From contig MU129044.1 of the NCBI GenBank assembly GCA_014904985.1, positions 99,498-163,497 of the forward strand: DNA of 64,000 nt, read 5' to 3'. Position numbers and translations under genes: made by a program. Position 1 is the first letter of the stretch; each line of letters starts with the position of its first letter. This DNA is from Hydnum rufescens UP504 (Eukaryota; Basidiomycota; Agaricomycetes; Cantharellales; Hydnaceae). The notes beneath the pieces were generated by a model. The model did no database searches and was not told the DNA's origin. It saw nothing but the letters and a program-made list of their open reading frames with translations. Of this stretch, positions 1-64,000 are shown piece after piece.

Positions 1-1638
1 GTCTGATGGTCCCATTGCTTTAATGAGAGCAATTGTTGAATTCCCCGAGGTCAGATTGAAATTTGTCCCTGTGAGTTGGGAGCTGCTGTTGGTGCCAACC
101 CAAGCTGTCACATTATGGACAGAAAGAGAGCAAAGAATGGGCCAGATATAGAATGTGACATTGACTTGGTCCAGTTCCATTGACCCTGCTGCTACTATGG
201 GTTGTTGAGTATGGTTCTGTACATGTGAAGTAATGCTTAACTTACCCCAAGTGGAGTTCCCAATCCAACTCCGGACTTGAAATTGTTCAGTCTCAACTAT
301 AAATGGGACATCTCCACCAGAAAAGCTCCAGGGAAATGCACCTGGGTCGAGGGATATATAGGCAAGTGCAATTGTGCCCATGTTATATGATTGTGGATAT
401 GCATTGGAGTGATGCTGGGGAAGATACAGCACTAGGTCATTCACTACTGAAGTGTTAGTCATATAGGGGCATGGGTGTGAATTCCATGAGCTTACTCTGA
501 TGATTAGGTAGTGCATTCCTAGATTCCTTTCCTCCACCAAAAGCAAAGTCTTGGTAGGGGGTAGGTTGTGATCTAAATATCATTGTAGTGATCTGAGACA
601 GTGGGAACACTAGTTGAAGATCAAATATGAGATCTGGTTTATCCCCTGAAACAGTAGTTTAATCATCTTGAATTTGGGGAATTGAGAACAAACATGCCTG
701 GGTGGTATGTGATGTTGAATACATTGAGAGGGGAATATGGAAATGATCTGCATTGAACCACTGTTGTCTGAGCATATGGATCTTCAAAGACAGCATTGCC
801 TGCTATGGCCTTTCTAATGTGCTGAACAAAGTCCTATCAGCAAAGTTTGAGAGTCAGTTAGCCTGGGAAGTATGATTTCTTGATCCTCAAAGCAGACATA
901 CATTCCATTATAGCCCATTGGGAAACCTACACTAGAATCCCTATGGTCCCACAAGAATGGAATTGGTTTCACTGCAAGGGAAATTTCATTTTGGACCTCA
1001 GCTGATGGTGTAATATGTGCCAAATTCCCTGGCATTCTGATGACTGATACATCAGATGGCACAGTCACATTGATGCCATGGACAGTGATGACTGAGGGTA
1101 TTGAGACATGAAGAAGTGAAATGCTGAGAAAGAACAGGAGTGGAAGGTAAGTTGAACTTTTGTCTGAGGATGATGTTGGGGATTGAGAAGGGCTGCCACA
1201 ACATAGGTGGTGCCACCCCAACTACGCAAAGTATCATGGAGGGCAGTAACAGTTTGACCTGACCATGAAAATTGGATGAGTCAACACACCCAGATATGGG
1301 TTTTAAAAAATAGACAAACATCGATGAATTGCTAGGTCTGATGCAATTGTCTGTACTGTCCAGATCATCCCATTAATGACACCCACTGTCAATGCTTGGT
1401 TCAAGAGTGATACAAGCTTGTGCATATGACCTAATTTTTTGATGTCAAACAAGTTGTGGCCAATCAATGGCCACAACCCAATTATCAAATAGAAGGAGAC
1501 AAGAAACATAGCCATGACTATGTATCCAATGAGATATGGCCAGAGACCAGTCCAGAACCAAGACTCCCTTTGTGGAGATTGACCACTTTGGGACAATTGA
1601 TCCAGTCCAGGAAGCACTGAGGATGACATTGATTCCAT
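1..1638 (-). CDS. Membrane/ectodomain protein, second tandem copy, C-terminus beyond window edge
   Basis: Minus-strand multi-exon gene cut by the left edge of the window. The first exon block (1638-1303) has a long hydrophobic stretch (WPYLIGYIVMAMFLVSFYL) and a second hydrophobic part near its end. The next block (1221-814) has another membrane segment followed by a Ser/Thr/Asn-rich region with N-glycosylation sequons. From about 220 to 1 the frame stays open and contains NVTFYIWPI, the same motif as in the neighbouring gene at 1858-3935. The two are therefore diverged tandem paralogues. Joins between blocks were not resolved, and part may be decayed because CpG is very low here. No named family was recognised; a membrane-anchored, largely extracellular protein is an inference from the segments. 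Confidence 0.5.
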
Positions 1639-1857
1639 CTTTGAAAAATCATCATACTGAGAACCACCAGCATCCTAGATATGCTGCTCAATATGGTCTC
1701 AACCAAAGAGGCATAATAGACTGACTGAGATGAGGGGAGTTGCTGAAGAGGGGGTGTGTTGTCTTTGCTGGGTGTGATCAATATTGAGAGTGTGGCCATC
1801 ATATCTACAAATGTGCAGTCAACAAGGACCTAGGATACACTGTCATTGTAAATGATC

Positions 1858-3935
1858 TCACAACACATGTGTGTGCACTGCACAATGTCTCTGAAGGTCA
1901 TCTGTGACTGCATGAGGGAGAGATGATTTATGGAGGAGAGAAATCAGGTTGATCATGTGGCCATCATGGAGCAAATTATCAGATGCTTTAAATCTGACAG
2001 CTGCAATGAAGACAAATATGAGAATAGAACAAAGGATGAGTCCAGTTCCAAGAGGCAGGCCCAATACAAATAGACCCGCCAGAACAGGATATGAGCCAGA
2101 CACATTAGCCAAGACAGGTTTCCATTGGAGGCTGGATGGGACTGTGCTGGAGGTGTGGTAGAAGTGGAGAAGCATAGCACCAGACAAGGATGCTGCAGTT
2201 GCAAGCCGTTCACCAAGGAGGGCCAAGCTGTCAGTAGTGCTATTGAGGCCAGAGAGCAACTGAAGTTGGAAGGGTGTGAGGACTTGTGTGGGTGGCAGGG
2301 TGTATATGGTGCCATTGCAGAGAAAGTAAATAAACTCAGCCCATCCAGCCTCCCAGGGGCCATCAGGTGTTTTTGAACGAATGAATGGTGTAGGATTGGG
2401 AGTTGGCACTGGTGGTAAGCTCCTTGAGAGCAGAACATTGTCACCCCGCACTTCAGCAGTAATATTCTGAGAGAACATTGAGCACCCAATGGGCCAGATA
2501 TAAAATGTCATGTTTATATCCTCATGAAATGCATCTGAATCAACAAGGTCTTTGTGAGAAGTACATTTTGCCTTCACAGAGGATGCTTACTGTTAGTATC
2601 ATTATTTACAAAGCTCCAAGTCTGAGTTTGGAGGACATATTGCACTGGTTGTGCAAAGCTGATGGAAGGGTTCAGCTTCAGACTGTTGCTTTGAGTTGAT
2701 ATATATGCAAAGGCAGCAGCTGAACCATTCATCCTCTCGGGAGTGAGTAGCATGAGAATATCATTAACTAAAATGGGGAGCTGAGAAACAGGGCTCTCAT
2801 ATAAGTCAGATAGCTTACACCAGAATACAGGATGGGTCCCCATTGACTCTTTGCTCCCCGCAAGTGCAAAATGACCAGAACTCATAGAGATAATGGGCTT
2901 GGTGGTGTACCATTGCATATCCCCTGGAGTTGGTTCAAATCCAGCATTCAAGTTGAAAGTGAGAGCACTATCATTCTGAAGTAGAGGGCTCTCTCCTAAA
3001 CTCATGCATCAAAACATGGACAACGGAATTATCAATGTCAAGCAATTATACCTGGTTGAGTATATGAAACATTGAAGTAGTCGCCTGGCACCCGAGGAAT
3101 GATACCACATCTGACAGAAATATCGCGGGCATGCGGGTCCTGAAACACAACATCTGGAGTCATAATTGATGACAAAGTGCTGAATAGCACACTGCGGTAT
3201 TTGGTTGAATCTACTCGGACCATCTTTATAGCATTGGAAACACTTACGATCCATTGACACCCGGTGGTAGCACAACTGGGGTATTGGTACCAAGTTGAGG
3301 CCATAGGTAGGCTGTGATGCTGAAGGGGTCATCCCACCTTCCCTTTGTTGCAACCCACACAGTGCGGCTGATATTAAGCACTGTGGTGACATTCAAGGAA
3401 ATAGGCTGAGTAGCATTGAATGTTTCAATTGTGATCAATGATGGCGTGATAGTGAAGAGAAGCGACACGACTCCGAAAAAGGCGCATGGCAGAAGAATGC
3501 GGAGCCGAGTGCGGATGTCAAGATCCCGGCTTGTATAGAGGGCCATCATAGAGGCACCGAACCCGCGCCAGGCCGCTAAACTCTCATGCAATGCTGCAAG
3601 CGATTGGCCTTATTCGATATTAGACGAATCTTTTCCAGTGGAATCATCAGAATACCCCACTTACTTCGACGAATAATGGTGTCGGAAGCCATGCGTCGCA
3701 TAGCGGGTGATAGTAAGTCGAGGATGATAACGGTGGGTATCTGCATGACAATCGAGGCTCGCTGGGCGATAGCACCAATCCCGCGTATGGGGAAGGGATG
3801 CTTAAAGACATCCGTAGCCTGAAGGAGGGAAACCATGGCGTTGATGACCACAAGCCCGGTGAGGCACAAGATAGGGCTAATGATGGCGAAGGTCCTCCGC
3901 CCGAGCCCATTTGAGGCGGGAGCTAAGGGGTCCAT
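1858..3935 (-). CDS. Multi-exon membrane protein with large extracellular part
   Basis: Start ATG at 3935. Exon 1 (to about 3590) holds a hydrophobic segment (TFAIISPILCLTGLVVINA) and a second one. The next block (3591-3250) has another (LLPCAFFGVVSLLFTI) followed by many NxT/S sequons. A resolved 56-bp intron lies at 2996-3051 (donor GTATAA, acceptor TTTAG), phase 1, joining ..SYTQP to GESPLL in frame. Another intron near 2540-2595 (donor GTAAGC, acceptor CAAAG) joins ..NNDT to LVDSDAF. The C-terminal exon (to 1858) contains FYIWPIG, then a membrane helix (GLPLGTGLILCSILIFVFIA) and a short cytoplasmic tail. Predicted topology is N-terminal helices, glycosylated ectodomain, one C-terminal helix. 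Family not recognised. A fragment is duplicated at 21404-21804. CpG content falls sharply below about 3000. Confidence 0.6.
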
Positions 3936-6900
3936 AGAGAGCCAGGGGAGAACGGGATTGCTCGGTGGTTCGTGATCACACTTGCTAGCAGGTCGACGTG
4001 GTTCTCAACGGGCCCAATGTAGAAGTTGGGATCAAGCTGTCAGATGGTAAGCGATTGAATAGTTCTAATCAGGCGCCCGTCAACTGTCATCCCTGTGCTG
4101 AATTGACTATAATCCGCTTTTGGCTAGTTCTCGTATCTTCCTGCGAACGTCTTCTGCTATATTCGAAGTAGTGAGCACGGAATTATTAAGCAAATGAGGG
4201 CTGCAGGCATGGTCATATCAACGTAATGCGATGCGCCGTATTCGTCGAGATTCTGAATCCCATTACAGCCATCTTCGTTTTCTGACTATCGCCCAGGGAC
4301 TCGCCACCCGCTTCCATCACAGTGGGGGACCACTAGCTCAAAGGCGAGTGTACAGTACACCGCAGATAAGGACACATCTGGTACCATTCCCAGCTGCAAG
4401 GATACATAAGATGACGAAACAGATCACGGACACCACAGCTTGTCTCGACGGTGGATCTCGACTTCATTGGTTTTTACGCGTGGCAGGTGGAGTTGAGAAC
4501 ACACTGCGGTGGGTGTAGGAGCGAAAAGGTGTGAATTGGGTACATACCATCCTAGTTTCTTTAGGTCATGCACACGAATTCGAACGAACGACATCCGAAC
4601 ACGTGGAGGATCTTTCAAGGAATCGAGAATGCAAAGGCAAAGACGCAAGGGCCGCGATGGGCAAGTTGTCAACCAAGCATGGCGACGTCGAAAATGCCAG
4701 CATGGCCAGACTCCAGTCAACCTTTGTCCTCCGTTGATCTACTGGACGGATGGATGGGCGGACCGGCGACAACACGCATGACTGCCACTTTGAGCAATGC
4801 ACACTGGGTTCACGGAGCCCCGGAAATATCAGGCCCAGAATGTCAAAAATGTCCCGAATCGCGTTTCGGTTACGAAGCTTGACGAGCATAGAGTAATCCG
4901 GATTGTTAGCACGAACAATTCCAGTCCACCTTCCATGTTCATCGTATACGTCAATGCCGCGAAGGGATAGGCGAGGGAAGACCCGACAGGTGACGTTGCC
5001 GCTCCATAAGCCCACAAGATCAGTAAGTGTTCGGAGCGTTCGATGTGGACCACTACTTGGTGCATTTTGTGCTTCCTGGACCGCGGTCGGTAAGGAGGCC
5101 GACGTGAATTCTCAGGTAAGGCAGTGTAGATTCCGAATGTGCCCCGGGTGAGTCAGCTATATGTTTTGAGAGTGCAAGCATTGAAAGGGGGCGGAGACGG
5201 GGGGTAGCTCAAGTGCGTGTGACCCATTTTTGTTCCCACGGTCACTCCAAATTGATTACTATACAATCACTTGGAGGTCTTCAGTCGGACCCGCCCTTGG
5301 GTCAGGTGCTCATGGATTTCTGTAACGAAGTAATCACTTATCACCGGATGACTTGCACACCGATCACTCTTGGGAAATCGCGCTTGGGATGCTCCGACGA
5401 AATCAATAACATCTCCACAAAAGTGTAGAGAGCGTCAGATCATCCTCCCCACCAAACTTCCGCAATCCAGTGTCTCCCAACATGGTGGCCGTACATTGAT
5501 ATCGAGAGCGCCAGAGGCAGGTTCGGGAGTCGTCCGATTCTCTGAGATTATTCAATTTATTGCTGGCTGTGTCGCGATCCGTCGGCTGCGCACGGGGCTC
5601 GGCCTGTTGCCTTTGTGTATTCCTCGCGATCCCTGCTTGCTGCTTCTCGGAACGTGCGATCCCCCTCTTCACGAAGCCCTCGTTCTTCCAATTCCATCGT
5701 CCTGTGAAGAGCCTTGTTTGATATGACAGGTCCCTTGCGACAAGGAAGAACCGTCAGGAGGGGTGCGAAGCCGGGATTCGCTTGGTCGGTGAGTCATATA
5801 CAAACCTCTGTGGCCATTTTGGGATCGGTGTTCACCGATTAGACGTCAGCCGGCAAACGAACATTATCGATAGTAAACATGCGAGCGTTAGCGGGGTGAG
5901 CGAAGTGCAGAGAGACGACAATGTTCGGGGACATCAAGTCTCGTTCTCTAGGGCACAACTGCCCAAGATGGCATCTTTATACCCGGTTCGACTCCAGGGA
6001 GAGGCAACGGTCTGGTGGGATCACTGTAACGTGAAATACGAGACGACGAAAGATACGCATGGTTGAGATAGAATGAGCGAAGGCCTGTATCATTGCATAG
6101 ACGAATCTAGAGCTTGAATATCAATATCAGTAGCAATATGTTGTAGTAAATACTAAATAGGAGTTCACCAGAGGTCTGTTATATGCAAAGTTGGTCCGCA
6201 GATTACAGTCAGTGCCGCTCGCAACTAGCAACCCAGGACGTCTATTCAATTTGACCTCGTGACATCCCGGGATGGCACCGTCAAGAGGCTTCATCGCTCC
6301 AGTCAACTCGAGACCACCCAGAATGAAGTGCAGTGCAGAATCTCGCCAGACCCCCACCCTCTCACACGCAGGACTATTGGCCTTGTATCTCCGAGGAGCC
6401 GTAAAAGGAGCGGAAGCTCCTGATTATTGTAATCTTCAGGGACATGTCCACGTTGTCTGGCAGATCCATTGCCAAGAGGAGAATCGCGCCTGAATCCAGA
6501 AGTGATTATGCATTTTCGGTGCCAATTTGGAATAGGGCATGTCGAATGTGAATGTTCTGTCACACTGGAGGGAGTAGGCAGATTTTCCAGAAATGAGTGT
6601 TGGTTTCAGGTGCGAAAGGACGTGTGAGATCGATGAGGGGCGAATGCGAATGCCGGAGGCAGTGAAAGAGATAGATGGGGACTAACAATCCTTCTGAGGG
6701 ACTGTGGACCGTGGAAGGCCCGCGAGAATAAAATACGACTCCAATGATGATGAGTATCAACAATACTGAATTGCACACTCAGGAGCGGTATTTTTGCAAG
6801 ACCTTTCAGTCCATAGGGCCCTGAATACTAGTACTCTGAAACCTGATGGACGAGAGTGAATGTGTTGATAGGTTGATGATTCAATGATGAAGCCCCATTA

Positions 6901-7600
6901 TTCACCAAATCAATTTCCAGCAGCACATATGGGAGTAGTGACTAGTAATACGCACTACTGTAGCTTTTTCCTCGGTGGGAACTGGAAAATAGGGTGAGCT
7001 AAATGCAAAGCTCAGAAAGAAGCATAAAAAGTGAAGGGCACGTAATGTACTATACAGTGTGGCTCACGAGGTCGACGGAACTCGACCGCCTTCAAAAAGG
7101 GATATGGTAATAATAGCACACATAGTGACGACAATGTGACCCTAGCTAGAGCTGGAACAATAGTCTTGCAAGGAATATGTATAAAAAAGAGAAAGACGAT
7201 CGCTCTCTTTGTTATTGGAGGTGACTCAATCGGGACCGGGACCAAACATCTGTTCCCGAACAAAGGTTCTGATATCCTAGTGATATCCCTACCTCACCTG
7301 TCCGTCATTTTTAAGGCACTGGCGGCGCACCGCGTAGTATGAGTAAAAACACTCTTTTTCGAGCAAGTCCCGATCAAAATCGTCGCGGCCCAGCTACCAC
7401 CACTCTCCTACTTCAGCTGGTAGTGTTCGTCCCGGGGGGGCTCCATCTATCGCCCTGCTCTCTGCAAGGATTTCCCTGTACGCGCATATCGTACATCGTG
7501 AAGCCCACCTCTACAAATCCGCAGGGGAAGGACCGCACGTCTTCCTTTTTTCTCTCTTGTAGCCTACATATCATTCAAAGCCCCCTTCGCCTACTGAGCT
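3936..7600. other. Region without a supported gene
   Basis: CpG-normal DNA. Two weak leads only. On the minus strand, 5015-4566 is an open frame of 149 codons with a plausible protein-like first half. On the plus strand, 5782-6066 ends in a segment containing LQGEATVWWDH, which loosely recalls the tryptophan-containing part of retroelement Gag proteins. Neither has consistent flanking exons that I could join. I see no RNA gene, TIR or tandem repeat here. Confidence 0.4.
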
Positions 7601-7619
7601 GACGGCCCGTCACTTCGCA

Positions 7620-8285
7620 TTTGCTCAGGGATAAAAAAAAGCATCCGCCGCAGGCTCAAAAAATGCGCTGATATGATCACCATGTGCGTATCCGCCTTTG
7701 GCTGGTATATCATCTGACAGTTGATCTGATGCCTCTTGTCTCCGTACAGGCGTCTTGCCGTAGCTACTGAAGAGGCTCGTGAAACTCTTTCTCGAATTCG
7801 CCTTGAATCAGCCTGGAGGAGCAAATATCGGGCTGAGAGTGCCCTCAAAAGGTAGGTCATACCTAACCATCGCGTAGATCATTATTATTTCTAACTCTTC
7901 GGGCCTGTTTAACAGCTCTATGAGGGCACAGGCGGATGCTACCGCGGAATATAAATGGATCAGACTGTGAGTGTTCAACACGACATACTGTGGCGCAGCG
8001 GATGCCCAATAGCTGATCACTCTCCGACAGTGAACTGGGGGAGAGTAGGAAACAGCTGGAAGGCCTTCAGGAGGCTAGTGATGCGTTGACCAAGGGGAAT
8101 CAAAGACTGGCCGAGGAATTAAAGCAGAGACGATGGCAACCCTTTCCTCCGGCACCACCTGTCGAGCCCCCAGACGAACCACGAAGACACCCGCCGCCAG
8201 TGTATGTGTTGTCTAGGCTCCTGACAAGAATCGGGATTGATTTGTTCCCTTCAGTCGTGCACCGTCAACTTCCTCAATTGACTGA
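7620..8285 (+). CDS. Coiled-coil protein, 3' part of a multi-exon gene
   Basis: At least three exons join in frame over two 64-bp introns: 7852-7915 (GTAGGT..AACAG) and 7967-8030 (GTGAGT..GACAG). An earlier exon probably ends at about 7682 (GTGCGT) with acceptor at 7749. The joined product is rich in Glu/Lys/Arg/Gln with heptad-like leucines (for example ELGESRKQLEGLQEASDAL), so a coiled coil is likely. It ends in a Pro-rich tail (PPAPPVEPPDEP). A last intron from about 8206 (GTATGT) to 8254 (TTCAG) would give a stop at 8283-8285. The 5' end was not found. No family recognised. It runs directly into the myo-inositol oxygenase relic downstream, on the same strand. Confidence 0.55.
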
Positions 8286-8381
8286 ATCACGCCCCCAAAA
8301 GGGTATGTGCTCCTTGATTCCCATGCAGATTCATTCTAATCTGTTGTCGATTATGCAGTCCAAGGCTTGTAAAAGTATGTT

Positions 8382-9231
8382 CCCCAGATCGAGCATTTTC
8401 TACAGGCTGCTGAGGCTATCCGACGGGATGGGAGACCAGAATGGATGCAGGTTGTTGGGTTGACCCACAATCCAGACAAGCTCCTTAGTTTTTCGGGACC
8501 GAGTACGCGAGCCCTCGTCCTCGCCATATCGACGTAATGCTGATTATCATCTCATATACCTAGGGGATAGTGGGCTATCGTGGGCGTATGTCTCTGGCTG
8601 CTTTATTTCGTTATCGATTCTCTAATCCCTAATCTCTCGTGTAGGGTACTTTCGTTGTCCCAGTTTGACGAAAGGGTTTTCTTTCATGAGATATTTGCTG
8701 CAAACCTGGATTCGAAGGATCCTGTATATTCAACAGTTAATGGAGTCTACACTGTATATCCTTTTGCATCCTATCTCCATTACTCGCATATTGACATTTA
8801 CTTCCAACAAGGCTGGGTGTGGGCTTGATAATGTGATGCTCAGCTGGGGCCATGGCGAGGTTTGTTCGTCGGCTTTGGCCATTCAAATACAATTAACGCA
8901 GCCCCAAATAGTATCTGTACCATGCATTCAGGGGACAGGGCTCTCTATCTGAGGAAGGCCTGGCCATGATTCGCTACCATAACTTTTATCCGTACGTCTC
9001 CCGCGATTCCTGGAGCTCACATTGATGAATGGATGGCTTGCTAGATGGCATCGGGAAGGAGCATGAGTGCATCTTATGAACTCGCGCGACTACAAGTACC
9101 TAGAAGCAGTCCGTGCCTCCAACCCATATGATCTCTACTCCAAGTCCAACGAACGTGTGCGCATGGCAGAGTTGAGGCCTTACTACGAGAACCTGATTGC
9201 AAAATTCGTCTTGGATGAAATTGATTGGTAG
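8382..9231 (+). pseudogene. Myo-inositol oxygenase pseudogene, N-terminus missing
   Basis: Family-diagnostic blocks occur in order: PQIEHFLQAAEAIRRDG, PEWMQVVGLTHNPDKLLSF, WAIVG, FDERVFFHEIFAANLDSKDP, GLDNVMLSWGHGE, LSEEGLAMIRYHNFYP, WHREGA, NPYDLYSKS and ELRPYYENLI with a terminal DW and TAG at 9229-9231. Intact enzymes use a mixed-valent di-iron centre to convert myo-inositol and O2 to D-glucuronate. Here the canonical HD pair (HDLGK) reads HNPDK, so one iron ligand is lost. There is also a stop before WAIVG, a frameshift near 8655, and a TGA in the last exon. Several introns (for example about 8587-8644, GTATGT..TGTAG) remain recognisable. The first third of the usual protein of about 300 residues is absent. 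Confidence 0.8.
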
Positions 9232-9692
9232 CCATGCATACTCGCAAACGGGGGTTCCTCAGGGAGTATGGAGACTGTGGTCGTTTGCAGACGTTTTTGT
9301 TGCAATTTGAGCTTTAGGTTGACTTAAAGGGCTTCACGGTGGATAGCAGTTAGAACGCAGATGGGGAGGGAGTTGACTCCCGTAGATGCAACCTGACGTA
9401 GGAGACTAAATACATGATTAATTGCCCCCCCCTCCCCGTCATTCCGACATGCTCCAGCTCCTCAACTTTAACACTTTACAGTGCCTCGCTGCTCCGCTCC
9501 GCAGCTATTACACAGCGGATCTCATTCCTCAGAGTAAGCGATACGAGGCTGTGCGGTTCCATTTGCGGAGGCAGCACAGCCTCCATTTTGCCCTTGGAGG
9601 ACCAGTTTGTTCTAATCCCCATACCTTCGTCTCTTCCACTTTCATACCCATTCCTTCCATATTCATCTAGACCTCTTATTGATCATATCTAC

Positions 9693-10573
9693 ATGCGTGC
9701 CCAACGTCTTCTTTGTGTTGTGGCCTCGCTCGGTGCTTTCGTTGGTGTCTCGGCTGCACCAAATCCTATGCCCGCTCCCTTACCGGGGGAAAAACATCAA
9801 TGTATGTACCGCTTGACTCACATAGAGCCACAGCCAATATTATTCATTGTAGTAACCACCCTACTCGGTGGACTGGCATCCTTGGGTATCTGGCCTATTA
9901 CCTTTTTCACGCCATTAAGCTCACGCAGCCGACCACAGCCGGAAGCATCATCAGTGATGCTGCCAGCATCCTTACGGACGTGACTTCTTGTTCACCGTCA
10001 TTACTGAAGCCGGCCACGATGCATTCACACTGGCGACAGGTAGGTGGTACCGAACCGACGCACATGTGAACTTGTCTGAGTTCCGTTCTACATTTGTGAT
10101 AAGCGCAGGTGGAGTAGTCACGAGTGTCGCGGGATCTGTTTTCACGGTGGCGACAGCGGCTGGCGGATCTGTCGCAGGAAAAGTATTCACTGATATAATG
10201 AGTGCGTTGATTGAGTTTGTTCTGTTCGTTGGGCGATCTCACCTCTCGCCATTTGCTGTAGACCTTGGTTGGTCACGAGTTTGCTGTGGTGTCTGATCAG
10301 GCGGGGCATATTGCTACCCTCGCGGTATCCGGTGGGGATCGTCACTTCAGTGGAAGCCAATGTTTATACAGCAGCAACCACCCTCTCGTATGTGGATCTG
10401 TGTTGAGTTTCCATTGTTGAACTGACGGATTTAATTACACTAATATCTTTGCAGCACAAATGTCTAACAGTGCTGCAAGGCTTGCCACCTCCGCGCCCTG
10501 GCTCCCTGCTCCAATAATTGCGCTAGGCTCTGTAGCAGCTGGGGCGATCTTGGGCGCCGGGACTGTCATCTGA
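9693..10573 (+). CDS. Small secreted Gly/Ala/Val/Thr-rich protein
   Basis: The ATG at 9693 opens a clear signal peptide (MRAQRLLCVVASLGAFVGVS, cleavage likely after the following Ala), then a short Pro-rich segment. The first donor is GTATGT at 9802. Later exons carry low-complexity Gly/Val/Thr/Ala repeats with recurring FTV-T-AG patterns (FTVITEAGHDAFTLAT; AGSVFTVATAAGGSVAGKVF), separated by an intron at about 10039-10108 (GTAGGT..CGCAG). The final exon encodes a hydrophobic tail (PIIALGSVAAGAILGAGTV) before TGA at 10571-10573, suggesting membrane attachment. Repeats of this type are common in basidiomycete secreted proteins of unknown function. The second exon boundary is uncertain. The gene sits in the CpG-normal island and looks functional. 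Confidence 0.6.
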
Positions 10574-11935
10574 ACTGCCAGCGGAATGGGTCCACAGCCG
10601 ATGCCGAGATCGGCACCATCTCCTAGTCTACAGCCGGGATGAAGGCCGGGATCCGTAGTTACGGGTCTTATGTAATGAAAGCGTCCAGCAGATCTTTCGA
10701 CATGCGCTCACCCACCTCTTGTATTGTATAGGGTATGATTTATACTATATACAGCCTCGTTTGATCCCTTTTATTCTTCAATTCTATTATCTTGGCTTTG
10801 TTTTAAAGGATATTTCGCAACTCGTGGATCGGACCATTTACTGACAGGTTCCTTTGCTTCATTCGATCTAGTCATGCAATACTAAATTTCATCCTCACTT
10901 AGTGAGCTCAGGGAAAGGGATCCTAGTCTGTTAACGGGTCCACGCGAGGACGAAAGAAGATCTCAGATCAGGGCTCGACTCCTGTGCTTTATTTCTTCTT
11001 TTGCCACATCATCAACTGCACGCGTCTGTCTGCATGCTACCCATACTGGATTATACAGCTTATCCAATGCCTTCATGACTCTGTAAATTTAACCCTTGTT
11101 CCTTGGTCTAGTACATCATTATTAGCGTACAATTCTTGAAGTAAGCGCAATAGAGCTTAATTAACCTATCACTGCATGTTTCTAGTCTCATTGATTACCG
11201 AGATACACGATGTTTGGAAGAACCATAGAGACATGCCACCAAACGTCGATGTACAGACTTTCATGTTGCATAGATTATGAAAAATAGCCACATGACAACC
11301 GGGTTAAGAGTCGGAGATTGGCGCTTTTCGCCGCTACCCTACCCATTATGGCCCAAGCAGTGAGTGCATCAGTCATATGCACTATTCCATGATAATATCT
11401 GGGCGCAAGGCATCACATGTCTCGACAATCACGAGATACCGGCAAATGCCGCGCAAGCGCACAGCGCCGAATGGCCCGAATCCTACAGGATTATGACAAG
11501 TCAGGCGCAAGACCCCCTTGAGGTTCCGGACACGTTAGTAGCCAAATAGCTGGGTTTAATTAAACTTGATCAGATGCATGAAGCAGGACGCTACCTGCTT
11601 GGCTATTGCGAATGCTTGAAGTCTATGAGTTCTATGATTGCACTTCGCGGGCGTAGATATTAATATGCCGGCGTTGAGGCTGAAATATTACTTGTTGCGG
11701 CTGCCATGCATTCATCTTCTCATAGGTTGTCCCGGACGAGATTAAGCTCTTAGATGAGAAATCACTCCCGCGCCTCAGAAATAGCTTACACCACGCAGAG
11801 GACCATCTTGTGAACGAACGAGTACATCGGCCTGACTGTAGGATTTTTCCAGACCACATCCTTAATATTCATGCGTAGGTAATCGTAATCACTTTGAGCT
11901 CCAGAGTGATACAGGAACGTAAGGAGAGAATCAAA
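10574..11935. other. Intergenic region, nothing supported
   Basis: No exon set, repeat or RNA gene could be supported. Short open frames here show no conserved motif and no consistent splice pattern. Confidence 0.4.
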
Positions 11936-12892
11936 TCAAAGCATCAACCCCAAGGCAGCTGAAGCAAACGACATCACAAGCGCAGCGAGGCCCACGAGAT
12001 CTCGGGTGAGTGTGGCCCCACTCGATTTAGTTGTGGTTGGAGAAGGGGCCCAGAGCCACTGGGGTGCGGGCTAGTTAGAGAATACAGGGCTTGTGAACTA
12101 GGTGGACCGTATGGGTTGGGGGCTTCTGAACTAGGTGGACCGTACGTGTCGGGGTATCCTGAACTCGATGACGAGGGCGCTGGGGCTTTCCCTTGCGCGA
12201 TTTGCTGGAACACACGATGTGATGTGAGGTGAGAAGGCCCACACGTGTAGGTCATGATGACATACCTGGTACAGCGAGAAGGTGTTTCCCGTGGAGGGTG
12301 CGTTGACGGCAGCAACCATTCCACTCTGGCAATAACTGGATGACAGGAGCACGTCAGGAGACGACAACCGGGCACAGGAGACGAATGTCCGTACTCAAGC
12401 TGAGCGCAGTGAAGCCAAATGGGCGCAGTTGAGTTAACAACGAACCTAAATGTGTAGGCCCTCATGGACCTCGCAGTGACAGGGAAACTGTGGGACAATC
12501 AAGATGTTGGTTGCGTACTGGACAGTTGGTTGAATGAACTGACAAAGGAGACGAGATATTCCCGCTGGGAAAACACGGGTACGTGAAGGTCGATGAAATG
12601 ACACTCTACGGCAGAAGAGGTGAATGGAAGGTCAATTGAGAGGATGATAAGCTAACGTGGTTGTCGCTCATAAAAGTGAACAAGATGGTGTCTCCAACAC
12701 TGGCATTAACACTTGGTGGATAAAATGAAATGCTGTTATTTGCCCCCACAGTAATGTTGACCGTTGCCTGAATATGATCATACGTGTTGGTGGATGGGAG
12801 AACGTTCCGGGGACTTGCTACCAAGGAAGTTGACTTACTGCACGGGAGGCACCGACCGAGGCCAAACCAGCGACGATGTATGAGAAGATCAT
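11936..12892 (-). CDS. Extracellular cupredoxin-domain protein with GPI-type tail
   Basis: The ATG at 12892-12890 opens a signal peptide (MIFSYIVAGLASVGASRA) that ends exactly at an intron (GTAAGT..TTCAG). The next exon reads TVNITVGANNSISFYPPSVN then ASVGDTILFTFMSDNH, the typical start of a fungal extracellular serine-rich cupredoxin. Later blocks NSTAPIWLHCAQ and the HCQSGM-like CQSGMVAAVNAPSTGNTFSLYQ supply the remaining type-1 copper ligands (His, Cys, His, Met). A Ser/Pro-rich linker follows. A hydrophobic C-terminus (LVGLAALVMSFASAALGLML, stop at 11938-11936) fits a GPI signal but lies in another frame from the linker. There is thus a one-base disruption or an unseen intron near 12040. 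Copper binding and cell-wall location are inferred from the family. Confidence 0.65.
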
Positions 12893-13322
12893 GGTGTATA
12901 GAGGGCGTATCGCTGAGGAGCGAGGGCGCTCAGGTTGGCAGCGTTTTTATCCAACTTACGCAACATTGAATTGCCCGCAGGGTTCGGGCTGGGGCATGAT
13001 CGAGGAGCGAGAGAGAAGCGAATTACCTATATGAGGATCATTTCCCATGCATACATACGTTCGTATGTGGCCTCGTTGGCATCACTGGCACCCCTGCATC
13101 ATTATGGCTCATCGCCTTGATCCAATTACAAGCAGGTCAAAACCAATTGCTGCCAACGAATTGGCATATGCCTAAGCAATTGCAAATTGTCCCTAACACT
13201 TTGCTCTTAAAATTTTGCGTGCTTTCCTACAGTGATATGTCGATAACCTTGGGATACAAAGTTCTGAGCCACCCAATGTGCGTGCGGATTCTTCCGAAAA
13301 CAGGCCTATTTAGAGTAGTGTT
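12893..13322. other. Intergenic region and compositional border
   Basis: No gene. CpG-normal sequence changes to CpG-poor transposon sequence at about 13.4 kb. At 13324 a GC-rich motif beginning CAGAGGTTCGGGCTTGAGC resembles the outer end of fungal hAT elements, but no matching right end was found. Confidence 0.3.
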
Positions 13323-13767
13323 GCCAGAGGTTCGGGCTTGAGCCGGCCCGAGTCCGAGCCAAATCCGTTGTGAGCCGAGCCAAGCCAAGTCATTTGATTA
13401 TTAAGCAAAAGACTCGACTCGACTTCAAGTGACTTGGCTTGGGCTTGAAGCTGGCTTGAACCAAGACTTGGTATATAATATATACAAGATAGGATACTTG
13501 ACATGTACTGGTGATGCTTCATGTTCTGGGGACAACTAATGTAGCAGTAGTATGAGAATGTTGAGGACCTCCAGCTAGATGTCAATCAATACAATTCTGA
13601 AATCCCCAACATTGATTTTTCTTCACCCCATGTCAAATCTCAGGAAACAGCAGCCAAATGATGATCCTTCTGGTCTCCCCAAGCACCAAAAAATGCATCC
13701 TGCAGATCCCCAGCTCCCTCCATGTACACCATCACAGCCCACTGCACCCATGCATCAGGAAAAAGAC

Positions 13768-13853
13768 TTTGCTTCTGAAGGCTTCAGAAGTCTTCTGAAG
13801 CCTTCTGAAGCCTTCAGAAGACTTCTGAAGCCTTCGAAGCCTTCAGAAGCAAA
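13768..13853. repeat. CTTCAGAAG self-complementary short tandem repeat
   Basis: About ten overlapping copies of CTTCTGAAG/CTTCAGAAG-like 9-10-mers lie inside the hAT N-terminal region. The unit is itself a near-palindrome, so both strands read alike. Confidence 0.7.
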
Positions 13854-14627
13854 GTGGATTTTCCTGATGTGAACAAACCTCAGACATCCCTTCCACCATG
13901 TCATCAATGTCTTCAGCTGGCAAAGACCCCTTTGCATGCCTCACCTCGGTCATTTCAAAATTCTCCAGTCCTCACTGCCCTAGTGAAGAAGCTGAGACCA
14001 TGGACCACAAAGACTACAGATATTGACCATTTCTTTGTATGATTTGAATCAACACCTGGCTGCCAGGGTGCCTGGTGCAAATATTGCCAGTATGCCAGTG
14101 CTCACTCAATTTCCACTCTAGAAAACATATGGACTATTAACTATTGGGTAGGTCTCTCCATAGCAAGTCAAATGGCATGAAGCCCAATGATGGTCATACC
14201 TGGGAAATCAAAAACTCAAGCACATCCACTCTTCATCATCATATAGAAAAGTTCCACACAGATGAGTATATTGAGACTTGCAATACAAATGGCTGGACAA
14301 TTGCTATTGCATCTCTGCATCAAAAACACAGCAAGATGTGCCTGGCTGAACTGGAACATGCAAAAGAGGCATTCACTACAGAAGGCCTTCTGAACCATCT
14401 CATCTGCTGGATAGCAGCAGATGACCAGGTGCATGTATACTACTCATGAAATGGCAGCCTATCTGACATGGCTTCTCCTTGTAGTCTATGTACATTATTG
14501 AGTGCCCTGAGTTTTGGGAACTCTTGCTTTACTTGAAGGATACTTTGATGGACAAAGAGTTACTGCATCATACAACAATCTGAAATGCCATTATCAAGAT
14601 GTGGCATGAGGAATTTGAGAAGCTGAA

Positions 14628-15404
14628 TGTCATGATGTTGGTGGTGTAAGTCTGCAGACAAGTCCAAGGTGCTGAAGGCACTGACTGAGGACTGTCAGAG
14701 GCACCAAAGGTCCATTGGAGGTGCCGAAGGATACTCAGAGGTAGCAGCCAACTCAGAGGTCAGCTGACATCCAATGCTCTATTGGCACTTTGGTGAGGCA
14801 CCTTATTGGCAGTTGTGGTAGCCCCGCATTGTTACCCTGGGTGATTTATCACCCTCTAACTCCTATATATTTACAGTACATACATTGTGTATTTTCCCTG
14901 CTGAATTATAACCCATCCACTGACACCGAGTGTAAATCCAACACATGAGTCATGCTCTTGACCTTGCAAGATTAACTGTGACTATCTCATGACCACATGA
15001 CATCACCACCTGTCACTTACAACTCGAACCTCTGCCTACCTCCCTCATCCATTATTCATCTCCCCATTCCTTACTCATCCTTACTTTCTTAATAAACTAC
15101 CTTACCAATTCTGCCTTGATCTTCCAGTATATAAGTAGCTACCTTTTGTAACCTTGCTCCTTAGAAGATTGAGAATATATTGCCTTCGATTGAACTCTCA
15201 CTCTTGTGACTGATCTTTCATCTCTCATGAAATCTCCTCTCTCATTGAGAATCTGTCTTCTGCTTTGCTCCTCTTGCATTCTCATCTTCTGCAACATTAC
15301 ATAATCCTTGTGCTGTGACTCCTTGTCAATCATCTTAAGGGATTCTCTCTTGTACTCAACTTGATTATATAATCACTCCCTCATACTACAAACAACCCTT
15401 AACA
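14628..15404 (+). mobile_element. Solo LTR, 777 bp, inserted in the hAT gene
   Basis: The unit begins TGTCATGATG and ends CCCTTAACA (TG..CA termini). It is flanked by a perfect 5-bp duplication CTGAA at 14623-14627 and 15405-15409. It carries no coding sequence. The hAT coding blocks continue on either side. A TATATAAG-like promoter motif occurs near 15128. The strand was assigned only by the TG..CA order and could be either. Confidence 0.85.
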
Positions 15405-16125
15405 CTGAAGACTGAAATGGCAGTAAGAATATAATCCTAGATATCCTAGGTGTGGAAAAATTTATTGACTGGTTTCCTGAGGGCTCTTTGGGAAAGATAT
15501 CATTCACAGCCAACATATGGTCCAACAGCTGGCTCTGCCCATTCTTAGCAATAACAGCACACTGGATACAATGGTGTGAAGATAATTCTTTAGTCCTTCA
15601 TGCTGATCTCATTGCCTTTCACCACCTTCCTGGGAGCCATGACAGGAAATCTATTTGTCATGCTGTGAAGCAAATGCTTCACTGAGCTGACATTGTAAAC
15701 AAGGTAAGTAGAGGACATGTTCCTCAACACCCACTGTGACTCCAGGGATTCTTTGGCTGAACTACACTATACCCTAGATTGGGTGGTGGACACTTGACAA
15801 TGCAACAAATAATGACACATTTATGGCAGAATTTGAGTGAGAGTTGAAAGCTGAGGGTATTTCATTCTCATCTGAGCAAAATCAGGTCTAGTGAGTTCAA
15901 TCCACTGGCTTGGGATATCTGACATGCTAATTGGAATTGTGCCAGTTGTTTTGCTCACATTATTAACATTGCAGTTCAGCATGTTCTTTCACTCCTCAAG
16001 ACAGCACTGGAGGGTGACATTATGGCTTGAGTCCATGCCCTTGTCAATGGTGTCTGGTCATCTGGTGACCAATGCATAGCATTCATGGAGATCATTTGCA
16101 AAGGGAATGCCATGGGTGACTTTAA

Positions 16126-19100
16126 CACCTAATGCACCCTCAAAATAGTACCTCTTAGGTGGTTTGAGTTTGCATCTGCAAACCACCTAAGAGGTGTTCT
16201 GAGTATAGGCATGTCTAAGACATGCCTGAGGGGTATTTTTGGGGAATTTTTTTTCTAAGTTCACTATATAGACATGTCTAAAATAGCCCACCACAGGTGC
16301 CACCCAGGAGGGTTTGTTCACTGGCTGGAGAGTGTTACAGGTCTAATTTAGGCATGTCTAATAAGATATTTTCTGGAGCCTTAGAGGTGTCTATCATCCT
16401 TACTGTGTGTCTACTGGTGTCTAAATCAACATTTTGAGCCCAAGACCTCTGGTGGCAGTACTCATAGGTGTCTAATGTTGTCTAGATCCAATAATAATCC
16501 AATAATAATGGTGCTATTGTGGATGCATGTCTACTAGTGTCTAAATTAGAACAAAGGCATGTATCTGCTCAGGGGGAGATCATTAGATGGTGTCTAATGG
16601 TGTCTAATTCAACACTTGTGGTACTCTTGTGGATGTGTGCACAGTAATGTCTAAATCAAACTTTTTGACATAAGGGCCCTGCTCAGGTGACATCATTAGG
16701 TGGTGTCTAATGGTGTCTAAATCAAACATTTTGACATAAAGGCACTTGCTCAGGTTGCAGTACTAAGAGATGTCTAATGGTGTCTAGATCAATAATTGTG
16801 GGACCATTGCAGATGTGTGTCTACTAGTGTCCAAATCAAAACAAAGGCAACTGCTTGGCCAACATCATTAGGTGTCTCATGGAGCTAATGCTGTCTAAAT
16901 CAATAGTTGCTCCTGTGCATGTCTGTCTACTAGAGATGTCTAGAGATGTCTAGGCATGTCTAGACATGTCTCAGCATGTCTAGAGATGTCTCAGCATGTC
17001 TAGACATGTCTATAGTCATGTCTAGTCATGTCTAGTCATGTCTAGACAAGGAAAGGGTGCATTAGGTAATATCCCATAATAACTTTGGATATCCAGTTAC
17101 ATAGTAAAGTGTTTCTTATTTAAAAAAAGCCTAAATGTGGAAATTGGATGAAGTACATCCAAATAATATTTAGCCATCCAGCCCAATGGAGGCCCAGGAC
17201 CAGGGGGAGGTGCCTGGGATGGGTGGAGGGACCCCTAAGGACCCTGGCTGAGTGAAGAAACCAGGCCCAGAGCAAGTGGCTAGTGCCTGGAGAGATGGGG
17301 GCAGTAAAATGAATACCGGAAATTGCAGAACTTGCGGATCTGAACATGCTGGGCAGTTTGTTCTGAAATTTGGCACATGATTGGGGACTATTAGGGAGAA
17401 GAACATATTAAGATTTCAGCCAATTCCGATCAGTAGGTATTGATATATGAGGAAAGCAAGTTTGGACACTGAAAATTAATTTCCTCCCCTTACAGAATAC
17501 CTGGGAACTTGAAAATTTGCACAGAGTATGATAATATAATTTACTAATTATGTGCCAAAAATTATCCCAAGAGGTACCAGTATGTAAGTGATAGTTGTCA
17601 CTACATACTGGTACTCTAACCCAATTGAATAGATCTAGAATATTCTGAATAACTCCAATCATATGCATGGAATGTTCTGAAATTTGAATAATACACTGTT
17701 ACAGTACTACTACTACAGATGAGCAACAGCTTTCATACAGATTGGATCACTGAGTGAAGCAGGGAGGGGATCTTGATCATGTGATATGTCAAAAGTGCTT
17801 AGAATGTGCTGAAATTTTGGCCTGAGCTCAAATGTGCCGGTGTGCTACAAAAAATGGAGTGATTGGAGCTCTGGAAGTGCCCAATTGGAGGGGTATGTCA
17901 GTGAAACTTGAAAATATTCTGGAAACTCTCACACTGGAGTAATGAATCTGAAATTTTGGGAATGTTATAAATGTATTTGGATGACCTAAGGGTGAATTTT
18001 CAGGGCCATTGCATGCATGGAAGGCTCTGGGAGGAAATTATTTATTTAGGGGGAGTGCTGTGGAATAGTGCCTAGATGGAGTCCAATCAGGCTGATATTT
18101 TGGTATGTATACTCCCCATATATGTATTAAACTATTGGCATTATATTAAGAGCAACCTCTGCTCTACATCTTATATAATTGACTTTTGATCTTCCTCCCC
18201 CTCCCCCTGAATTTCAACCACTTCCACACATCCAATGTATTTCATTTTTGGATATAGTCAGTTATAATATTCTAAGCCTATTTCCACTTAGTTTGGTCCT
18301 AATTGGAGTGTTCTACATTTATGGTAGGCTTTTGTTCCCTTTTTGCCTGAAAAGGGAGTTCAATGCCTAGAAGTAACAAAATAAGCTGATTCTTGGCACA
18401 TATTTATTTGATTACATGGTCATACTCCATGTAAAATTTCAAGTCCATATCTTGTCTGTAGGGGGAGTAAATCAATTTTCAAGGTTGAAACCTATTTGCC
18501 TCATATCTCTGTACCTACTGCATGGATTTGGCTGAAAATTGAATATGTTCTTCACCTGAGCAGTGTCTAATCACATGCCAAGTTTTAGAATAGTCTGCTG
18601 ATTGGGTATTTTTTGGCAATTTTCACTGCCTCTGGTATCCCTTGTCCAGTTCCCTACCTTAAAGTGGGTGGATTGGGATAATTTTTGGCACATAATTAGT
18701 AAATTATATTATCATACTCTGTGCAAATTTTCAAGTTCCCAGGTATTCTGTAAGGGGAGGAAATTAATTTTCAGTGTCCAAACTTGCTTTCCTCATATCT
18801 CAATACCTACTGATCGGAATTGGCTGAAATTTAATATGTTCTTCACCCTAATAGTCCCCAATCATGTGCCAATTTCATAATAAACTGCCCAGCAGTTCAG
18901 ATCCGGCAAGTTGCCAATTTCCGGTATTCATTTTACTGCCCCATCTCTCCAGGCACTAGCCACTTGCTCTGGCCTGGTTTCTTCACTCAGCCAGGGTCCT
19001 TAGGGGTCCCTCCACCCATCCCAGGCACCTCCCCCTGGTCCTGGGCCTCCATTGGCTGGATGGCTAAATATTATTTGGATGTACTTCATCCAATTTCCAC

Positions 19101-20006
19101 ATTTAGGCTTTTTTTAAATAAGAAACACTTTACTATGTAACTGGATATCCAAAGTTATTATGGGATATTACCTAATGCACCTTTCCTTGTCTAGACATGA
19201 CTAGACATGACTAGACATGACTATAGACATGTCTAGACATGCTGAGACATCTCTAGACATGCTGAGACATGTCTAGACATGCCTAGACATCTCTAGACAT
19301 CTCTAGTAGACAGACATGCACAGGAGCAACTATTGATTTAGACAGCATTAGCTCCATGAGACACCTAATGATGTTGGCCAAGCAGTTGCCTTTGTTTTGA
19401 TTTGGACACTAGTAGACACACATCTGCAATGGTCCCACAATTATTGATCTAGACATAGACACCTATCACTGAGCATCTCTTAGTAACATGCAACCTGAGC
19501 ACAGTGCCTTTATGTCAAAATGTTTGATATTAGACACCATTAGACACCATCTAATGATCTCCCCCTGAGCAGATGCCTTTGTTCTAATTTAGACACTAGT
19601 AGACATGCATCCACAATAGCACCATTATTATTGGATTATTATTGGATCTAGACAACATTAGACACCTATTAGTACTGCCACCAGAGGTCTTGGGCTCAAA
19701 ATGTTGATTTAGACACCAGTAGACACACAGTAAGAATGATAGACACCTCTAAGGCTCCAGAAAATATCTTATTAGACATGCCTAAATTAGACCTGTAACA
19801 CTCTCCAGCCAGTGAACAAACCCTCCTGGGTGGCACCTGTGGTGGGCTATTTTAGACATGTCTATATAGTGAACTTAGAAAAAAAATTCCCAAAAATACC
19901 CCTCAGGCATGTCTTAGACATGCCTATACTCAGAACACCTCTTAGGTGGTTTGCAGATGCAAACTCAAACCACCTAAGAGGTACTATTTTGAGGGTGCAT
20001 TAGGTG
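16126..20006. mobile_element. Non-autonomous inverted-repeat element (family A), 3.88 kb, in the hAT gene
   Basis: TIRs start CACCTAATGCACCCTC and end with its reverse complement. An 8-bp duplication GACTTTAA flanks it (16118-16125 and 20007-20014), the TSD length typical of hAT elements. Left-arm sequence 16126-17570 is mirrored at about 18675-20006. A small hairpin sits at about 17571-17620. The interval 17626-18675 is the unpaired remainder of the right arm, so the left arm has lost about 1 kb. No transposase is encoded; open frames here are shadows. Coding blocks of the hAT gene resume directly after it. Its inner part (about 17056-19175) is related to the palindrome at 27372-30474. Confidence 0.85.
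16900..17050. repeat. TGTCTAG / CATGTC short interspersed repeats inside family A
   Basis: Dense copies of ATGTCTAG-like 8-11-mers run to 17050 and are mirrored at about 19188-19320. Scattered TGTCTAAT copies start at about 16210. They form the subterminal region of the element and could act as repeated binding sites, which is an inference. Confidence 0.65.
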
Positions 20007-21403
20007 GACTTTAACCCCAGAATCCCAGAAGTAGAACTGCTTCAGGAAATAGAAGTAAGATGGGATTTGGCTCATGGGATGTTACACACTGTGATACCAG
20101 CACAAAAAGTACATCCTAAGGAGAAATTTTGCTTCTATGCTCACAAAATATCATTCACAGGCAATCCAAGTAATGTCAATGAAGCACAAACACTGTGACC
20201 TCCAAAGTAAGAACTTGACCAAGGTACAGTGGGATTTTGTGAAACAGATTTATGATATCTTGGATGTAAGTTTCCCAGGAGGGCCAGAACTCTCTGGCTT
20301 CTGGTGCTTTGGAGCCTCCAAACCTATTTTCATTTGCTGATGTGCTTGCCTTTCAAAACAGTTCCCACATGCAGTGCAGCACTTAATGACAAGCAAGAGT
20401 ACCCTGATCCTCAGAAGTACTATACCCACTTTCCAGTCCCTCCAAGACCAGTGGCAGGAACATGCCAGCATGCATCCTGATATATCAAAATACATAGTAG
20501 AGGGAATGACATGGTTGGATAAGTATCACAATAAGGCAGGGAGGACACCTGCTGATGTCATTGCCATGGGTAGGTCATATTCTTTGCATCCTGCCCAAAC
20601 TGACAACAGCTCTTTTCCCTAGTTCTCAATCCAAGTATCAAACTATACTTTATTCAAAAACAGTTCTCCCCAATGGAAGTAGAAGAAATGATAAAATGGA
20701 TTAAGGAGGTCAGTCCACACATACCCTTCTAGCCTAGTACTCATTGGTGATTTGTGTGCTACATTAATTCAGCTCATGAAGTATTGAATGATTATGATGA
20801 ATACTCAGCATTCTGTGATGGCTGTGGCAACTGTGCTCTCTCAGTCAGCATGTATCAGGCTGGGGCTCATTGATGCCAAGGACTATTTTGATGCTGAAGA
20901 ACTCACTGTTGATCAGGAGTATGAGGCCTATATTTTTCACTTGTGATGTACTCTGGCCCTCTTGAAGAAGCCCATACTTACCTTCTGGCAGGTGGGTTTG
21001 TCTGTGGGCTCAAACTTGGTTGTATTTGACCTTGTATAACCACAGGAGAATGAGCACACACTCCCAATGTGGTTCTGAATGGCCATGGATTATCTCCCAA
21101 TCCAGGCATCCTCAGTCCTGTGTGAGCAAGTCTTCTCTTCAAGCTCAGAAACAATGATGAAAAGATGCAGCCACCTCAAACCCAACATCATGGAAGCACT
21201 TCAGATGTTCAAGTTCATGCTCAAGAAGGAGTGGCTGAATTTTACAAAGGATTGGAAGACCCCAGTTTCTGACATGGCAGTCAATCCTGACAATGAAAAT
21301 GACACCCTCCAAGATATATTGAGTGTTCCTCCTTTGGAGATGGATGAGGCATTGGAGCAGTTTGTGGAGAAAGAGGATTTGATTTAGAATGACTAGGCAT
21401 GAC

Positions 21404-21804
21404 CCATCATTATGATTATGTACATAGCCCTCATACAGATCAGATAGCTTACACCAGGATACAGGATGGGCCCCTGTTGACTCTTTGTTCCCCCCAAGTG
21501 CAAAGTAACCAGAACCCATAGAGATATTGGCCTCAGTGGTGTACCATTGCATATCCCCTGGAGTTGGTTCAAATCCAGGATTCAAATTGAACACAAGAAC
21601 ACTATCATTCTGAAGTGAAGGGCTTTCTCCTAAATTCATGCATCAGATCATGAACAAGTAAAATCACAAATATTAAGCAATCATACCTGGCGCAGTATAT
21701 GAAACATTGGAGTAGTTGCCTGGTGTCCAAGGAATGATACCACATCTGACAGAAATATCACGGGCATATGGGTCCTCAAACACAACATCTGGAGTCATAA
21801 TTGC
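21404..21804 (-). pseudogene. Duplicated fragment of the membrane-protein gene, intron retained
   Basis: This matches 2795-3166 nearly base for base over about 370-400 bp. It includes GESPSLQNDS.., PGDMQWYTTE and the adjoining NVSYT exon end, plus the intervening intron (donor GTATGA, acceptor TTTAG). Because the intron is kept, copying was at DNA level. It starts 17 bp after the hAT stop codon and ends abruptly after CATAATTG. It also keeps the minus-strand orientation, opposite to the hAT gene. Confidence 0.85.
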
Positions 21805-22185
21805 ACCTTAGGCAGCCATACTTTGGTACCTAGTTAGGTTATGTTTTTCTGGTAGAATAGGGTACCTAATAGGCTAATTTTGCCATGGCCCCACATGCTC
21901 TATGAGCCTAGCATGGGCCCATGGAACCTCATACAATTTTAGGCTCCATGGGCCCATGCTGGAAATTTTTTAGGCTATGGGGCCATGAAACCCCCCCCCC
22001 TGGCCATAGTGCCACTGCACTCTGAGTTTTCCCCAAGTCCACCTCAGCAATCCCAGATTTTGTTATTGCCAAGCACTCTCTTTTTTTTTTTTTCCAAGTT
22101 CACACATACTTGCACTTTCTTTTTCTAATGCACCATTGGTTTAAAATTGGAGAGGTATCATGACATCAACTAACTAAGGCAGTAG
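21805..22185. repeat. ACCTA..TAGGTACC repeat box and GGGCCCATG inverted repeat
   Basis: A stretch with GGTACCTAGTTAGG and GGGTACCTAATAGG resembles boxes at about 52785-52845 and 57690-57745. It is followed by a palindrome-like pair around CATGGGCCCATG at about 21910-21960, then poly-C and poly-T runs. No gene. Confidence 0.5.
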
Positions 22186-22189
22186 TGAC

Positions 22190-22652
22190 AGGGAATGAGT
22201 GAACAAAACCAAGGTGTGAAGGAGACATGGGGGTAGCATAGAAAATGGAAGGGGAGGATGGGAAACATGAAGGCAATGCAAGAAATATGAGGGCAACATG
22301 AAAAATCCAAGGGTGGCACTGAAAAGGAAAGGATAGTATGAAGAAAGCAAGGACAATCTGAAAAATGGATCGACAATCCAAAAAATGGATGGACAATGCA
22401 AAAAACAGATGGATGGTCTGAAAAATGGACAGACAATCTGAAAAATGGACAGACAATCCAAAAAGTGGACAGATGATCCAAAAAGTGGACAGATGATCTG
22501 AAAAATGGATGAACGATCTGAAAAATGGATGGATGATCCGAAAAATGGACAGACAATCTGAAGGATGGATGGATGATCGGAAGGATGGACAGATGATCGG
22601 AAGGATGGACAGATGATCTGAAGGATGGACAGATGATCCAAAAAATGTATGG
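22190..22652. repeat. Minisatellite of about 20 bp units, left part
   Basis: Tandem units such as AAAAATGGACAGACAATCTG with many variants. Long minus-strand open frames over it (HPSDHLSI-type repeats) are products of the repeat. The array continues on the other side of the LTR-like unit at 22653-24030. Confidence 0.85.
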
Positions 22653-24030
22653 TGTTGGAGGGACAAATCCCTACTATGTGCAAACCCTATCTGAGGACAA
22701 TTCTTCAAAAAAATGAACCATTTTCCATGTCAATCCGGACATCAATTCCCATGCCATCATTCATTTGAGAACAAGCCTGAATCCCATATGCCTAGAATCC
22801 ATGAATCCATGTCATTCCTTTACCTATGCATGAGCCAATTTATTGTTCATCTGTGGCACTTCAACAGGCCACCCTAAATTCCACTTCTTTATGCTGTACC
22901 TCAATGTGGCAATAGCAATTCAACTTGCTTGCTTTGTTTGACCTTGGAATACTCTCTCACTCCTGATACATGCTTCCTGTTGCCTCAAGGGCGACTCTAA
23001 CGAATTTCAATTATGTAATACAACGGATTACACACCTGGGCCTTGATTCCGACTCACGGACTTGTCACATGACAAATAGGGGCTAATGCGGTGCTCTCAA
23101 GGAGTAAATGTGGAATCTCTCCCTCAGTTTTGATCAGATCAACTCAGCAAGGTAGTGCCCAGAAATCTACGATTCACACCTTTCAGATGATACCAAACAT
23201 GAGCTGAACGAATCAAAACTGCACCTTCCAGATCAATTTTTCTATGTGTTTCATATATCCCTTCAGTATTTTTTGATTTTCTCAGTCAGTTTTGATCCAA
23301 TTCGTTCGAGACAAGCATGCCTAGAAAGCTATTGACAGTACACATCCAATGGTACCAAGGGAAAAACGAGCAGATTAAAACTTGGCTCTCTACAATTTAA
23401 CTCCCCCATGTCTCATTCCATTATTGCCTCCGCTTTTTGATTATTAATGGCAATTATTCTCTGCCCCTCTTATATCCGATGAAGGGTACATCTAGGACGA
23501 CCAGTTCCACCATTCCCCAAGGGAGTCTGTTCAGTAGGAGAGGAGGAACAGCTTGGTTAAGCCATATTCCCCTGTTCTGACTTGATTTTGGAATATCTCC
23601 TTCAGTTTTGAAGCTTTTGACTTGATTTCTGTTTCATCATTTTTGCCTTAATCCCACCTTTTTTCCGGTTACCATAGAAATTTTCTGTGATGTATATTAA
23701 GTCCAGGAGATATGAATTTCCACAGTTTTCCTCCTCCCCAGTTTTGAGGCACTGATGTATTGCCACTGGTTCCTTGGGTGAATTCCACCAAGACTATTAC
23801 ACTTTGTCTAGGGCCTCAAGAGGAGAGCCTTAGGGTGTGGTTTTGTGACCCATATTCATTTTTTTTTCTATTGCTTGGGCAGGTGTTGCTTACAGCATTA
23901 GATTTCTATCCCAAAAGACCTTCATTCCTTCAAGCCTTAACATTCAGATTGATCCCATGGTCCCTTCTTTTCATTCTTGATTCCATATCATGGACTGTGG
24001 CTAGATTCTCCCTTTCATTTCCCGCTTACA
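22653..24030 (+). mobile_element. LTR-like unit, copy 1, 1.38 kb
   Basis: It starts TGTTGGAGGGAC and ends CCGCTTACA. A second copy in the opposite orientation is at 59125-60489 (1365 bp), and matches include the region around 23640-23720. The minisatellite on both sides is continuous without it, with ATGG on each border as a possible TSD. Internally it has degenerate direct repeats of about 125-150 bp containing GATCAAAACTG-type motifs. No coding sequence. A solo LTR is the simplest reading. Confidence 0.7.
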
Positions 24031-24510
24031 ATGGACAATATGGAAAATGTATGGACAACATGAGAAATGGGAAGATGATGCAAGAAACCAGAGGATGTCA
24101 CAAAAAACCAGAGGATGATGTGAGAAACTGGAGGATGACATGAGATATGTGAGTATGGTGCAAAGAGCGTGAGGGCAGACACACAAGGATGATGTGAAAA
24201 ATGCAAGAATGATCCAAGGAATGCAAGGACAATGCAAGAAATGTGAGGATGATGTGAGAAATGCAAGGATGATGTGAGAAATGCAAGGATGATGCAAGAA
24301 ATGCAAGGATGATGCGAGAAATGCAAGGATGATGTGAGAAATGCAAGGATGATGCAAGAAATGCAAGGATGATGTGAGAAACATGATGACACAAAAAATG
24401 GGAGGATGACACGAGAAACAGGAGGATGACATGAGAACTGGGCAGACAAGGTGAACAATCCAAGAATGATGCAAGAAACCTAAGCACAAGTGGGAAACAC
24501 AATGTGAGAT
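24031..24510. repeat. Minisatellite of about 20 bp units, right part
   Basis: Units such as ATGCAAGGATGATGTGAGAA are repeated about 15 times. The same family in inverted orientation occurs at about 52430-52770. Confidence 0.85.
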
Positions 24511-24513
24511 ACA

Positions 24514-25596
24514 TCAATTCTGAAAAGGGGGCATTATGGGTCCACCCCAGAACCTTGGACCAGTAGGAGCTTGCCTTGAGAAATTACCCATTCTGAAATA
24601 TGCATTGGGATGCAAGGGTGGGCCCTCAAAGGATGCTGACCCAGAGGGATTGCCAAATTGCATGCCTTGGTACCCAAAAGTTTGCTCTCCATAGCTGAGT
24701 TGAGCAGATGATGATGATGGAGGTTGAGCTACCCAAGAAGCACCAGGGAAATTATAACCAGTGGCAGGAGGGAAAAGAGAAAAATCAAAGGTATCAACAC
24801 TGCTACTAGTGTGAGTGTGCAATGAGGTATCTACCCCAAAATGGTTGGGAACAGATGGCAGTGGAACATGATGTGGATGTATGGGGGCAGAGGATATACC
24901 AGTACCACCTCTGACCATGGCAAAGGGGTCAAAAACCAGTGCTGGGGGCACATTGTCAAAGGCTGGTGCCAGGGGTGCATTGTTGAAGACTGGTGCTGGA
25001 GGCATGTTGTTGAAGGCTGGTGCTGGGGGCACATCATTGAAGACCAGTGCTGGGAGCACATTGCTGCCACTAGCATTTATCAATGCTGATACATGTGGCA
25101 CAGCAAGAGTATTAATATCAGTCAAAATGGGAGAATTGACAGTTGGATCAGCTACTATTGTGACCAGGGACTCAATGCTAGGTGTGAATATGGTGGTAGC
25201 AGCCACCTTTGCATGCTTCCTCTTGCTCTTATTCTCTGGCTTGCCAGGAATTGAGCATTTAGTCTTCCTTGCAGTTGCTGCTGCGGGGTCTTGCAAATCC
25301 TCAAGGTCCTCCAGATATCACTGGGATGAATTGACGTGCATAAGGACTCACCCATCATGATCACTCATAATCAAAATGTTGCCCTTGTCCTTGAGTGACA
25401 TATTTGCATCCACTATTCCATATATTGTGTAAGACAGTGTTAAATATAAGTCCACATTCATTGACATACCGGCACTCCATCGATGGACACTGATAGTGAT
25501 GTCTGCAGGCTTTTTGTGGAATTTGGAACACAAGAGATGCCAGCCACCCATGGAATTAGATGCATTGCGATCTAGGTCCACAAATCCTGGCACCAC
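24514..25596 (-). CDS. Unknown protein, one frame with two TGA codons
   Basis: A single minus-strand frame of about 361 codons interrupted only by two TGA codons near 25355 and 25316, both at positions where CGA would restore arginine. The N-terminal half contains WHLLCSKFHKKPADITISVH and looks globular. The C-terminal half is low complexity: PPAPVFNN-type repeats, Ser/Thr and Gly/Phe/Pro-rich. Further open pieces upstream to about 26300 on the same strand (for example DLEDIKQATKGAGLSCFLAA at about 26160) may be additional exons. Family not recognised. The setting suggests a transposon-associated gene. Confidence 0.45.
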
Positions 25597-26300
25597 TCCC
25601 CAGTTCAGGATTTCCAGTTGATGACCATAAAGAAGATCAGCAAAACCTTGCCAAGGAAATCGTTCTTCAAGGGTAACAAATGGCTCTGCAAATATGCAGT
25701 CACATCGGCTCTCTCAGTCTCCAAACACTCATACTTACCTAATAACTTCCTCAAATGCTTCCCACTCAATGCCTTGGCCTTCAATATATCGGTGAGTTCA
25801 GTGCTCCATGCTTTTGCCTGTACAACATCAGGGTCAAGCTCAGGCTTCTCAAGTTGAAGGGTATCATTATTGATAAAGATATAGAATTGCCATAGGAGTT
25901 GGCCGATCAGGTTGTTGATGCTGCTCCAAAATTGCCACGATGCATCGGTTCCATAGAAGATGCCATTCCATGTGGTGGATTTGTTGTCATGTGCTCAACC
26001 CATTACCATGAGGATAATCATGTGTACTCCAACCTCCCCAATACACTGTGCCTGAAGACAAGTTCAGTAACAAAGCACCTAATAGAAGTAAGAATGATTT
26101 ACTCACTCGCTTCAACATCCCATCTTGTTCAGCAGCCAGGAAACAACTTAGTCCTGCTCCTTTGGTGGCTTGCTTGATGTCTTCAAGATCAGTCTTGACC
26201 ATCTCCACTCACAGATTGCAAAGCTGCTCATCCAGGTCACCAGCCACATTGTGCTCATGCTTGAATGCATACCAAGCAGGTGTGACAATCTCCTTTATGT

Positions 26301-27090
26301 AGTCACCTTGTTTGCCTTATATATATGTATTAGGATGGGACAATAAATCAACCAAAAGTAAACTTATGGTGCCCATCTTTGCCTGGAAGAGGATTTGGAT
26401 GTTCTTTTGAGTATGCATGGGACCACCCATTGAATGCATTTTTTTTCATGCTGATGCTTCTCCTTCTCAATCCCAGCAGGATCAGTAAGATCACCTTGGT
26501 CAGCCACTTGGGCTGACCTTAATAGGTGGGACAAATCCCTCATCTAGTCAGCCTAAGAGGCCTATTTTTTCTTTGATGTCAATTGACAATCCTTGGATGT
26601 CAAATTGACATCTGGCCATCTTTCTGGAGCAGAATCAAACACTGTGAGCAGAAGCATATGGATATATTTGGTTGGGGGGTATCAGGATAGGTCCTGGAAT
26701 GCCCGGGGACACCCCTGAATGGGTCAGTGGGCCTGTTGATTCCCAATATGGAAATGTAATTACATAATAACCTAAATAGGAAATTATGTAATTCACCCAA
26801 AAAGCAGTGACATAATCATACACAAATAGTATTATGTAATATATTATATAATTAATTGATGACATAATTAATTATATTATATAATATGTATTACCTAATA
26901 TACATATTATCTAATTAATTATTACCTAACTATTACCTAATTAATTCTATAATTTGGGTCACATGACCAGCACTCATGTGCCAGTCATGCAAAAAAGAGG
27001 GGGCACCCCTGCCCCAGACCAGCTGGAGGGGTGGGGCAGGGTCAGAGGGGCCCACCAGAGGGGATGAGGGCCCCTGGGTGAGCACTTAGG
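26301..27090. other. AT-rich intergenic region
   Basis: No gene seen. 26820-26955 is made of TAATTA/ATATTA-rich sequence. 27000-27080 is rich in C and G runs. The presumed exon downstream of the isolated intron unit (minus strand) falls in this region. Confidence 0.4.
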
Positions 27091-27095
27091 GGATC

Positions 27096-27242
27096 CTATA
27101 ATGGGGGGTCAACAGGTTAGTTAAAAAAATCAATAGTAGTGCAAAAAGGGCAGCCAGAGGCTGCCCTTTTTGCACTAGAGTAGCTAAAGTTATAATAACA
27201 TACCTTAACACCACGCCCAGTCTATACTGGGGTGTGGTGGCT
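27096..27242 (-). repeat. Isolated intron-shaped hairpin unit
   Basis: On the minus strand, a CACCACACCCCAG..CTGGGCGTGGTG hairpin (27205-27242) is followed by donor GTATGT (27203-27198). Then come a hairpin GTGCAAAAAGGGCAGCC/GGCTGCCCTTTTTGCAC (27135-27175), branch TTAACTAAC, and acceptor ATTATAG ending at 27096. The presumed intron is 108 bp. It has the same order of parts as the 53-64 kb array, but the inner stem reads GGGCAGCC instead of GAGCAGC, with the opposite strand changed to match. Confidence 0.75.
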
Positions 27243-27371
27243 TGTCCTGGGCTCTTGGTAGATTGAGGTGGTGGTGTCGCGCAACAGAAAAAATTTTCTG
27301 GCAATGGCCAGTAAATTGAACCTGGGACTCAACAATTGCCCAGTTTCAAAGGCAAGCCACCTGCTGCTATG

Positions 27372-30300
27372 AAAAAGCCTAAATGCGGTAACTAGATAGA
27401 CCAATATAAAAGGGTGGAGTAGATGATACTCCATAATAACTTTGGATCATAGCCAATTACATAATACAATGATTCCTATTAAACAAAGCCTAAATGCGGA
27501 AATTGGATGAGGTACATCCAAATAACCACTGAGTAGATCATTCTGAAATTTTGTACCTAATTAGATGCTACTTCTATGCAAATTATATCAACATTTCAGC
27601 CAAATTGGTGCAGGGGTTATGAAGATATGAGGCAAACAAGTCTGGACATTGAAAAATTATTTCCTCCCCCAGAAAAATAGCTGGGGACTTGAAAATTTGC
27701 ACAGAGCATAACTACACAATGTACTAATGATGTGCAAAACATCAGCCCAATCTACCTACTTTAAGGGAGTGAACTGGACAATAGGTACCAGAAGCACTGG
27801 AAATTGCCAAAATGTAAGGAGTGCAAGGATCATTCTGAAATTTTGCATGTGATTAGATACTGTTTAGGTGAAGACCATATCAAAATTCTAGCCAGATCTG
27901 CTCAGTAAGTACAGAGATATGAGGGAAACAAGTTTAAACATTGAAAATCAATTTACTCCCCCCACAGACAAGGTATGGACTTGAAATTAGACATGGGTTA
28001 TTATCATATAATTAACTAACCATGTGCCAAAAATCAGCATATTCTGTTTACTTCTAGACATTCAACTCCCTTTTCAGGCAAAAAGAGAACAACAAGCTAC
28101 CAAGAATGTTAAACACTTTAAATTACACCCAAAATAGGTGGAATGGGCTTATAATATTATAGCCCTGACTGTATCCAAAAATGGAATTAATTGGATGTGT
28201 GGAAGTAGCTCAAATTGAGGGGAGGGGGAGGAAGATCAAAAGTGAATTACATAAGATGTACAGCAGGGGTGGCTCTTATATTACACCACTGAGTTAATAC
28301 ATATATGGGGAGTGTACATGCCAGATATCAGCCCAACTGGACTCCATTTAGGCAGTGTTCCACAGGCCTCCCCCCTAAACAACAATTTCCTCCCCAGAGC
28401 CTTCTATCCATGTAATTCCCCTAAAAATGCACACTTGGGTCATCCAAACACATCTATAGCATTCCTCAAAATTTCAGATTTATGACTCCAGTGTTAGAGT
28501 CTCCATAATATTTTCAAGTTTCACTGAGATACACCCTCCAGTTGGGACACTTCCAGGGCTCCAATCACTCTGAATTTTTGTAGGTCACACCTGCTCATCA
28601 TTTGAGGCTCAGCCCCACATTTTCAGCCCATTCTGAGCACTTTTGACATTTGTCACATGACCAAGATCTTCCCCTCCCCCTGCTTCACTCAGTCATCCAA
28701 TTTGTGTGGACTTTGTTGCCATCTGTAGTAGTAGTGTGTGACAGTGCATGATTCAAATTTCAGGAGATTTCATGCAATATTGATTGAGTTATTCAAGAAA
28801 CATTCTAGATCAATTCAATTTGGGGTCAGAACAGTGGTATTTAGTGGAAATACTGCTGTTCTGACCCCCAAATTGTATTGATCTAGAATGCTTCTTGAAT
28901 AACTCAATCAATATTGCATGGAATCTCCTGAAATTTGAATCATGCACTGTCACACACTACTACTACAGATGGCAACAAAGTCCACACAAATTGGATGACT
29001 GAGTGAAGCAGGGGGAGGGGAAGATCTTGGTCATGTGACAAATGTCAAAAGTGCTCAGAATGGGCTGAAAATGTGGGGCTGAGCCTCAAATGATGAGCAG
29101 GTGTGACCTACAAAAATTCAGAGTGATTGGAGCCCTGGAAGTGTCCCAACTGGAGGGTGTATCTCAGTGAAACTTGAAAATATTATGGAGACTCTAACAC
29201 TGGAGTCATAAATCTGAAATTTTGAGGAATGCTATAGATGTGTTTGGATGACCCAAGTGTGCATTTTTAGGGGAATTACATGGATAGAAGGCTCTGGGAG
29301 GAAATTGTTGTTTAGGGGGAGGCCTGTGGAACACTGCCTAAATGGAGTCCAGTTGGGCTGATATCTGGCATGTACACTCCCCATATATGTATTAACTCAG
29401 TGGTGTAATATAAGAGCCACCCCTGCTGTACATCTTATGTAATTCACTTTTGATCTTCCTCCCCCTCCCCCTCAATTTGAGCTACTTCCACACATCCAAT
29501 TAATTCCATTTTTGGATACAGTCAGGGCTATAATATTATAAGCCCATTCCACCTATTTTGGGTGTAATTTAAAGTGTTTAACATTCTTGGTAGCTTGTTG
29601 TTCTCTTTTTGCCTGAAAAGGGAGTTGAATGTCTAGAAGTAAACAGAATATGCTGATTTTTGGCACATGGTTAGTTAATTATATGATAATAACCCATGTC
29701 TAATTTCAAGTCCATACCTTGTCTGTGGGGGGAGTAAATTGATTTTCAATGTTTAAACTTGTTTCCCTCATATCTCTGTACTTACTGAGCAGATCTGGCT
29801 AGAATTTTGATATGGTCTTCACCTAAACAGTATCTAATCACATGCAAAATTTCAGAATGATCCTTGCACTCCTTACATTTTGGCAATTTCCAGTGCTTCT
29901 GGTACCTATTGTCCAGTTCACTCCCTTAAAGTAGGTAGATTGGGCTGATGTTTTGCACATCATTAGTACATTGTGTAGTTATGCTCTGTGCAAATTTCAA
30001 GTCCCCAGCTATTTTTCTGGGGGAGAAATAAATTTTTAATGTCCAGACTTGTTTCCTTCATATCTCCATAACCTATGCATGAATTTGGCTGAAATTTTTA
30101 TATGATTTGAGTTGAGATAATCTCTAATCACATGCCAAATTTTAGAGCGATATGCCCAGTGCTTATTTCTCAGCAAGTTCTGGTGGTTCTGGTGATGTTT
30201 GTACTGCTCTCATTGTTTCAGGCACTAATCATTGGCCCTGGGCCTGATTTTTTCACTCTATTGGGGTCCCTAGAGGCCCATCCATCTATCCCAGGCACCT

Positions 30301-30474
30301 CCCCTGGTCCTGGGCCCCCATTGGGCTGGATGCCTAAATGTTTTTTGGATGCACTTCATCCAATTTCTGCATTTAGGCATTTTTTAAAATAGGAAACACT
30401 GTATAATGTAATGGGATATTATCCAATGCACCCATCCCCATTGGGCTATCTGATTACCGCATTTAGGCATTTTT
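27372..30474. mobile_element. Large palindromic element (family B), 3.1 kb
   Basis: The two arms meet around 28845 with a 5-bp spacer (GTATTT agtgg AAATAC). Outer ends are AAAAAGCCTAAATGCGG and the reverse complement of AAAAATGCCTAAATGCGG. The right arm has about 200 bp (30160-30370) absent from the left. The inner sequence matches family A at 17056-19175. No transposase or clear TSD seen. Confidence 0.8.
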
Positions 30475-30664
30475 ATTCTACAGTATATATATATTAATTA
30501 TTAATTTTGTTGACTGAGATTTTGCAAAGTGCCCATAAATGAGGCACTTGACATTGCTTGATGTCAAAATATTGTCAAATTGTAATTGCCAGTTGTCAAA
30601 TTCAGCTTTTTGATCATCACTTGACATCAAACTTGATTTCAGCCATTTAGGCCTACCTAAGACA
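30475..30664. other. Short AT-rich spacer
   Basis: Contains a TATATATATTAATTATTAATT stretch and TTGACATCAA-type short repeats. No gene seen. Confidence 0.4.
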
Positions 30665-32263
30665 TCAATGTGTCCCTCCTTTTAAGGCCCCTCTATATGG
30701 CTGACCAGTCTGAGTAAGATTGAGTTGGGTGGCCTTCAGAAGCCCTAGATGAGGGTATTGGCTCTCGTCTGCCAGTGTGCTGAGATCTTCCAAAAATTTG
30801 TCTCTGAGCAACTTAGCCCATGAGGTGACAGGTTCCAAGATTGTGCCGATCAAGAATGGTTGAGAAGATTTAATGGAGGGGCTCCCAGGCCAGAAGTCGG
30901 GATCTTTGTACTCCCCGTCACTAGACACAAGACTCTTTGCACGGACTCTAGCCATTGCGACAACCTTGCTCTTCTTGGATGTGACAGTGGTGGGTGGCTG
31001 CTTGTTGTAGTGAATGGGGATAATGGAGAAGGGTGGTTCATTTTGCTGAGATTCACAGCTCAAGCCCACAGTATTTGGAACACTGCCAACGATTGCATCA
31101 TCACTATCATCTGTGTCGGTCATAGGTTTGAACGGGATGTGACGATTCGAAGGGGGACAATACAAGGAACCCAAGCCAATGGTGACTTCATCATTGCTAT
31201 CATTGCCATTGGCTGGGGATTCGAACAGAATGCAAGGGCTCAAAGGGTGTGTCAAGCCAACAGTGACTTTGCCATTGGTATCCTCTTCAATGGCTGTAGG
31301 ATCAAGTGGGATTGGACAGCTGGAGTGGGGATGAGACATTGAGTCATTTTGTGCCATGGTAGATTTTGGCAGCAATAAAGTACCAAACCAGGGACTTCTG
31401 GGCAATGTGTCCAGGTGTTCATCACTATTATCAATAGGATGGGAAACAGTTTCACCATTGGTTCGATTCTTCTTGGTCTGAGGCCTAGTTGCATTGACAG
31501 CTGGATGTGCCTTTTTAACAAATGTCAATTCCAATCCAACAAAGAAAATAAACAAAAACGAATCATCACTCACATCCATATCAATATGATCCTGTTTGCA
31601 CTTCTGGGTCAAAGTTCTGGGCAGGTGCGGGGAGAAAACTGGAGGTGGCAGCCACAAGGATCCAGGCTCAAGATGAATGGGGGGATCTGCTTGATTCTCA
31701 TCATCACCCTCCTCATTGGCCCCATCGACTCTGTCTTTATTTGTTGTCATTGTCAGCAGTGTGTCGGCAGTGGGACGTCATCCATTTTTCTTGCTCTGCA
31801 TGGACAAGGGACATATTCTGAGGGCTGATTTATTTTTCTTATTTGAGGCCTTGAAGGAGGCCAAGGGAATAGTAGCGGAGGGAGTAGGTGAACAAATGGC
31901 TGCAGGAGATCTGGAGTCAGGGGCAAGAGTAGGGGAACACTGAGATATCAAAGATAATGCAGCAGGCAAGGGAACTTTGGCTGGGGCCTTCTGCCTGGCT
32001 TGGGTGATGACAGCGTTAGATGGCCTAGCCTTTGCAGTCAGCCTTCGTTGGCATTTACTAGTGTGGATGTCTGGTTCTGGACCCTTGTCAGAGCCCTCAA
32101 ACCCATCCCCACCATCTAATATGACAGAAGACTTGGCAGAAGAGACACCTCCACCATGCTGTATGCCAGATCACCCAGTCTTTGCATGAGTGGAATTAGA
32201 GGGTGTGACAGAATCAATGGGCACTCCAGGCAATTTCGTGATTAACTTGCCTTTTGGGGGCAT
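30665..32263 (-). CDS. Unknown Ser/Pro/Asp-rich protein, one frame with two TGA codons
   Basis: One continuous minus-strand frame of about 530 codons from ATG 32263 (MPPKGKLITKLPG) to stop at 30665. It is broken only by two TGA codons (about 32187 and 31780), both where CGA would give arginine. The first third is Ser/Thr/Pro/Lys-rich. The middle has acidic repeats (DTDDSDDAIVGS; NGNDSNDEVTIGL). The C-terminus (LLRDKFLEDLSTLADESQYP) could form a helix. Largely disordered, family not recognised. It lies in a CpG-poor block next to another decayed ORF on the same strand, suggesting former transposon cargo or repeat-linked genes. Confidence 0.45.
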
Positions 32264-32422
32264 TGGGTGACTCGGTAGATTGGAAGGTGCACAGTGAGCA
32301 AGAACTTGCCAACAACACCTTTTGTTACCTGTTTGTCACCTAACACAGAAAGACAGCTGTAATAAGGACTGAGAGATGTGTGCAGAAAAACTGGAGAGCT
32401 CCAGTATTACATAATACTACTT

Positions 32423-33508
32423 TCATAAATATTGAGGTGTGTCTAACTGAAGTTCTAGTACTAAGCACCAGTGATCCTTCTGATAGCCAAATGTTTCATC
32501 TGCTTGCTGTGTAGAAGACCATTCCACACTAACACAAGAACCCCCATCCTTGATCACCCACTTTGCAATTTGCTGAATGAGCTCATTGTAAGGTCCATGT
32601 GTCAGCCACATGTAGACTGAGAAGTCTTTCACTTGAGACCAGGGGGGAGGTTCTAGGTGGCTGCACATTATCATCTCCAGACTGCGCAGATCAGGGGAGA
32701 TGTTGGATATAGCTATCAGGGCCAGCCTATCAAATAGCCATGTTCTGTCGAATGAAATAATGTCCATTGGGTGTATTCGATTGTGGGCATGTGGCAGCAG
32801 CAAGGATGGATTATTTCTGGAGAGACAAGGAGGAAATGAGAGGTTCTCCAAGAATCAATACTTGAAAGACATTGAAGGGTCAGAGCCATGTTCCTTCCAC
32901 CATGCACATTTGATGACAGGAGAAACAGGCCTTTCCCGACACATGGGAGGGAGGGAAATAGTTGGAGTGACAAGAGGTGCATGCTTCATCATCTCCTGGA
33001 GATCCCATTGTGAGTGGTGCCAAGCTATAGCTTGCTTGACATATTGGGGTTCAAAAAGCCACATATATGCCACCATTTCTGGTGTGAAGGCATTGTTCAC
33101 TTGGAACTGAGCCAGGCCTTTAATGTTGGCCTGTGATATTAGTATGGCATGAACAGTGTGGAGGTGTAGTTGAGATTTGAAGGCAAGGGACATTGACCAC
33201 GTTTGAGAGTTGCGGGTCTTCTTTTGCTGAATTTGTCATACACTGAGGCAGCCATAAGCCATGAATTCTTCCAACCAATGTTCTTGTTCGGCATCCTGTA
33301 AGACTGGGCCAACAATGAGGGTATACCACTGATGTATGGGTGTTTGAGCAAGGGGATAAGGGATGTTGGTGAAGAGAAGTGATGATGTGGTGTGATTTGG
33401 ATCTGGAGCTGACTCCAGGTGTGACATTGGACCTGATGTGCTAGGCTGAGTGAGTGAGGTGGCTAGATAGTATAGAGGATGGACCTCAGTCTGACTAGTA
33501 TCCAGCAT
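32423..33508 (-). CDS. Unknown protein, one frame with two TGA codons
   Basis: A minus-strand frame of about 362 codons with stops only at two TGA codons (about 33235 and 32853), each readable as a former CGA arginine. It contains QWYTLIVGPVLQDAEQEHWL, MWLFEPQYVKQAIAWHHSQW and DRTWLFDRLALIAISNISPD. The aromatic and hydrophobic spacing suggests a folded domain, but I recognise no family. Upstream minus-strand pieces (33793-33463) with Cys-rich TCAVDAWLNPNNTIYPADHK may be an earlier exon. I looked for TET/JBP dioxygenase motifs, which are often linked to KDZ elements, and did not find them. Confidence 0.45.
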
Positions 33509-33754
33509 GAGTCTGATGGGAAAATAGGGCTATCCCACATACCATGCCTACAGTGCAGTGTACACTTGTGATCAGCAGGATAAATGGTATTGTTGGGATT
33601 AAGCCAAGCATCCACAGCACAAGTTGGAGAGGACATGAAGCAAGGTTTGATATAGAAAGTACAGATCGGAGCCAAGGTCTGACACAAGAAAAATACATGC
33701 AGTGACCAACATCATACTTCTGGAGTTTGCTGTGTGATCCTGAAGCAGCAATGG

Positions 33755-34065
33755 ATGAAGCCTAGAAATATCAAAAAATAAGATTGTGAACATTTATTGT
33801 ATTAGCCAAGTCTCACAAGGATTGGTCCATACCAATGTGAAATCAGATGAGCCAATATATGTAACAAGTCAGTCAGACAGTTACATTGAGCTGTGGCAAT
33901 GTCTGGTGTTCACCAGATACTGACATTGCTGCCCAGTACAATGCATAAGAGGCCTAGAGATGCCAAAAAATGAGATTCTGGCCATTTATTATTAACTAAA
34001 TTCAATGATTATTGGTCCATACCAATCCAAAATCGGATGAGCCAGTATGTGTATCTTATTATAGG
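33755..34065. repeat. Direct duplication of about 110 bp with about 190-bp spacing
   Basis: AGCCTAGAAATATCAAAAAA..ATTGGTCCATACCAAT (about 33757-33850) is repeated at about 33950-34045 with scattered changes. ATTGGTCCATACCAAT is itself palindromic. No gene seen in 33800-34500. Confidence 0.65.
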
Positions 34066-34520
34066 GGGGCTACAGTCATAATTATGGGGCATAGTTTTTT
34101 GGTATTTTCCAAATATGTTCTTATATACTAAGTCTAAAACACACTCTATTGCATTGTCATACCTCATCCAACCTGAAAATAGTTATGACCCCAATAAGAT
34201 TTCAATTTATGGTACTCATGTGATTGCACGACCTTCACATGGTCATTTCCAGGTTTTTATGGTGCAGAGACTTTCAATAGTGAGTGATGGGATTATTCCT
34301 AGAATTACAGGGCTAACAATCCACATGAAAGTGGTATATCACACTGCCTTTTTGATGCTTAACTGAATTTGGTTTAAATGTGTTGCAATGCTCATTTTTT
34401 TCCACCTAAGAACTACTTATATATTTATACATTATGGTTTTCTTGCCAATGCACAGTCTGGTATATACATCACATATGTAGACAATTTTGAGCACTTATT
34501 GATATGAATCTTTAGTTTCT

Positions 34521-35136
34521 GTGGCATTGAGTGACTGTCCAGAACCAAACCATGTTGCATGTTCCTCTCTGTCATTGTTCCTTCCCTGGTATGTTGTAGT
34601 CATGGTTCTGGGACAGTATGGACTGATAGGACCAGCCAAGCTGAGGGTATCCAAGTCAGATGACAACCCCAATGAGGAGTACTATGCCTGTATGAATCAG
34701 GGTACTCCACACCCAGCTTGCAAGTTTTTCAGTATGTGTACTCTGCAAACCCTGTATTCTGGGACTTTCACTGATGGGATTTCTTCTTTCAGTCTGGGTC
34801 AATCAAGACCCTACTGTAGGATTTTTGTCATCAGTGCCATCTGCACCTTCGACACCTAAGCATATGTATTAGCTTTTTCAGTCACTCAGTTCTTACTTAC
34901 ATAATCTTTTACCAGGACAAGGACCACTGACAACCCCAAGAACTCTGAGAACTCCTACAACAACCTCAAGGGGCACTCCTGCTGCAATGGATCTGAGTCT
35001 TCAGGTTGAGGAATTGGAAGTGGAAAGGGATAGATTTGAGGACTCAGCCATATGAGCACAGTATGAGCTTACTCTGGTCACTGGTAAGTACAATGAGCTG
35101 AGGGCCAAACTTGTTGCCCTACTTCAAGATGCCTAG
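34521..35136 (+). CDS. GRF-type zinc-finger protein, degenerate
   Basis: The block LRVSKSDDNPNEEYYAC followed by HPACKFF, then after an intron (GTATGT..TTTCAG, about 34733-34795) WVNQDPTVGFL, matches the GRF zinc finger, a short DNA/RNA-binding fold. The usual first Cys/His pair is not clear, so the finger may be damaged. After a probable second intron the tail is Thr/Pro-rich, then coiled-coil (LQVEELEVERDRFEDSA), ending at TAG 35134-35136. One TGA interrupts the coiled coil where CGA would fit. The ORF lies 77 bp upstream of the KDZ transposase start on the same strand. Confidence 0.6.
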
Positions 35137-35499
35137 AAACTTTCTATTCATTACCGCCTGTCCTAGAATAGTTTTCAGAGGGTTCCGAAGCCCTTTCCTT
35201 TCTTTCCCCCATTATGTCTTTGCTTGGCCAAAAGGCAAAAGCATTGGTGACAGCCCAGGGCAACTACTTTGACCCTTCAAGGCCCCATTTTAACATATGA
35301 AACCCCCCCCTTGAAGGGTCTGGTGATATCAGGTTATTACCTACTATGAGAGGCACATTACCTACTATGGGGGATCCAGATCACCTACTACAAGATGGAA
35401 GTTATCTGCCATACAGGATTCAGATCACCTACTACAGAAGGCAAATCACCTGCTATGGGATGCAGGTTACCTACTATGGGATGTGAGTTACCTACTACA

Positions 35500-36350
35500 G
35501 TATGTGGATCACCTACTACAGAATGCTGATCACCTACTACAAAAAGCATAATCACCTGCTACAAAAAGCAGATCACCTACTACACAAAGCATTTCACCTA
35601 CTACAAGAAATGAAACACCTACTACAAAAAATGGGTTACCTACTACAAAAGCATATTACCTGCTATGAAACACATATTACCTGCTATGAAATGCAGATTA
35701 CCTGCTATGAAACACAGATTACCTGCTATGAAATGCAGATTACCTGCTATGAAATGCAGATTACCTGCTATGAAACACAGATTACCTGCTATGAAACACA
35801 GATTACCTGCTACAAACTGCAGATTACCTGCTATGAAATGCAGATTACCTGCTACAAACTGCAGATTACCTGCTATGAAATCCAGATTACCTGCTACAAA
35901 CTGCAGATTACCTGCTATGAAATCCAGATTACCTGCTACAAACTGCAGATTACCTGCTATGAAATCCAGATTACCTGCTACAAACTGCAGATTACCTGCT
36001 ATGAAATCCAGATTACCTGCTACAAAATCCAGATTACCTGCTATGAAATCCAGATTACCTGCTACAAAATCCAGATTACCTGCTATGAAATGCATATTAC
36101 CTGCTACAAAACACATATTACCTGCTACCAAATGCATATTACCTGCTCCCAAATGCATTACCTGCAACCAGCTACATATTACCTACTACCAACCCTGTAT
36201 TACCTGCTACCAACCACATATTACCTGCTACCAAACATTACCCACTACCAAGAGCATATTACCTGATACCAAACACATATCACCTACTACCAAATACATG
36301 TTACCTACTACCAAGGGCATATCACCTGCTACCAAAAACATATCACTGGC
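35500..36350. repeat. 21-bp minisatellite, left arm
   Basis: About 40 head-to-tail units with core ATTACCTGCTAYRAA, mostly 21 bp, so open frames over it read as a 7-residue repeat (ITCYEMQ-like). Units vary as two main types (TATGAAATGC and TACAAACTGC). The mirror array is at 37515-38500. Confidence 0.9.
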
Positions 36351-37514
36351 TATAAAAAATGGATTATCTACCTGCAATCCTTTTAGTCCAAAGGAACAAT
36401 GACACAGAGAGGCTAGTGAATGGAGTAGCCAGCAGTCAGCAAAGCTCACATCTGCTTCTGTAGGCTGAGCAAAACTCTAACAGTGATGTTCATGTTCACC
36501 AGAATGGGATGTGTGAGACTCCCCCTTTTTCCCCCCCACCCACACAGTCAGTCAGATCTGTGGCTCTCATAGACTGAGATCTGTGAAGCCATTGCATCAC
36601 AATCTCTCTCACACATGTGCCAGGAAATACCACCAATAGTAGAGATAGTGAGACTTGCTACAGAATACAGATCACTGAATACAGAATGTGGACCACCTGA
36701 TGTATGTCACCAGCTACAGGACCCATATCACTTACTGCAGGATCTGTGTAACACCTGCTATGGACTTGGATTGCCTGCTTTGGCCAAAAAGACTCACATT
36801 TGGTTGAGTATTTTGCTTTTTCTCCATGACCAGAGATGATATTGACAAATGGTTTCCATATTTGGAATCTCCTCAGCAAGGGGCACATTTTCCATATTTG
36901 GAAGTGATCATGTGACTTTCTTTATTTGGAATGTCACATGACATTCCAAATAAGGAAAGTCACATGATCACTTCCAAATATGGAAAATGTGCCCCTTGCT
37001 GAGGAGATTCCAAATATGGAAACCATTTGTCAATATCATCTCTGGTCATGGAGAAAAAGCAAAATACTCAACCAAATGTGAGTCTTTTTGGCCAAAGCAG
37101 GCAATCCAAGTCCATAGCAGGTGTTACACAGATCCTGCAGTAAGTGATATGGGTCCTGTAGCTGGTGACATACATCAGGTGGTCCACATTCTGTATTCAG
37201 TGATCTGTATTCTGTAGCAAGTCTCACTATCTCTACTATTGGTGGTATTTCCTGGCACATGTGTGAGAGAGATTGTGATGCAATGGCTTCACAGATCTCA
37301 GTCTATGAGAGCCACAGATCTGACTGACTGTGTGGGTGGGGGGGAAAAAGGGGGAGTCTCACACATCCCATTCTGGTGAACATGAACATCACTGTTAGAG
37401 TTTTGCTCAGCCTACAGAAGCAGATGTGAGCTTTGCTGACTGCTGGCTACTCCATTCACTAGCCTCTCTGTGTCATTGTTCCTTTGGACTAAAAGGATTG
37501 CAGGTAGATAATCC

Positions 37515-38500
37515 ATTTTTTATAGCCAGTGATATGTTTTTGGTAGCAGGTGATATGCCCTTGGTAGTAGGTAACATGTATTTGGTAGTAGGTGATATGT
37601 GTTTGGTATCAGGTAATATGCTCTTGGTAGTGGGTAATGTTTGGTAGCAGGTAATATGTGGTTGGTAGCAGGTAATACAGGGTTGGTAGTAGGTAATATG
37701 TAGCTGGTTGCAGGTAATGCATTTGGGAGCAGGTAATATGCATTTGGTAGCAGGTAATATGTGTTTTGTAGCAGGTAATATGCATTTCATAGCAGGTAAT
37801 CTGGATTTTGTAGCAGGTAATCTGGATTTCATAGCAGGTAATCTGGATTTTGTAGCAGGTAATCTGGATTTCATAGCAGGTAATCTGCAGTTTGTAGCAG
37901 GTAATCTGCAGTTTGTAGCAGGTAATCTGGATTTCATAGCAGGTAATCTGCAGTTTGTAGCAGGTAATCTGCATTTCATAGCAGGTAATCTGCAGTTTGT
38001 AGAAGGTAATCTGCATTTCATAGCAGGTAATCTGTGTTTCATAGCAGGTAATATGCATTTCATAGCAGGTAATCTGTGTTTCATAGCAGGTAATATGCTT
38101 TTGTAGTAGGTAACCCATTTTTTGTAGTAGGTGTTTCATTTCTTGTAGTAGGTGAAATGCTTTGTGTAGTAGGTGATCTGCTTTTTGTAGCAGGTGATTA
38201 TGCTTTTTGTAGTAGGTGATCAGCATTCTGTAGTAGGTGATCCACATACTGTAGTAGGTAACTCACATCCCATAGTAGGTAACCTGCATCCCATAGCAGG
38301 TGATTTGCCTTCTGTAGTAGGTGATCTGAATCCTGTATGGCAGATAACTTCCATCTTGTAGTAGGTGATCTGGATCCCCTAGTAGGTAATGTGCCTCTCA
38401 TAGTAGGTGATCTGGATCCCCCATAGTAGATAATGTGCATCTCATAGTAGGTGATCAAGGTCCTGTAGTAGGTGATCTGCATTTTGTAGCAGGTTAATTC
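37515..38500. repeat. 21-bp minisatellite, right arm
   Basis: Reverse-complement counterpart of the left-arm array. The number and order of variant units differ slightly from the left arm, so repeat number changed after the palindrome formed. Confidence 0.9.
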
Positions 38501-38858
38501 TGGATTCTCTGTAGTAGTAACATGTATCTTGTAGTAGGTAATAACCTGATATCCCCAGACCCTTCAAGGGGGGGGTTTCATATGTTAAAATAGGGCCTTG
38601 AAGGGTATTGTAGTTGCCCTGTTATGATTGGTGAGGCACAATAGGAAGAAATTCGAAGCGGAAAATCAATTGTCATTGTCCAGATGGCAGAAGGGCAATG
38701 AAGAGGCACTCCTCCATCCACTAACAGTCTCAGAGGATCCATATTGAGTTATCCTGGTGATGAACTACCATCTGAACAGAGTTTGAATCGGAGGAAGCAC
38801 AACAGTGTCATTTTCCTTGGAAGGGCACTGATGGTCAGTCAATGTATAAGCAGGCTGG

Positions 38859-39332
38859 TGTTAGTAGCATGAAATTCTCACAATGGCAGGGCCATCCGTC
38901 GTCATATCTATCCCGCCGGTTCTGTACTCTTTCATCATTGAACCCCTCTCTTCCCTTTTCTTTTCTTCTTTTTCCCTTCCTCCACCAAAACCGGTGGAAA
39001 GCTTCTCCCACAGGGAGTTTGGTGCTGCCCCGGGTTTAGCTAGATTCCTTGCTTACGTAATAGCATAGATTTGCTGTACTAGCTTACCTGGCAAGCCCCA
39101 GAAATGCATCTTTTACTTTCCTACAACTCGTGCCTTTGTGCGGTGCTGGAACAGCACACTACGCAACAGGCCAACTTCTTCCGTAATGAGACCTACTATG
39201 GACTCTCTAGAAACTCCATCTAAGGCAAGCACTACATCCTTATACATGCTTACGAGTCCCCAACCAGGACCCGAACCCCTGCCTGGGAGTTCCCTACTGT
39301 CAACCCTTAATTCGGATACGACCGAATTAACA
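38859..39332 (+). repeat. 5' LTR of the gypsy element, 474 bp
   Basis: TGTTAGTAGC..GAATTAACA. Same length as the 3' LTR with 14 base differences, all CpG transitions. A pyrimidine-rich TTCCCTTTTCTTTTCTTC tract lies in the first third. Confidence 0.95.
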
Positions 39333-39442
39333 CTGGTGGAGTGTGTAAGAATGACTCCTACACAGTCACATTCCGTTACACCAACTGTCTTCTGACGTGC
39401 CTATGGGCCGTCCGAAGATGGTAACCCTAGCCCCCTATCAAA

Positions 39443-42400
39443 TTGGGTGGATACCTCAAGAGGGGTGGACATTCCCCCAAAATTCACAGCAACACGAATC
39501 GTCTAGAAGTCTCAGGGTCAGACCACCATACCTCAAAAAAGTCTTTTGTTGGACCCGAGCCATCCCTGAGCTCCTGTTCGACTGCTTCCAGCCTCACGAG
39601 AACGGCCTGGAAGCCCGCGCACAAGATTACGTCCTTGCATCTAGACCCCCAAACAACTAATGACCGAAATCTGCTTAAGGGATCAAAATGGGGTACCCAC
39701 TTCCTTCAAACTACTGTGCCTATGTCTGCCCCACATGGCACCCCCCAGGAGCCTCAAAGGGGTCCGGTAGTACCTGTCTCCTCCTCGACGGAAGGTGTGC
39801 AACAGCAAGTCCATGAAGCTGTAGCCAGTTCCATTAACATAGACCAAGAGGCTCTACGACATGCTAGTTTACACTTGTCGGTCGTCGACTCCTTACAACG
39901 GGAACAAGGGCCCAATGCCTCAGCAGATGTTAGGCTCATTAACAACTTCTTGCATCATCTACTCTACGAACTGGACGTGGAGTCGGAAGGCTTTACGAGT
40001 ACTATCGTACGGACCTCACGCAATGGGCACCCCACGGTATATAAACCCAATGTTGAATTCTGGCTCATGCTACTCCAATGCGGCCAAGTGGTACAGGATG
40101 CAGTCACGGAGATCGCCAGACACTACATCTTACCCGTCCAGGACCCATACAAGTTCGACCCCAGAGGGGTACTGGCCATACACATGGAGGCTGGAGTTGC
40201 CTCCAAAGAAAAAGTGACCCAGCTTGCTGCGTTGGCTCTTCGAAGGCTATGAACGGGCATAAAAGTGATCGCTCAGATCCAGAGTACCGAAGGGGACGAG
40301 TCGGCCGCCTACACAACCAATTCCAAGGCCCAAGAGATAGCGACTGGGCTAGTGGAAATGACCTCTCGGGCTGCCTCTCCATTGGGGGTTTACTCGAAGG
40401 CCCCGGAGGGACTCACCTGGCATAACATGGAGGCCCTGACCCCTAGCACGGTAATAAGCCATGACAGAGGTCCTCCGTTACGTTCTCGACTCAAAATCAG
40501 ATGCCCGTGGCCATCGGTGGATCCCCTGAGATCCTTTATGCACACCACCCAGTCGATAACCCCGAGGGTCTTTACACAAGGACCCAAATTCTCCAACGAC
40601 GGTCCCATGGGACAGCCTCCAAGGGCTGATGTACCGGACCAGATGCCAGGCTGGCAGGACAGGCCTGTGCCACCTGACGAAGGGAACCCCCCTAGGAACC
40701 CTCCAAGTGGAGGTCCCCCTGATGGCAGCGATCCGGGTAATGACAATGGAATCCCTGGGGAAAACCCATTCAATCGAGGATGGCCTTGTCGAGACCCACC
40801 ACGGGGATATCCCCATTGCGACATGCCAGGCAGTGGAGGTCCCAGGAGAGGACCACCAGACGGAGGATTGTTCCCTCCCGGAATCACTGGACCGACCGAT
40901 GCCCCCTATGGTCCCAACGCTTACTACGAGCCCAAATTCAAGTTGGAGTTCCGCCCCAGCGACTTGCCAGAATATGATGGGTCTGACAATGCCTTCGTCG
41001 CCTGGACCGAGGACCTTGACCGATATGCTGCCGGAAGCCAACGGATGCGTGAACAACTGGCCTATGCCACATCCATGCGATTCACTAAACATGCCAACAT
41101 GTGGTGGTGAAGTTTGCCCAACTCCACAAAGATCCAGGCTAGTCAGAATTGGGACACCCTAAAATTCACTATCCGAACTAGACTACTAGGGAATCGTTGG
41201 TACAATAAACAGGTCACGATCTATGACAAGATGTGGTTCCGTAACCAGGGCCACGAAAGGGAGACCCTGGTGGACTGGTTAACCCATAAGGTTTGGGCTT
41301 GATGAGTACTGCATCCCCCACCCGATGCCAATGATCCTGCCTTCGACTCCCTGGAAGTGGGAACAATCATGGAGCATGCCCCGCCTTCCTGGCGGGCCTA
41401 CGTCAACATGGACCTGTGCCACAACATGGACGACTTGTTCACTAGAGTTAAGGATCAGGAGGATGCCCTCCTTGCCCAAGCAGAACTCACAAACACGTCC
41501 CGGTTGGATGAAATAGCTAACAAGGTACTCCGCCGAGTCCATGAAGACTTATGAAGGAGCCGATATCAGTCCCCTGCTCTCACCATCGGCACAAGCTCAT
41601 CCACACCCACGTATGCCTACAAACATAGCGATGTCAAGTTGAAATGAAAACCTATCCAACCCTGCCGTCATTGTGGCAATGAATGGCATTATGACTACAA
41701 CTGTGGATCATACAAAAAGGACCCCAAAAGAGCTCGGCCAGCAACCAACACCAAACGAGATACCGCTTACGGTAAGGCTTACTTGGCCATGACCTCTGGA
41801 TCTGAAGAAGTCTACCAATCAGCTATGGTGGCAGCTCACGAGGCCCTTAGTAGTGACGAGGAGGGCCAAGAAGCCCCTACTATGTTTGTAGTACCTGAAG
41901 AATCCTCCCTCGACGGGACTGCTTGTTACGTTGCATCGGGCATGGGAAGGTCCAAATCCGCTTCCCTGAGTACTGACATCCCGCCTACCGCGTTAGAGCT
42001 TTATGCGCCTGAGCCCGTAGTAAGAAAACCACCAGGATTAGCTAGCCTGGGCATGGATGCCTTCAAGATCGAGTGCTGGGTGAATGGCCCCCAGGGAACG
42101 ACTATTGAAGCAGTTGCCGATTCGGGTGCTGCAGCCACGTTAGTATCGGCACGTTGCTTGCGGTCTATGGGGGCTGAAGCTCCCACTATCAAGCAAGGCC
42201 TAAAACTAAGGTTGATACATCTCACCAGAGAGGCCAAGTGTTTGGGCTACATCACGATCGATCTGTACTTCCATAGTCAGTTAGGACTGGTCCTCCTACA
42301 CAACATAGAAGCCTACATCATCAAGGGGATGAACACCCCATTACTCATAGGTGAGGATACCCACAGAGCCTGGAAACTACATACTATGAGGCCAGAACAT

Positions 42401-45400
42401 GAGGCCTACTGGTGAGTTGGGAATAGCGAACACCGAATACCTGCTACCCAAGCCGGTAGCCACTCAGAAAGTTTCACTGTCTCACGAATAACTAAAAGTT
42501 CCCTTGGAAGAACCTCCGACTCTTCCCCTCAATGCAAGACAGGCAAGGGGAAGGTCTATGCTGCACAGAATACTTGCATACCGGGAGGATATGTATCCAA
42601 AATTCCAATATACGGTAATTTTGATCACCGAAATGGGACACAACTCATCGAGAAACATGTCCTCTGGTGAGGACGGGACAGTTTCCTGGCCTCCACCGAC
42701 TGTTTGGTCAACACAGCTAATGACGTGTACCTGTCCATCGCCAACCCTTTGCCCACGCCCAAGTACGTACGAAAAGGGGAAGTACTAGGTCTAATGTTCG
42801 ATCCTGTGGCCTGTCTGGCCAAGGAAGATAGTCTAACAACCAAAGAGAAGGAGTGATTCTATCAATGGGCCGCACTGGTACGAGCATTAGTGGAAGGGTC
42901 CCTCAACCAGAAGGACCTAAATCACCCCAACAATGAAGGAAAAGCGACCCAGTCAATGGCCCCGACCAAGAGCGAAGAACCCAGCAGTTGGGGTCCCAAG
43001 ACCGCTGAATCCAGTAGTATGGACACGCTTGATTCCAAAGACCTAGAGAAGCTCGTGGACATGGATCCATCCTTGCCAGCTGAGCAAAGAGCCCAGATCT
43101 ACCAGGTACTACAAAAAAACGAATTGGCTTTTGGGTTCGACGGACGATTGGGAAAGCACCCTACCAGGGTGCATATAGAACTCAAAGTGGGGACAAAACC
43201 TATTTCGGCAGCACTGTACATTGCCTCACCCACCAAATGTGAGCTTATCAACAAACAGCTCAACCTATGGTTGAAACAGGGTGTAATCGAACCATCCAAC
43301 AGCCCTTGGGGAGCCCCCGTACTTATCGTGCACAAGAACGGCAAGGATCGACTCTGCATAGACTGGAGGAAATTAAACGCGGCCACCATAGTGGACCAGT
43401 TCCCCATTCCCTGGCAGACGGACATCCTGCAGGCTCTTTCAGGGGCTCAGTACTTGTCCTCCTTTGACACACTAGCAGGTTTCACCCAGCTAGAATTTGA
43501 CAAAGTCTCCCAGCCCTATATGGCTATGAGAACTCACAGGGGCCTTCATCAGTTCACTAGAATGCCCTTTGGCTGGCGAAATGGCCCACCCATCTTCCAA
43601 TGAGTCATGCAAGAAATTTTATCCCCCTACTTATGGGCGTTCACTCTAGTCTACATAGACGACATCATGGTGTATTCCCACTCATTTGAGGAACACCTTA
43701 AACACATTGACGTTGTACTGGATGCCATCAAAAGATCAGGAATCACCCTGGCACCTCATAAATGCCATGTAGGATATCGTAGCATATGGCTATTAGGACA
43801 AAAAGTATCTCGGCTAGGTTTATCCACGGATGCTGAAAAGGTACGAGCCATGGCTGCACTGGCCCCTCCCTGGCACTGAAAGGACCTGGAGACCTTTCTA
43901 GGAATGACAGTGTATTTTGCTGCCTATATTCCTCGTTTCTCAGAGTGTGCGGCACCGCTATTCGCACTACTCAGGAAAGGAGCGCCCTGGTACTGGGGGG
44001 CCGAACACGAAGAGGCCTACAGGGTGTTGAAACTAGCCCTCACATCCGCACCAGTGTGGGGTCACCCGGTCAAAGGACAGGGATACCGTCTGTACACAGA
44101 TGCTTCCGACGTTGCCCTTTCAGGAGCACTACAGCAGATCCAGCCTATAACCATACGAGATCTATGGGGTACTAAGACTTACGACCGACTACAAAAGGCC
44201 TACAACGACAAGAGTCCTATTCCCGAACTCACAACTAAACTATCGGACACGCACAATGACCAATCCCCAACAAACGACTGGGCCCAGAACTTCAAAGATA
44301 CCATTGTATTTGTGGAATGGGTTATTGCATATTGGAGTCGCATGTGCAAAGCCGCCGAGACGCGTTACTCGGCCACTGAACAGGAAGCCCTAGCTGCCAA
44401 AGACAGCCTGATCCGGTTCCTACCCTTCATCAAAGGAGAGCATATATTACTAGTAACCGATCACACAGCACTACAATGGGCAAAAACTTACAAGAACGCG
44501 AATCGACGCCTTAGCGCATGGGGGGCAGTATTTGCGGCCTTTCCAGGTATGGCGATTGTACACCATCCAGGCCGAGTGCACTCCAATGTGGACCCCCTGT
44601 CAAGATTGGAATCAACCCCCGAGGTAGTATCCCCCACGGACCAAAATATTCCAGAACTTGTAGCCAACGAGGATAGTCAAGCCAAGAGCTGGAACTGTTA
44701 CATGCACTCCCCCAGTCTTGGGAAAGCCGTATTTGTCCAAACGAGAGCCCAAGCAAAGGCCCAACCTGGTGCCATGGTGCCGACAACCCCTGTCCCAAGT
44801 AATGCAGGGGAAGTCACACAAGAGGACACAGAACCGCAATGCCTTCCAAGAAGAGCACCAGGGCTAAACCTAGCAGTCTCACCGGAGATTATATGTCAAT
44901 TTCAGGAAGGTTACAAGCATGATCCTGAGTTTAAGGCTATATGGGCCTGAACAAATCCCACGACAGGGGAAGAAAATGTTCCAGATCCGGACATTGAAAT
45001 CGAGCAATTTCGACATTTTACACAAGGACGTAACGGACTGATACTTTTTAAGGATGCCGATAATCAGTTCAGGCTCTGTGTACCATGGAACAAACAATTG
45101 GACCTGGTCAAAGAGGCACATGACTCCCCCCATGAAGCAGCGCACGGGTGGTGGGGAAAAACTCTGGAAGTGCTGTGGCGAGGTTACTACTGGAAGTCCA
45201 TGCAAAAGGATGTTATATGGTATTGTGACACCTGCAATGTATGTCAAAAAACCAAACATGATAGGTCAGGGCCTAAAGGTTACCTGGCCCCAATCGAAGT
45301 TCCTAGCCTGCCATTCGAAGTGATCAGCATGGACTTCGTGACAGGACTACCTGAATCAAAGGGACATGATGCTATACTCATAGTAGTGGACAAACTTACC

Positions 45401-46852
45401 AAGTATGGAATGTTCATACCAACAACCACACGGGCCACGGCTGACCGAGTAGCGACTTTGCTATACCGAGAAGTATACAAACATTTCAGGTTGCCCAAAT
45501 GGATAGTGAGCAATCACGACCCTCGGTTCATAAGTAACTTTTGGCGGGCTCTGGCCAACTATTTTGACACCCGACTGGCTATGTCCATGTCGCACCATCC
45601 TCAAACAGATGGCCAGACGGAGGTCATGAGCCAGCATCTGGAGACCATGATTCGGTGTTATGTGAGTACTGATCGTACGGACTGGGTCGACTGGCTAGAC
45701 GTGTTGGCCTCCGCCTACAACTGAGCAGTGCACTCGTCCACCCAAGCCACCCCCGCAGAACTATTATTAGGGTATATTCCCCGGACTCCTCTACGACTAT
45801 TACAGGAGGAAGCCGAACCCCTGCAGATGACCAGCCCCCTGGCCAACAGTAGAATAAACGCTCTCAGAGTACGACGAGATCTAGCCAGAGACGCTATAGT
45901 GAGGTCGGCCGATACTCAAGCCTACCAGTATGACAAAAAATGTTGAGCCATACTATACAAAATAGGCGATGAAGTACTAATAAACCCCCATACCCTAGAA
46001 CTAGTGGATGTTAAAGGTACTGGTCACAAGTTCATGCAACGTCGCATAGGGCCTTTTGAGATCACGGAAGTGGTTAGCCCCACAGCTTACCAGTTAAGAC
46101 TGCCTGATTCCATGCCAATGCATAATGTGGTCAATCTAGAGCACCTGACACTGTATAGATGGTCAGAAGACAAGGACCGCCCCCGACTCACAAACCCACA
46201 GGACAGATTGTGGTCTTCAGAAGAGTATGAGGTGGATGAAATTATTGACCACTGACACAATAAACAAAAATGTTCAATTGAATATCTAGTCCGCTGGTTA
46301 GGCTATGGCCCAGAACACGACTCCTGGCAATCCAGCCGCAACCTAAGAAACACCCTGGAGGCCCTACAGGAATACCATAGGAAAAAAGCACCCCCTATGC
46401 CTAAGGCCACCACTCCCATCGAGATCTACTTCATGGGGTTAGCCGAACTGCACACTTCAAACACACGCCAACCATACTGCCATATCATGATCTCCCATAC
46501 CAACTTCAATGATCCACAATCAGCCCATTACGTGGGTAGCCAACATCACGGCTACATGTTCTGGGACATGACGGCTGGAGTCTTCACGCCACCGATGCTG
46601 CAGCTTACACGAACGGGACACATGGGCATACGCGACTTCCTGGGCCGTAGGCCTATGTACAAGCTAATCTCTGCCTCTCCCCCCAGTAGTCTACTTTTGG
46701 CCTTTGTCCCCACCTTCCTCCAACCTATATGCGATGTGCAATACGAGAACAAACAGTTCTTCATACGCAAAGAATGCCTAGACACCCTACGGCTTCCTGG
46801 GAGTACGCTTGGACCCAGGCAGACAAAAACAAGCACGAGTCAAAGTTCCTGA
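39443..46852 (+). pseudogene. Gag-pol polyprotein in one frame with 15 TGA codons
   Basis: A single reading frame over 7.4 kb with no frameshift, TAA or TAG. Internal TGA at 40250, 41108, 41300, 41303, 41552, 41645, 42413, 42668, 42854, 43601, 43877, 44948, 45722, 45944 and 46253. Gag has a Pro/Gly-rich middle (about 40620-40900). Zinc knuckle CRHCGNEWHYDYNC is at 41670. Protease is VADSGAAATLVSARCL (42112). Reverse transcriptase has KNGKDRLCIDWRKLN and catalytic YIDDIMVYS (43655). RNase H has YTDASDVALSGAL (44095). Integrase has a zinc-binding HH..CDTCNVC (about 45130-45245), MDFVTGLP (45330), SNHDPRF (45510) and TDGQTEVMSQ (45608). Chromodomain is IEYLVRWLGYGPEHDSW (46277-46327). Gag and pol are fused, as in several fungal chromoviruses. 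Confidence 0.95.
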
Positions 46853-48053
46853 TCCCCAGTCTGGCCAGGGACCTGCGTTATTGCATCAATGCACCTAACT
46901 GTCCCAGATTCGAGAACTTGTTCAAACCATGGTACTTCAGTGATGCTCTCCATGCTCGATACCTGCAAATCACTCGAGTAATCGCGATCCTCTTAGCCTA
47001 CTCCAACTACACCAAGGCCCACCACCAGTTTGTCAACCCCCACCCTCCCTACGACAAACTCGAAGACATCCCCCCAATATCGTGGTACCTAAGTGCTCCA
47101 GCAGGATTCGTCTGGGACAAACTGACAGATGAAATTAAGGAAACCCTGCTGTGGAAACAACTTCACGCCTATCACCTGCATGCCTATGTAGATTCTGCCC
47201 GTAGCATCGACTTGATACAGGTGGAGCCCGAGACCAGAACGATGCTGCTACGAGACAGGTACTTTGCCACTGATGAGGCTCACCAAAAAGAACCCCTCCT
47301 ACTCTGCAACAACTATGAAGGGGAGGTCCCGCCTTCCCAGGCATTGAGGATCATGAATCATACGCATGGCAGGACACATTCCCAGGCCCCCCGCCCCGCC
47401 CCGACAACTTCAATGTACTGGACAATGTAATGAAGTTGCTATATTTGGCACGTTACTACCGACTGGATGGCACATTCATGACCGCCGCGGAACGAAAAGC
47501 AACTACAACTACTCCTCAGGGTACAGAAGACACCAACATCCCAGCCCAAAGCACGTCCGGCCCTACAGAAAATACTACAGGCTCCACCAGTTCCCCATTC
47601 AACGTGGATATGGACTCGCCGACCTGGGGAGATGCTCCCCAAGGAGCAAACATGCCATCCACGTCACAAGAAAGTCAGCCAGACGCCAACATTTGGTGGG
47701 AAGTATTGCCCAATCCGGCAACTCAAGCTACCGTCACCTATGGAGCAGAACCCAGGCCACAACCTGGCCAGGGCTTCAGACCTGCCCCCCGAGGACGGTC
47801 TCACGACCCACGCTTGGGCCCCAACTGTATTCCCGGACCCCTAGAGGAGGATAGACACTGGAGGCCACAGAATGACCAGTCTTCCCACTCCAGGCCACCA
47901 CGACGATCCTCGCCAGACCCTCGAGTGCACTCCAGAGACTTAGTGTCTGACAACACCGGCGAAAGAAGACGCTCCCCTCCCTGGACCCTCGAGCGCTATC
48001 ACCCCCAGCCCCTAGGGAACTTCCTGATACGTATGCTCCAAACCAGTCCTTAG
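46330..48053 (+). pseudogene. Extra coding region after the chromodomain
   Basis: The pol frame runs on without a stop past the chromodomain (..LEALQEYHRKKAPPMPKATT) into about 550-590 residues not found in ordinary gypsy pol. Frame changes near 46802 and 47340 (single-base indels) separate three pieces that read on smoothly: HHGYMFWDMTAGVFTPPML; FENLFKPWYFSDALHARYLQ and SWYLSAPAGFVWDKLTDEI; then MKLLYLARYYRLDGTFMTAA and a Ser/Thr/Pro-rich, basic tail ending at 48053. The first two pieces look folded, the last disordered. Function unknown. It lies where some retrotransposons carry an additional or envelope-like ORF, but I see no signal peptide or transmembrane segment. Confidence 0.7.
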
Positions 48054-48362
48054 CTTCAGTGTGACCTCAAATAGTGGGCCGAGCACCATATGTCAACGCT
48101 GCCAATGGGACATGGCTCGAAGCTCCCATCATCCACCTGGCACTGACTCACCCGGGGCCGGATCAACTCAATCAACGCTCACGCATGGAACTAGAGCTAG
48201 CCCACGCAGGGTCCAGTGGGTCGCAATGCCAAACCATACGCTCCGAAACCCGATGCAATCAATACTACAGAACCGATGATAGTGACGAGGATCCCGACCC
48301 ATGATGCCACAGAGAGTATTCCTCACAACGCTAGATACTCACGCCTGTAGGAATGGGGGCAT

Positions 48363-48836
48363 TGTTAGTAGCATGAAATTCTCACGATGGCAGGGCCATC
48401 CGTCATCATATCTATCCTGCCGGTTCTGTACTCTTTCATCATTGAACCCCTCTCTTCCCTTTTCTTTTCTTCTTTTTCCCTTCCTCCACCAAAACCAGTG
48501 GAAAGCTTCTCCCACAGGGAGTTTGGTGCTGCCCCGGGTTTAGCTAGATTCCTTGCTTACGTAATAGCATAGATTTGCTGTACTAGCTTACCCGGCAAGC
48601 CCCAGAAATGCATCTTTTACTTTCCTACAACTCGTGCCTTTGCGCGGTGCTGGAACAGCACACTACACAACAGGCCAACTTCTTCCGTAATGAGACCTAC
48701 TATGGACTCTCTAGAAACTCCATCTAAGGCAAGCACTACGTCCTTATACATGCTTACAAGTCCCCAACTGGGACCCGAACCCCCGCCTGGGAGTTCCCTA
48801 CTGTCAACCCTTAATTCGGATATGACCAAATTAACA
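48363..48836 (+). repeat. 3' LTR of the gypsy element, 474 bp
   Basis: Same length and ends as the 5' LTR. The 14 differences from it are all CG versus TG or CA. One site (CCAACCAGG versus CCAACTGGG) looks like two different losses from an ancestral CCGG. Confidence 0.95.
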
Positions 48837-51800
48837 GCTGGGCTCCCCACTCAACAGGTTCCCCAATCTTCTGTCAACACCTCCATTCAGCCTGACACTG
48901 ACAGTTTTTTCAACTTTGACTATGGGTTTGATGCAATGGATTATTGTGTGCCCCAAGATCCCCATCCTATCCTCCACCCACAAGAAAGCCAGCACCTTAT
49001 CAAAGACTGACAATCCCATCACTCTTGCCAGCAATATGGTGCTGCTCATAAATGGAACACCATTGTTCTCCCAAGTTTAATTTGTCCCTACATGGCCTTT
49101 CATGTAGCCACGAATTCTGGGCACAATTGTGTCCCAAGTCCTCCCAAGATGAAACAGTGTAGCTGTGGAGAGCACAACGTCCGGCTCAAGGTTACATGTG
49201 TCTGCTTAAAACGTATGTCTTCTGATCTGCTGTTGGAAACTGAATACTTATCCATGTTCTTGCAGGTCTTGACTCAATCATACTGTATGTCTGCAAATGT
49301 CTGCCAGCACCTTGGCAACTCATCGAACACAGACTATTTCTGTGTGCTCCAGTCTTTCCTAAGCTTGCTGTCAAGCTTGATATGCTTGAGTTTGCTGCCA
49401 GCCTCTTCATTAATTTGGCCCCAAATGAAATGGCCTGGGCAGTGATGCTCACAGAATTCCTCAGTACTTGAGGCTACATCTTTGCTTTTGCTGTGAGTGT
49501 TTGGGATTCCACTACACCCATTGTATCTAATGCTTCTATCACAAAGGATTCACTTTGGTGATGCTTTGGAAATGCACTTGCGCAGTACCAGGTGCTGATG
49601 CAGGTCATTGAAGCTGAGGTCAGCAAATCTGTTGAAGTCGCCCAGAATCTAGCTCTTGCTGCCTCTGTGACACTATCTGCCAAACATTTCAAGGCAGAGC
49701 TCCCAATGCTCGATGAATCTACACCACTCTTTGAATGCTCTTACCTCAATGGCCAAAGTGAGGATGGCCATGTCCCACAATCGAAACATGGTGAAGCTCG
49801 TCAGTGCCCCAGTGTGTACCTTCATTCCCACTGCCCTCTTTGCTTTGGAGGGAGACCCCCAGTGCCTCAAGAGAACACATCAGTACATTTACAATAGACA
49901 TTTTGAACTTGCACTAATGGATGCTCATTCCAGACCACATGTTGTGGTCTGCATAGATGCCAACTTCCAGCAGAAACAGAATCATGACTTGGATTGTCAA
50001 AAAGGCCATGAGAGGGAAGAGGGTATGAGGGATCCCCCAATATTCAGTCCACGCACTGTCCAGATATCAGAAGCTAATCTGAAGGAGTGGGAGGCAAATG
50101 TTGATGCCATTTGGAACAAATTGCCCTCTAACACTGGCTTGAAGCACAAGGCTGCAGAGTTGGACATTAGCACCCTGTACACTGAGGACAAGTGCAAACC
50201 TGGCATGCTGATCCCCAACTCATGCACTGACTTGTGAAGCAAATCATTTATTGCCGCTGATAGTGATTGCATTAAGGCTTCAACAATCTACTTTTCTGAT
50301 ACCGGCATGATGGTGATTTTGTGCCGTCATGATATAGTCCTTTTCTGGGCTAATATGTGGACTGCTGGCGAGAAGCAGTTCTTTGCCTTAGCACTGCTTG
50401 CTGCCATCATGGCCGAGCTCCCTTCAGATTGGACACTCAGGTTCGTATATGACATCACATGTCAAATGCACCAAAGTCTGATCAAGTGGGATTTCTTGCC
50501 TGAGTATCTCCCCTGAATCCTCTTTGCCATCTCTGTTTTCCATGCGTATGGACACCAGTGGGTGTGGCAATTATGGTACCACCCACGAAAGGCTGGGATT
50601 TGGGGACTCTTGGATGGAGAGGGCTGTGAACGGTTTTGGAGCATGCTTTGTCAACTTATTCCTGTTTTGTGCATCACTGGGGTAAGCTCTCCATTCCCAT
50701 TTCATGGCATTGCATACTAATCATTCAACATGTCATAGTTCCATCATCATCAATACATCTTGAATCTCCAGATTGCCCATATTCATGGAATACAATTGAT
50801 GGGTATGGCTGAGTGGCTTCAGTGGCATATCACCAAAACAACAAAGTGTCTTGTAGATGCTCAGCCGAAGCTTGAGGCCTGCAGCCATTCCTCCTCCTTC
50901 CTTCATCAGCAGTTCACTGAGCAGCACATATATCAGAGCAAGCCTCTTACTCATATGCCCTTCTGAACTACTTACCTAACACCTGATCTAATCAACCATT
51001 GGAATAGGGCAATCGAAAAATAGTGGTATAAAAGCCACAGAGAAGATTGTCACCTTATGGGAATCAGCCTCCGCCATGAAGGCTGTGATTGCATCACTCA
51101 AGAGCAAGCTTATGAAATATGTCTTGACTGATTCCATTGCAGTCACTAGCGCTCAATTTGATGTACTGACGAATATTGAGGCAAAAAACTCATGTCCTCA
51201 CCCATCTCCAGAAAGACATTGATATCACAACAAACCATATCAATCTTCATGACAAAGTCTCTGCAACCAGGCTGAATGAGATCAAAAAGCAGCTGTTTTT
51301 CGCATTACAAATGAACATGCACACTGTGAAAGCCTGTCTCTGTACTAAGCTTCAAGAGTGAAAGTTTGAGCTTGCAAACCTTGAATGTGCCTATTGTAGC
51401 AAGCAAATGGGTATGTTGAAATTTATGCAATCCTACCCACTATAATACTGATCATTGAAATGATCATAGACCAGAAAACTTGGTCTCATATCAAAGATGC
51501 CATGCACTGCTGTGAACCAATGATTACTGGGCTTGCTAAGAAGACAATGGCATGCTAAGGCAAATGGTGCAATTGCAAACAACCGATACAGTGGCAGCCA
51601 ATGCAATCCTCCCTCCTGCTATCATCCTCAAGACCCTTTTCAAGCTGGACATAGACGATGACACCTGGCATGATATTGGGTTCAAGGACCTGGAGGAATT
51701 CAGGGGTGTTCTGCCTCCCTGGCTGAGTGACAACACTGTTCAAGCTGGTATATGTTTTGACCAAGAGGTTCTGAACTGTGAGGGCGAACTTGCATGCTGT

Positions 51801-52429
51801 CATATGGAGTGTGCAGTGATGCAGACCTGGTTTGAAGAAGAGTATGAGGCTACCAGCTTTGCTGAGCAATGCACACCAGGTAGGCACAGGCATGTACTGT
51901 TGACTGATGCTGATATTTGTGGCCTTCCAGATGCAGATTTGAAGTACCACCTTCAAAGTCATCTGCACAGCTTGGGAATGCCAGGTGAGACATGGCAATG
52001 AAAGATGCCAGCTTTGGCATCAGTGAGACCATGGCTAGAAATGGTTCAAGCCACACTATTTGTTCCAACTCATAAGCAATGATTCACTCCTGATGAAATC
52101 TCCTTGACACCTAACAATGACCTTGATATCCAGTCATCAGATGATGATGGCAAGACAGAGCTGGAGCCAGTAACTATCTGTGACACATATGTCATGGAGG
52201 AGATAGATCACCAAGCATGAGAGCAGGTGTGGGAGGCAGGAGAAGGTGATCCTGAGTAATATCTCTGTTCAGCCAATGACTTGACATAGCTTACAGTCAT
52301 CTTCATCAGCTCCCTCCCATCATATTTTGTCCTACTTTCATCTCTCCCTCTCTGCTGGCCTTATCGTTGCATCTGTCCTATTGTCATCTGTTTCCTGGCC
52401 CACCCTTACATTCCTCATGTCATTCTTCC

Positions 52430-52775
52430 ATCTTGTGCTCCTTGCATCATCCCCATGTTTCTTGCATCATCCCTGCATTTCTCGCATCATCCCTGCATTT
52501 CTCACATTGTCCCCATGTTTCTCACATTGTCCCTGCATTTCTTGCATTGTCCCCACATTTCTCACATCATCCCTGTGTTTCTCACATAGTCCTTGCATTT
52601 CTCACATCATCCTCACATTTCTTGCATCATCCTCACATTTCTTGCATCATCCTCATGTTCCTTGGATCGTTCTTGCATTTTTCACATTGTCCTCATGTGT
52701 CTGCCCTTGCACTCTTCACACCATCCTTGTGTATCTCACATCATCCTCCAGTTTCTCACATCATCCCACCTTGGT
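52430..52775. repeat. Minisatellite of about 15-20 bp units, inverted relative to 24 kb array
   Basis: Units such as TTTCTCACATCATCCTTGCA repeat about 18 times. They are the reverse complement of the family at 24031-24510. Open frames over it (SHIILTFL-like) reflect the repeat. Confidence 0.85.
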
Positions 52776-52784
52776 CAGTCACCT

Positions 52785-53150
52785 AAGCCTACCTAGTTAG
52801 GTACCACTTCTGGGCAGATAATGGTACCTAAGTAGGTCCCATCACTATTCCAGCCAAAATGGCCATTTTTATGATTTCACCTCCTGGCCCAGAATTGGCC
52901 AAAATGGCCAAAAATTGGCCAAAACTGGGACTTAGAGAATCTCAGACTTGTAGCAGGCCATATGGGCTTATTGGGGATAACATGTTCCATTTATAATTAT
53001 TTATTTATTTATTATCACTGCTACCCCAGTCAGTGGGGTTTAATTTGGCAGTTCTGTTTTATTCTTACTGAGTTGTTTATTTTTTATTTATTTATTTATT
53101 TAAAAAGTCACCACTCACCAGGGTGCGGTACCATCTGTAGAAATTTAAAA
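52785..53150. repeat. TAGGTACC box with TTATTTATT tail, copy 1
   Basis: Inverted pair GTTAGGTACC..GGTACCTAAG followed by repeated GGCCAAAATGG-like 10-mers, then TTATTTATTTATT tracts and a CACCAGGGTGCGGTACC border. A direct-repeat relative is at 57690-57870. Both precede minus-oriented hairpin arrays. Confidence 0.6.
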
Positions 53151-53177
53151 TAAAATTTTAAAAAAACTATCTAGTGG

Positions 53178-55668
53178 CACCACACCCACTTAGGCGGGTG
53201 TGGTACCATCCATAGAAACTTAAAAAACAAAAAACTATGTAGTAGTACCACACCTGCTTGGGCAGGTGTGGTCGGGGGTGTGGCTTGGCACTTCACCATT
53301 GGGTGTGGGTTGCTGTTGGGGTGGGTTGTCATTTTGGGGGTTTCAATTTGGATCCTAGAATCATACTGTATGTTAGTAAAAAAAAATTGAAGTGATGCAA
53401 AAGGAGCAGCTTGTGCTGCTCCTTTTGCATCGTTGCACATATAGAAATTTGAAAAAAAAACCTTTGTAGTACCACACCCACTGAAGTGGGTATGTGGTAC
53501 TGTTTTGTACCGGCTGGGCATCATTTTGGGGGTTCATGGGCGTCCATTCTCACAGCTGTCTTCGGCGGGTTGCGGGTCTTTGATTTGGGGGTTAGTGCGG
53601 GTTGTAGGCTCAGGTGAAAATCTAGGAATAAATAATGTGTTAGTAAGAAAAAATAAAAAAAGAAAGCCACACAAAAGGAGCAGCATACACTGCTCCTCTT
53701 GCATGATCCTACTTATCTTGAAATCACCACACACCTGCTGAAGTGGGTGTGTGGTTCGTCTGGGGTCCCTGGACCTTGCATCATGCATCCCCATTTCTGG
53801 GTTTCATTTGGTGGGTCACATTTGGGACTCTCTGTTGGCAGGTGCATTGTCATTTCCAAAGGGGGGGGGTTTCGTTTGGCAGTGGTTCAGGCAAGAACCT
53901 AGAACCTAGAATAATGAATTTGTTAGTTAAAAATAAAAATGGATGCAAAAAGAGCAGCAAGGCTGCTCTTTTTGTGCCCTTGGGGTGGATTACTTACCTT
54001 GTATAGAACCACACACCCACAATGGTGGGTGTGTGATTCATACCAGTTTTGGTGTCATCCCATGTCTTCATTTGGTGCATTGTTGTTTGTGGGCATGTTA
54101 TTGTTGGGGGGGGGGGGTGGGGGTTGCACTGTGGGTCTTCATTTGTATTTGTGGTGATACCTAGAATAAAGATTTATTAATTAAAAAATTAAAAGCGATG
54201 CAAAAAGAGCAGCTTTTGCTGCTCTTTTTGCACCATAGTATCTATTGAGGGGGGGGGGAACTCACCTGAACTAGTACCACACCCCCACTGAAGTGGGTGT
54301 GTGGTACTCCCTTTGCACCCTGGTTGCATACTTGGTTCTGTACAGGGGGCTGGTTGTCACTTGGGCAGGTGTTTTGTTTCATGGGTCTTGGTTCAGATCC
54401 TAGAGTGAGAATGTTGATTAGTAAAAAAATTCAAAGTGATGCAAAGGGAGCAGCTTACACTGCTCCTTTTGCATCATTGTACATATAGAAATCAAATATA
54501 AAAAATAAAAACCTTGTAGGACCACACCCACTTCAGTGGGTGTGGTCCTTGGTTTGTACCACAGTCATGCGGTTTGTACTTGGTACAGGGCTTGGTTGTC
54601 ATGTTGGGGGTTTGAACTCTCACGGGTTTCATTTGGTGGGTCTGTTGCCATTCTTGTGTGTTTGCTTGGTGGGGTCATGAGTTCAGACAACCTAAAATAA
54701 TGTATAATACATTAGTAAAAAGGAAAAAATAAAAGCCACACAAAAGGAGCAGCATATGCTGCTCCTTTTGCATGGTTATATGCTCACCTTAAAATTACCA
54801 CACACCGGCTGAAGCAGGTGTGTGGTTTGTCTCTTTGTGTGGCACATCATCATTCAGGGGTCCCCTCTGCAGGCATGTTATCATTGTGGGGGGGCTTACT
54901 TCGTGGGTCTTCAGTCTTCATTTGTGACAATACTGTACCTAGAATCAAAAGTGACGCAAAAAGAGCAGCTTTCACTGCTCTTTTTGCATTGTCAGGGGTA
55001 CATTACATACTGGTATAGAACCACACACCCACTACTGCAGATGTGTGGTTCTCTCTGTGCTGTGTCATCATTTGCAGGGATGTTTTTGTTCTGTCGAGTG
55101 TTTCGCAGCTCTTCATTTGTGATGATATCTAGAATAAAAAATCATTAGTTAAAAATAATTAAAAGCGATGCAAAAAGAGCAGCTTTCACTGCTCTTTTTG
55201 TGTTGTTGGGGGTGCGTTACATGCCTTGTATAGATACAACCACACACCCACAGTAGTGGGTGTGTGGTTCATCTCTTCATTCATGGGTCTCCTTTGTGGG
55301 CAGGCTTGCTGCTTGGGTCTTCATTTATGGCAATTCCTAGAATAAAATATAATTAGTTACAAAATTAAAAGTGACACAAAAAGAGCAGCTTTCGCTGCTC
55401 TTTTTGCACAGCTGCATCTATTAGGGGGGGAGAGACTCACCTTAAATAATACCACACCTGTGCAGTGGGTGTGGTTCCTGGGCTCACTCATTGGGTGGCC
55501 TGTCATTTGTTGTTTTGGTTTTGATCTGGAGGAATAGAGGCTACGTTAGTATAAAAATTCATGGCAGCACAAAAAGAGTAGCTTGTGCTACTCTTTTGCA
55601 CTATTGTATTTACTGAGACAAAACTTACCTTATGACCACACACCTGCATCAGCAGGTGTGTGGTCATG
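53178..55668 (-). repeat. Array of ten intron-shaped hairpin units, minus orientation
   Basis: Intron-type hairpins (CAAAAAGAGCAGC/GCTGCTCTTTTTG) start at about 53393, 53671, 53942, 54199, 54438, 54738, 54955, 55169, 55374 and 55567. They alternate with exon-type hairpins (CACACCCAC/GTGGGTGTG) at about 53178, 53247, 53470, 53727, 54009, 54275, 54519, 54797, 55019, 55238, 55450 and 55634. Read on the minus strand, the best-resolved introns are 54265-54161 (105 bp), 55440-55337 (104 bp) and 55629-55526 (104 bp), with donors GTGAGT or GTAAGT, branch TTAATTAAT-like and acceptor CTAG or CCAG. Some donors have decayed (for example 53710, 55220). Presumed exons are 90-200 bp and lean to Asn/Pro/Thr/His codons. 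No single long ORF could be joined. Confidence 0.8.
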
Positions 55669-55689
55669 TGGTTGTGGTCATGTGGTCGC

Positions 55690-55740
55690 AGTCGTGCACT
55701 GTTGCTGCTGTTGCTGCTGATGCTGCTGTTGTGTCATGGT
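55690..55740 (-). repeat. CAG/CAA trinucleotide repeat, copy 1
   Basis: A GTTGCTGCTGTTGCTGCTG tract (plus strand) would read as a short polyglutamine run on the minus strand. It sits just outside the first exon-type hairpin, as does copy 2 at 61142-61206. Confidence 0.7.
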
Positions 55741-55764
55741 CATGCAGTCACTTGCTGGGTGTGG

Positions 55765-56445
55765 CTGCATAGAGTTCGAAATTCAACACTGGCAATTGCT
55801 GATACTCAAGAAGTGCCCAAGCACTGGTGCTGCAAGCACAGTACACAATAGTACCAAGCATGTATATTATAAATAAATACTATATAATAAAAATTTGTCC
55901 AGGAAAACCTGAAGAAGAGGATGGTAATGAGTCAGAGCTCAATAAGGCATGAGACGGCTAATTACAGAGTGGATTGGGCCACTTCTACGCATCAGAATTG
56001 GCCCAAATTTGAATATAGTAGTGTTATATATACACTCTACATGGGCAATTAATTATCTTGGACAATTTTTGCATTTTTCAATTTTTCATGCCTTCAATTC
56101 CCTAAATAGGGAATTGAAGGCATGAAAAATTGAAAATGCGAAAATCATCTGAGATAATTAATCGCCCATGTAGAGTGTATATATAACACTACTATATTCA
56201 AATTTGGGCCAATTCTGATGCATAGAAGTGGCCCAATCCACTCTGTAATTAGCCATCTCATGCCTTATTGAGCTCTGACTCATTACCATCCTCTTCTTCG
56301 GGTTTTCCTGGACAAATTTTTATTATATAGTATTTATTTATAATATACATGCTTGGTACTATTGTGTACTGTGCTTGCAGCACCCACCCACACTTGGGCA
56401 CTTCTTGAGTATTGGCAATTGCCAGTGTTGAATCTACATCTTGCT
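55765..56445. repeat. Palindrome 1, centre about 56105
   Basis: The two arms of about 340 bp are mirror images, with centre CCCTAAATAGGG flanked by AATTGAAGGCATGAAAAATT. Minus-oriented hairpin units lie to the left and plus-oriented ones to the right, so the palindrome lies at the divergent 5' ends of both arrays. The arms contain CTCATTACCATCCTCTTCTTC- and TATATATAACACTACTAT-type sequence. It could be a bidirectional start region or the fold-back point of an inverted duplication. Confidence 0.8.
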
Positions 56446-56494
56446 TCCTATCTCTGCAACCACAACAAGCAACTGCCTGAAAAGGCAACCACAT

Positions 56495-57675
56495 GACCAT
56501 GCACCCACCGCTGTGGGTGTGTGGTCACAAGGTGAGTATTTTTTCTAGTAGATACAATGGCACAAAAAGAGCAGCAAAAGCTGCTCTTTTTGCACTGCTT
56601 TGGAACATCTTACTAACATCTCTTTATTTATTTTAGATTGAGGCCTCATCCAATGCACAATGAGAGCCCAAACAGCCATGTGATGTACAGAAACATGATG
56701 CAGCAATGCAACATCTGGCAATGCGACACACAACAGTGCAACATGGCAACATGCCAAATGGCAACACGCCAAACAAAGATGCGCCAAACAAAGACACAAC
56801 ACATGGTAATGTGACACATGGCAACACAACCTATGGCAATGCACCAAACAAGCACACAACCATGCCAAATGAGGCCCCCAGGAACCACACACCCACCATG
56901 GTGGGTGTGTGGTAATGTGAGTCCCCCCCCAGTAACTACAGGCACACAAAAAGAGCAGCTTTCACTGCTCTTTTTGTGTGGTCTTTAACTCTTAACTAAC
57001 GTATAATCTTATATTCTAGGTCACCACTTCCTGCATGAATGAATACCTATGCAAGAACCCCATAACCCCACCTGTCGACACCTGAATCAGGGGACCCATA
57101 CAAACTGCTGCACATGTGAGCTGGAGTATGGCTCCAGTACCCCACACCTGCTGCAGCAGGTGTGGGGTACTACAAAGTAAGATTTCTTTTCATTTTTTAT
57201 TCTTGTGGCGCAAAAAGAGCAGCATAAGCTGCTCTTTTTGTGCTGCTTTGGAATTTTTTTACTGATGTGCATTATTCTAGATTGGGGCCTGTCCAACACA
57301 GGACGATAACCCACAAAACGACAAGAGCCCAAACAGTGACATGCCACACAGCAACACGACACAGCAACACAATACACAGCAACACGATGCACCAACACAA
57401 CACAGCAATGGGCCAACAACGCAACCACACCAAAGCCCACAACAATGCACCAAACGAGGGCATGGAATCACACACCCACCCCAGTGGGTGTGTGGTTCTA
57501 TATCAGGTAAGTCCCCACCCTCCTCAGTACCTACAGCCACACAAAAAGAGCAGTGAAAGCTGCTCTTTTTGTGTGGTTTTTGATTCTAACTAATTTAAAA
57601 ATTTTATCTCGCAGGTCTCAATGCCCCCTGCAAACAAATACTGACACAAAACCCCCATGCCCCCCCATATCCAGG
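56495..57675 (+). repeat. Array of four intron-shaped hairpin units, plus orientation
   Basis: Resolved introns: 56532-56636 (105 bp, GTGAGT, branch TTACTAAC, TTTTAG), 56917-57019 (103 bp, GTGAGT, CTTAACTAAC, TTCTAG), 57177-57280 (104 bp, GTAAGA, TTACTGATG, TTCTAG) and 57507-57614 (108 bp, GTAAGT, TCTAACTAAT, CGCAG). Exon-type hairpins end just before the donors at about 56495-56526, 56884-56913, 57137-57170 and 57469-57495. Presumed exons are 280, 157 and 226 bp, each leaving remainder 1 on division by 3. One exon frame reads GNTPNKDAPNKDTTHGN, a repetitive Asn/Thr/Pro/His sequence, ending NHTPTMVGVW over the hairpin. Confidence 0.85.
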
Positions 57676-57679
57676 CTGG

Positions 57680-58180
57680 TCAGTCAAACTGGGGACCTAA
57701 TTAGGTACCATTTTCATGGCAGAAAATGGTACCTAATAGGTCCCCACACAGTATGGCCAAAATATGGCCAAATTACAGCCATTCTGATTCATTTCAGCCA
57801 ATCCATGGCTGTGCTAGATTATTTATTTATTTATTATTATTATTACTACTATAATTATATACATATTATCCCCCCCAGGGTCTGCCACCACAGGGGGGCA
57901 TGGTTCCTGCAGGTCACACACCTGCATATACCCACCACACCCAAGTGGGGTTCATATGCCCCAGTCGGGGCTGGGTCCATTTGGGCACTCCCTCGAGGGA
58001 GTGGGTTTTCATTCATTGTCCTTCATTTGTTTGTGTTCATGTGTAATCGGGTGTGTGGTTTCATTCACGCAGTTGTTCGCAGTTTTCATTCATGGCATGT
58101 TCACAGATTCATGGTGGGCTGGGCTCAGGTTCTGGTCCAGGATCTAAAGAAATCAATATGAAGTTAGTTAGACATCAATG
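57680..58180. repeat. TAGGTACC box, TTATTTATT tail and spacer, copy 2
   Basis: ACCTAATTAGGTACC..GGTACCTAATAGG with GGCCAAAATATGGCC-like repeats and TTATTTATTTATTATT, related in direct orientation to 52785-53110. The rest (57880-58180) contains degenerate CACACC/GGTGTG pairs. An open frame through here shows no recognisable motif. Confidence 0.55.
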
Positions 58181-58182
58181 CA

Positions 58183-59017
58183 GTGCAAAAAGAGCAGCTC
58201 ACACTGCTCTTTTTGCACCACAAGAATAAAAAATAAAATGAAAAAACAAACTAACCTTGTAGTACCCCACACCAGCTGTGGCAGGTGCGGGGTACTGGGG
58301 CTGTGTACTCCGGCTCATTTGTGGGGTGGTTTGCATGGATCCCCCCATCATTCGGGTGTCGACAGGCAGGGTTGCTGGGGTTTTCACATCTGCATTCATT
58401 GGTGTTGACCTACAATATAATGTTATATGTGAATTAAAAGTTAAAGACCATGCAAAAAGAGCAGCTTTTGCTGCTCTTTTTGCATGGTTGTACCTACAGG
58501 GGCAGGGACTCACCTTATATAGGACCACACACCCACCATGGTGGGTGTGTGGTTCCCGGGGCCCTCATATGGTGCAGTCATGTCCTTGTTTGGCACATTA
58601 TCATACATTGCATCCTCATTTGGTGCATTGCTGTGTATCGCATCATTTGGCACATTGCCATGTGTCATGCATTGCCATTTGTCACATCGTTGGCGTGTTG
58701 CCATATGTTGTGTGGTTGGCATGGTGCCATGTGTCATGTGGTTAGTGCCATGCCATATGTTGTGTGGTGGGTGCATTGCCATATGTCGTGTTGTTTGGTG
58801 TGTCTTCGTTTGGGGCATTGCCATTTGGGCCCTGTTTTCATGGGTTTTCATCATGCATTAGACCCCAGGCCTCAATCTAGAAGAATACAAGATGTGTTAG
58901 TAAAAAGATTCAAAGAGGCGCAAAAAGAGCAGCTTCACTGCTCTTTTTGTGCCATTGTATCTACAAGAAAAAAAACTCACCTTATGACCACACACCCGCA
59001 TGGGCAGGTGTGTGGTC
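58183..59017 (-). repeat. Array of three intron-shaped hairpin units, minus orientation
   Basis: Intron-type hairpins at 58183-58218, about 58448-58488 and 58919-58952. Exon-type hairpins at about 58261-58295 (CCCCACACCAGC/GCAGGTGCGGGG), 58523-58553 and 58986-59017. The intron at 58980-58877 (104 bp) has donor GTGAGT and acceptor TTCTAG. The long presumed exon 58554-58876 carries ATTTGGCACATT/TTTGGTGCATTG repeats, read on the minus strand as NVPNKD/NAPNED. Confidence 0.8.
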
Positions 59018-59124
59018 ACACACTTGCCTTTTCAGGCTGTTACTTGTTGTGGTTGGAGATGAGAAGGAAGATGCGAAATTCAACACCAGCAATTGCCGAT
59101 ACTGAAGAAGTGCCCAAGTGCTGG

Positions 59125-60489
59125 TGTAAGCAGGAAACGGAAGTCAAATCCAACTACAGTCTGCAATATGGAGATGAGGATGAAGAGTGGAGATCATGGG
59201 GTCAGTCCATATGTTCAGGTCCAAATGAAAGATAGGTCTTTGGACAGGTGAAATTGTCCTGTATAGACAGAGCCTATCCAGACAATGAATGAAGGGGTTG
59301 TTAAGGCAGGGAATCACACCCTAGGTCCTCCTCTTGAGAGCCTATCAAAAGTGTGATCAGTGAAGTTTAGGTCTTGGAATTTACCCTGACACCACCAGCA
59401 GTTCAACTAGCTTTTTAACTGGGGATGGGGAGAAAGACAATGGAAATTCGCATCTCCTGCACTTAATATACATCACAGAAAAATGCTATGCTAACCGGTG
59501 GAAAGGTGGGGTTAAGGCAAAAATGATGAAAAAGGAATCAAGTCAAAAGCTTCAAAACTGAAGGAGATATTCAATTAACAAGTCAGAATAGGGGAATATG
59601 GCTTAACCAAGGTACCCCTCCTCTCCTACTGAACAGAATCCCTTGGGGAAAGGTGGAACTGGTCGCCCCAGACGTACCCTCCATCGGACATAGGGTGCGA
59701 GAACCATAATTGCCTTTAGTAATCAGAAAAGCGGAGATAAAAGTGAAATGAGACATGGGGAGACTAAATTACAGAAAGCTGAGTTCTAATCTGCTCATTT
59801 TTCCCTTGGTACCATTCGATGCGTATTTTTAGTATCTTTCCAGGGGTGGTCGTTTCTAATGAATCAGATCAAAAATGGTGGAGATATTTGCGAAATACTG
59901 AAAGATAGTGTGGAGCATGGGGTAAAATCAACCTGGAGGATGCAGTTTGCATCCAATAAACGCGTGTGTGGTACCGTTAGATAGGTATTGATTGTAGCTT
60001 TCTGGGGGTTATTTTGCAGAGTCGATTTGATCAAAAATGGTGGAGATATTCATGAAATACTCCTTGAGAGTATTGGAATAGCCCCTATTTAACATGTGAC
60101 TAATCCGCGAGTTGGATCCAAAGGATTAGGCAATCTTGATTATATAATTGGTACCCATATCTTGCCCTTGAGGTAATGGCACAGAACACTGGATTGAGCA
60201 TCAATGAAAAGGGCAAGTTGAATTGCCAAAACCACAATTGGCTGGACTCAAGGTAAATACAAAATCAGGTGGTTTGTTGAAGACCCTGATATGGACAAAT
60301 AGATGTCTCATATACAAGGTGGAGGAAAAACAAGTAGGCCACAGTTTTGAAAGAGGGGAATCCATGTTATTTAATAATAAAAGGAATGACAAGAGATGGA
60401 AGAGGCAGAGTCAAATATATTGGATTCGTTTGAGGAGGTAGTTGGGCAATCATGCAAATTCTATGTGGTGGGGATTTATCCCTCCAACA
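59125..60489 (-). mobile_element. LTR-like unit, copy 2, 1.37 kb
   Basis: Reverse-complement copy of 22653-24030 (ends TGTAAGCAGG..CCTCCAACA). It interrupts sequence that is continuous in palindrome 1 (AGTGCCCAAGCACTGGTGC at 55813), so it inserted into the second copy of that structure. Border duplication is not clean. It contains two degenerate internal repeats (about 59800-59900 and 59950-60060). Confidence 0.75.
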
Positions 60490-60499
60490 CCAGTGCTAC

Positions 60500-61060
60500 A
60501 AGCACAGCACACCTCAATAGCAAGCATGTAGATATGGAATAAATACTATGTAATAAATATTTGTCCAATAAAATGCAAAGAAGAAGATAACAAGTCAGAG
60601 CTCAATAAGGCATGATATGGCCAATTGCAAAGTGGATTGGGCCACTTCTATGCATCAGAATTGGCCCAAATTTAAATATAGTAATGGCATATATACACCC
60701 TACATGGGGGATTAATTATCTCAGACAATTGTGGCATTTTCAATTTTTCATGCCTTCAATTCCCTATTTAGGGAATTGAAGGCATGAAAAATTGAAAAAT
60801 GCCACAATCATCCAATATAATTAGTTGCCCATATAGGGTGTATATATGCCATCACTATATTTAAATTTGGGCCAATTCTGATGTGTGGAAGCAACCCAAT
60901 CCACTTTGCAATGAGGCATATCGTCCCTTATTGAGCTCTGGCTCATTATCATCCTCTTCTTCACATTTTTAAACAAATATTTATTATATATTCTGTATTC
61001 CATGTCTACATGCTTGCTATTAATCTGGATTGTACTTGTAGTGTCAGGACTTAGGCACTT
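60500..61060. repeat. Palindrome 2, centre about 60770
   Basis: Homologous to palindrome 1. Centre CCCTATTTAGGG is flanked by CAATTTTTCATGCCTTCAATT and its mirror. The left arm is separated from its array by the LTR-like unit. The right arm leads to plus-oriented hairpin units. Confidence 0.8.
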
Positions 61061-61141
61061 CTTGAGTATTGGCAATTGCCAGCATTGAATTTTGCAAGTA
61101 CGCAGCCACACCCAGCAACAGAAAGGCGAGCGCCCAACCAT

Positions 61142-61168
61142 GACACAACAGCAACAGCAACAGCAGCA

Positions 61169-61199
<31 letters not shown>

Positions 61200-61206
61200 C
61201 AGCAGC
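61142..61206 (+). repeat. CAG/CAA trinucleotide repeat, copy 2
   Basis: About 20 codons of CAA/CAG (polyglutamine if translated) end just before the first exon-type hairpin. Longer than copy 1 at 55690-55740. Confidence 0.85.
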
Positions 61207-61221
61207 CCCAGCACACAACCA

Positions 61222-61760
61222 TGACCACACACCCACTGATGTGGGTGTGTGGTCATGAGGTAAGTTTTGTCTCAGTAGATACAATAGTGCAAAAAGAGTA
61301 GCCCAAGCTACTCTTTTTGTGCTGCTGTGAATTTTTATACTAATGAAGCCTTTATTATTCCAGATCAAAACTAAAACCAATGACGGGCTGCCCAATGAGT
61401 GGCCCCAGGCAAACAAGGCCATGGCAAATGAAACCAGGGCAAATGAAATGACCAAATGAAGGTGTGAGAGGTGGCAACACAAACCACACACCCACTGTGG
61501 CGGGTGTGTGGTTTAACATAATGTAAGTCATTGTACACACCCAATGACACAAAAAGAGCAGCCCTGGCTGCTCTTTTTGTGTTTGTTTTAATTTTTAACT
61601 AACACATAATTTATTATTCTAGGCTATTGCCTGAACCACCTGCCAAATGAGATGCTGAAACACATTGTGCCAAGAACACCCCCCCAGATGAAACCCAGGA
61701 ATGGGAACACATGATGCAAGGCCACAGGGGCCCCAGACAAACCACACACCTGCCGAAGTG
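61222..61760 (+). repeat. Array of two intron-shaped hairpin units plus a broken third, plus orientation
   Basis: Introns 61260-61363 (104 bp, GTAAGT, ATACTAATG, TTCCAG) with stem AGAGTAGC/GCTACTCT, and 61523-61622 (100 bp, GTAAGT, TTAACTAAC, TTCTAG) with stem AGAGCAGC/GCTGCTCT. The exon between is 159 bp and ends in the ACACCCACTGTGGCGGGTGT hairpin. A third exon-type half-hairpin at about 61740 (CACACACCTGCCGAAGTGG) is not completed, and the sequence then changes. Confidence 0.8.
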
Positions 61761-61764
61761 GTAT

Positions 61765-63250
61765 AGAAGAAGGATTGGGAGCTCCGATGACTGTCAAATC
61801 AAACTCTGGTTCAGCCAGTGTGAAGATGGGAGGCTATATTTCTGTTGTTATTCAATGGGTTGGTTCGCTCTGATGGTTGATCACTCTCTACCAGGATGTG
61901 TGTGGTATTGATGGGAAATAGAATTGTGTATGGACTAGCTGTAGTCAATGATATATTGTGGGATGCTTATAGGAAGGCTTATACGTGTTGTGCTGGACTG
62001 TTTATTGATATTTGTGTGTACCTATTTGTATTCTCCTGGTCAAAATGTGGTTAAAATGCAGATTTGTGGATGGCTCTGTACTATTATGTGCTTGATCAGT
62101 GTGTTAATGTGACTTCTTCTTCTTTCTCAGAGACTTGACTTGAACTTTGTATTTGCTTACTTTTCCTTGGATGTCCAGCAACTCTAACCTTAGGTCCTGC
62201 AACTATCCTTGGCTCAGTATTTTGTGTAGAGGGCTTCCAGTGACTTAGTCTCAACAACCTTGTATATGACTTAGCTCCAGATGGCTTTAGATTAGTACTC
62301 TCTTAAGATGCAAGCAGGTTTGTTGACAGTACTTGATTTCCAGTAGTGAGAAGATGATGGTAGGATACAGGAAATCTGCCAGCTTTTATACCTTTCTGAA
62401 GGTGGCTGTGTTTAAGAGAAATGACTCCACCATGGGTGAGCCACACGCAAGTCATAGGTGAGAACAAAAGAAAAGATAAGGAGGTGAGTCACTCATAAGG
62501 TGGTTGCAAGGTAGGTGAGTCATTCATAAACAGAACAATAGGGTTGTCAAGGAAGGTGTTATCTTGGTTTCCATGTGTCATTTGTGGTAATGGGGGATGA
62601 AATCAAAGGATATTTCCAAGTTCTTGGAGATTAATTATTCATAGTCCAATGGTTAAGGTGTTTTTGTCACTGGTTGATAATGGGAACAAGTGCATTGGGT
62701 GGGATTCAATGCAGAAACAGCAGTTTTGATTCCTCAATTGGCGTGCTTAGTATCATTCGATGCGGATTTTTAACAGCTTTCTGGGTGTAGTAATTCCAAG
62801 CTGATCCGGTGCAAACTGATGGAGCAATTTGTAAAATACTGACAGTTGTTGGTTTGGATAGTAATTTTGATCTGGAGAATGCAATTTTGATCCATTCTCG
62901 GTGTTCTCAGCACTATTCGATGTGGATTTTTAATAGCTTTCCGGGTGCAGTGTTTTCAAGTTAATTGGATGTGAATTGACGGAGAAATTCATTAAATGCT
63001 GAGAAATGTGGATTAGGACAGTAAAATCAGTCTGGGGAGTGCAGTTTTGATCCATTTGACTCGTGTTTGGCATCGTTTGAAAGGTGTGATTCGTAGCTTT
63101 CTAAGAATGGTATGGGCGAGTGTTTCTGATCAAAACTGACGGAGCAATTGAACAAATTCCATTTTTATACATAGCCTCAATTAATTTCATAATTGATCAT
63201 GTGATCATTCCATAGGCTGGAATCCATAGAATTTTGCATTTTCTGATACT
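61765..63250. other. Gene-free region with decayed LTR-like repeats
   Basis: No gene supported. 62723-63165 has three degenerate direct repeats of about 150 bp with CATTCGATGCGGATTTTTAA and GGAGCAATTTGT-like motifs. These are the same type of repeat as inside the LTR-like units at 22653-24030 and 59125-60489, so this is probably an older related LTR. Confidence 0.45.
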
Positions 63251-63266
63251 GGATGTTTTTATCTTC

Positions 63267-64000
63267 CACAGTGGGTGTGGTAATTCCACAGTAAGTACAA
63301 CCATGCAAAAGGAGCAGCATACACTGCTCCTTTTGCATGGCCTTTCTTTTTTCTTTTTTTCTTTGTTACTGATGTATTATTTCTAGGTTGTCATCTGAAC
63401 TCAGGACCCGTGACCCCAATGAACAAACATGGGAGAACAACAACCTGCCTGCCAAACAAGACCCATGAATGGCAACAACACAAGTGCCAGACAAACCACC
63501 CACCCACCAAAGTGGGTGTGTGGTAATATTAGGTATGTCTACTAGTAATCCCATCAGTGCCAAAAGAGCAGCAGAAGCTGCTCTTTTGGCACCTCTGTTT
63601 TCTGTTTTTTTTACTAATGTATTATTATTCATTGTTCTAGGTCCCTTCCCTATGTGAAAACCCACACACAGACAAGCCGCCCAAGCCCCAAGTGCCCACC
63701 CCCTGAACATGATGATCAACAAGATCGATGAAATCACATGCCACACACCCACTGCAGTGGGTGTGTGGTAATACCTTGTAATTTTCAATTACAGGATGTA
63801 GGAAAGCACCAAAAGAGCAGCAAGAGCTGCTCTTTTGGTGCTTCCTTTGTTTTCTTTTTAAATTCTAAATTAATGTGTTATTTACTGATTGATCCGTCCC
63901 CCAGCATGAAAACCCACACAAAAAAGGGACATGCGCAGCCACCCGCAACCCGCAACCCGATCCAAGAGCTCAGTGCCTGAACACCCGCAATGTATGCAAT
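63267..64000 (+). repeat. Array of three intron-shaped hairpin units, plus orientation, runs to window edge
   Basis: Introns 63291-63386 (96 bp, GTAAGT, TTACTGATG, TTCTAG), 63533-63640 (108 bp, GTATGT, TTACTAATG, TTCTAG) and 63778-63904 (127 bp, GTAATT, TTTACTGATT, CCCAG). Stems are TGCAAAAGGAGCAG/CTGCTCCTTTTGCA, GTGCCAAAAGAGCAGC/GCTGCTCTTTTGGCAC and AGCACCAAAAGAGCAGC/GCTGCTCTTTTGGTGCT. Here the outer pair changed from GC to CC with matching GG. Exon-type hairpins at about 63267, 63500 and 63741-63768. Confidence 0.8.

Follow-up and report, generated by a model that had tools for sequence, protein, structure and literature searches.

Arrays of hairpin-bearing introns in Hydnum rufescens probably belong to a high-copy non-autonomous DNA transposon

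Introduction

What kind of genetic unit carries 22 nearly uniform introns, each with the same hairpin, on both strands of one short locus? The question is raised by a 64,000-nucleotide stretch of Hydnum rufescens UP504 (assembly GCA_014904985.1, contig MU129044.1, positions 99,498 to 163,497 of the forward strand), hereafter the window. A first-pass annotation of its letters proposed either an introner family amplified in one locus or a gene grown by exon–intron duplication, with a satellite-like repeat as the fallback. We followed the hairpin through the genome, and its units appear to be modules within a non-autonomous DNA transposon of high copy number.

Results

Intron-shaped units and a second hairpin

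All 22 units were recovered, at 53,398–63,838 (~53.4–63.9 kb of the window), with the hairpin between donor and branch site and both strands in use, as first described. Their order along the window is ten minus, four plus, three minus and five plus; the automatic annotator placed the first, weak unit on the plus strand instead. Three units, at 53,398, 54,442 and 55,171, have the degraded donors of old copies, and the branch region is missing from the unit at 54,957. A survey of 287 introns from 20 stretches, taking the best-scoring donor and acceptor for each hairpin, returned GTGAGT (94), GTAAGT (65) and GTATGT (33) as the commonest donors, TTCTAG (102) as the commonest acceptor, and a canonical branch-like motif in 241 introns. 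An Rfam search of the window at gathering thresholds matched no known RNA.

The initial reading missed a second hairpin (CCACACACCCRC..GYGGGTGTGTGG) that lies directly 5′ of the donor and often ends the exon. A best-stem score of ≥10 was reached upstream of the donor in 179 of 284 introns; control windows taken at these loci reached it in 40 of 284.

Genome-wide distribution

In the 63.2 Mb genome the exact intron-hairpin pattern matches 2,451 times on the forward strand and 2,462 times on the reverse, the two sets being largely the same hairpins viewed from both strands. The pattern read backwards has none, so the recurrence is not chance. Hairpin clusters are spread over the genome, and amplification confined to one locus was thus not borne out. 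Surroundings were inspected for 100 listed matches on four contigs (C1–C4), most hairpins appearing on both strands. All of these sit in arrays except two, one of them 520 bases inside an element terminus (L022:4030) and the other 12 bases outside a terminus and without splice signals (L026:5013).

Architecture of the elements

The arrays share one plan: between CA..TG termini, a palindromic centre is flanked by two arms whose introns point outward. Each module runs from an exon, usually hairpin-ended, through donor, second hairpin and branch site to the acceptor. Relative to palindromic centres, 216 introns point outward and 46 inward, and 25 are more than 3.5 kb from any centre; an unrelated palindrome (35–39 kb) was excluded by hand from this count. 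Four complete copies measured 5.2–5.5 kb. The terminus CASSYTGGTCAGTCA has 357 + 359 matches genome-wide versus 1 + 2 for its reversed control, so that defined termini recur in many interspersed copies, and we place the copy number at some hundreds. Terminal inverted repeats are short and imperfect. No transposase of the elements' own was found; the arms lack coding signal, and their longest spliced frame is 264 aa.

Exact target duplications flank 8 of the 15 end pairs counted (four of 7 bp, four of 8 bp); in a test of ten end pairs there were five (two of 7 bp, three of 8 bp). Judged by eye, L030 and L032 have 7 bp and the window element at 26492–30712 has 8 bp. The duplication is absent from seven of the 15 pairs, L031 and L034 among them on reading by eye, and from two looser cases outside the 15 (L014 4211–8615 and the palindrome L009:3589–6669). 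With interspersed copies, defined termini and target duplications in about half of them, a satellite-like repeat is a poor fit.

Elements in the window

Element 1 (52767–57671, plus strand) has arm A on its left, then the centre, then arm B, whose side is interrupted by element 2. It begins with the left terminus CACCTTGGTCAGTCA (52767–52781, plus) and is 84–92% identical to six other copies. Arm A (53355–55628) holds ten intron-hairpin units with minus-strand introns, those at 53906–53997, 54161–54265, 55337–55440 and 55526–55628 being clear. The palindromic centre (55781–56433) is 94% self-inverted with TATA-like stretches on both sides, and by eye would be a divergent promoter. Arm B carries four plus-strand introns: GTGAGT..TTTTAG with its intron hairpin (56532–56636), GTGAGT..TTCTAG (56917–57019), GTAAGA..TTCTAG (57177–57280) and GTAAGT..TCGCAG (57507–57614). 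An exon hairpin with a 13 bp stem and 4 nt loop (56884–56913, plus) ends three bases before the donor of the second.

Element 2 (57672–64000, minus strand) is reversed and nested in arm B of element 1, its terminus CAGGCTGGTCAGTCA at 57672 being flanked by element-1 arm-B sequence. Its far terminus was not found within the window, and the element reaches the window edge or beyond. Arm B (58144–58980, minus) has introns at 58144–58255, 58410–58513 and 58877–58980; the centre (60516–61021) is 84% self-inverted. The insertion-interrupted arm A (61260–63640, plus) has introns at 61260–61363, 61523–61622, 63291–63386 and 63533–63640, with a fifth, weaker one around 63809 (plus). Two bases before the donor at 61260 ends an exon hairpin with a 17 bp stem (61220–61257, plus). 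A different repeat of about 1.5 kb, delimited by its match to L015, is inserted into an exon hairpin of this element (61758–63281).

A 4.2 kb element of a second subfamily (26492–30712; termini CACCTTGGTCAGCCA / CAGACTGGTCAGCCA) has the 8 bp target duplication AGTAAGAT, a 2.5 kb, 98% palindrome (27579–30109) and a sole hairpin-bearing intron (27096–27203, minus).

Terminal similarity to KDZ transposons

Beside element 1 is a KDZ transposase relic (48957–51860, plus), matched by tblastn with the KDZ frames of L055, L056 and L058 at a best E of 2.4e-133; a Pfam scan of two of its frames assigned a family to neither. The genome holds at least 154 matches to PF18758 (KDZ), with 150 of 584 candidates scored. 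Terminal sequence is common to KDZ-coding and hairpin elements: the ends of L055, L056 and L058, which code for PF18758, are identical to those of the hairpin element L034 at 56–64 of 80 bases (shuffles ≤51), two of the three sharing 60–64, and the end of L057 matches the right end of the second subfamily (window 30712) at 56 of 80 (shuffles ≤48). Of the Kyakuja hallmarks, CA..TG is present, and the eight duplicated copies divide into four of 7 bp and four of 8 bp.

No arms lie inside the KDZ terminus in the four stretches scanned (L055–L058), and in L058 hairpin modules lie outside it. A stem scan at a set length found none in L055, none in L057 and only a terminal one in L056. One end of L055 matches, and its far end was not seen in 10 kb (C1:283500–293500).

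Arms without a recognisable protein

Spliced open frames reach 264 aa, and 14 of 49 spliced arms are longer than all 20 base shuffles. As this looked favourable to coding, a frame test was added, and it gave coding no support: only four of 49 arms fall in the top 5% when junction frames are randomised, and on average a share of 0.59 of the variants equals or exceeds the real frame in length. Only three of 49 arms exceed 60 dinucleotide shuffles, and an antisense frame is equal or longer in 38 of 49. Exons show no third-position excess; 63 of 225 exon indels are multiples of three; in a single L034 arm, the exon hairpin falls into each of the three frames; and an ATG in the window is ACG at the matching position of L034. 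We rejected a protein-coding gene family as a candidate, since neither junction frame, nor codon-position bias, nor frame-preserving indels spoke for one.

Some arms nonetheless carry protein-gene annotation. The H. rufescens model BS47DRAFT_1369568 aligns with a spliced reading, many gaps included, across 99% of the query and at 50% identity; three arm-B matches were seen, and gene models of the species span two of the predicted junctions exactly. The transposon reading would suggest that some H. rufescens gene models are transposon arms and not protein genes. The proposed exon–intron duplication survives in part: within an element, the exon bodies of some modules align with one another (z > 4 in four of 45 pairs, B1/B2 and A2/A3 among them). 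The "gene", however, is a transposon arm, and in our tests it behaves as noncoding.

Conservation of splice sites and hairpins

The comparison of divergent copies drew on 44 alignments and on those L034 introns whose donor fits the consensus (8 of 13); alignments below 350 bp or at ≥90% identity were dropped. The acceptor AG is kept in 59 of 59 cases versus 631 of 1063 control dinucleotides in exons (59%), and the donor GT in 58 of 62 (94%) versus 669 of 898 (74%). In seven close copies the figures are 68/71 versus 1311/1528 for GT and 67/70 versus 1011/1250 for AG. Non-CpG change in divergent copies is about four times slower in the intron hairpin (94/2053) than in the intron spacer (651/3156); in the close copies, hairpin change is 25/2081 versus 213/4388 in spacer. 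Among the close copies CpG change is about 0.21 whether in hairpins, spacer or exons; among the divergent ones it is unequal (0.31 intron hairpins, 0.36 exons, 0.49 spacer). The palindromic centre changes more slowly than exons in close copies (38/4116 versus 544/13521) and equally fast in divergent ones (901/6087 versus 1682/11272). On these comparisons, selection seems to act on splice sites that lie in sequence with no recognisable coding content.

Stem covariation amounts to 308 double changes among 208 distinct hairpins, against a mean of 141 and a maximum of 162 in 200 shuffles that ignore relatedness. We take covariation from this count because a first count of stem mismatches mixed two loop registers (G-U 143 versus A-C 148). 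In the register of the covariation count G-U outnumbers A-C by 203 to 127, the excess lying mostly in the loop-closing and outermost pairs.

Searching the genome with one arm-B exon 1|exon 2 junction (20-mer, ≤2 mismatches) gave no match, whereas the unspliced donor boundary gave 173 + 186 (control 5 + 1). The lack of a spliced DNA copy of this junction is expected if movement is by DNA, and lends splicing no support.

Discussion

We favour, with a probability of about 0.74, a family of KDZ-mobilised non-autonomous transposons in which two divergent noncoding RNAs, each spliced many times, are driven from the palindrome. Judging from the shared termini, a KDZ transposase would move the elements in trans. 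The palindromic centre would act as a bidirectional promoter, each arm would be transcribed toward its terminus and spliced into noncoding RNA, and the intron and exon hairpins may flank and expose the 5′ splice site. Repeated efficient splicing might then make the transcription unit look gene-like, which could keep the element transcribed, open to transposase and unsilenced. Several observations count against this account. Seven end pairs of 15 have no duplication, half of the duplications present are 8 bp, and published Kyakuja are described without terminal inverted repeats. In the divergent set the centre changes as fast as exons and CpG change is unequal. The KDZ stretches have no arms inside their termini, and the far end of L055 was not seen in 10 kb. 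Mismatch types in the stems do not separate selection on RNA pairing from selection on DNA pairing. Finally, 14 of 49 arms have frames longer than their base shuffles, and some arms carry protein-gene annotation.

The hairpin arrays could instead act at the DNA level, as transposase-binding or recombination sites or cruciforms, with incidental splice-like motifs. The units are symmetrical around the centre and resemble subterminal repeats, some centres are far more alike within than between elements (L014 is 98.8% alike within its own centre and 80.2% alike to L034 over a stretch including it), the stems have no clear preference for G-U over A-C, and the hairpins hold insertions of other repeats. 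We nevertheless think this unlikely, given the retention of AG and GT far above exon controls and the correct order of donor, branch and acceptor in most units. That the arms are, or recently were, multi-exon protein genes carried by a transposon, as published gene models have it, seems quite improbable: the long frames, the base-shuffle result and the database matches speak for it, but the real junction frame is no better than a randomised one, and dinucleotide shuffles, antisense frames, codon positions, indels, the three-frame exon hairpin and the ATG-to-ACG difference all go the other way. Least probable, and very much so, is an introner family accumulated in one locus. Near-uniform introns with canonical borders and one common hairpin invite that reading; among the matches listed on C1–C4, however, hairpins lie inside or beside elements and none in an unrelated gene, the exon hairpin recurs with the intron and an introner would not carry one, and the elements' own termini and target duplications explain movement.

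Within the transposon reading, a bolder suggestion, which we hold only tentatively and consider doubtful, is that the element spreads as a splicing substrate: near-ideal introns presented by hairpins are multiplied along two divergent noncoding transcripts, and spliceosome-linked surveillance reads a well-behaved gene and leaves the element open to transposase. If true, this would be selection for splicing itself, in an element that offers no coding exons to connect. The usual explanation for introns lies in the coding sequence that surrounds them. Splice sites that look selected in a noncoding parasite of some hundreds of copies therefore make the benefit of splicing itself testable with natural replicates; candidate benefits are transcription, chromatin state, escape from RNAi and R-loop suppression. 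PMC5851062 reports that in Cryptococcus poorly spliced transposon transcripts enter RNAi, and links introns to R-loop suppression. An element that amplified good introns would be that case in reverse.

Among the open-licence PMC papers listed, judged by their listings and the openings of their abstracts, none describes such elements; in passages of PMC7550596, Hydnum has a single mention, about enzymes. The intron-packed, two-armed noncoding build seems unusual for a jumping gene. Foldback-type and palindromic MITE-like elements are non-autonomous, with long inverted repeats and no coding capacity. The present elements resemble them in all three respects, but they have the palindrome in the middle and arms built of exon–intron modules in a set order, with conserved splice sites. 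The closest known transposons are the Kyakuja elements of Agaricomycotina, which belong to the KDZ superfamily. According to PMC12730594, Kyakuja of Laccaria have 7 bp target duplications and CA..TG termini, and the two Laccaria elements are described as without terminal inverted repeats. The elements here share CA..TG, 7 bp duplications in part of the copies, and terminal 80 bases close to those of KDZ-coding elements of H. rufescens; they differ in having no transposase found, a palindromic centre and hairpin-intron arms, and, from the Laccaria elements, in short imperfect terminal inverted repeats and in duplications of which half are 8 bp. Introners, according to PMC9860276, insert into many host genes. 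The many similar introns, their near-uniform length and their canonical borders are introner-like; unlike introners, the introns described here lie inside a transposon that has termini of its own, and they are accompanied by an exon hairpin.

Predicted hairpin introns lie in the arms of a repeated transposon

The 22 intron-shaped units described in the first-pass annotation are real features of the window. Most are about 92-130 nt long (78-148 nt in automatic annotation), and each carries in its middle an intron hairpin built around AAAAAGAGCAGC/GCTGCTCTTTTT. A second hairpin, CCACACACCCRC..GYGGGTGTGTGG, had been overlooked and often closes the exon ahead of the donor. At a stem score of at least 10, this exon hairpin was found at 179 of 284 introns versus 40 of 284 controls, typically about 7-8 nt from the donor of those 179. 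Compared with dinucleotide shuffles, the RNA folding of two units gave z = -4.5 and -9.2. Double changes in the hairpins number 308 against a shuffle maximum of 162, a count that leaves relatedness between copies uncontrolled, and mismatch types in the stems do not separate RNA from DNA pairing as the selected state.

The hairpin arrays are parts of a repeated transposon. Comparison of clusters shows that the four complete copies (L030, L031, L032 and L034, other stretches of this genome) measure 5.2-5.5 kb, and that the element starts with CACCTTGGTCAGTCA and ends with TGACTGACCAGCCTG. Of 15 end pairs, 8 are flanked by exact 7 or 8 bp target duplications: 3 of 5 read by eye and 5 of 10 by computation, one of these ten joining two like ends and perhaps mispaired. 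Two looser cases outside the 15, L014 and the L009 palindrome, have no such duplication. Between arms A and B lies a palindromic centre, which in the loci examined is 79-99.7% self-inverted and spans 0.35-1.07 kb, usually close to 0.65 kb. Relative to it, 216 introns point outward and 46 inward, nested copies included; a further 25 have no centre within 3.5 kb. Element 1 of the window starts at 52,767; its arm B is interrupted at 57,672, where element 2 begins in reversed orientation, and this nesting explains the strand switches along the window. Halves of one centre can be up to 99.7% alike (e.g. L014:5914-6565 and L033:3682-4329), and some centres are far more alike within than between elements, as if their halves evolve in concert.

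The exact intron hairpin has 2,451 forward and 2,462 reverse matches, largely the same hairpins, across 63.2 Mb in 539 contigs, so the single amplified locus initially proposed was not borne out. Read backwards, the pattern has no match in the same genome. A query with the palindromic centre gave 79 matches from 40 scored of 587 candidates, and one arm-B donor boundary gave 173 + 186 matches genome-wide versus 5 + 1 for its control, which together put the family at some hundreds of copies.

Other repeats lie in and around these elements. Related repeats of ~1.5 kb (TATAGAAGAAGGATTGGGAGC...) occupy window positions 61758-63281 and about 5362-6966 of L015, one inside an exon hairpin and one inside an intron hairpin, as if hairpins drew insertions. 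Transposon copies, too, sit in or at the hairpins of other copies (L018:8791; L030:1990-7205); the one in L030 has the plus-strand target duplication ACCACAC. At 35256-38621 the window has a palindrome distinct from these, 3.4 kb long and 89% self-inverted, which consists largely of ~21 bp tandem repeats. In the retrotransposon at 39431-46852, Gypsy-type as judged from its reading frames, the stretch 44951-45721 passes the Pfam cut-off for an integrase zinc-binding domain and matches the integrase core at a score under the cut-off.

Evolutionary signs of splicing and the coding potential of the arms

Across the seven orthologous copies of the close set, hairpins, spacer and exons all show CpG change of about 0.21. 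Non-CpG change is 0.012 in the intron hairpin, 0.026 in the exon hairpin, 0.024 in the donor and 0.009 in the centre; the branch (0.034) and acceptor (0.041) hexamers are not clearly slower than exons (0.040) or intron spacer (0.049). The divergent set comprises 44 alignments below 90% identity, each 350 bp or longer, with 8 of the 13 L034 introns, and its CpG change is unequal between sequence classes. Here the acceptor AG is retained in 59/59 cases versus 631/1063 exon controls, and the donor GT in 58/62 versus 669/898. Non-CpG differences rise from 0.046 in the intron hairpin through 0.070 (exon hairpin), 0.088 (donor), 0.105 (branch hexamer) and 0.134 (acceptor hexamer) to 0.206 in the spacer; the centre, at 0.148 versus 0.149 for exons, is not specially conserved at this depth. 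Such splice-site retention is what one would expect if splicing had been under selection in the lineage of active copies. Published H. rufescens gene models match two predicted junctions exactly, near query residues 87 and 245, and cross further ones with shifted borders.

The arms, joined at the predicted junctions, might be protein-coding, and in 14 of 49 the longest open frame does beat 20 base shuffles. However, only 3/49 exceed 60 dinucleotide shuffles, and an equal or longer antisense frame exists in 38/49. With junction frames randomised, the real frame falls in the top 5% for only 4/49, and on average a share of 0.59 of the variants is at least as long. These tests weaken the coding explanation. 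Nor is there a third-position excess among non-CpG differences between arm B and L031 (24, 22, 28), and of 225 exon indels, 63 have a length divisible by three. We consider protein-coding arms very improbable; as far as tested, the arms are noncoding.

The related idea of a gene grown by exon-intron duplication survives in part: the arms test noncoding, but whole modules (exon, usually ending in its hairpin, then donor, intron hairpin, branch site and acceptor) have partly been duplicated in L034. Four of 45 exon-body pairs there align above z 4 (B1/B2 10.4, A2/A3 8.9, A3/A6 5.5, A2/A6 4.7), and intron parts align more often (15/45 and 14/45), which places whole-module duplication in the history of the element. 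Among simpler relatives, the second-subfamily element at window 26,492-30,712 combines a 2.5 kb palindrome with a single hairpin intron; in L009:3589-6669, a palindrome of 3.08 kb that is 99.3% self-inverted, each arm has one outward intron. The ancestral form may have been a palindrome with one module. The L009 palindrome extends near-perfectly into flanking DNA near the contig end (3.56 kb in total, L009:3352-6906) and is either a true inverted duplication or an assembly artefact.

Candidate mobiliser and proposed mechanism

KDZ transposase domains are abundant in the genome (154 matches, from 150 scored of 584 candidates), and the proteins of the four KDZ-coding stretches examined, L055-L058, carry PF18758. 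The KDZ protein of L055 matches a protein of Hydnum rufescens UP504 at 100% identity across 85% of its length. Over the terminal 80 bases, L055, L056 and L058 share 56-64 identities with the two ends of L034 (shuffles at most 51), and L057 shares 56 with the second subfamily's right end, at window 30,712 (shuffles at most 48). Kyakuja elements of Laccaria are described as having CA..TG termini and 7 bp duplications but no TIRs (PMC12730594). We therefore regard the family as a candidate partner, itself non-autonomous, of the Kyakuja-type KDZ transposons, a KDZ transposase probably mobilising it in trans.

TATA-like stretches and the divergent layout suggest that transcription begins at both palindrome edges. 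Transcripts would proceed through the modules to the element termini, and the arm RNA would be spliced repeatedly. The 5' splice site would be left exposed between exon and intron hairpins, and folding of the latter would shorten the distance between donor and branch site. Because the arms encode nothing recognisable, any gain should come from transcription or splicing itself. Our favoured hypothesis is escape from splicing-coupled silencing, for which Cryptococcus offers a precedent (PMC5851062); R-loop suppression and intron-mediated enhancement are alternative benefits. No description of such elements was found in open-licence PMC literature. In kind, the element is a non-autonomous DNA transposon; what appears new is its build of two noncoding arms with multiple introns, in which a pair of hairpins flanks the 5' splice site.
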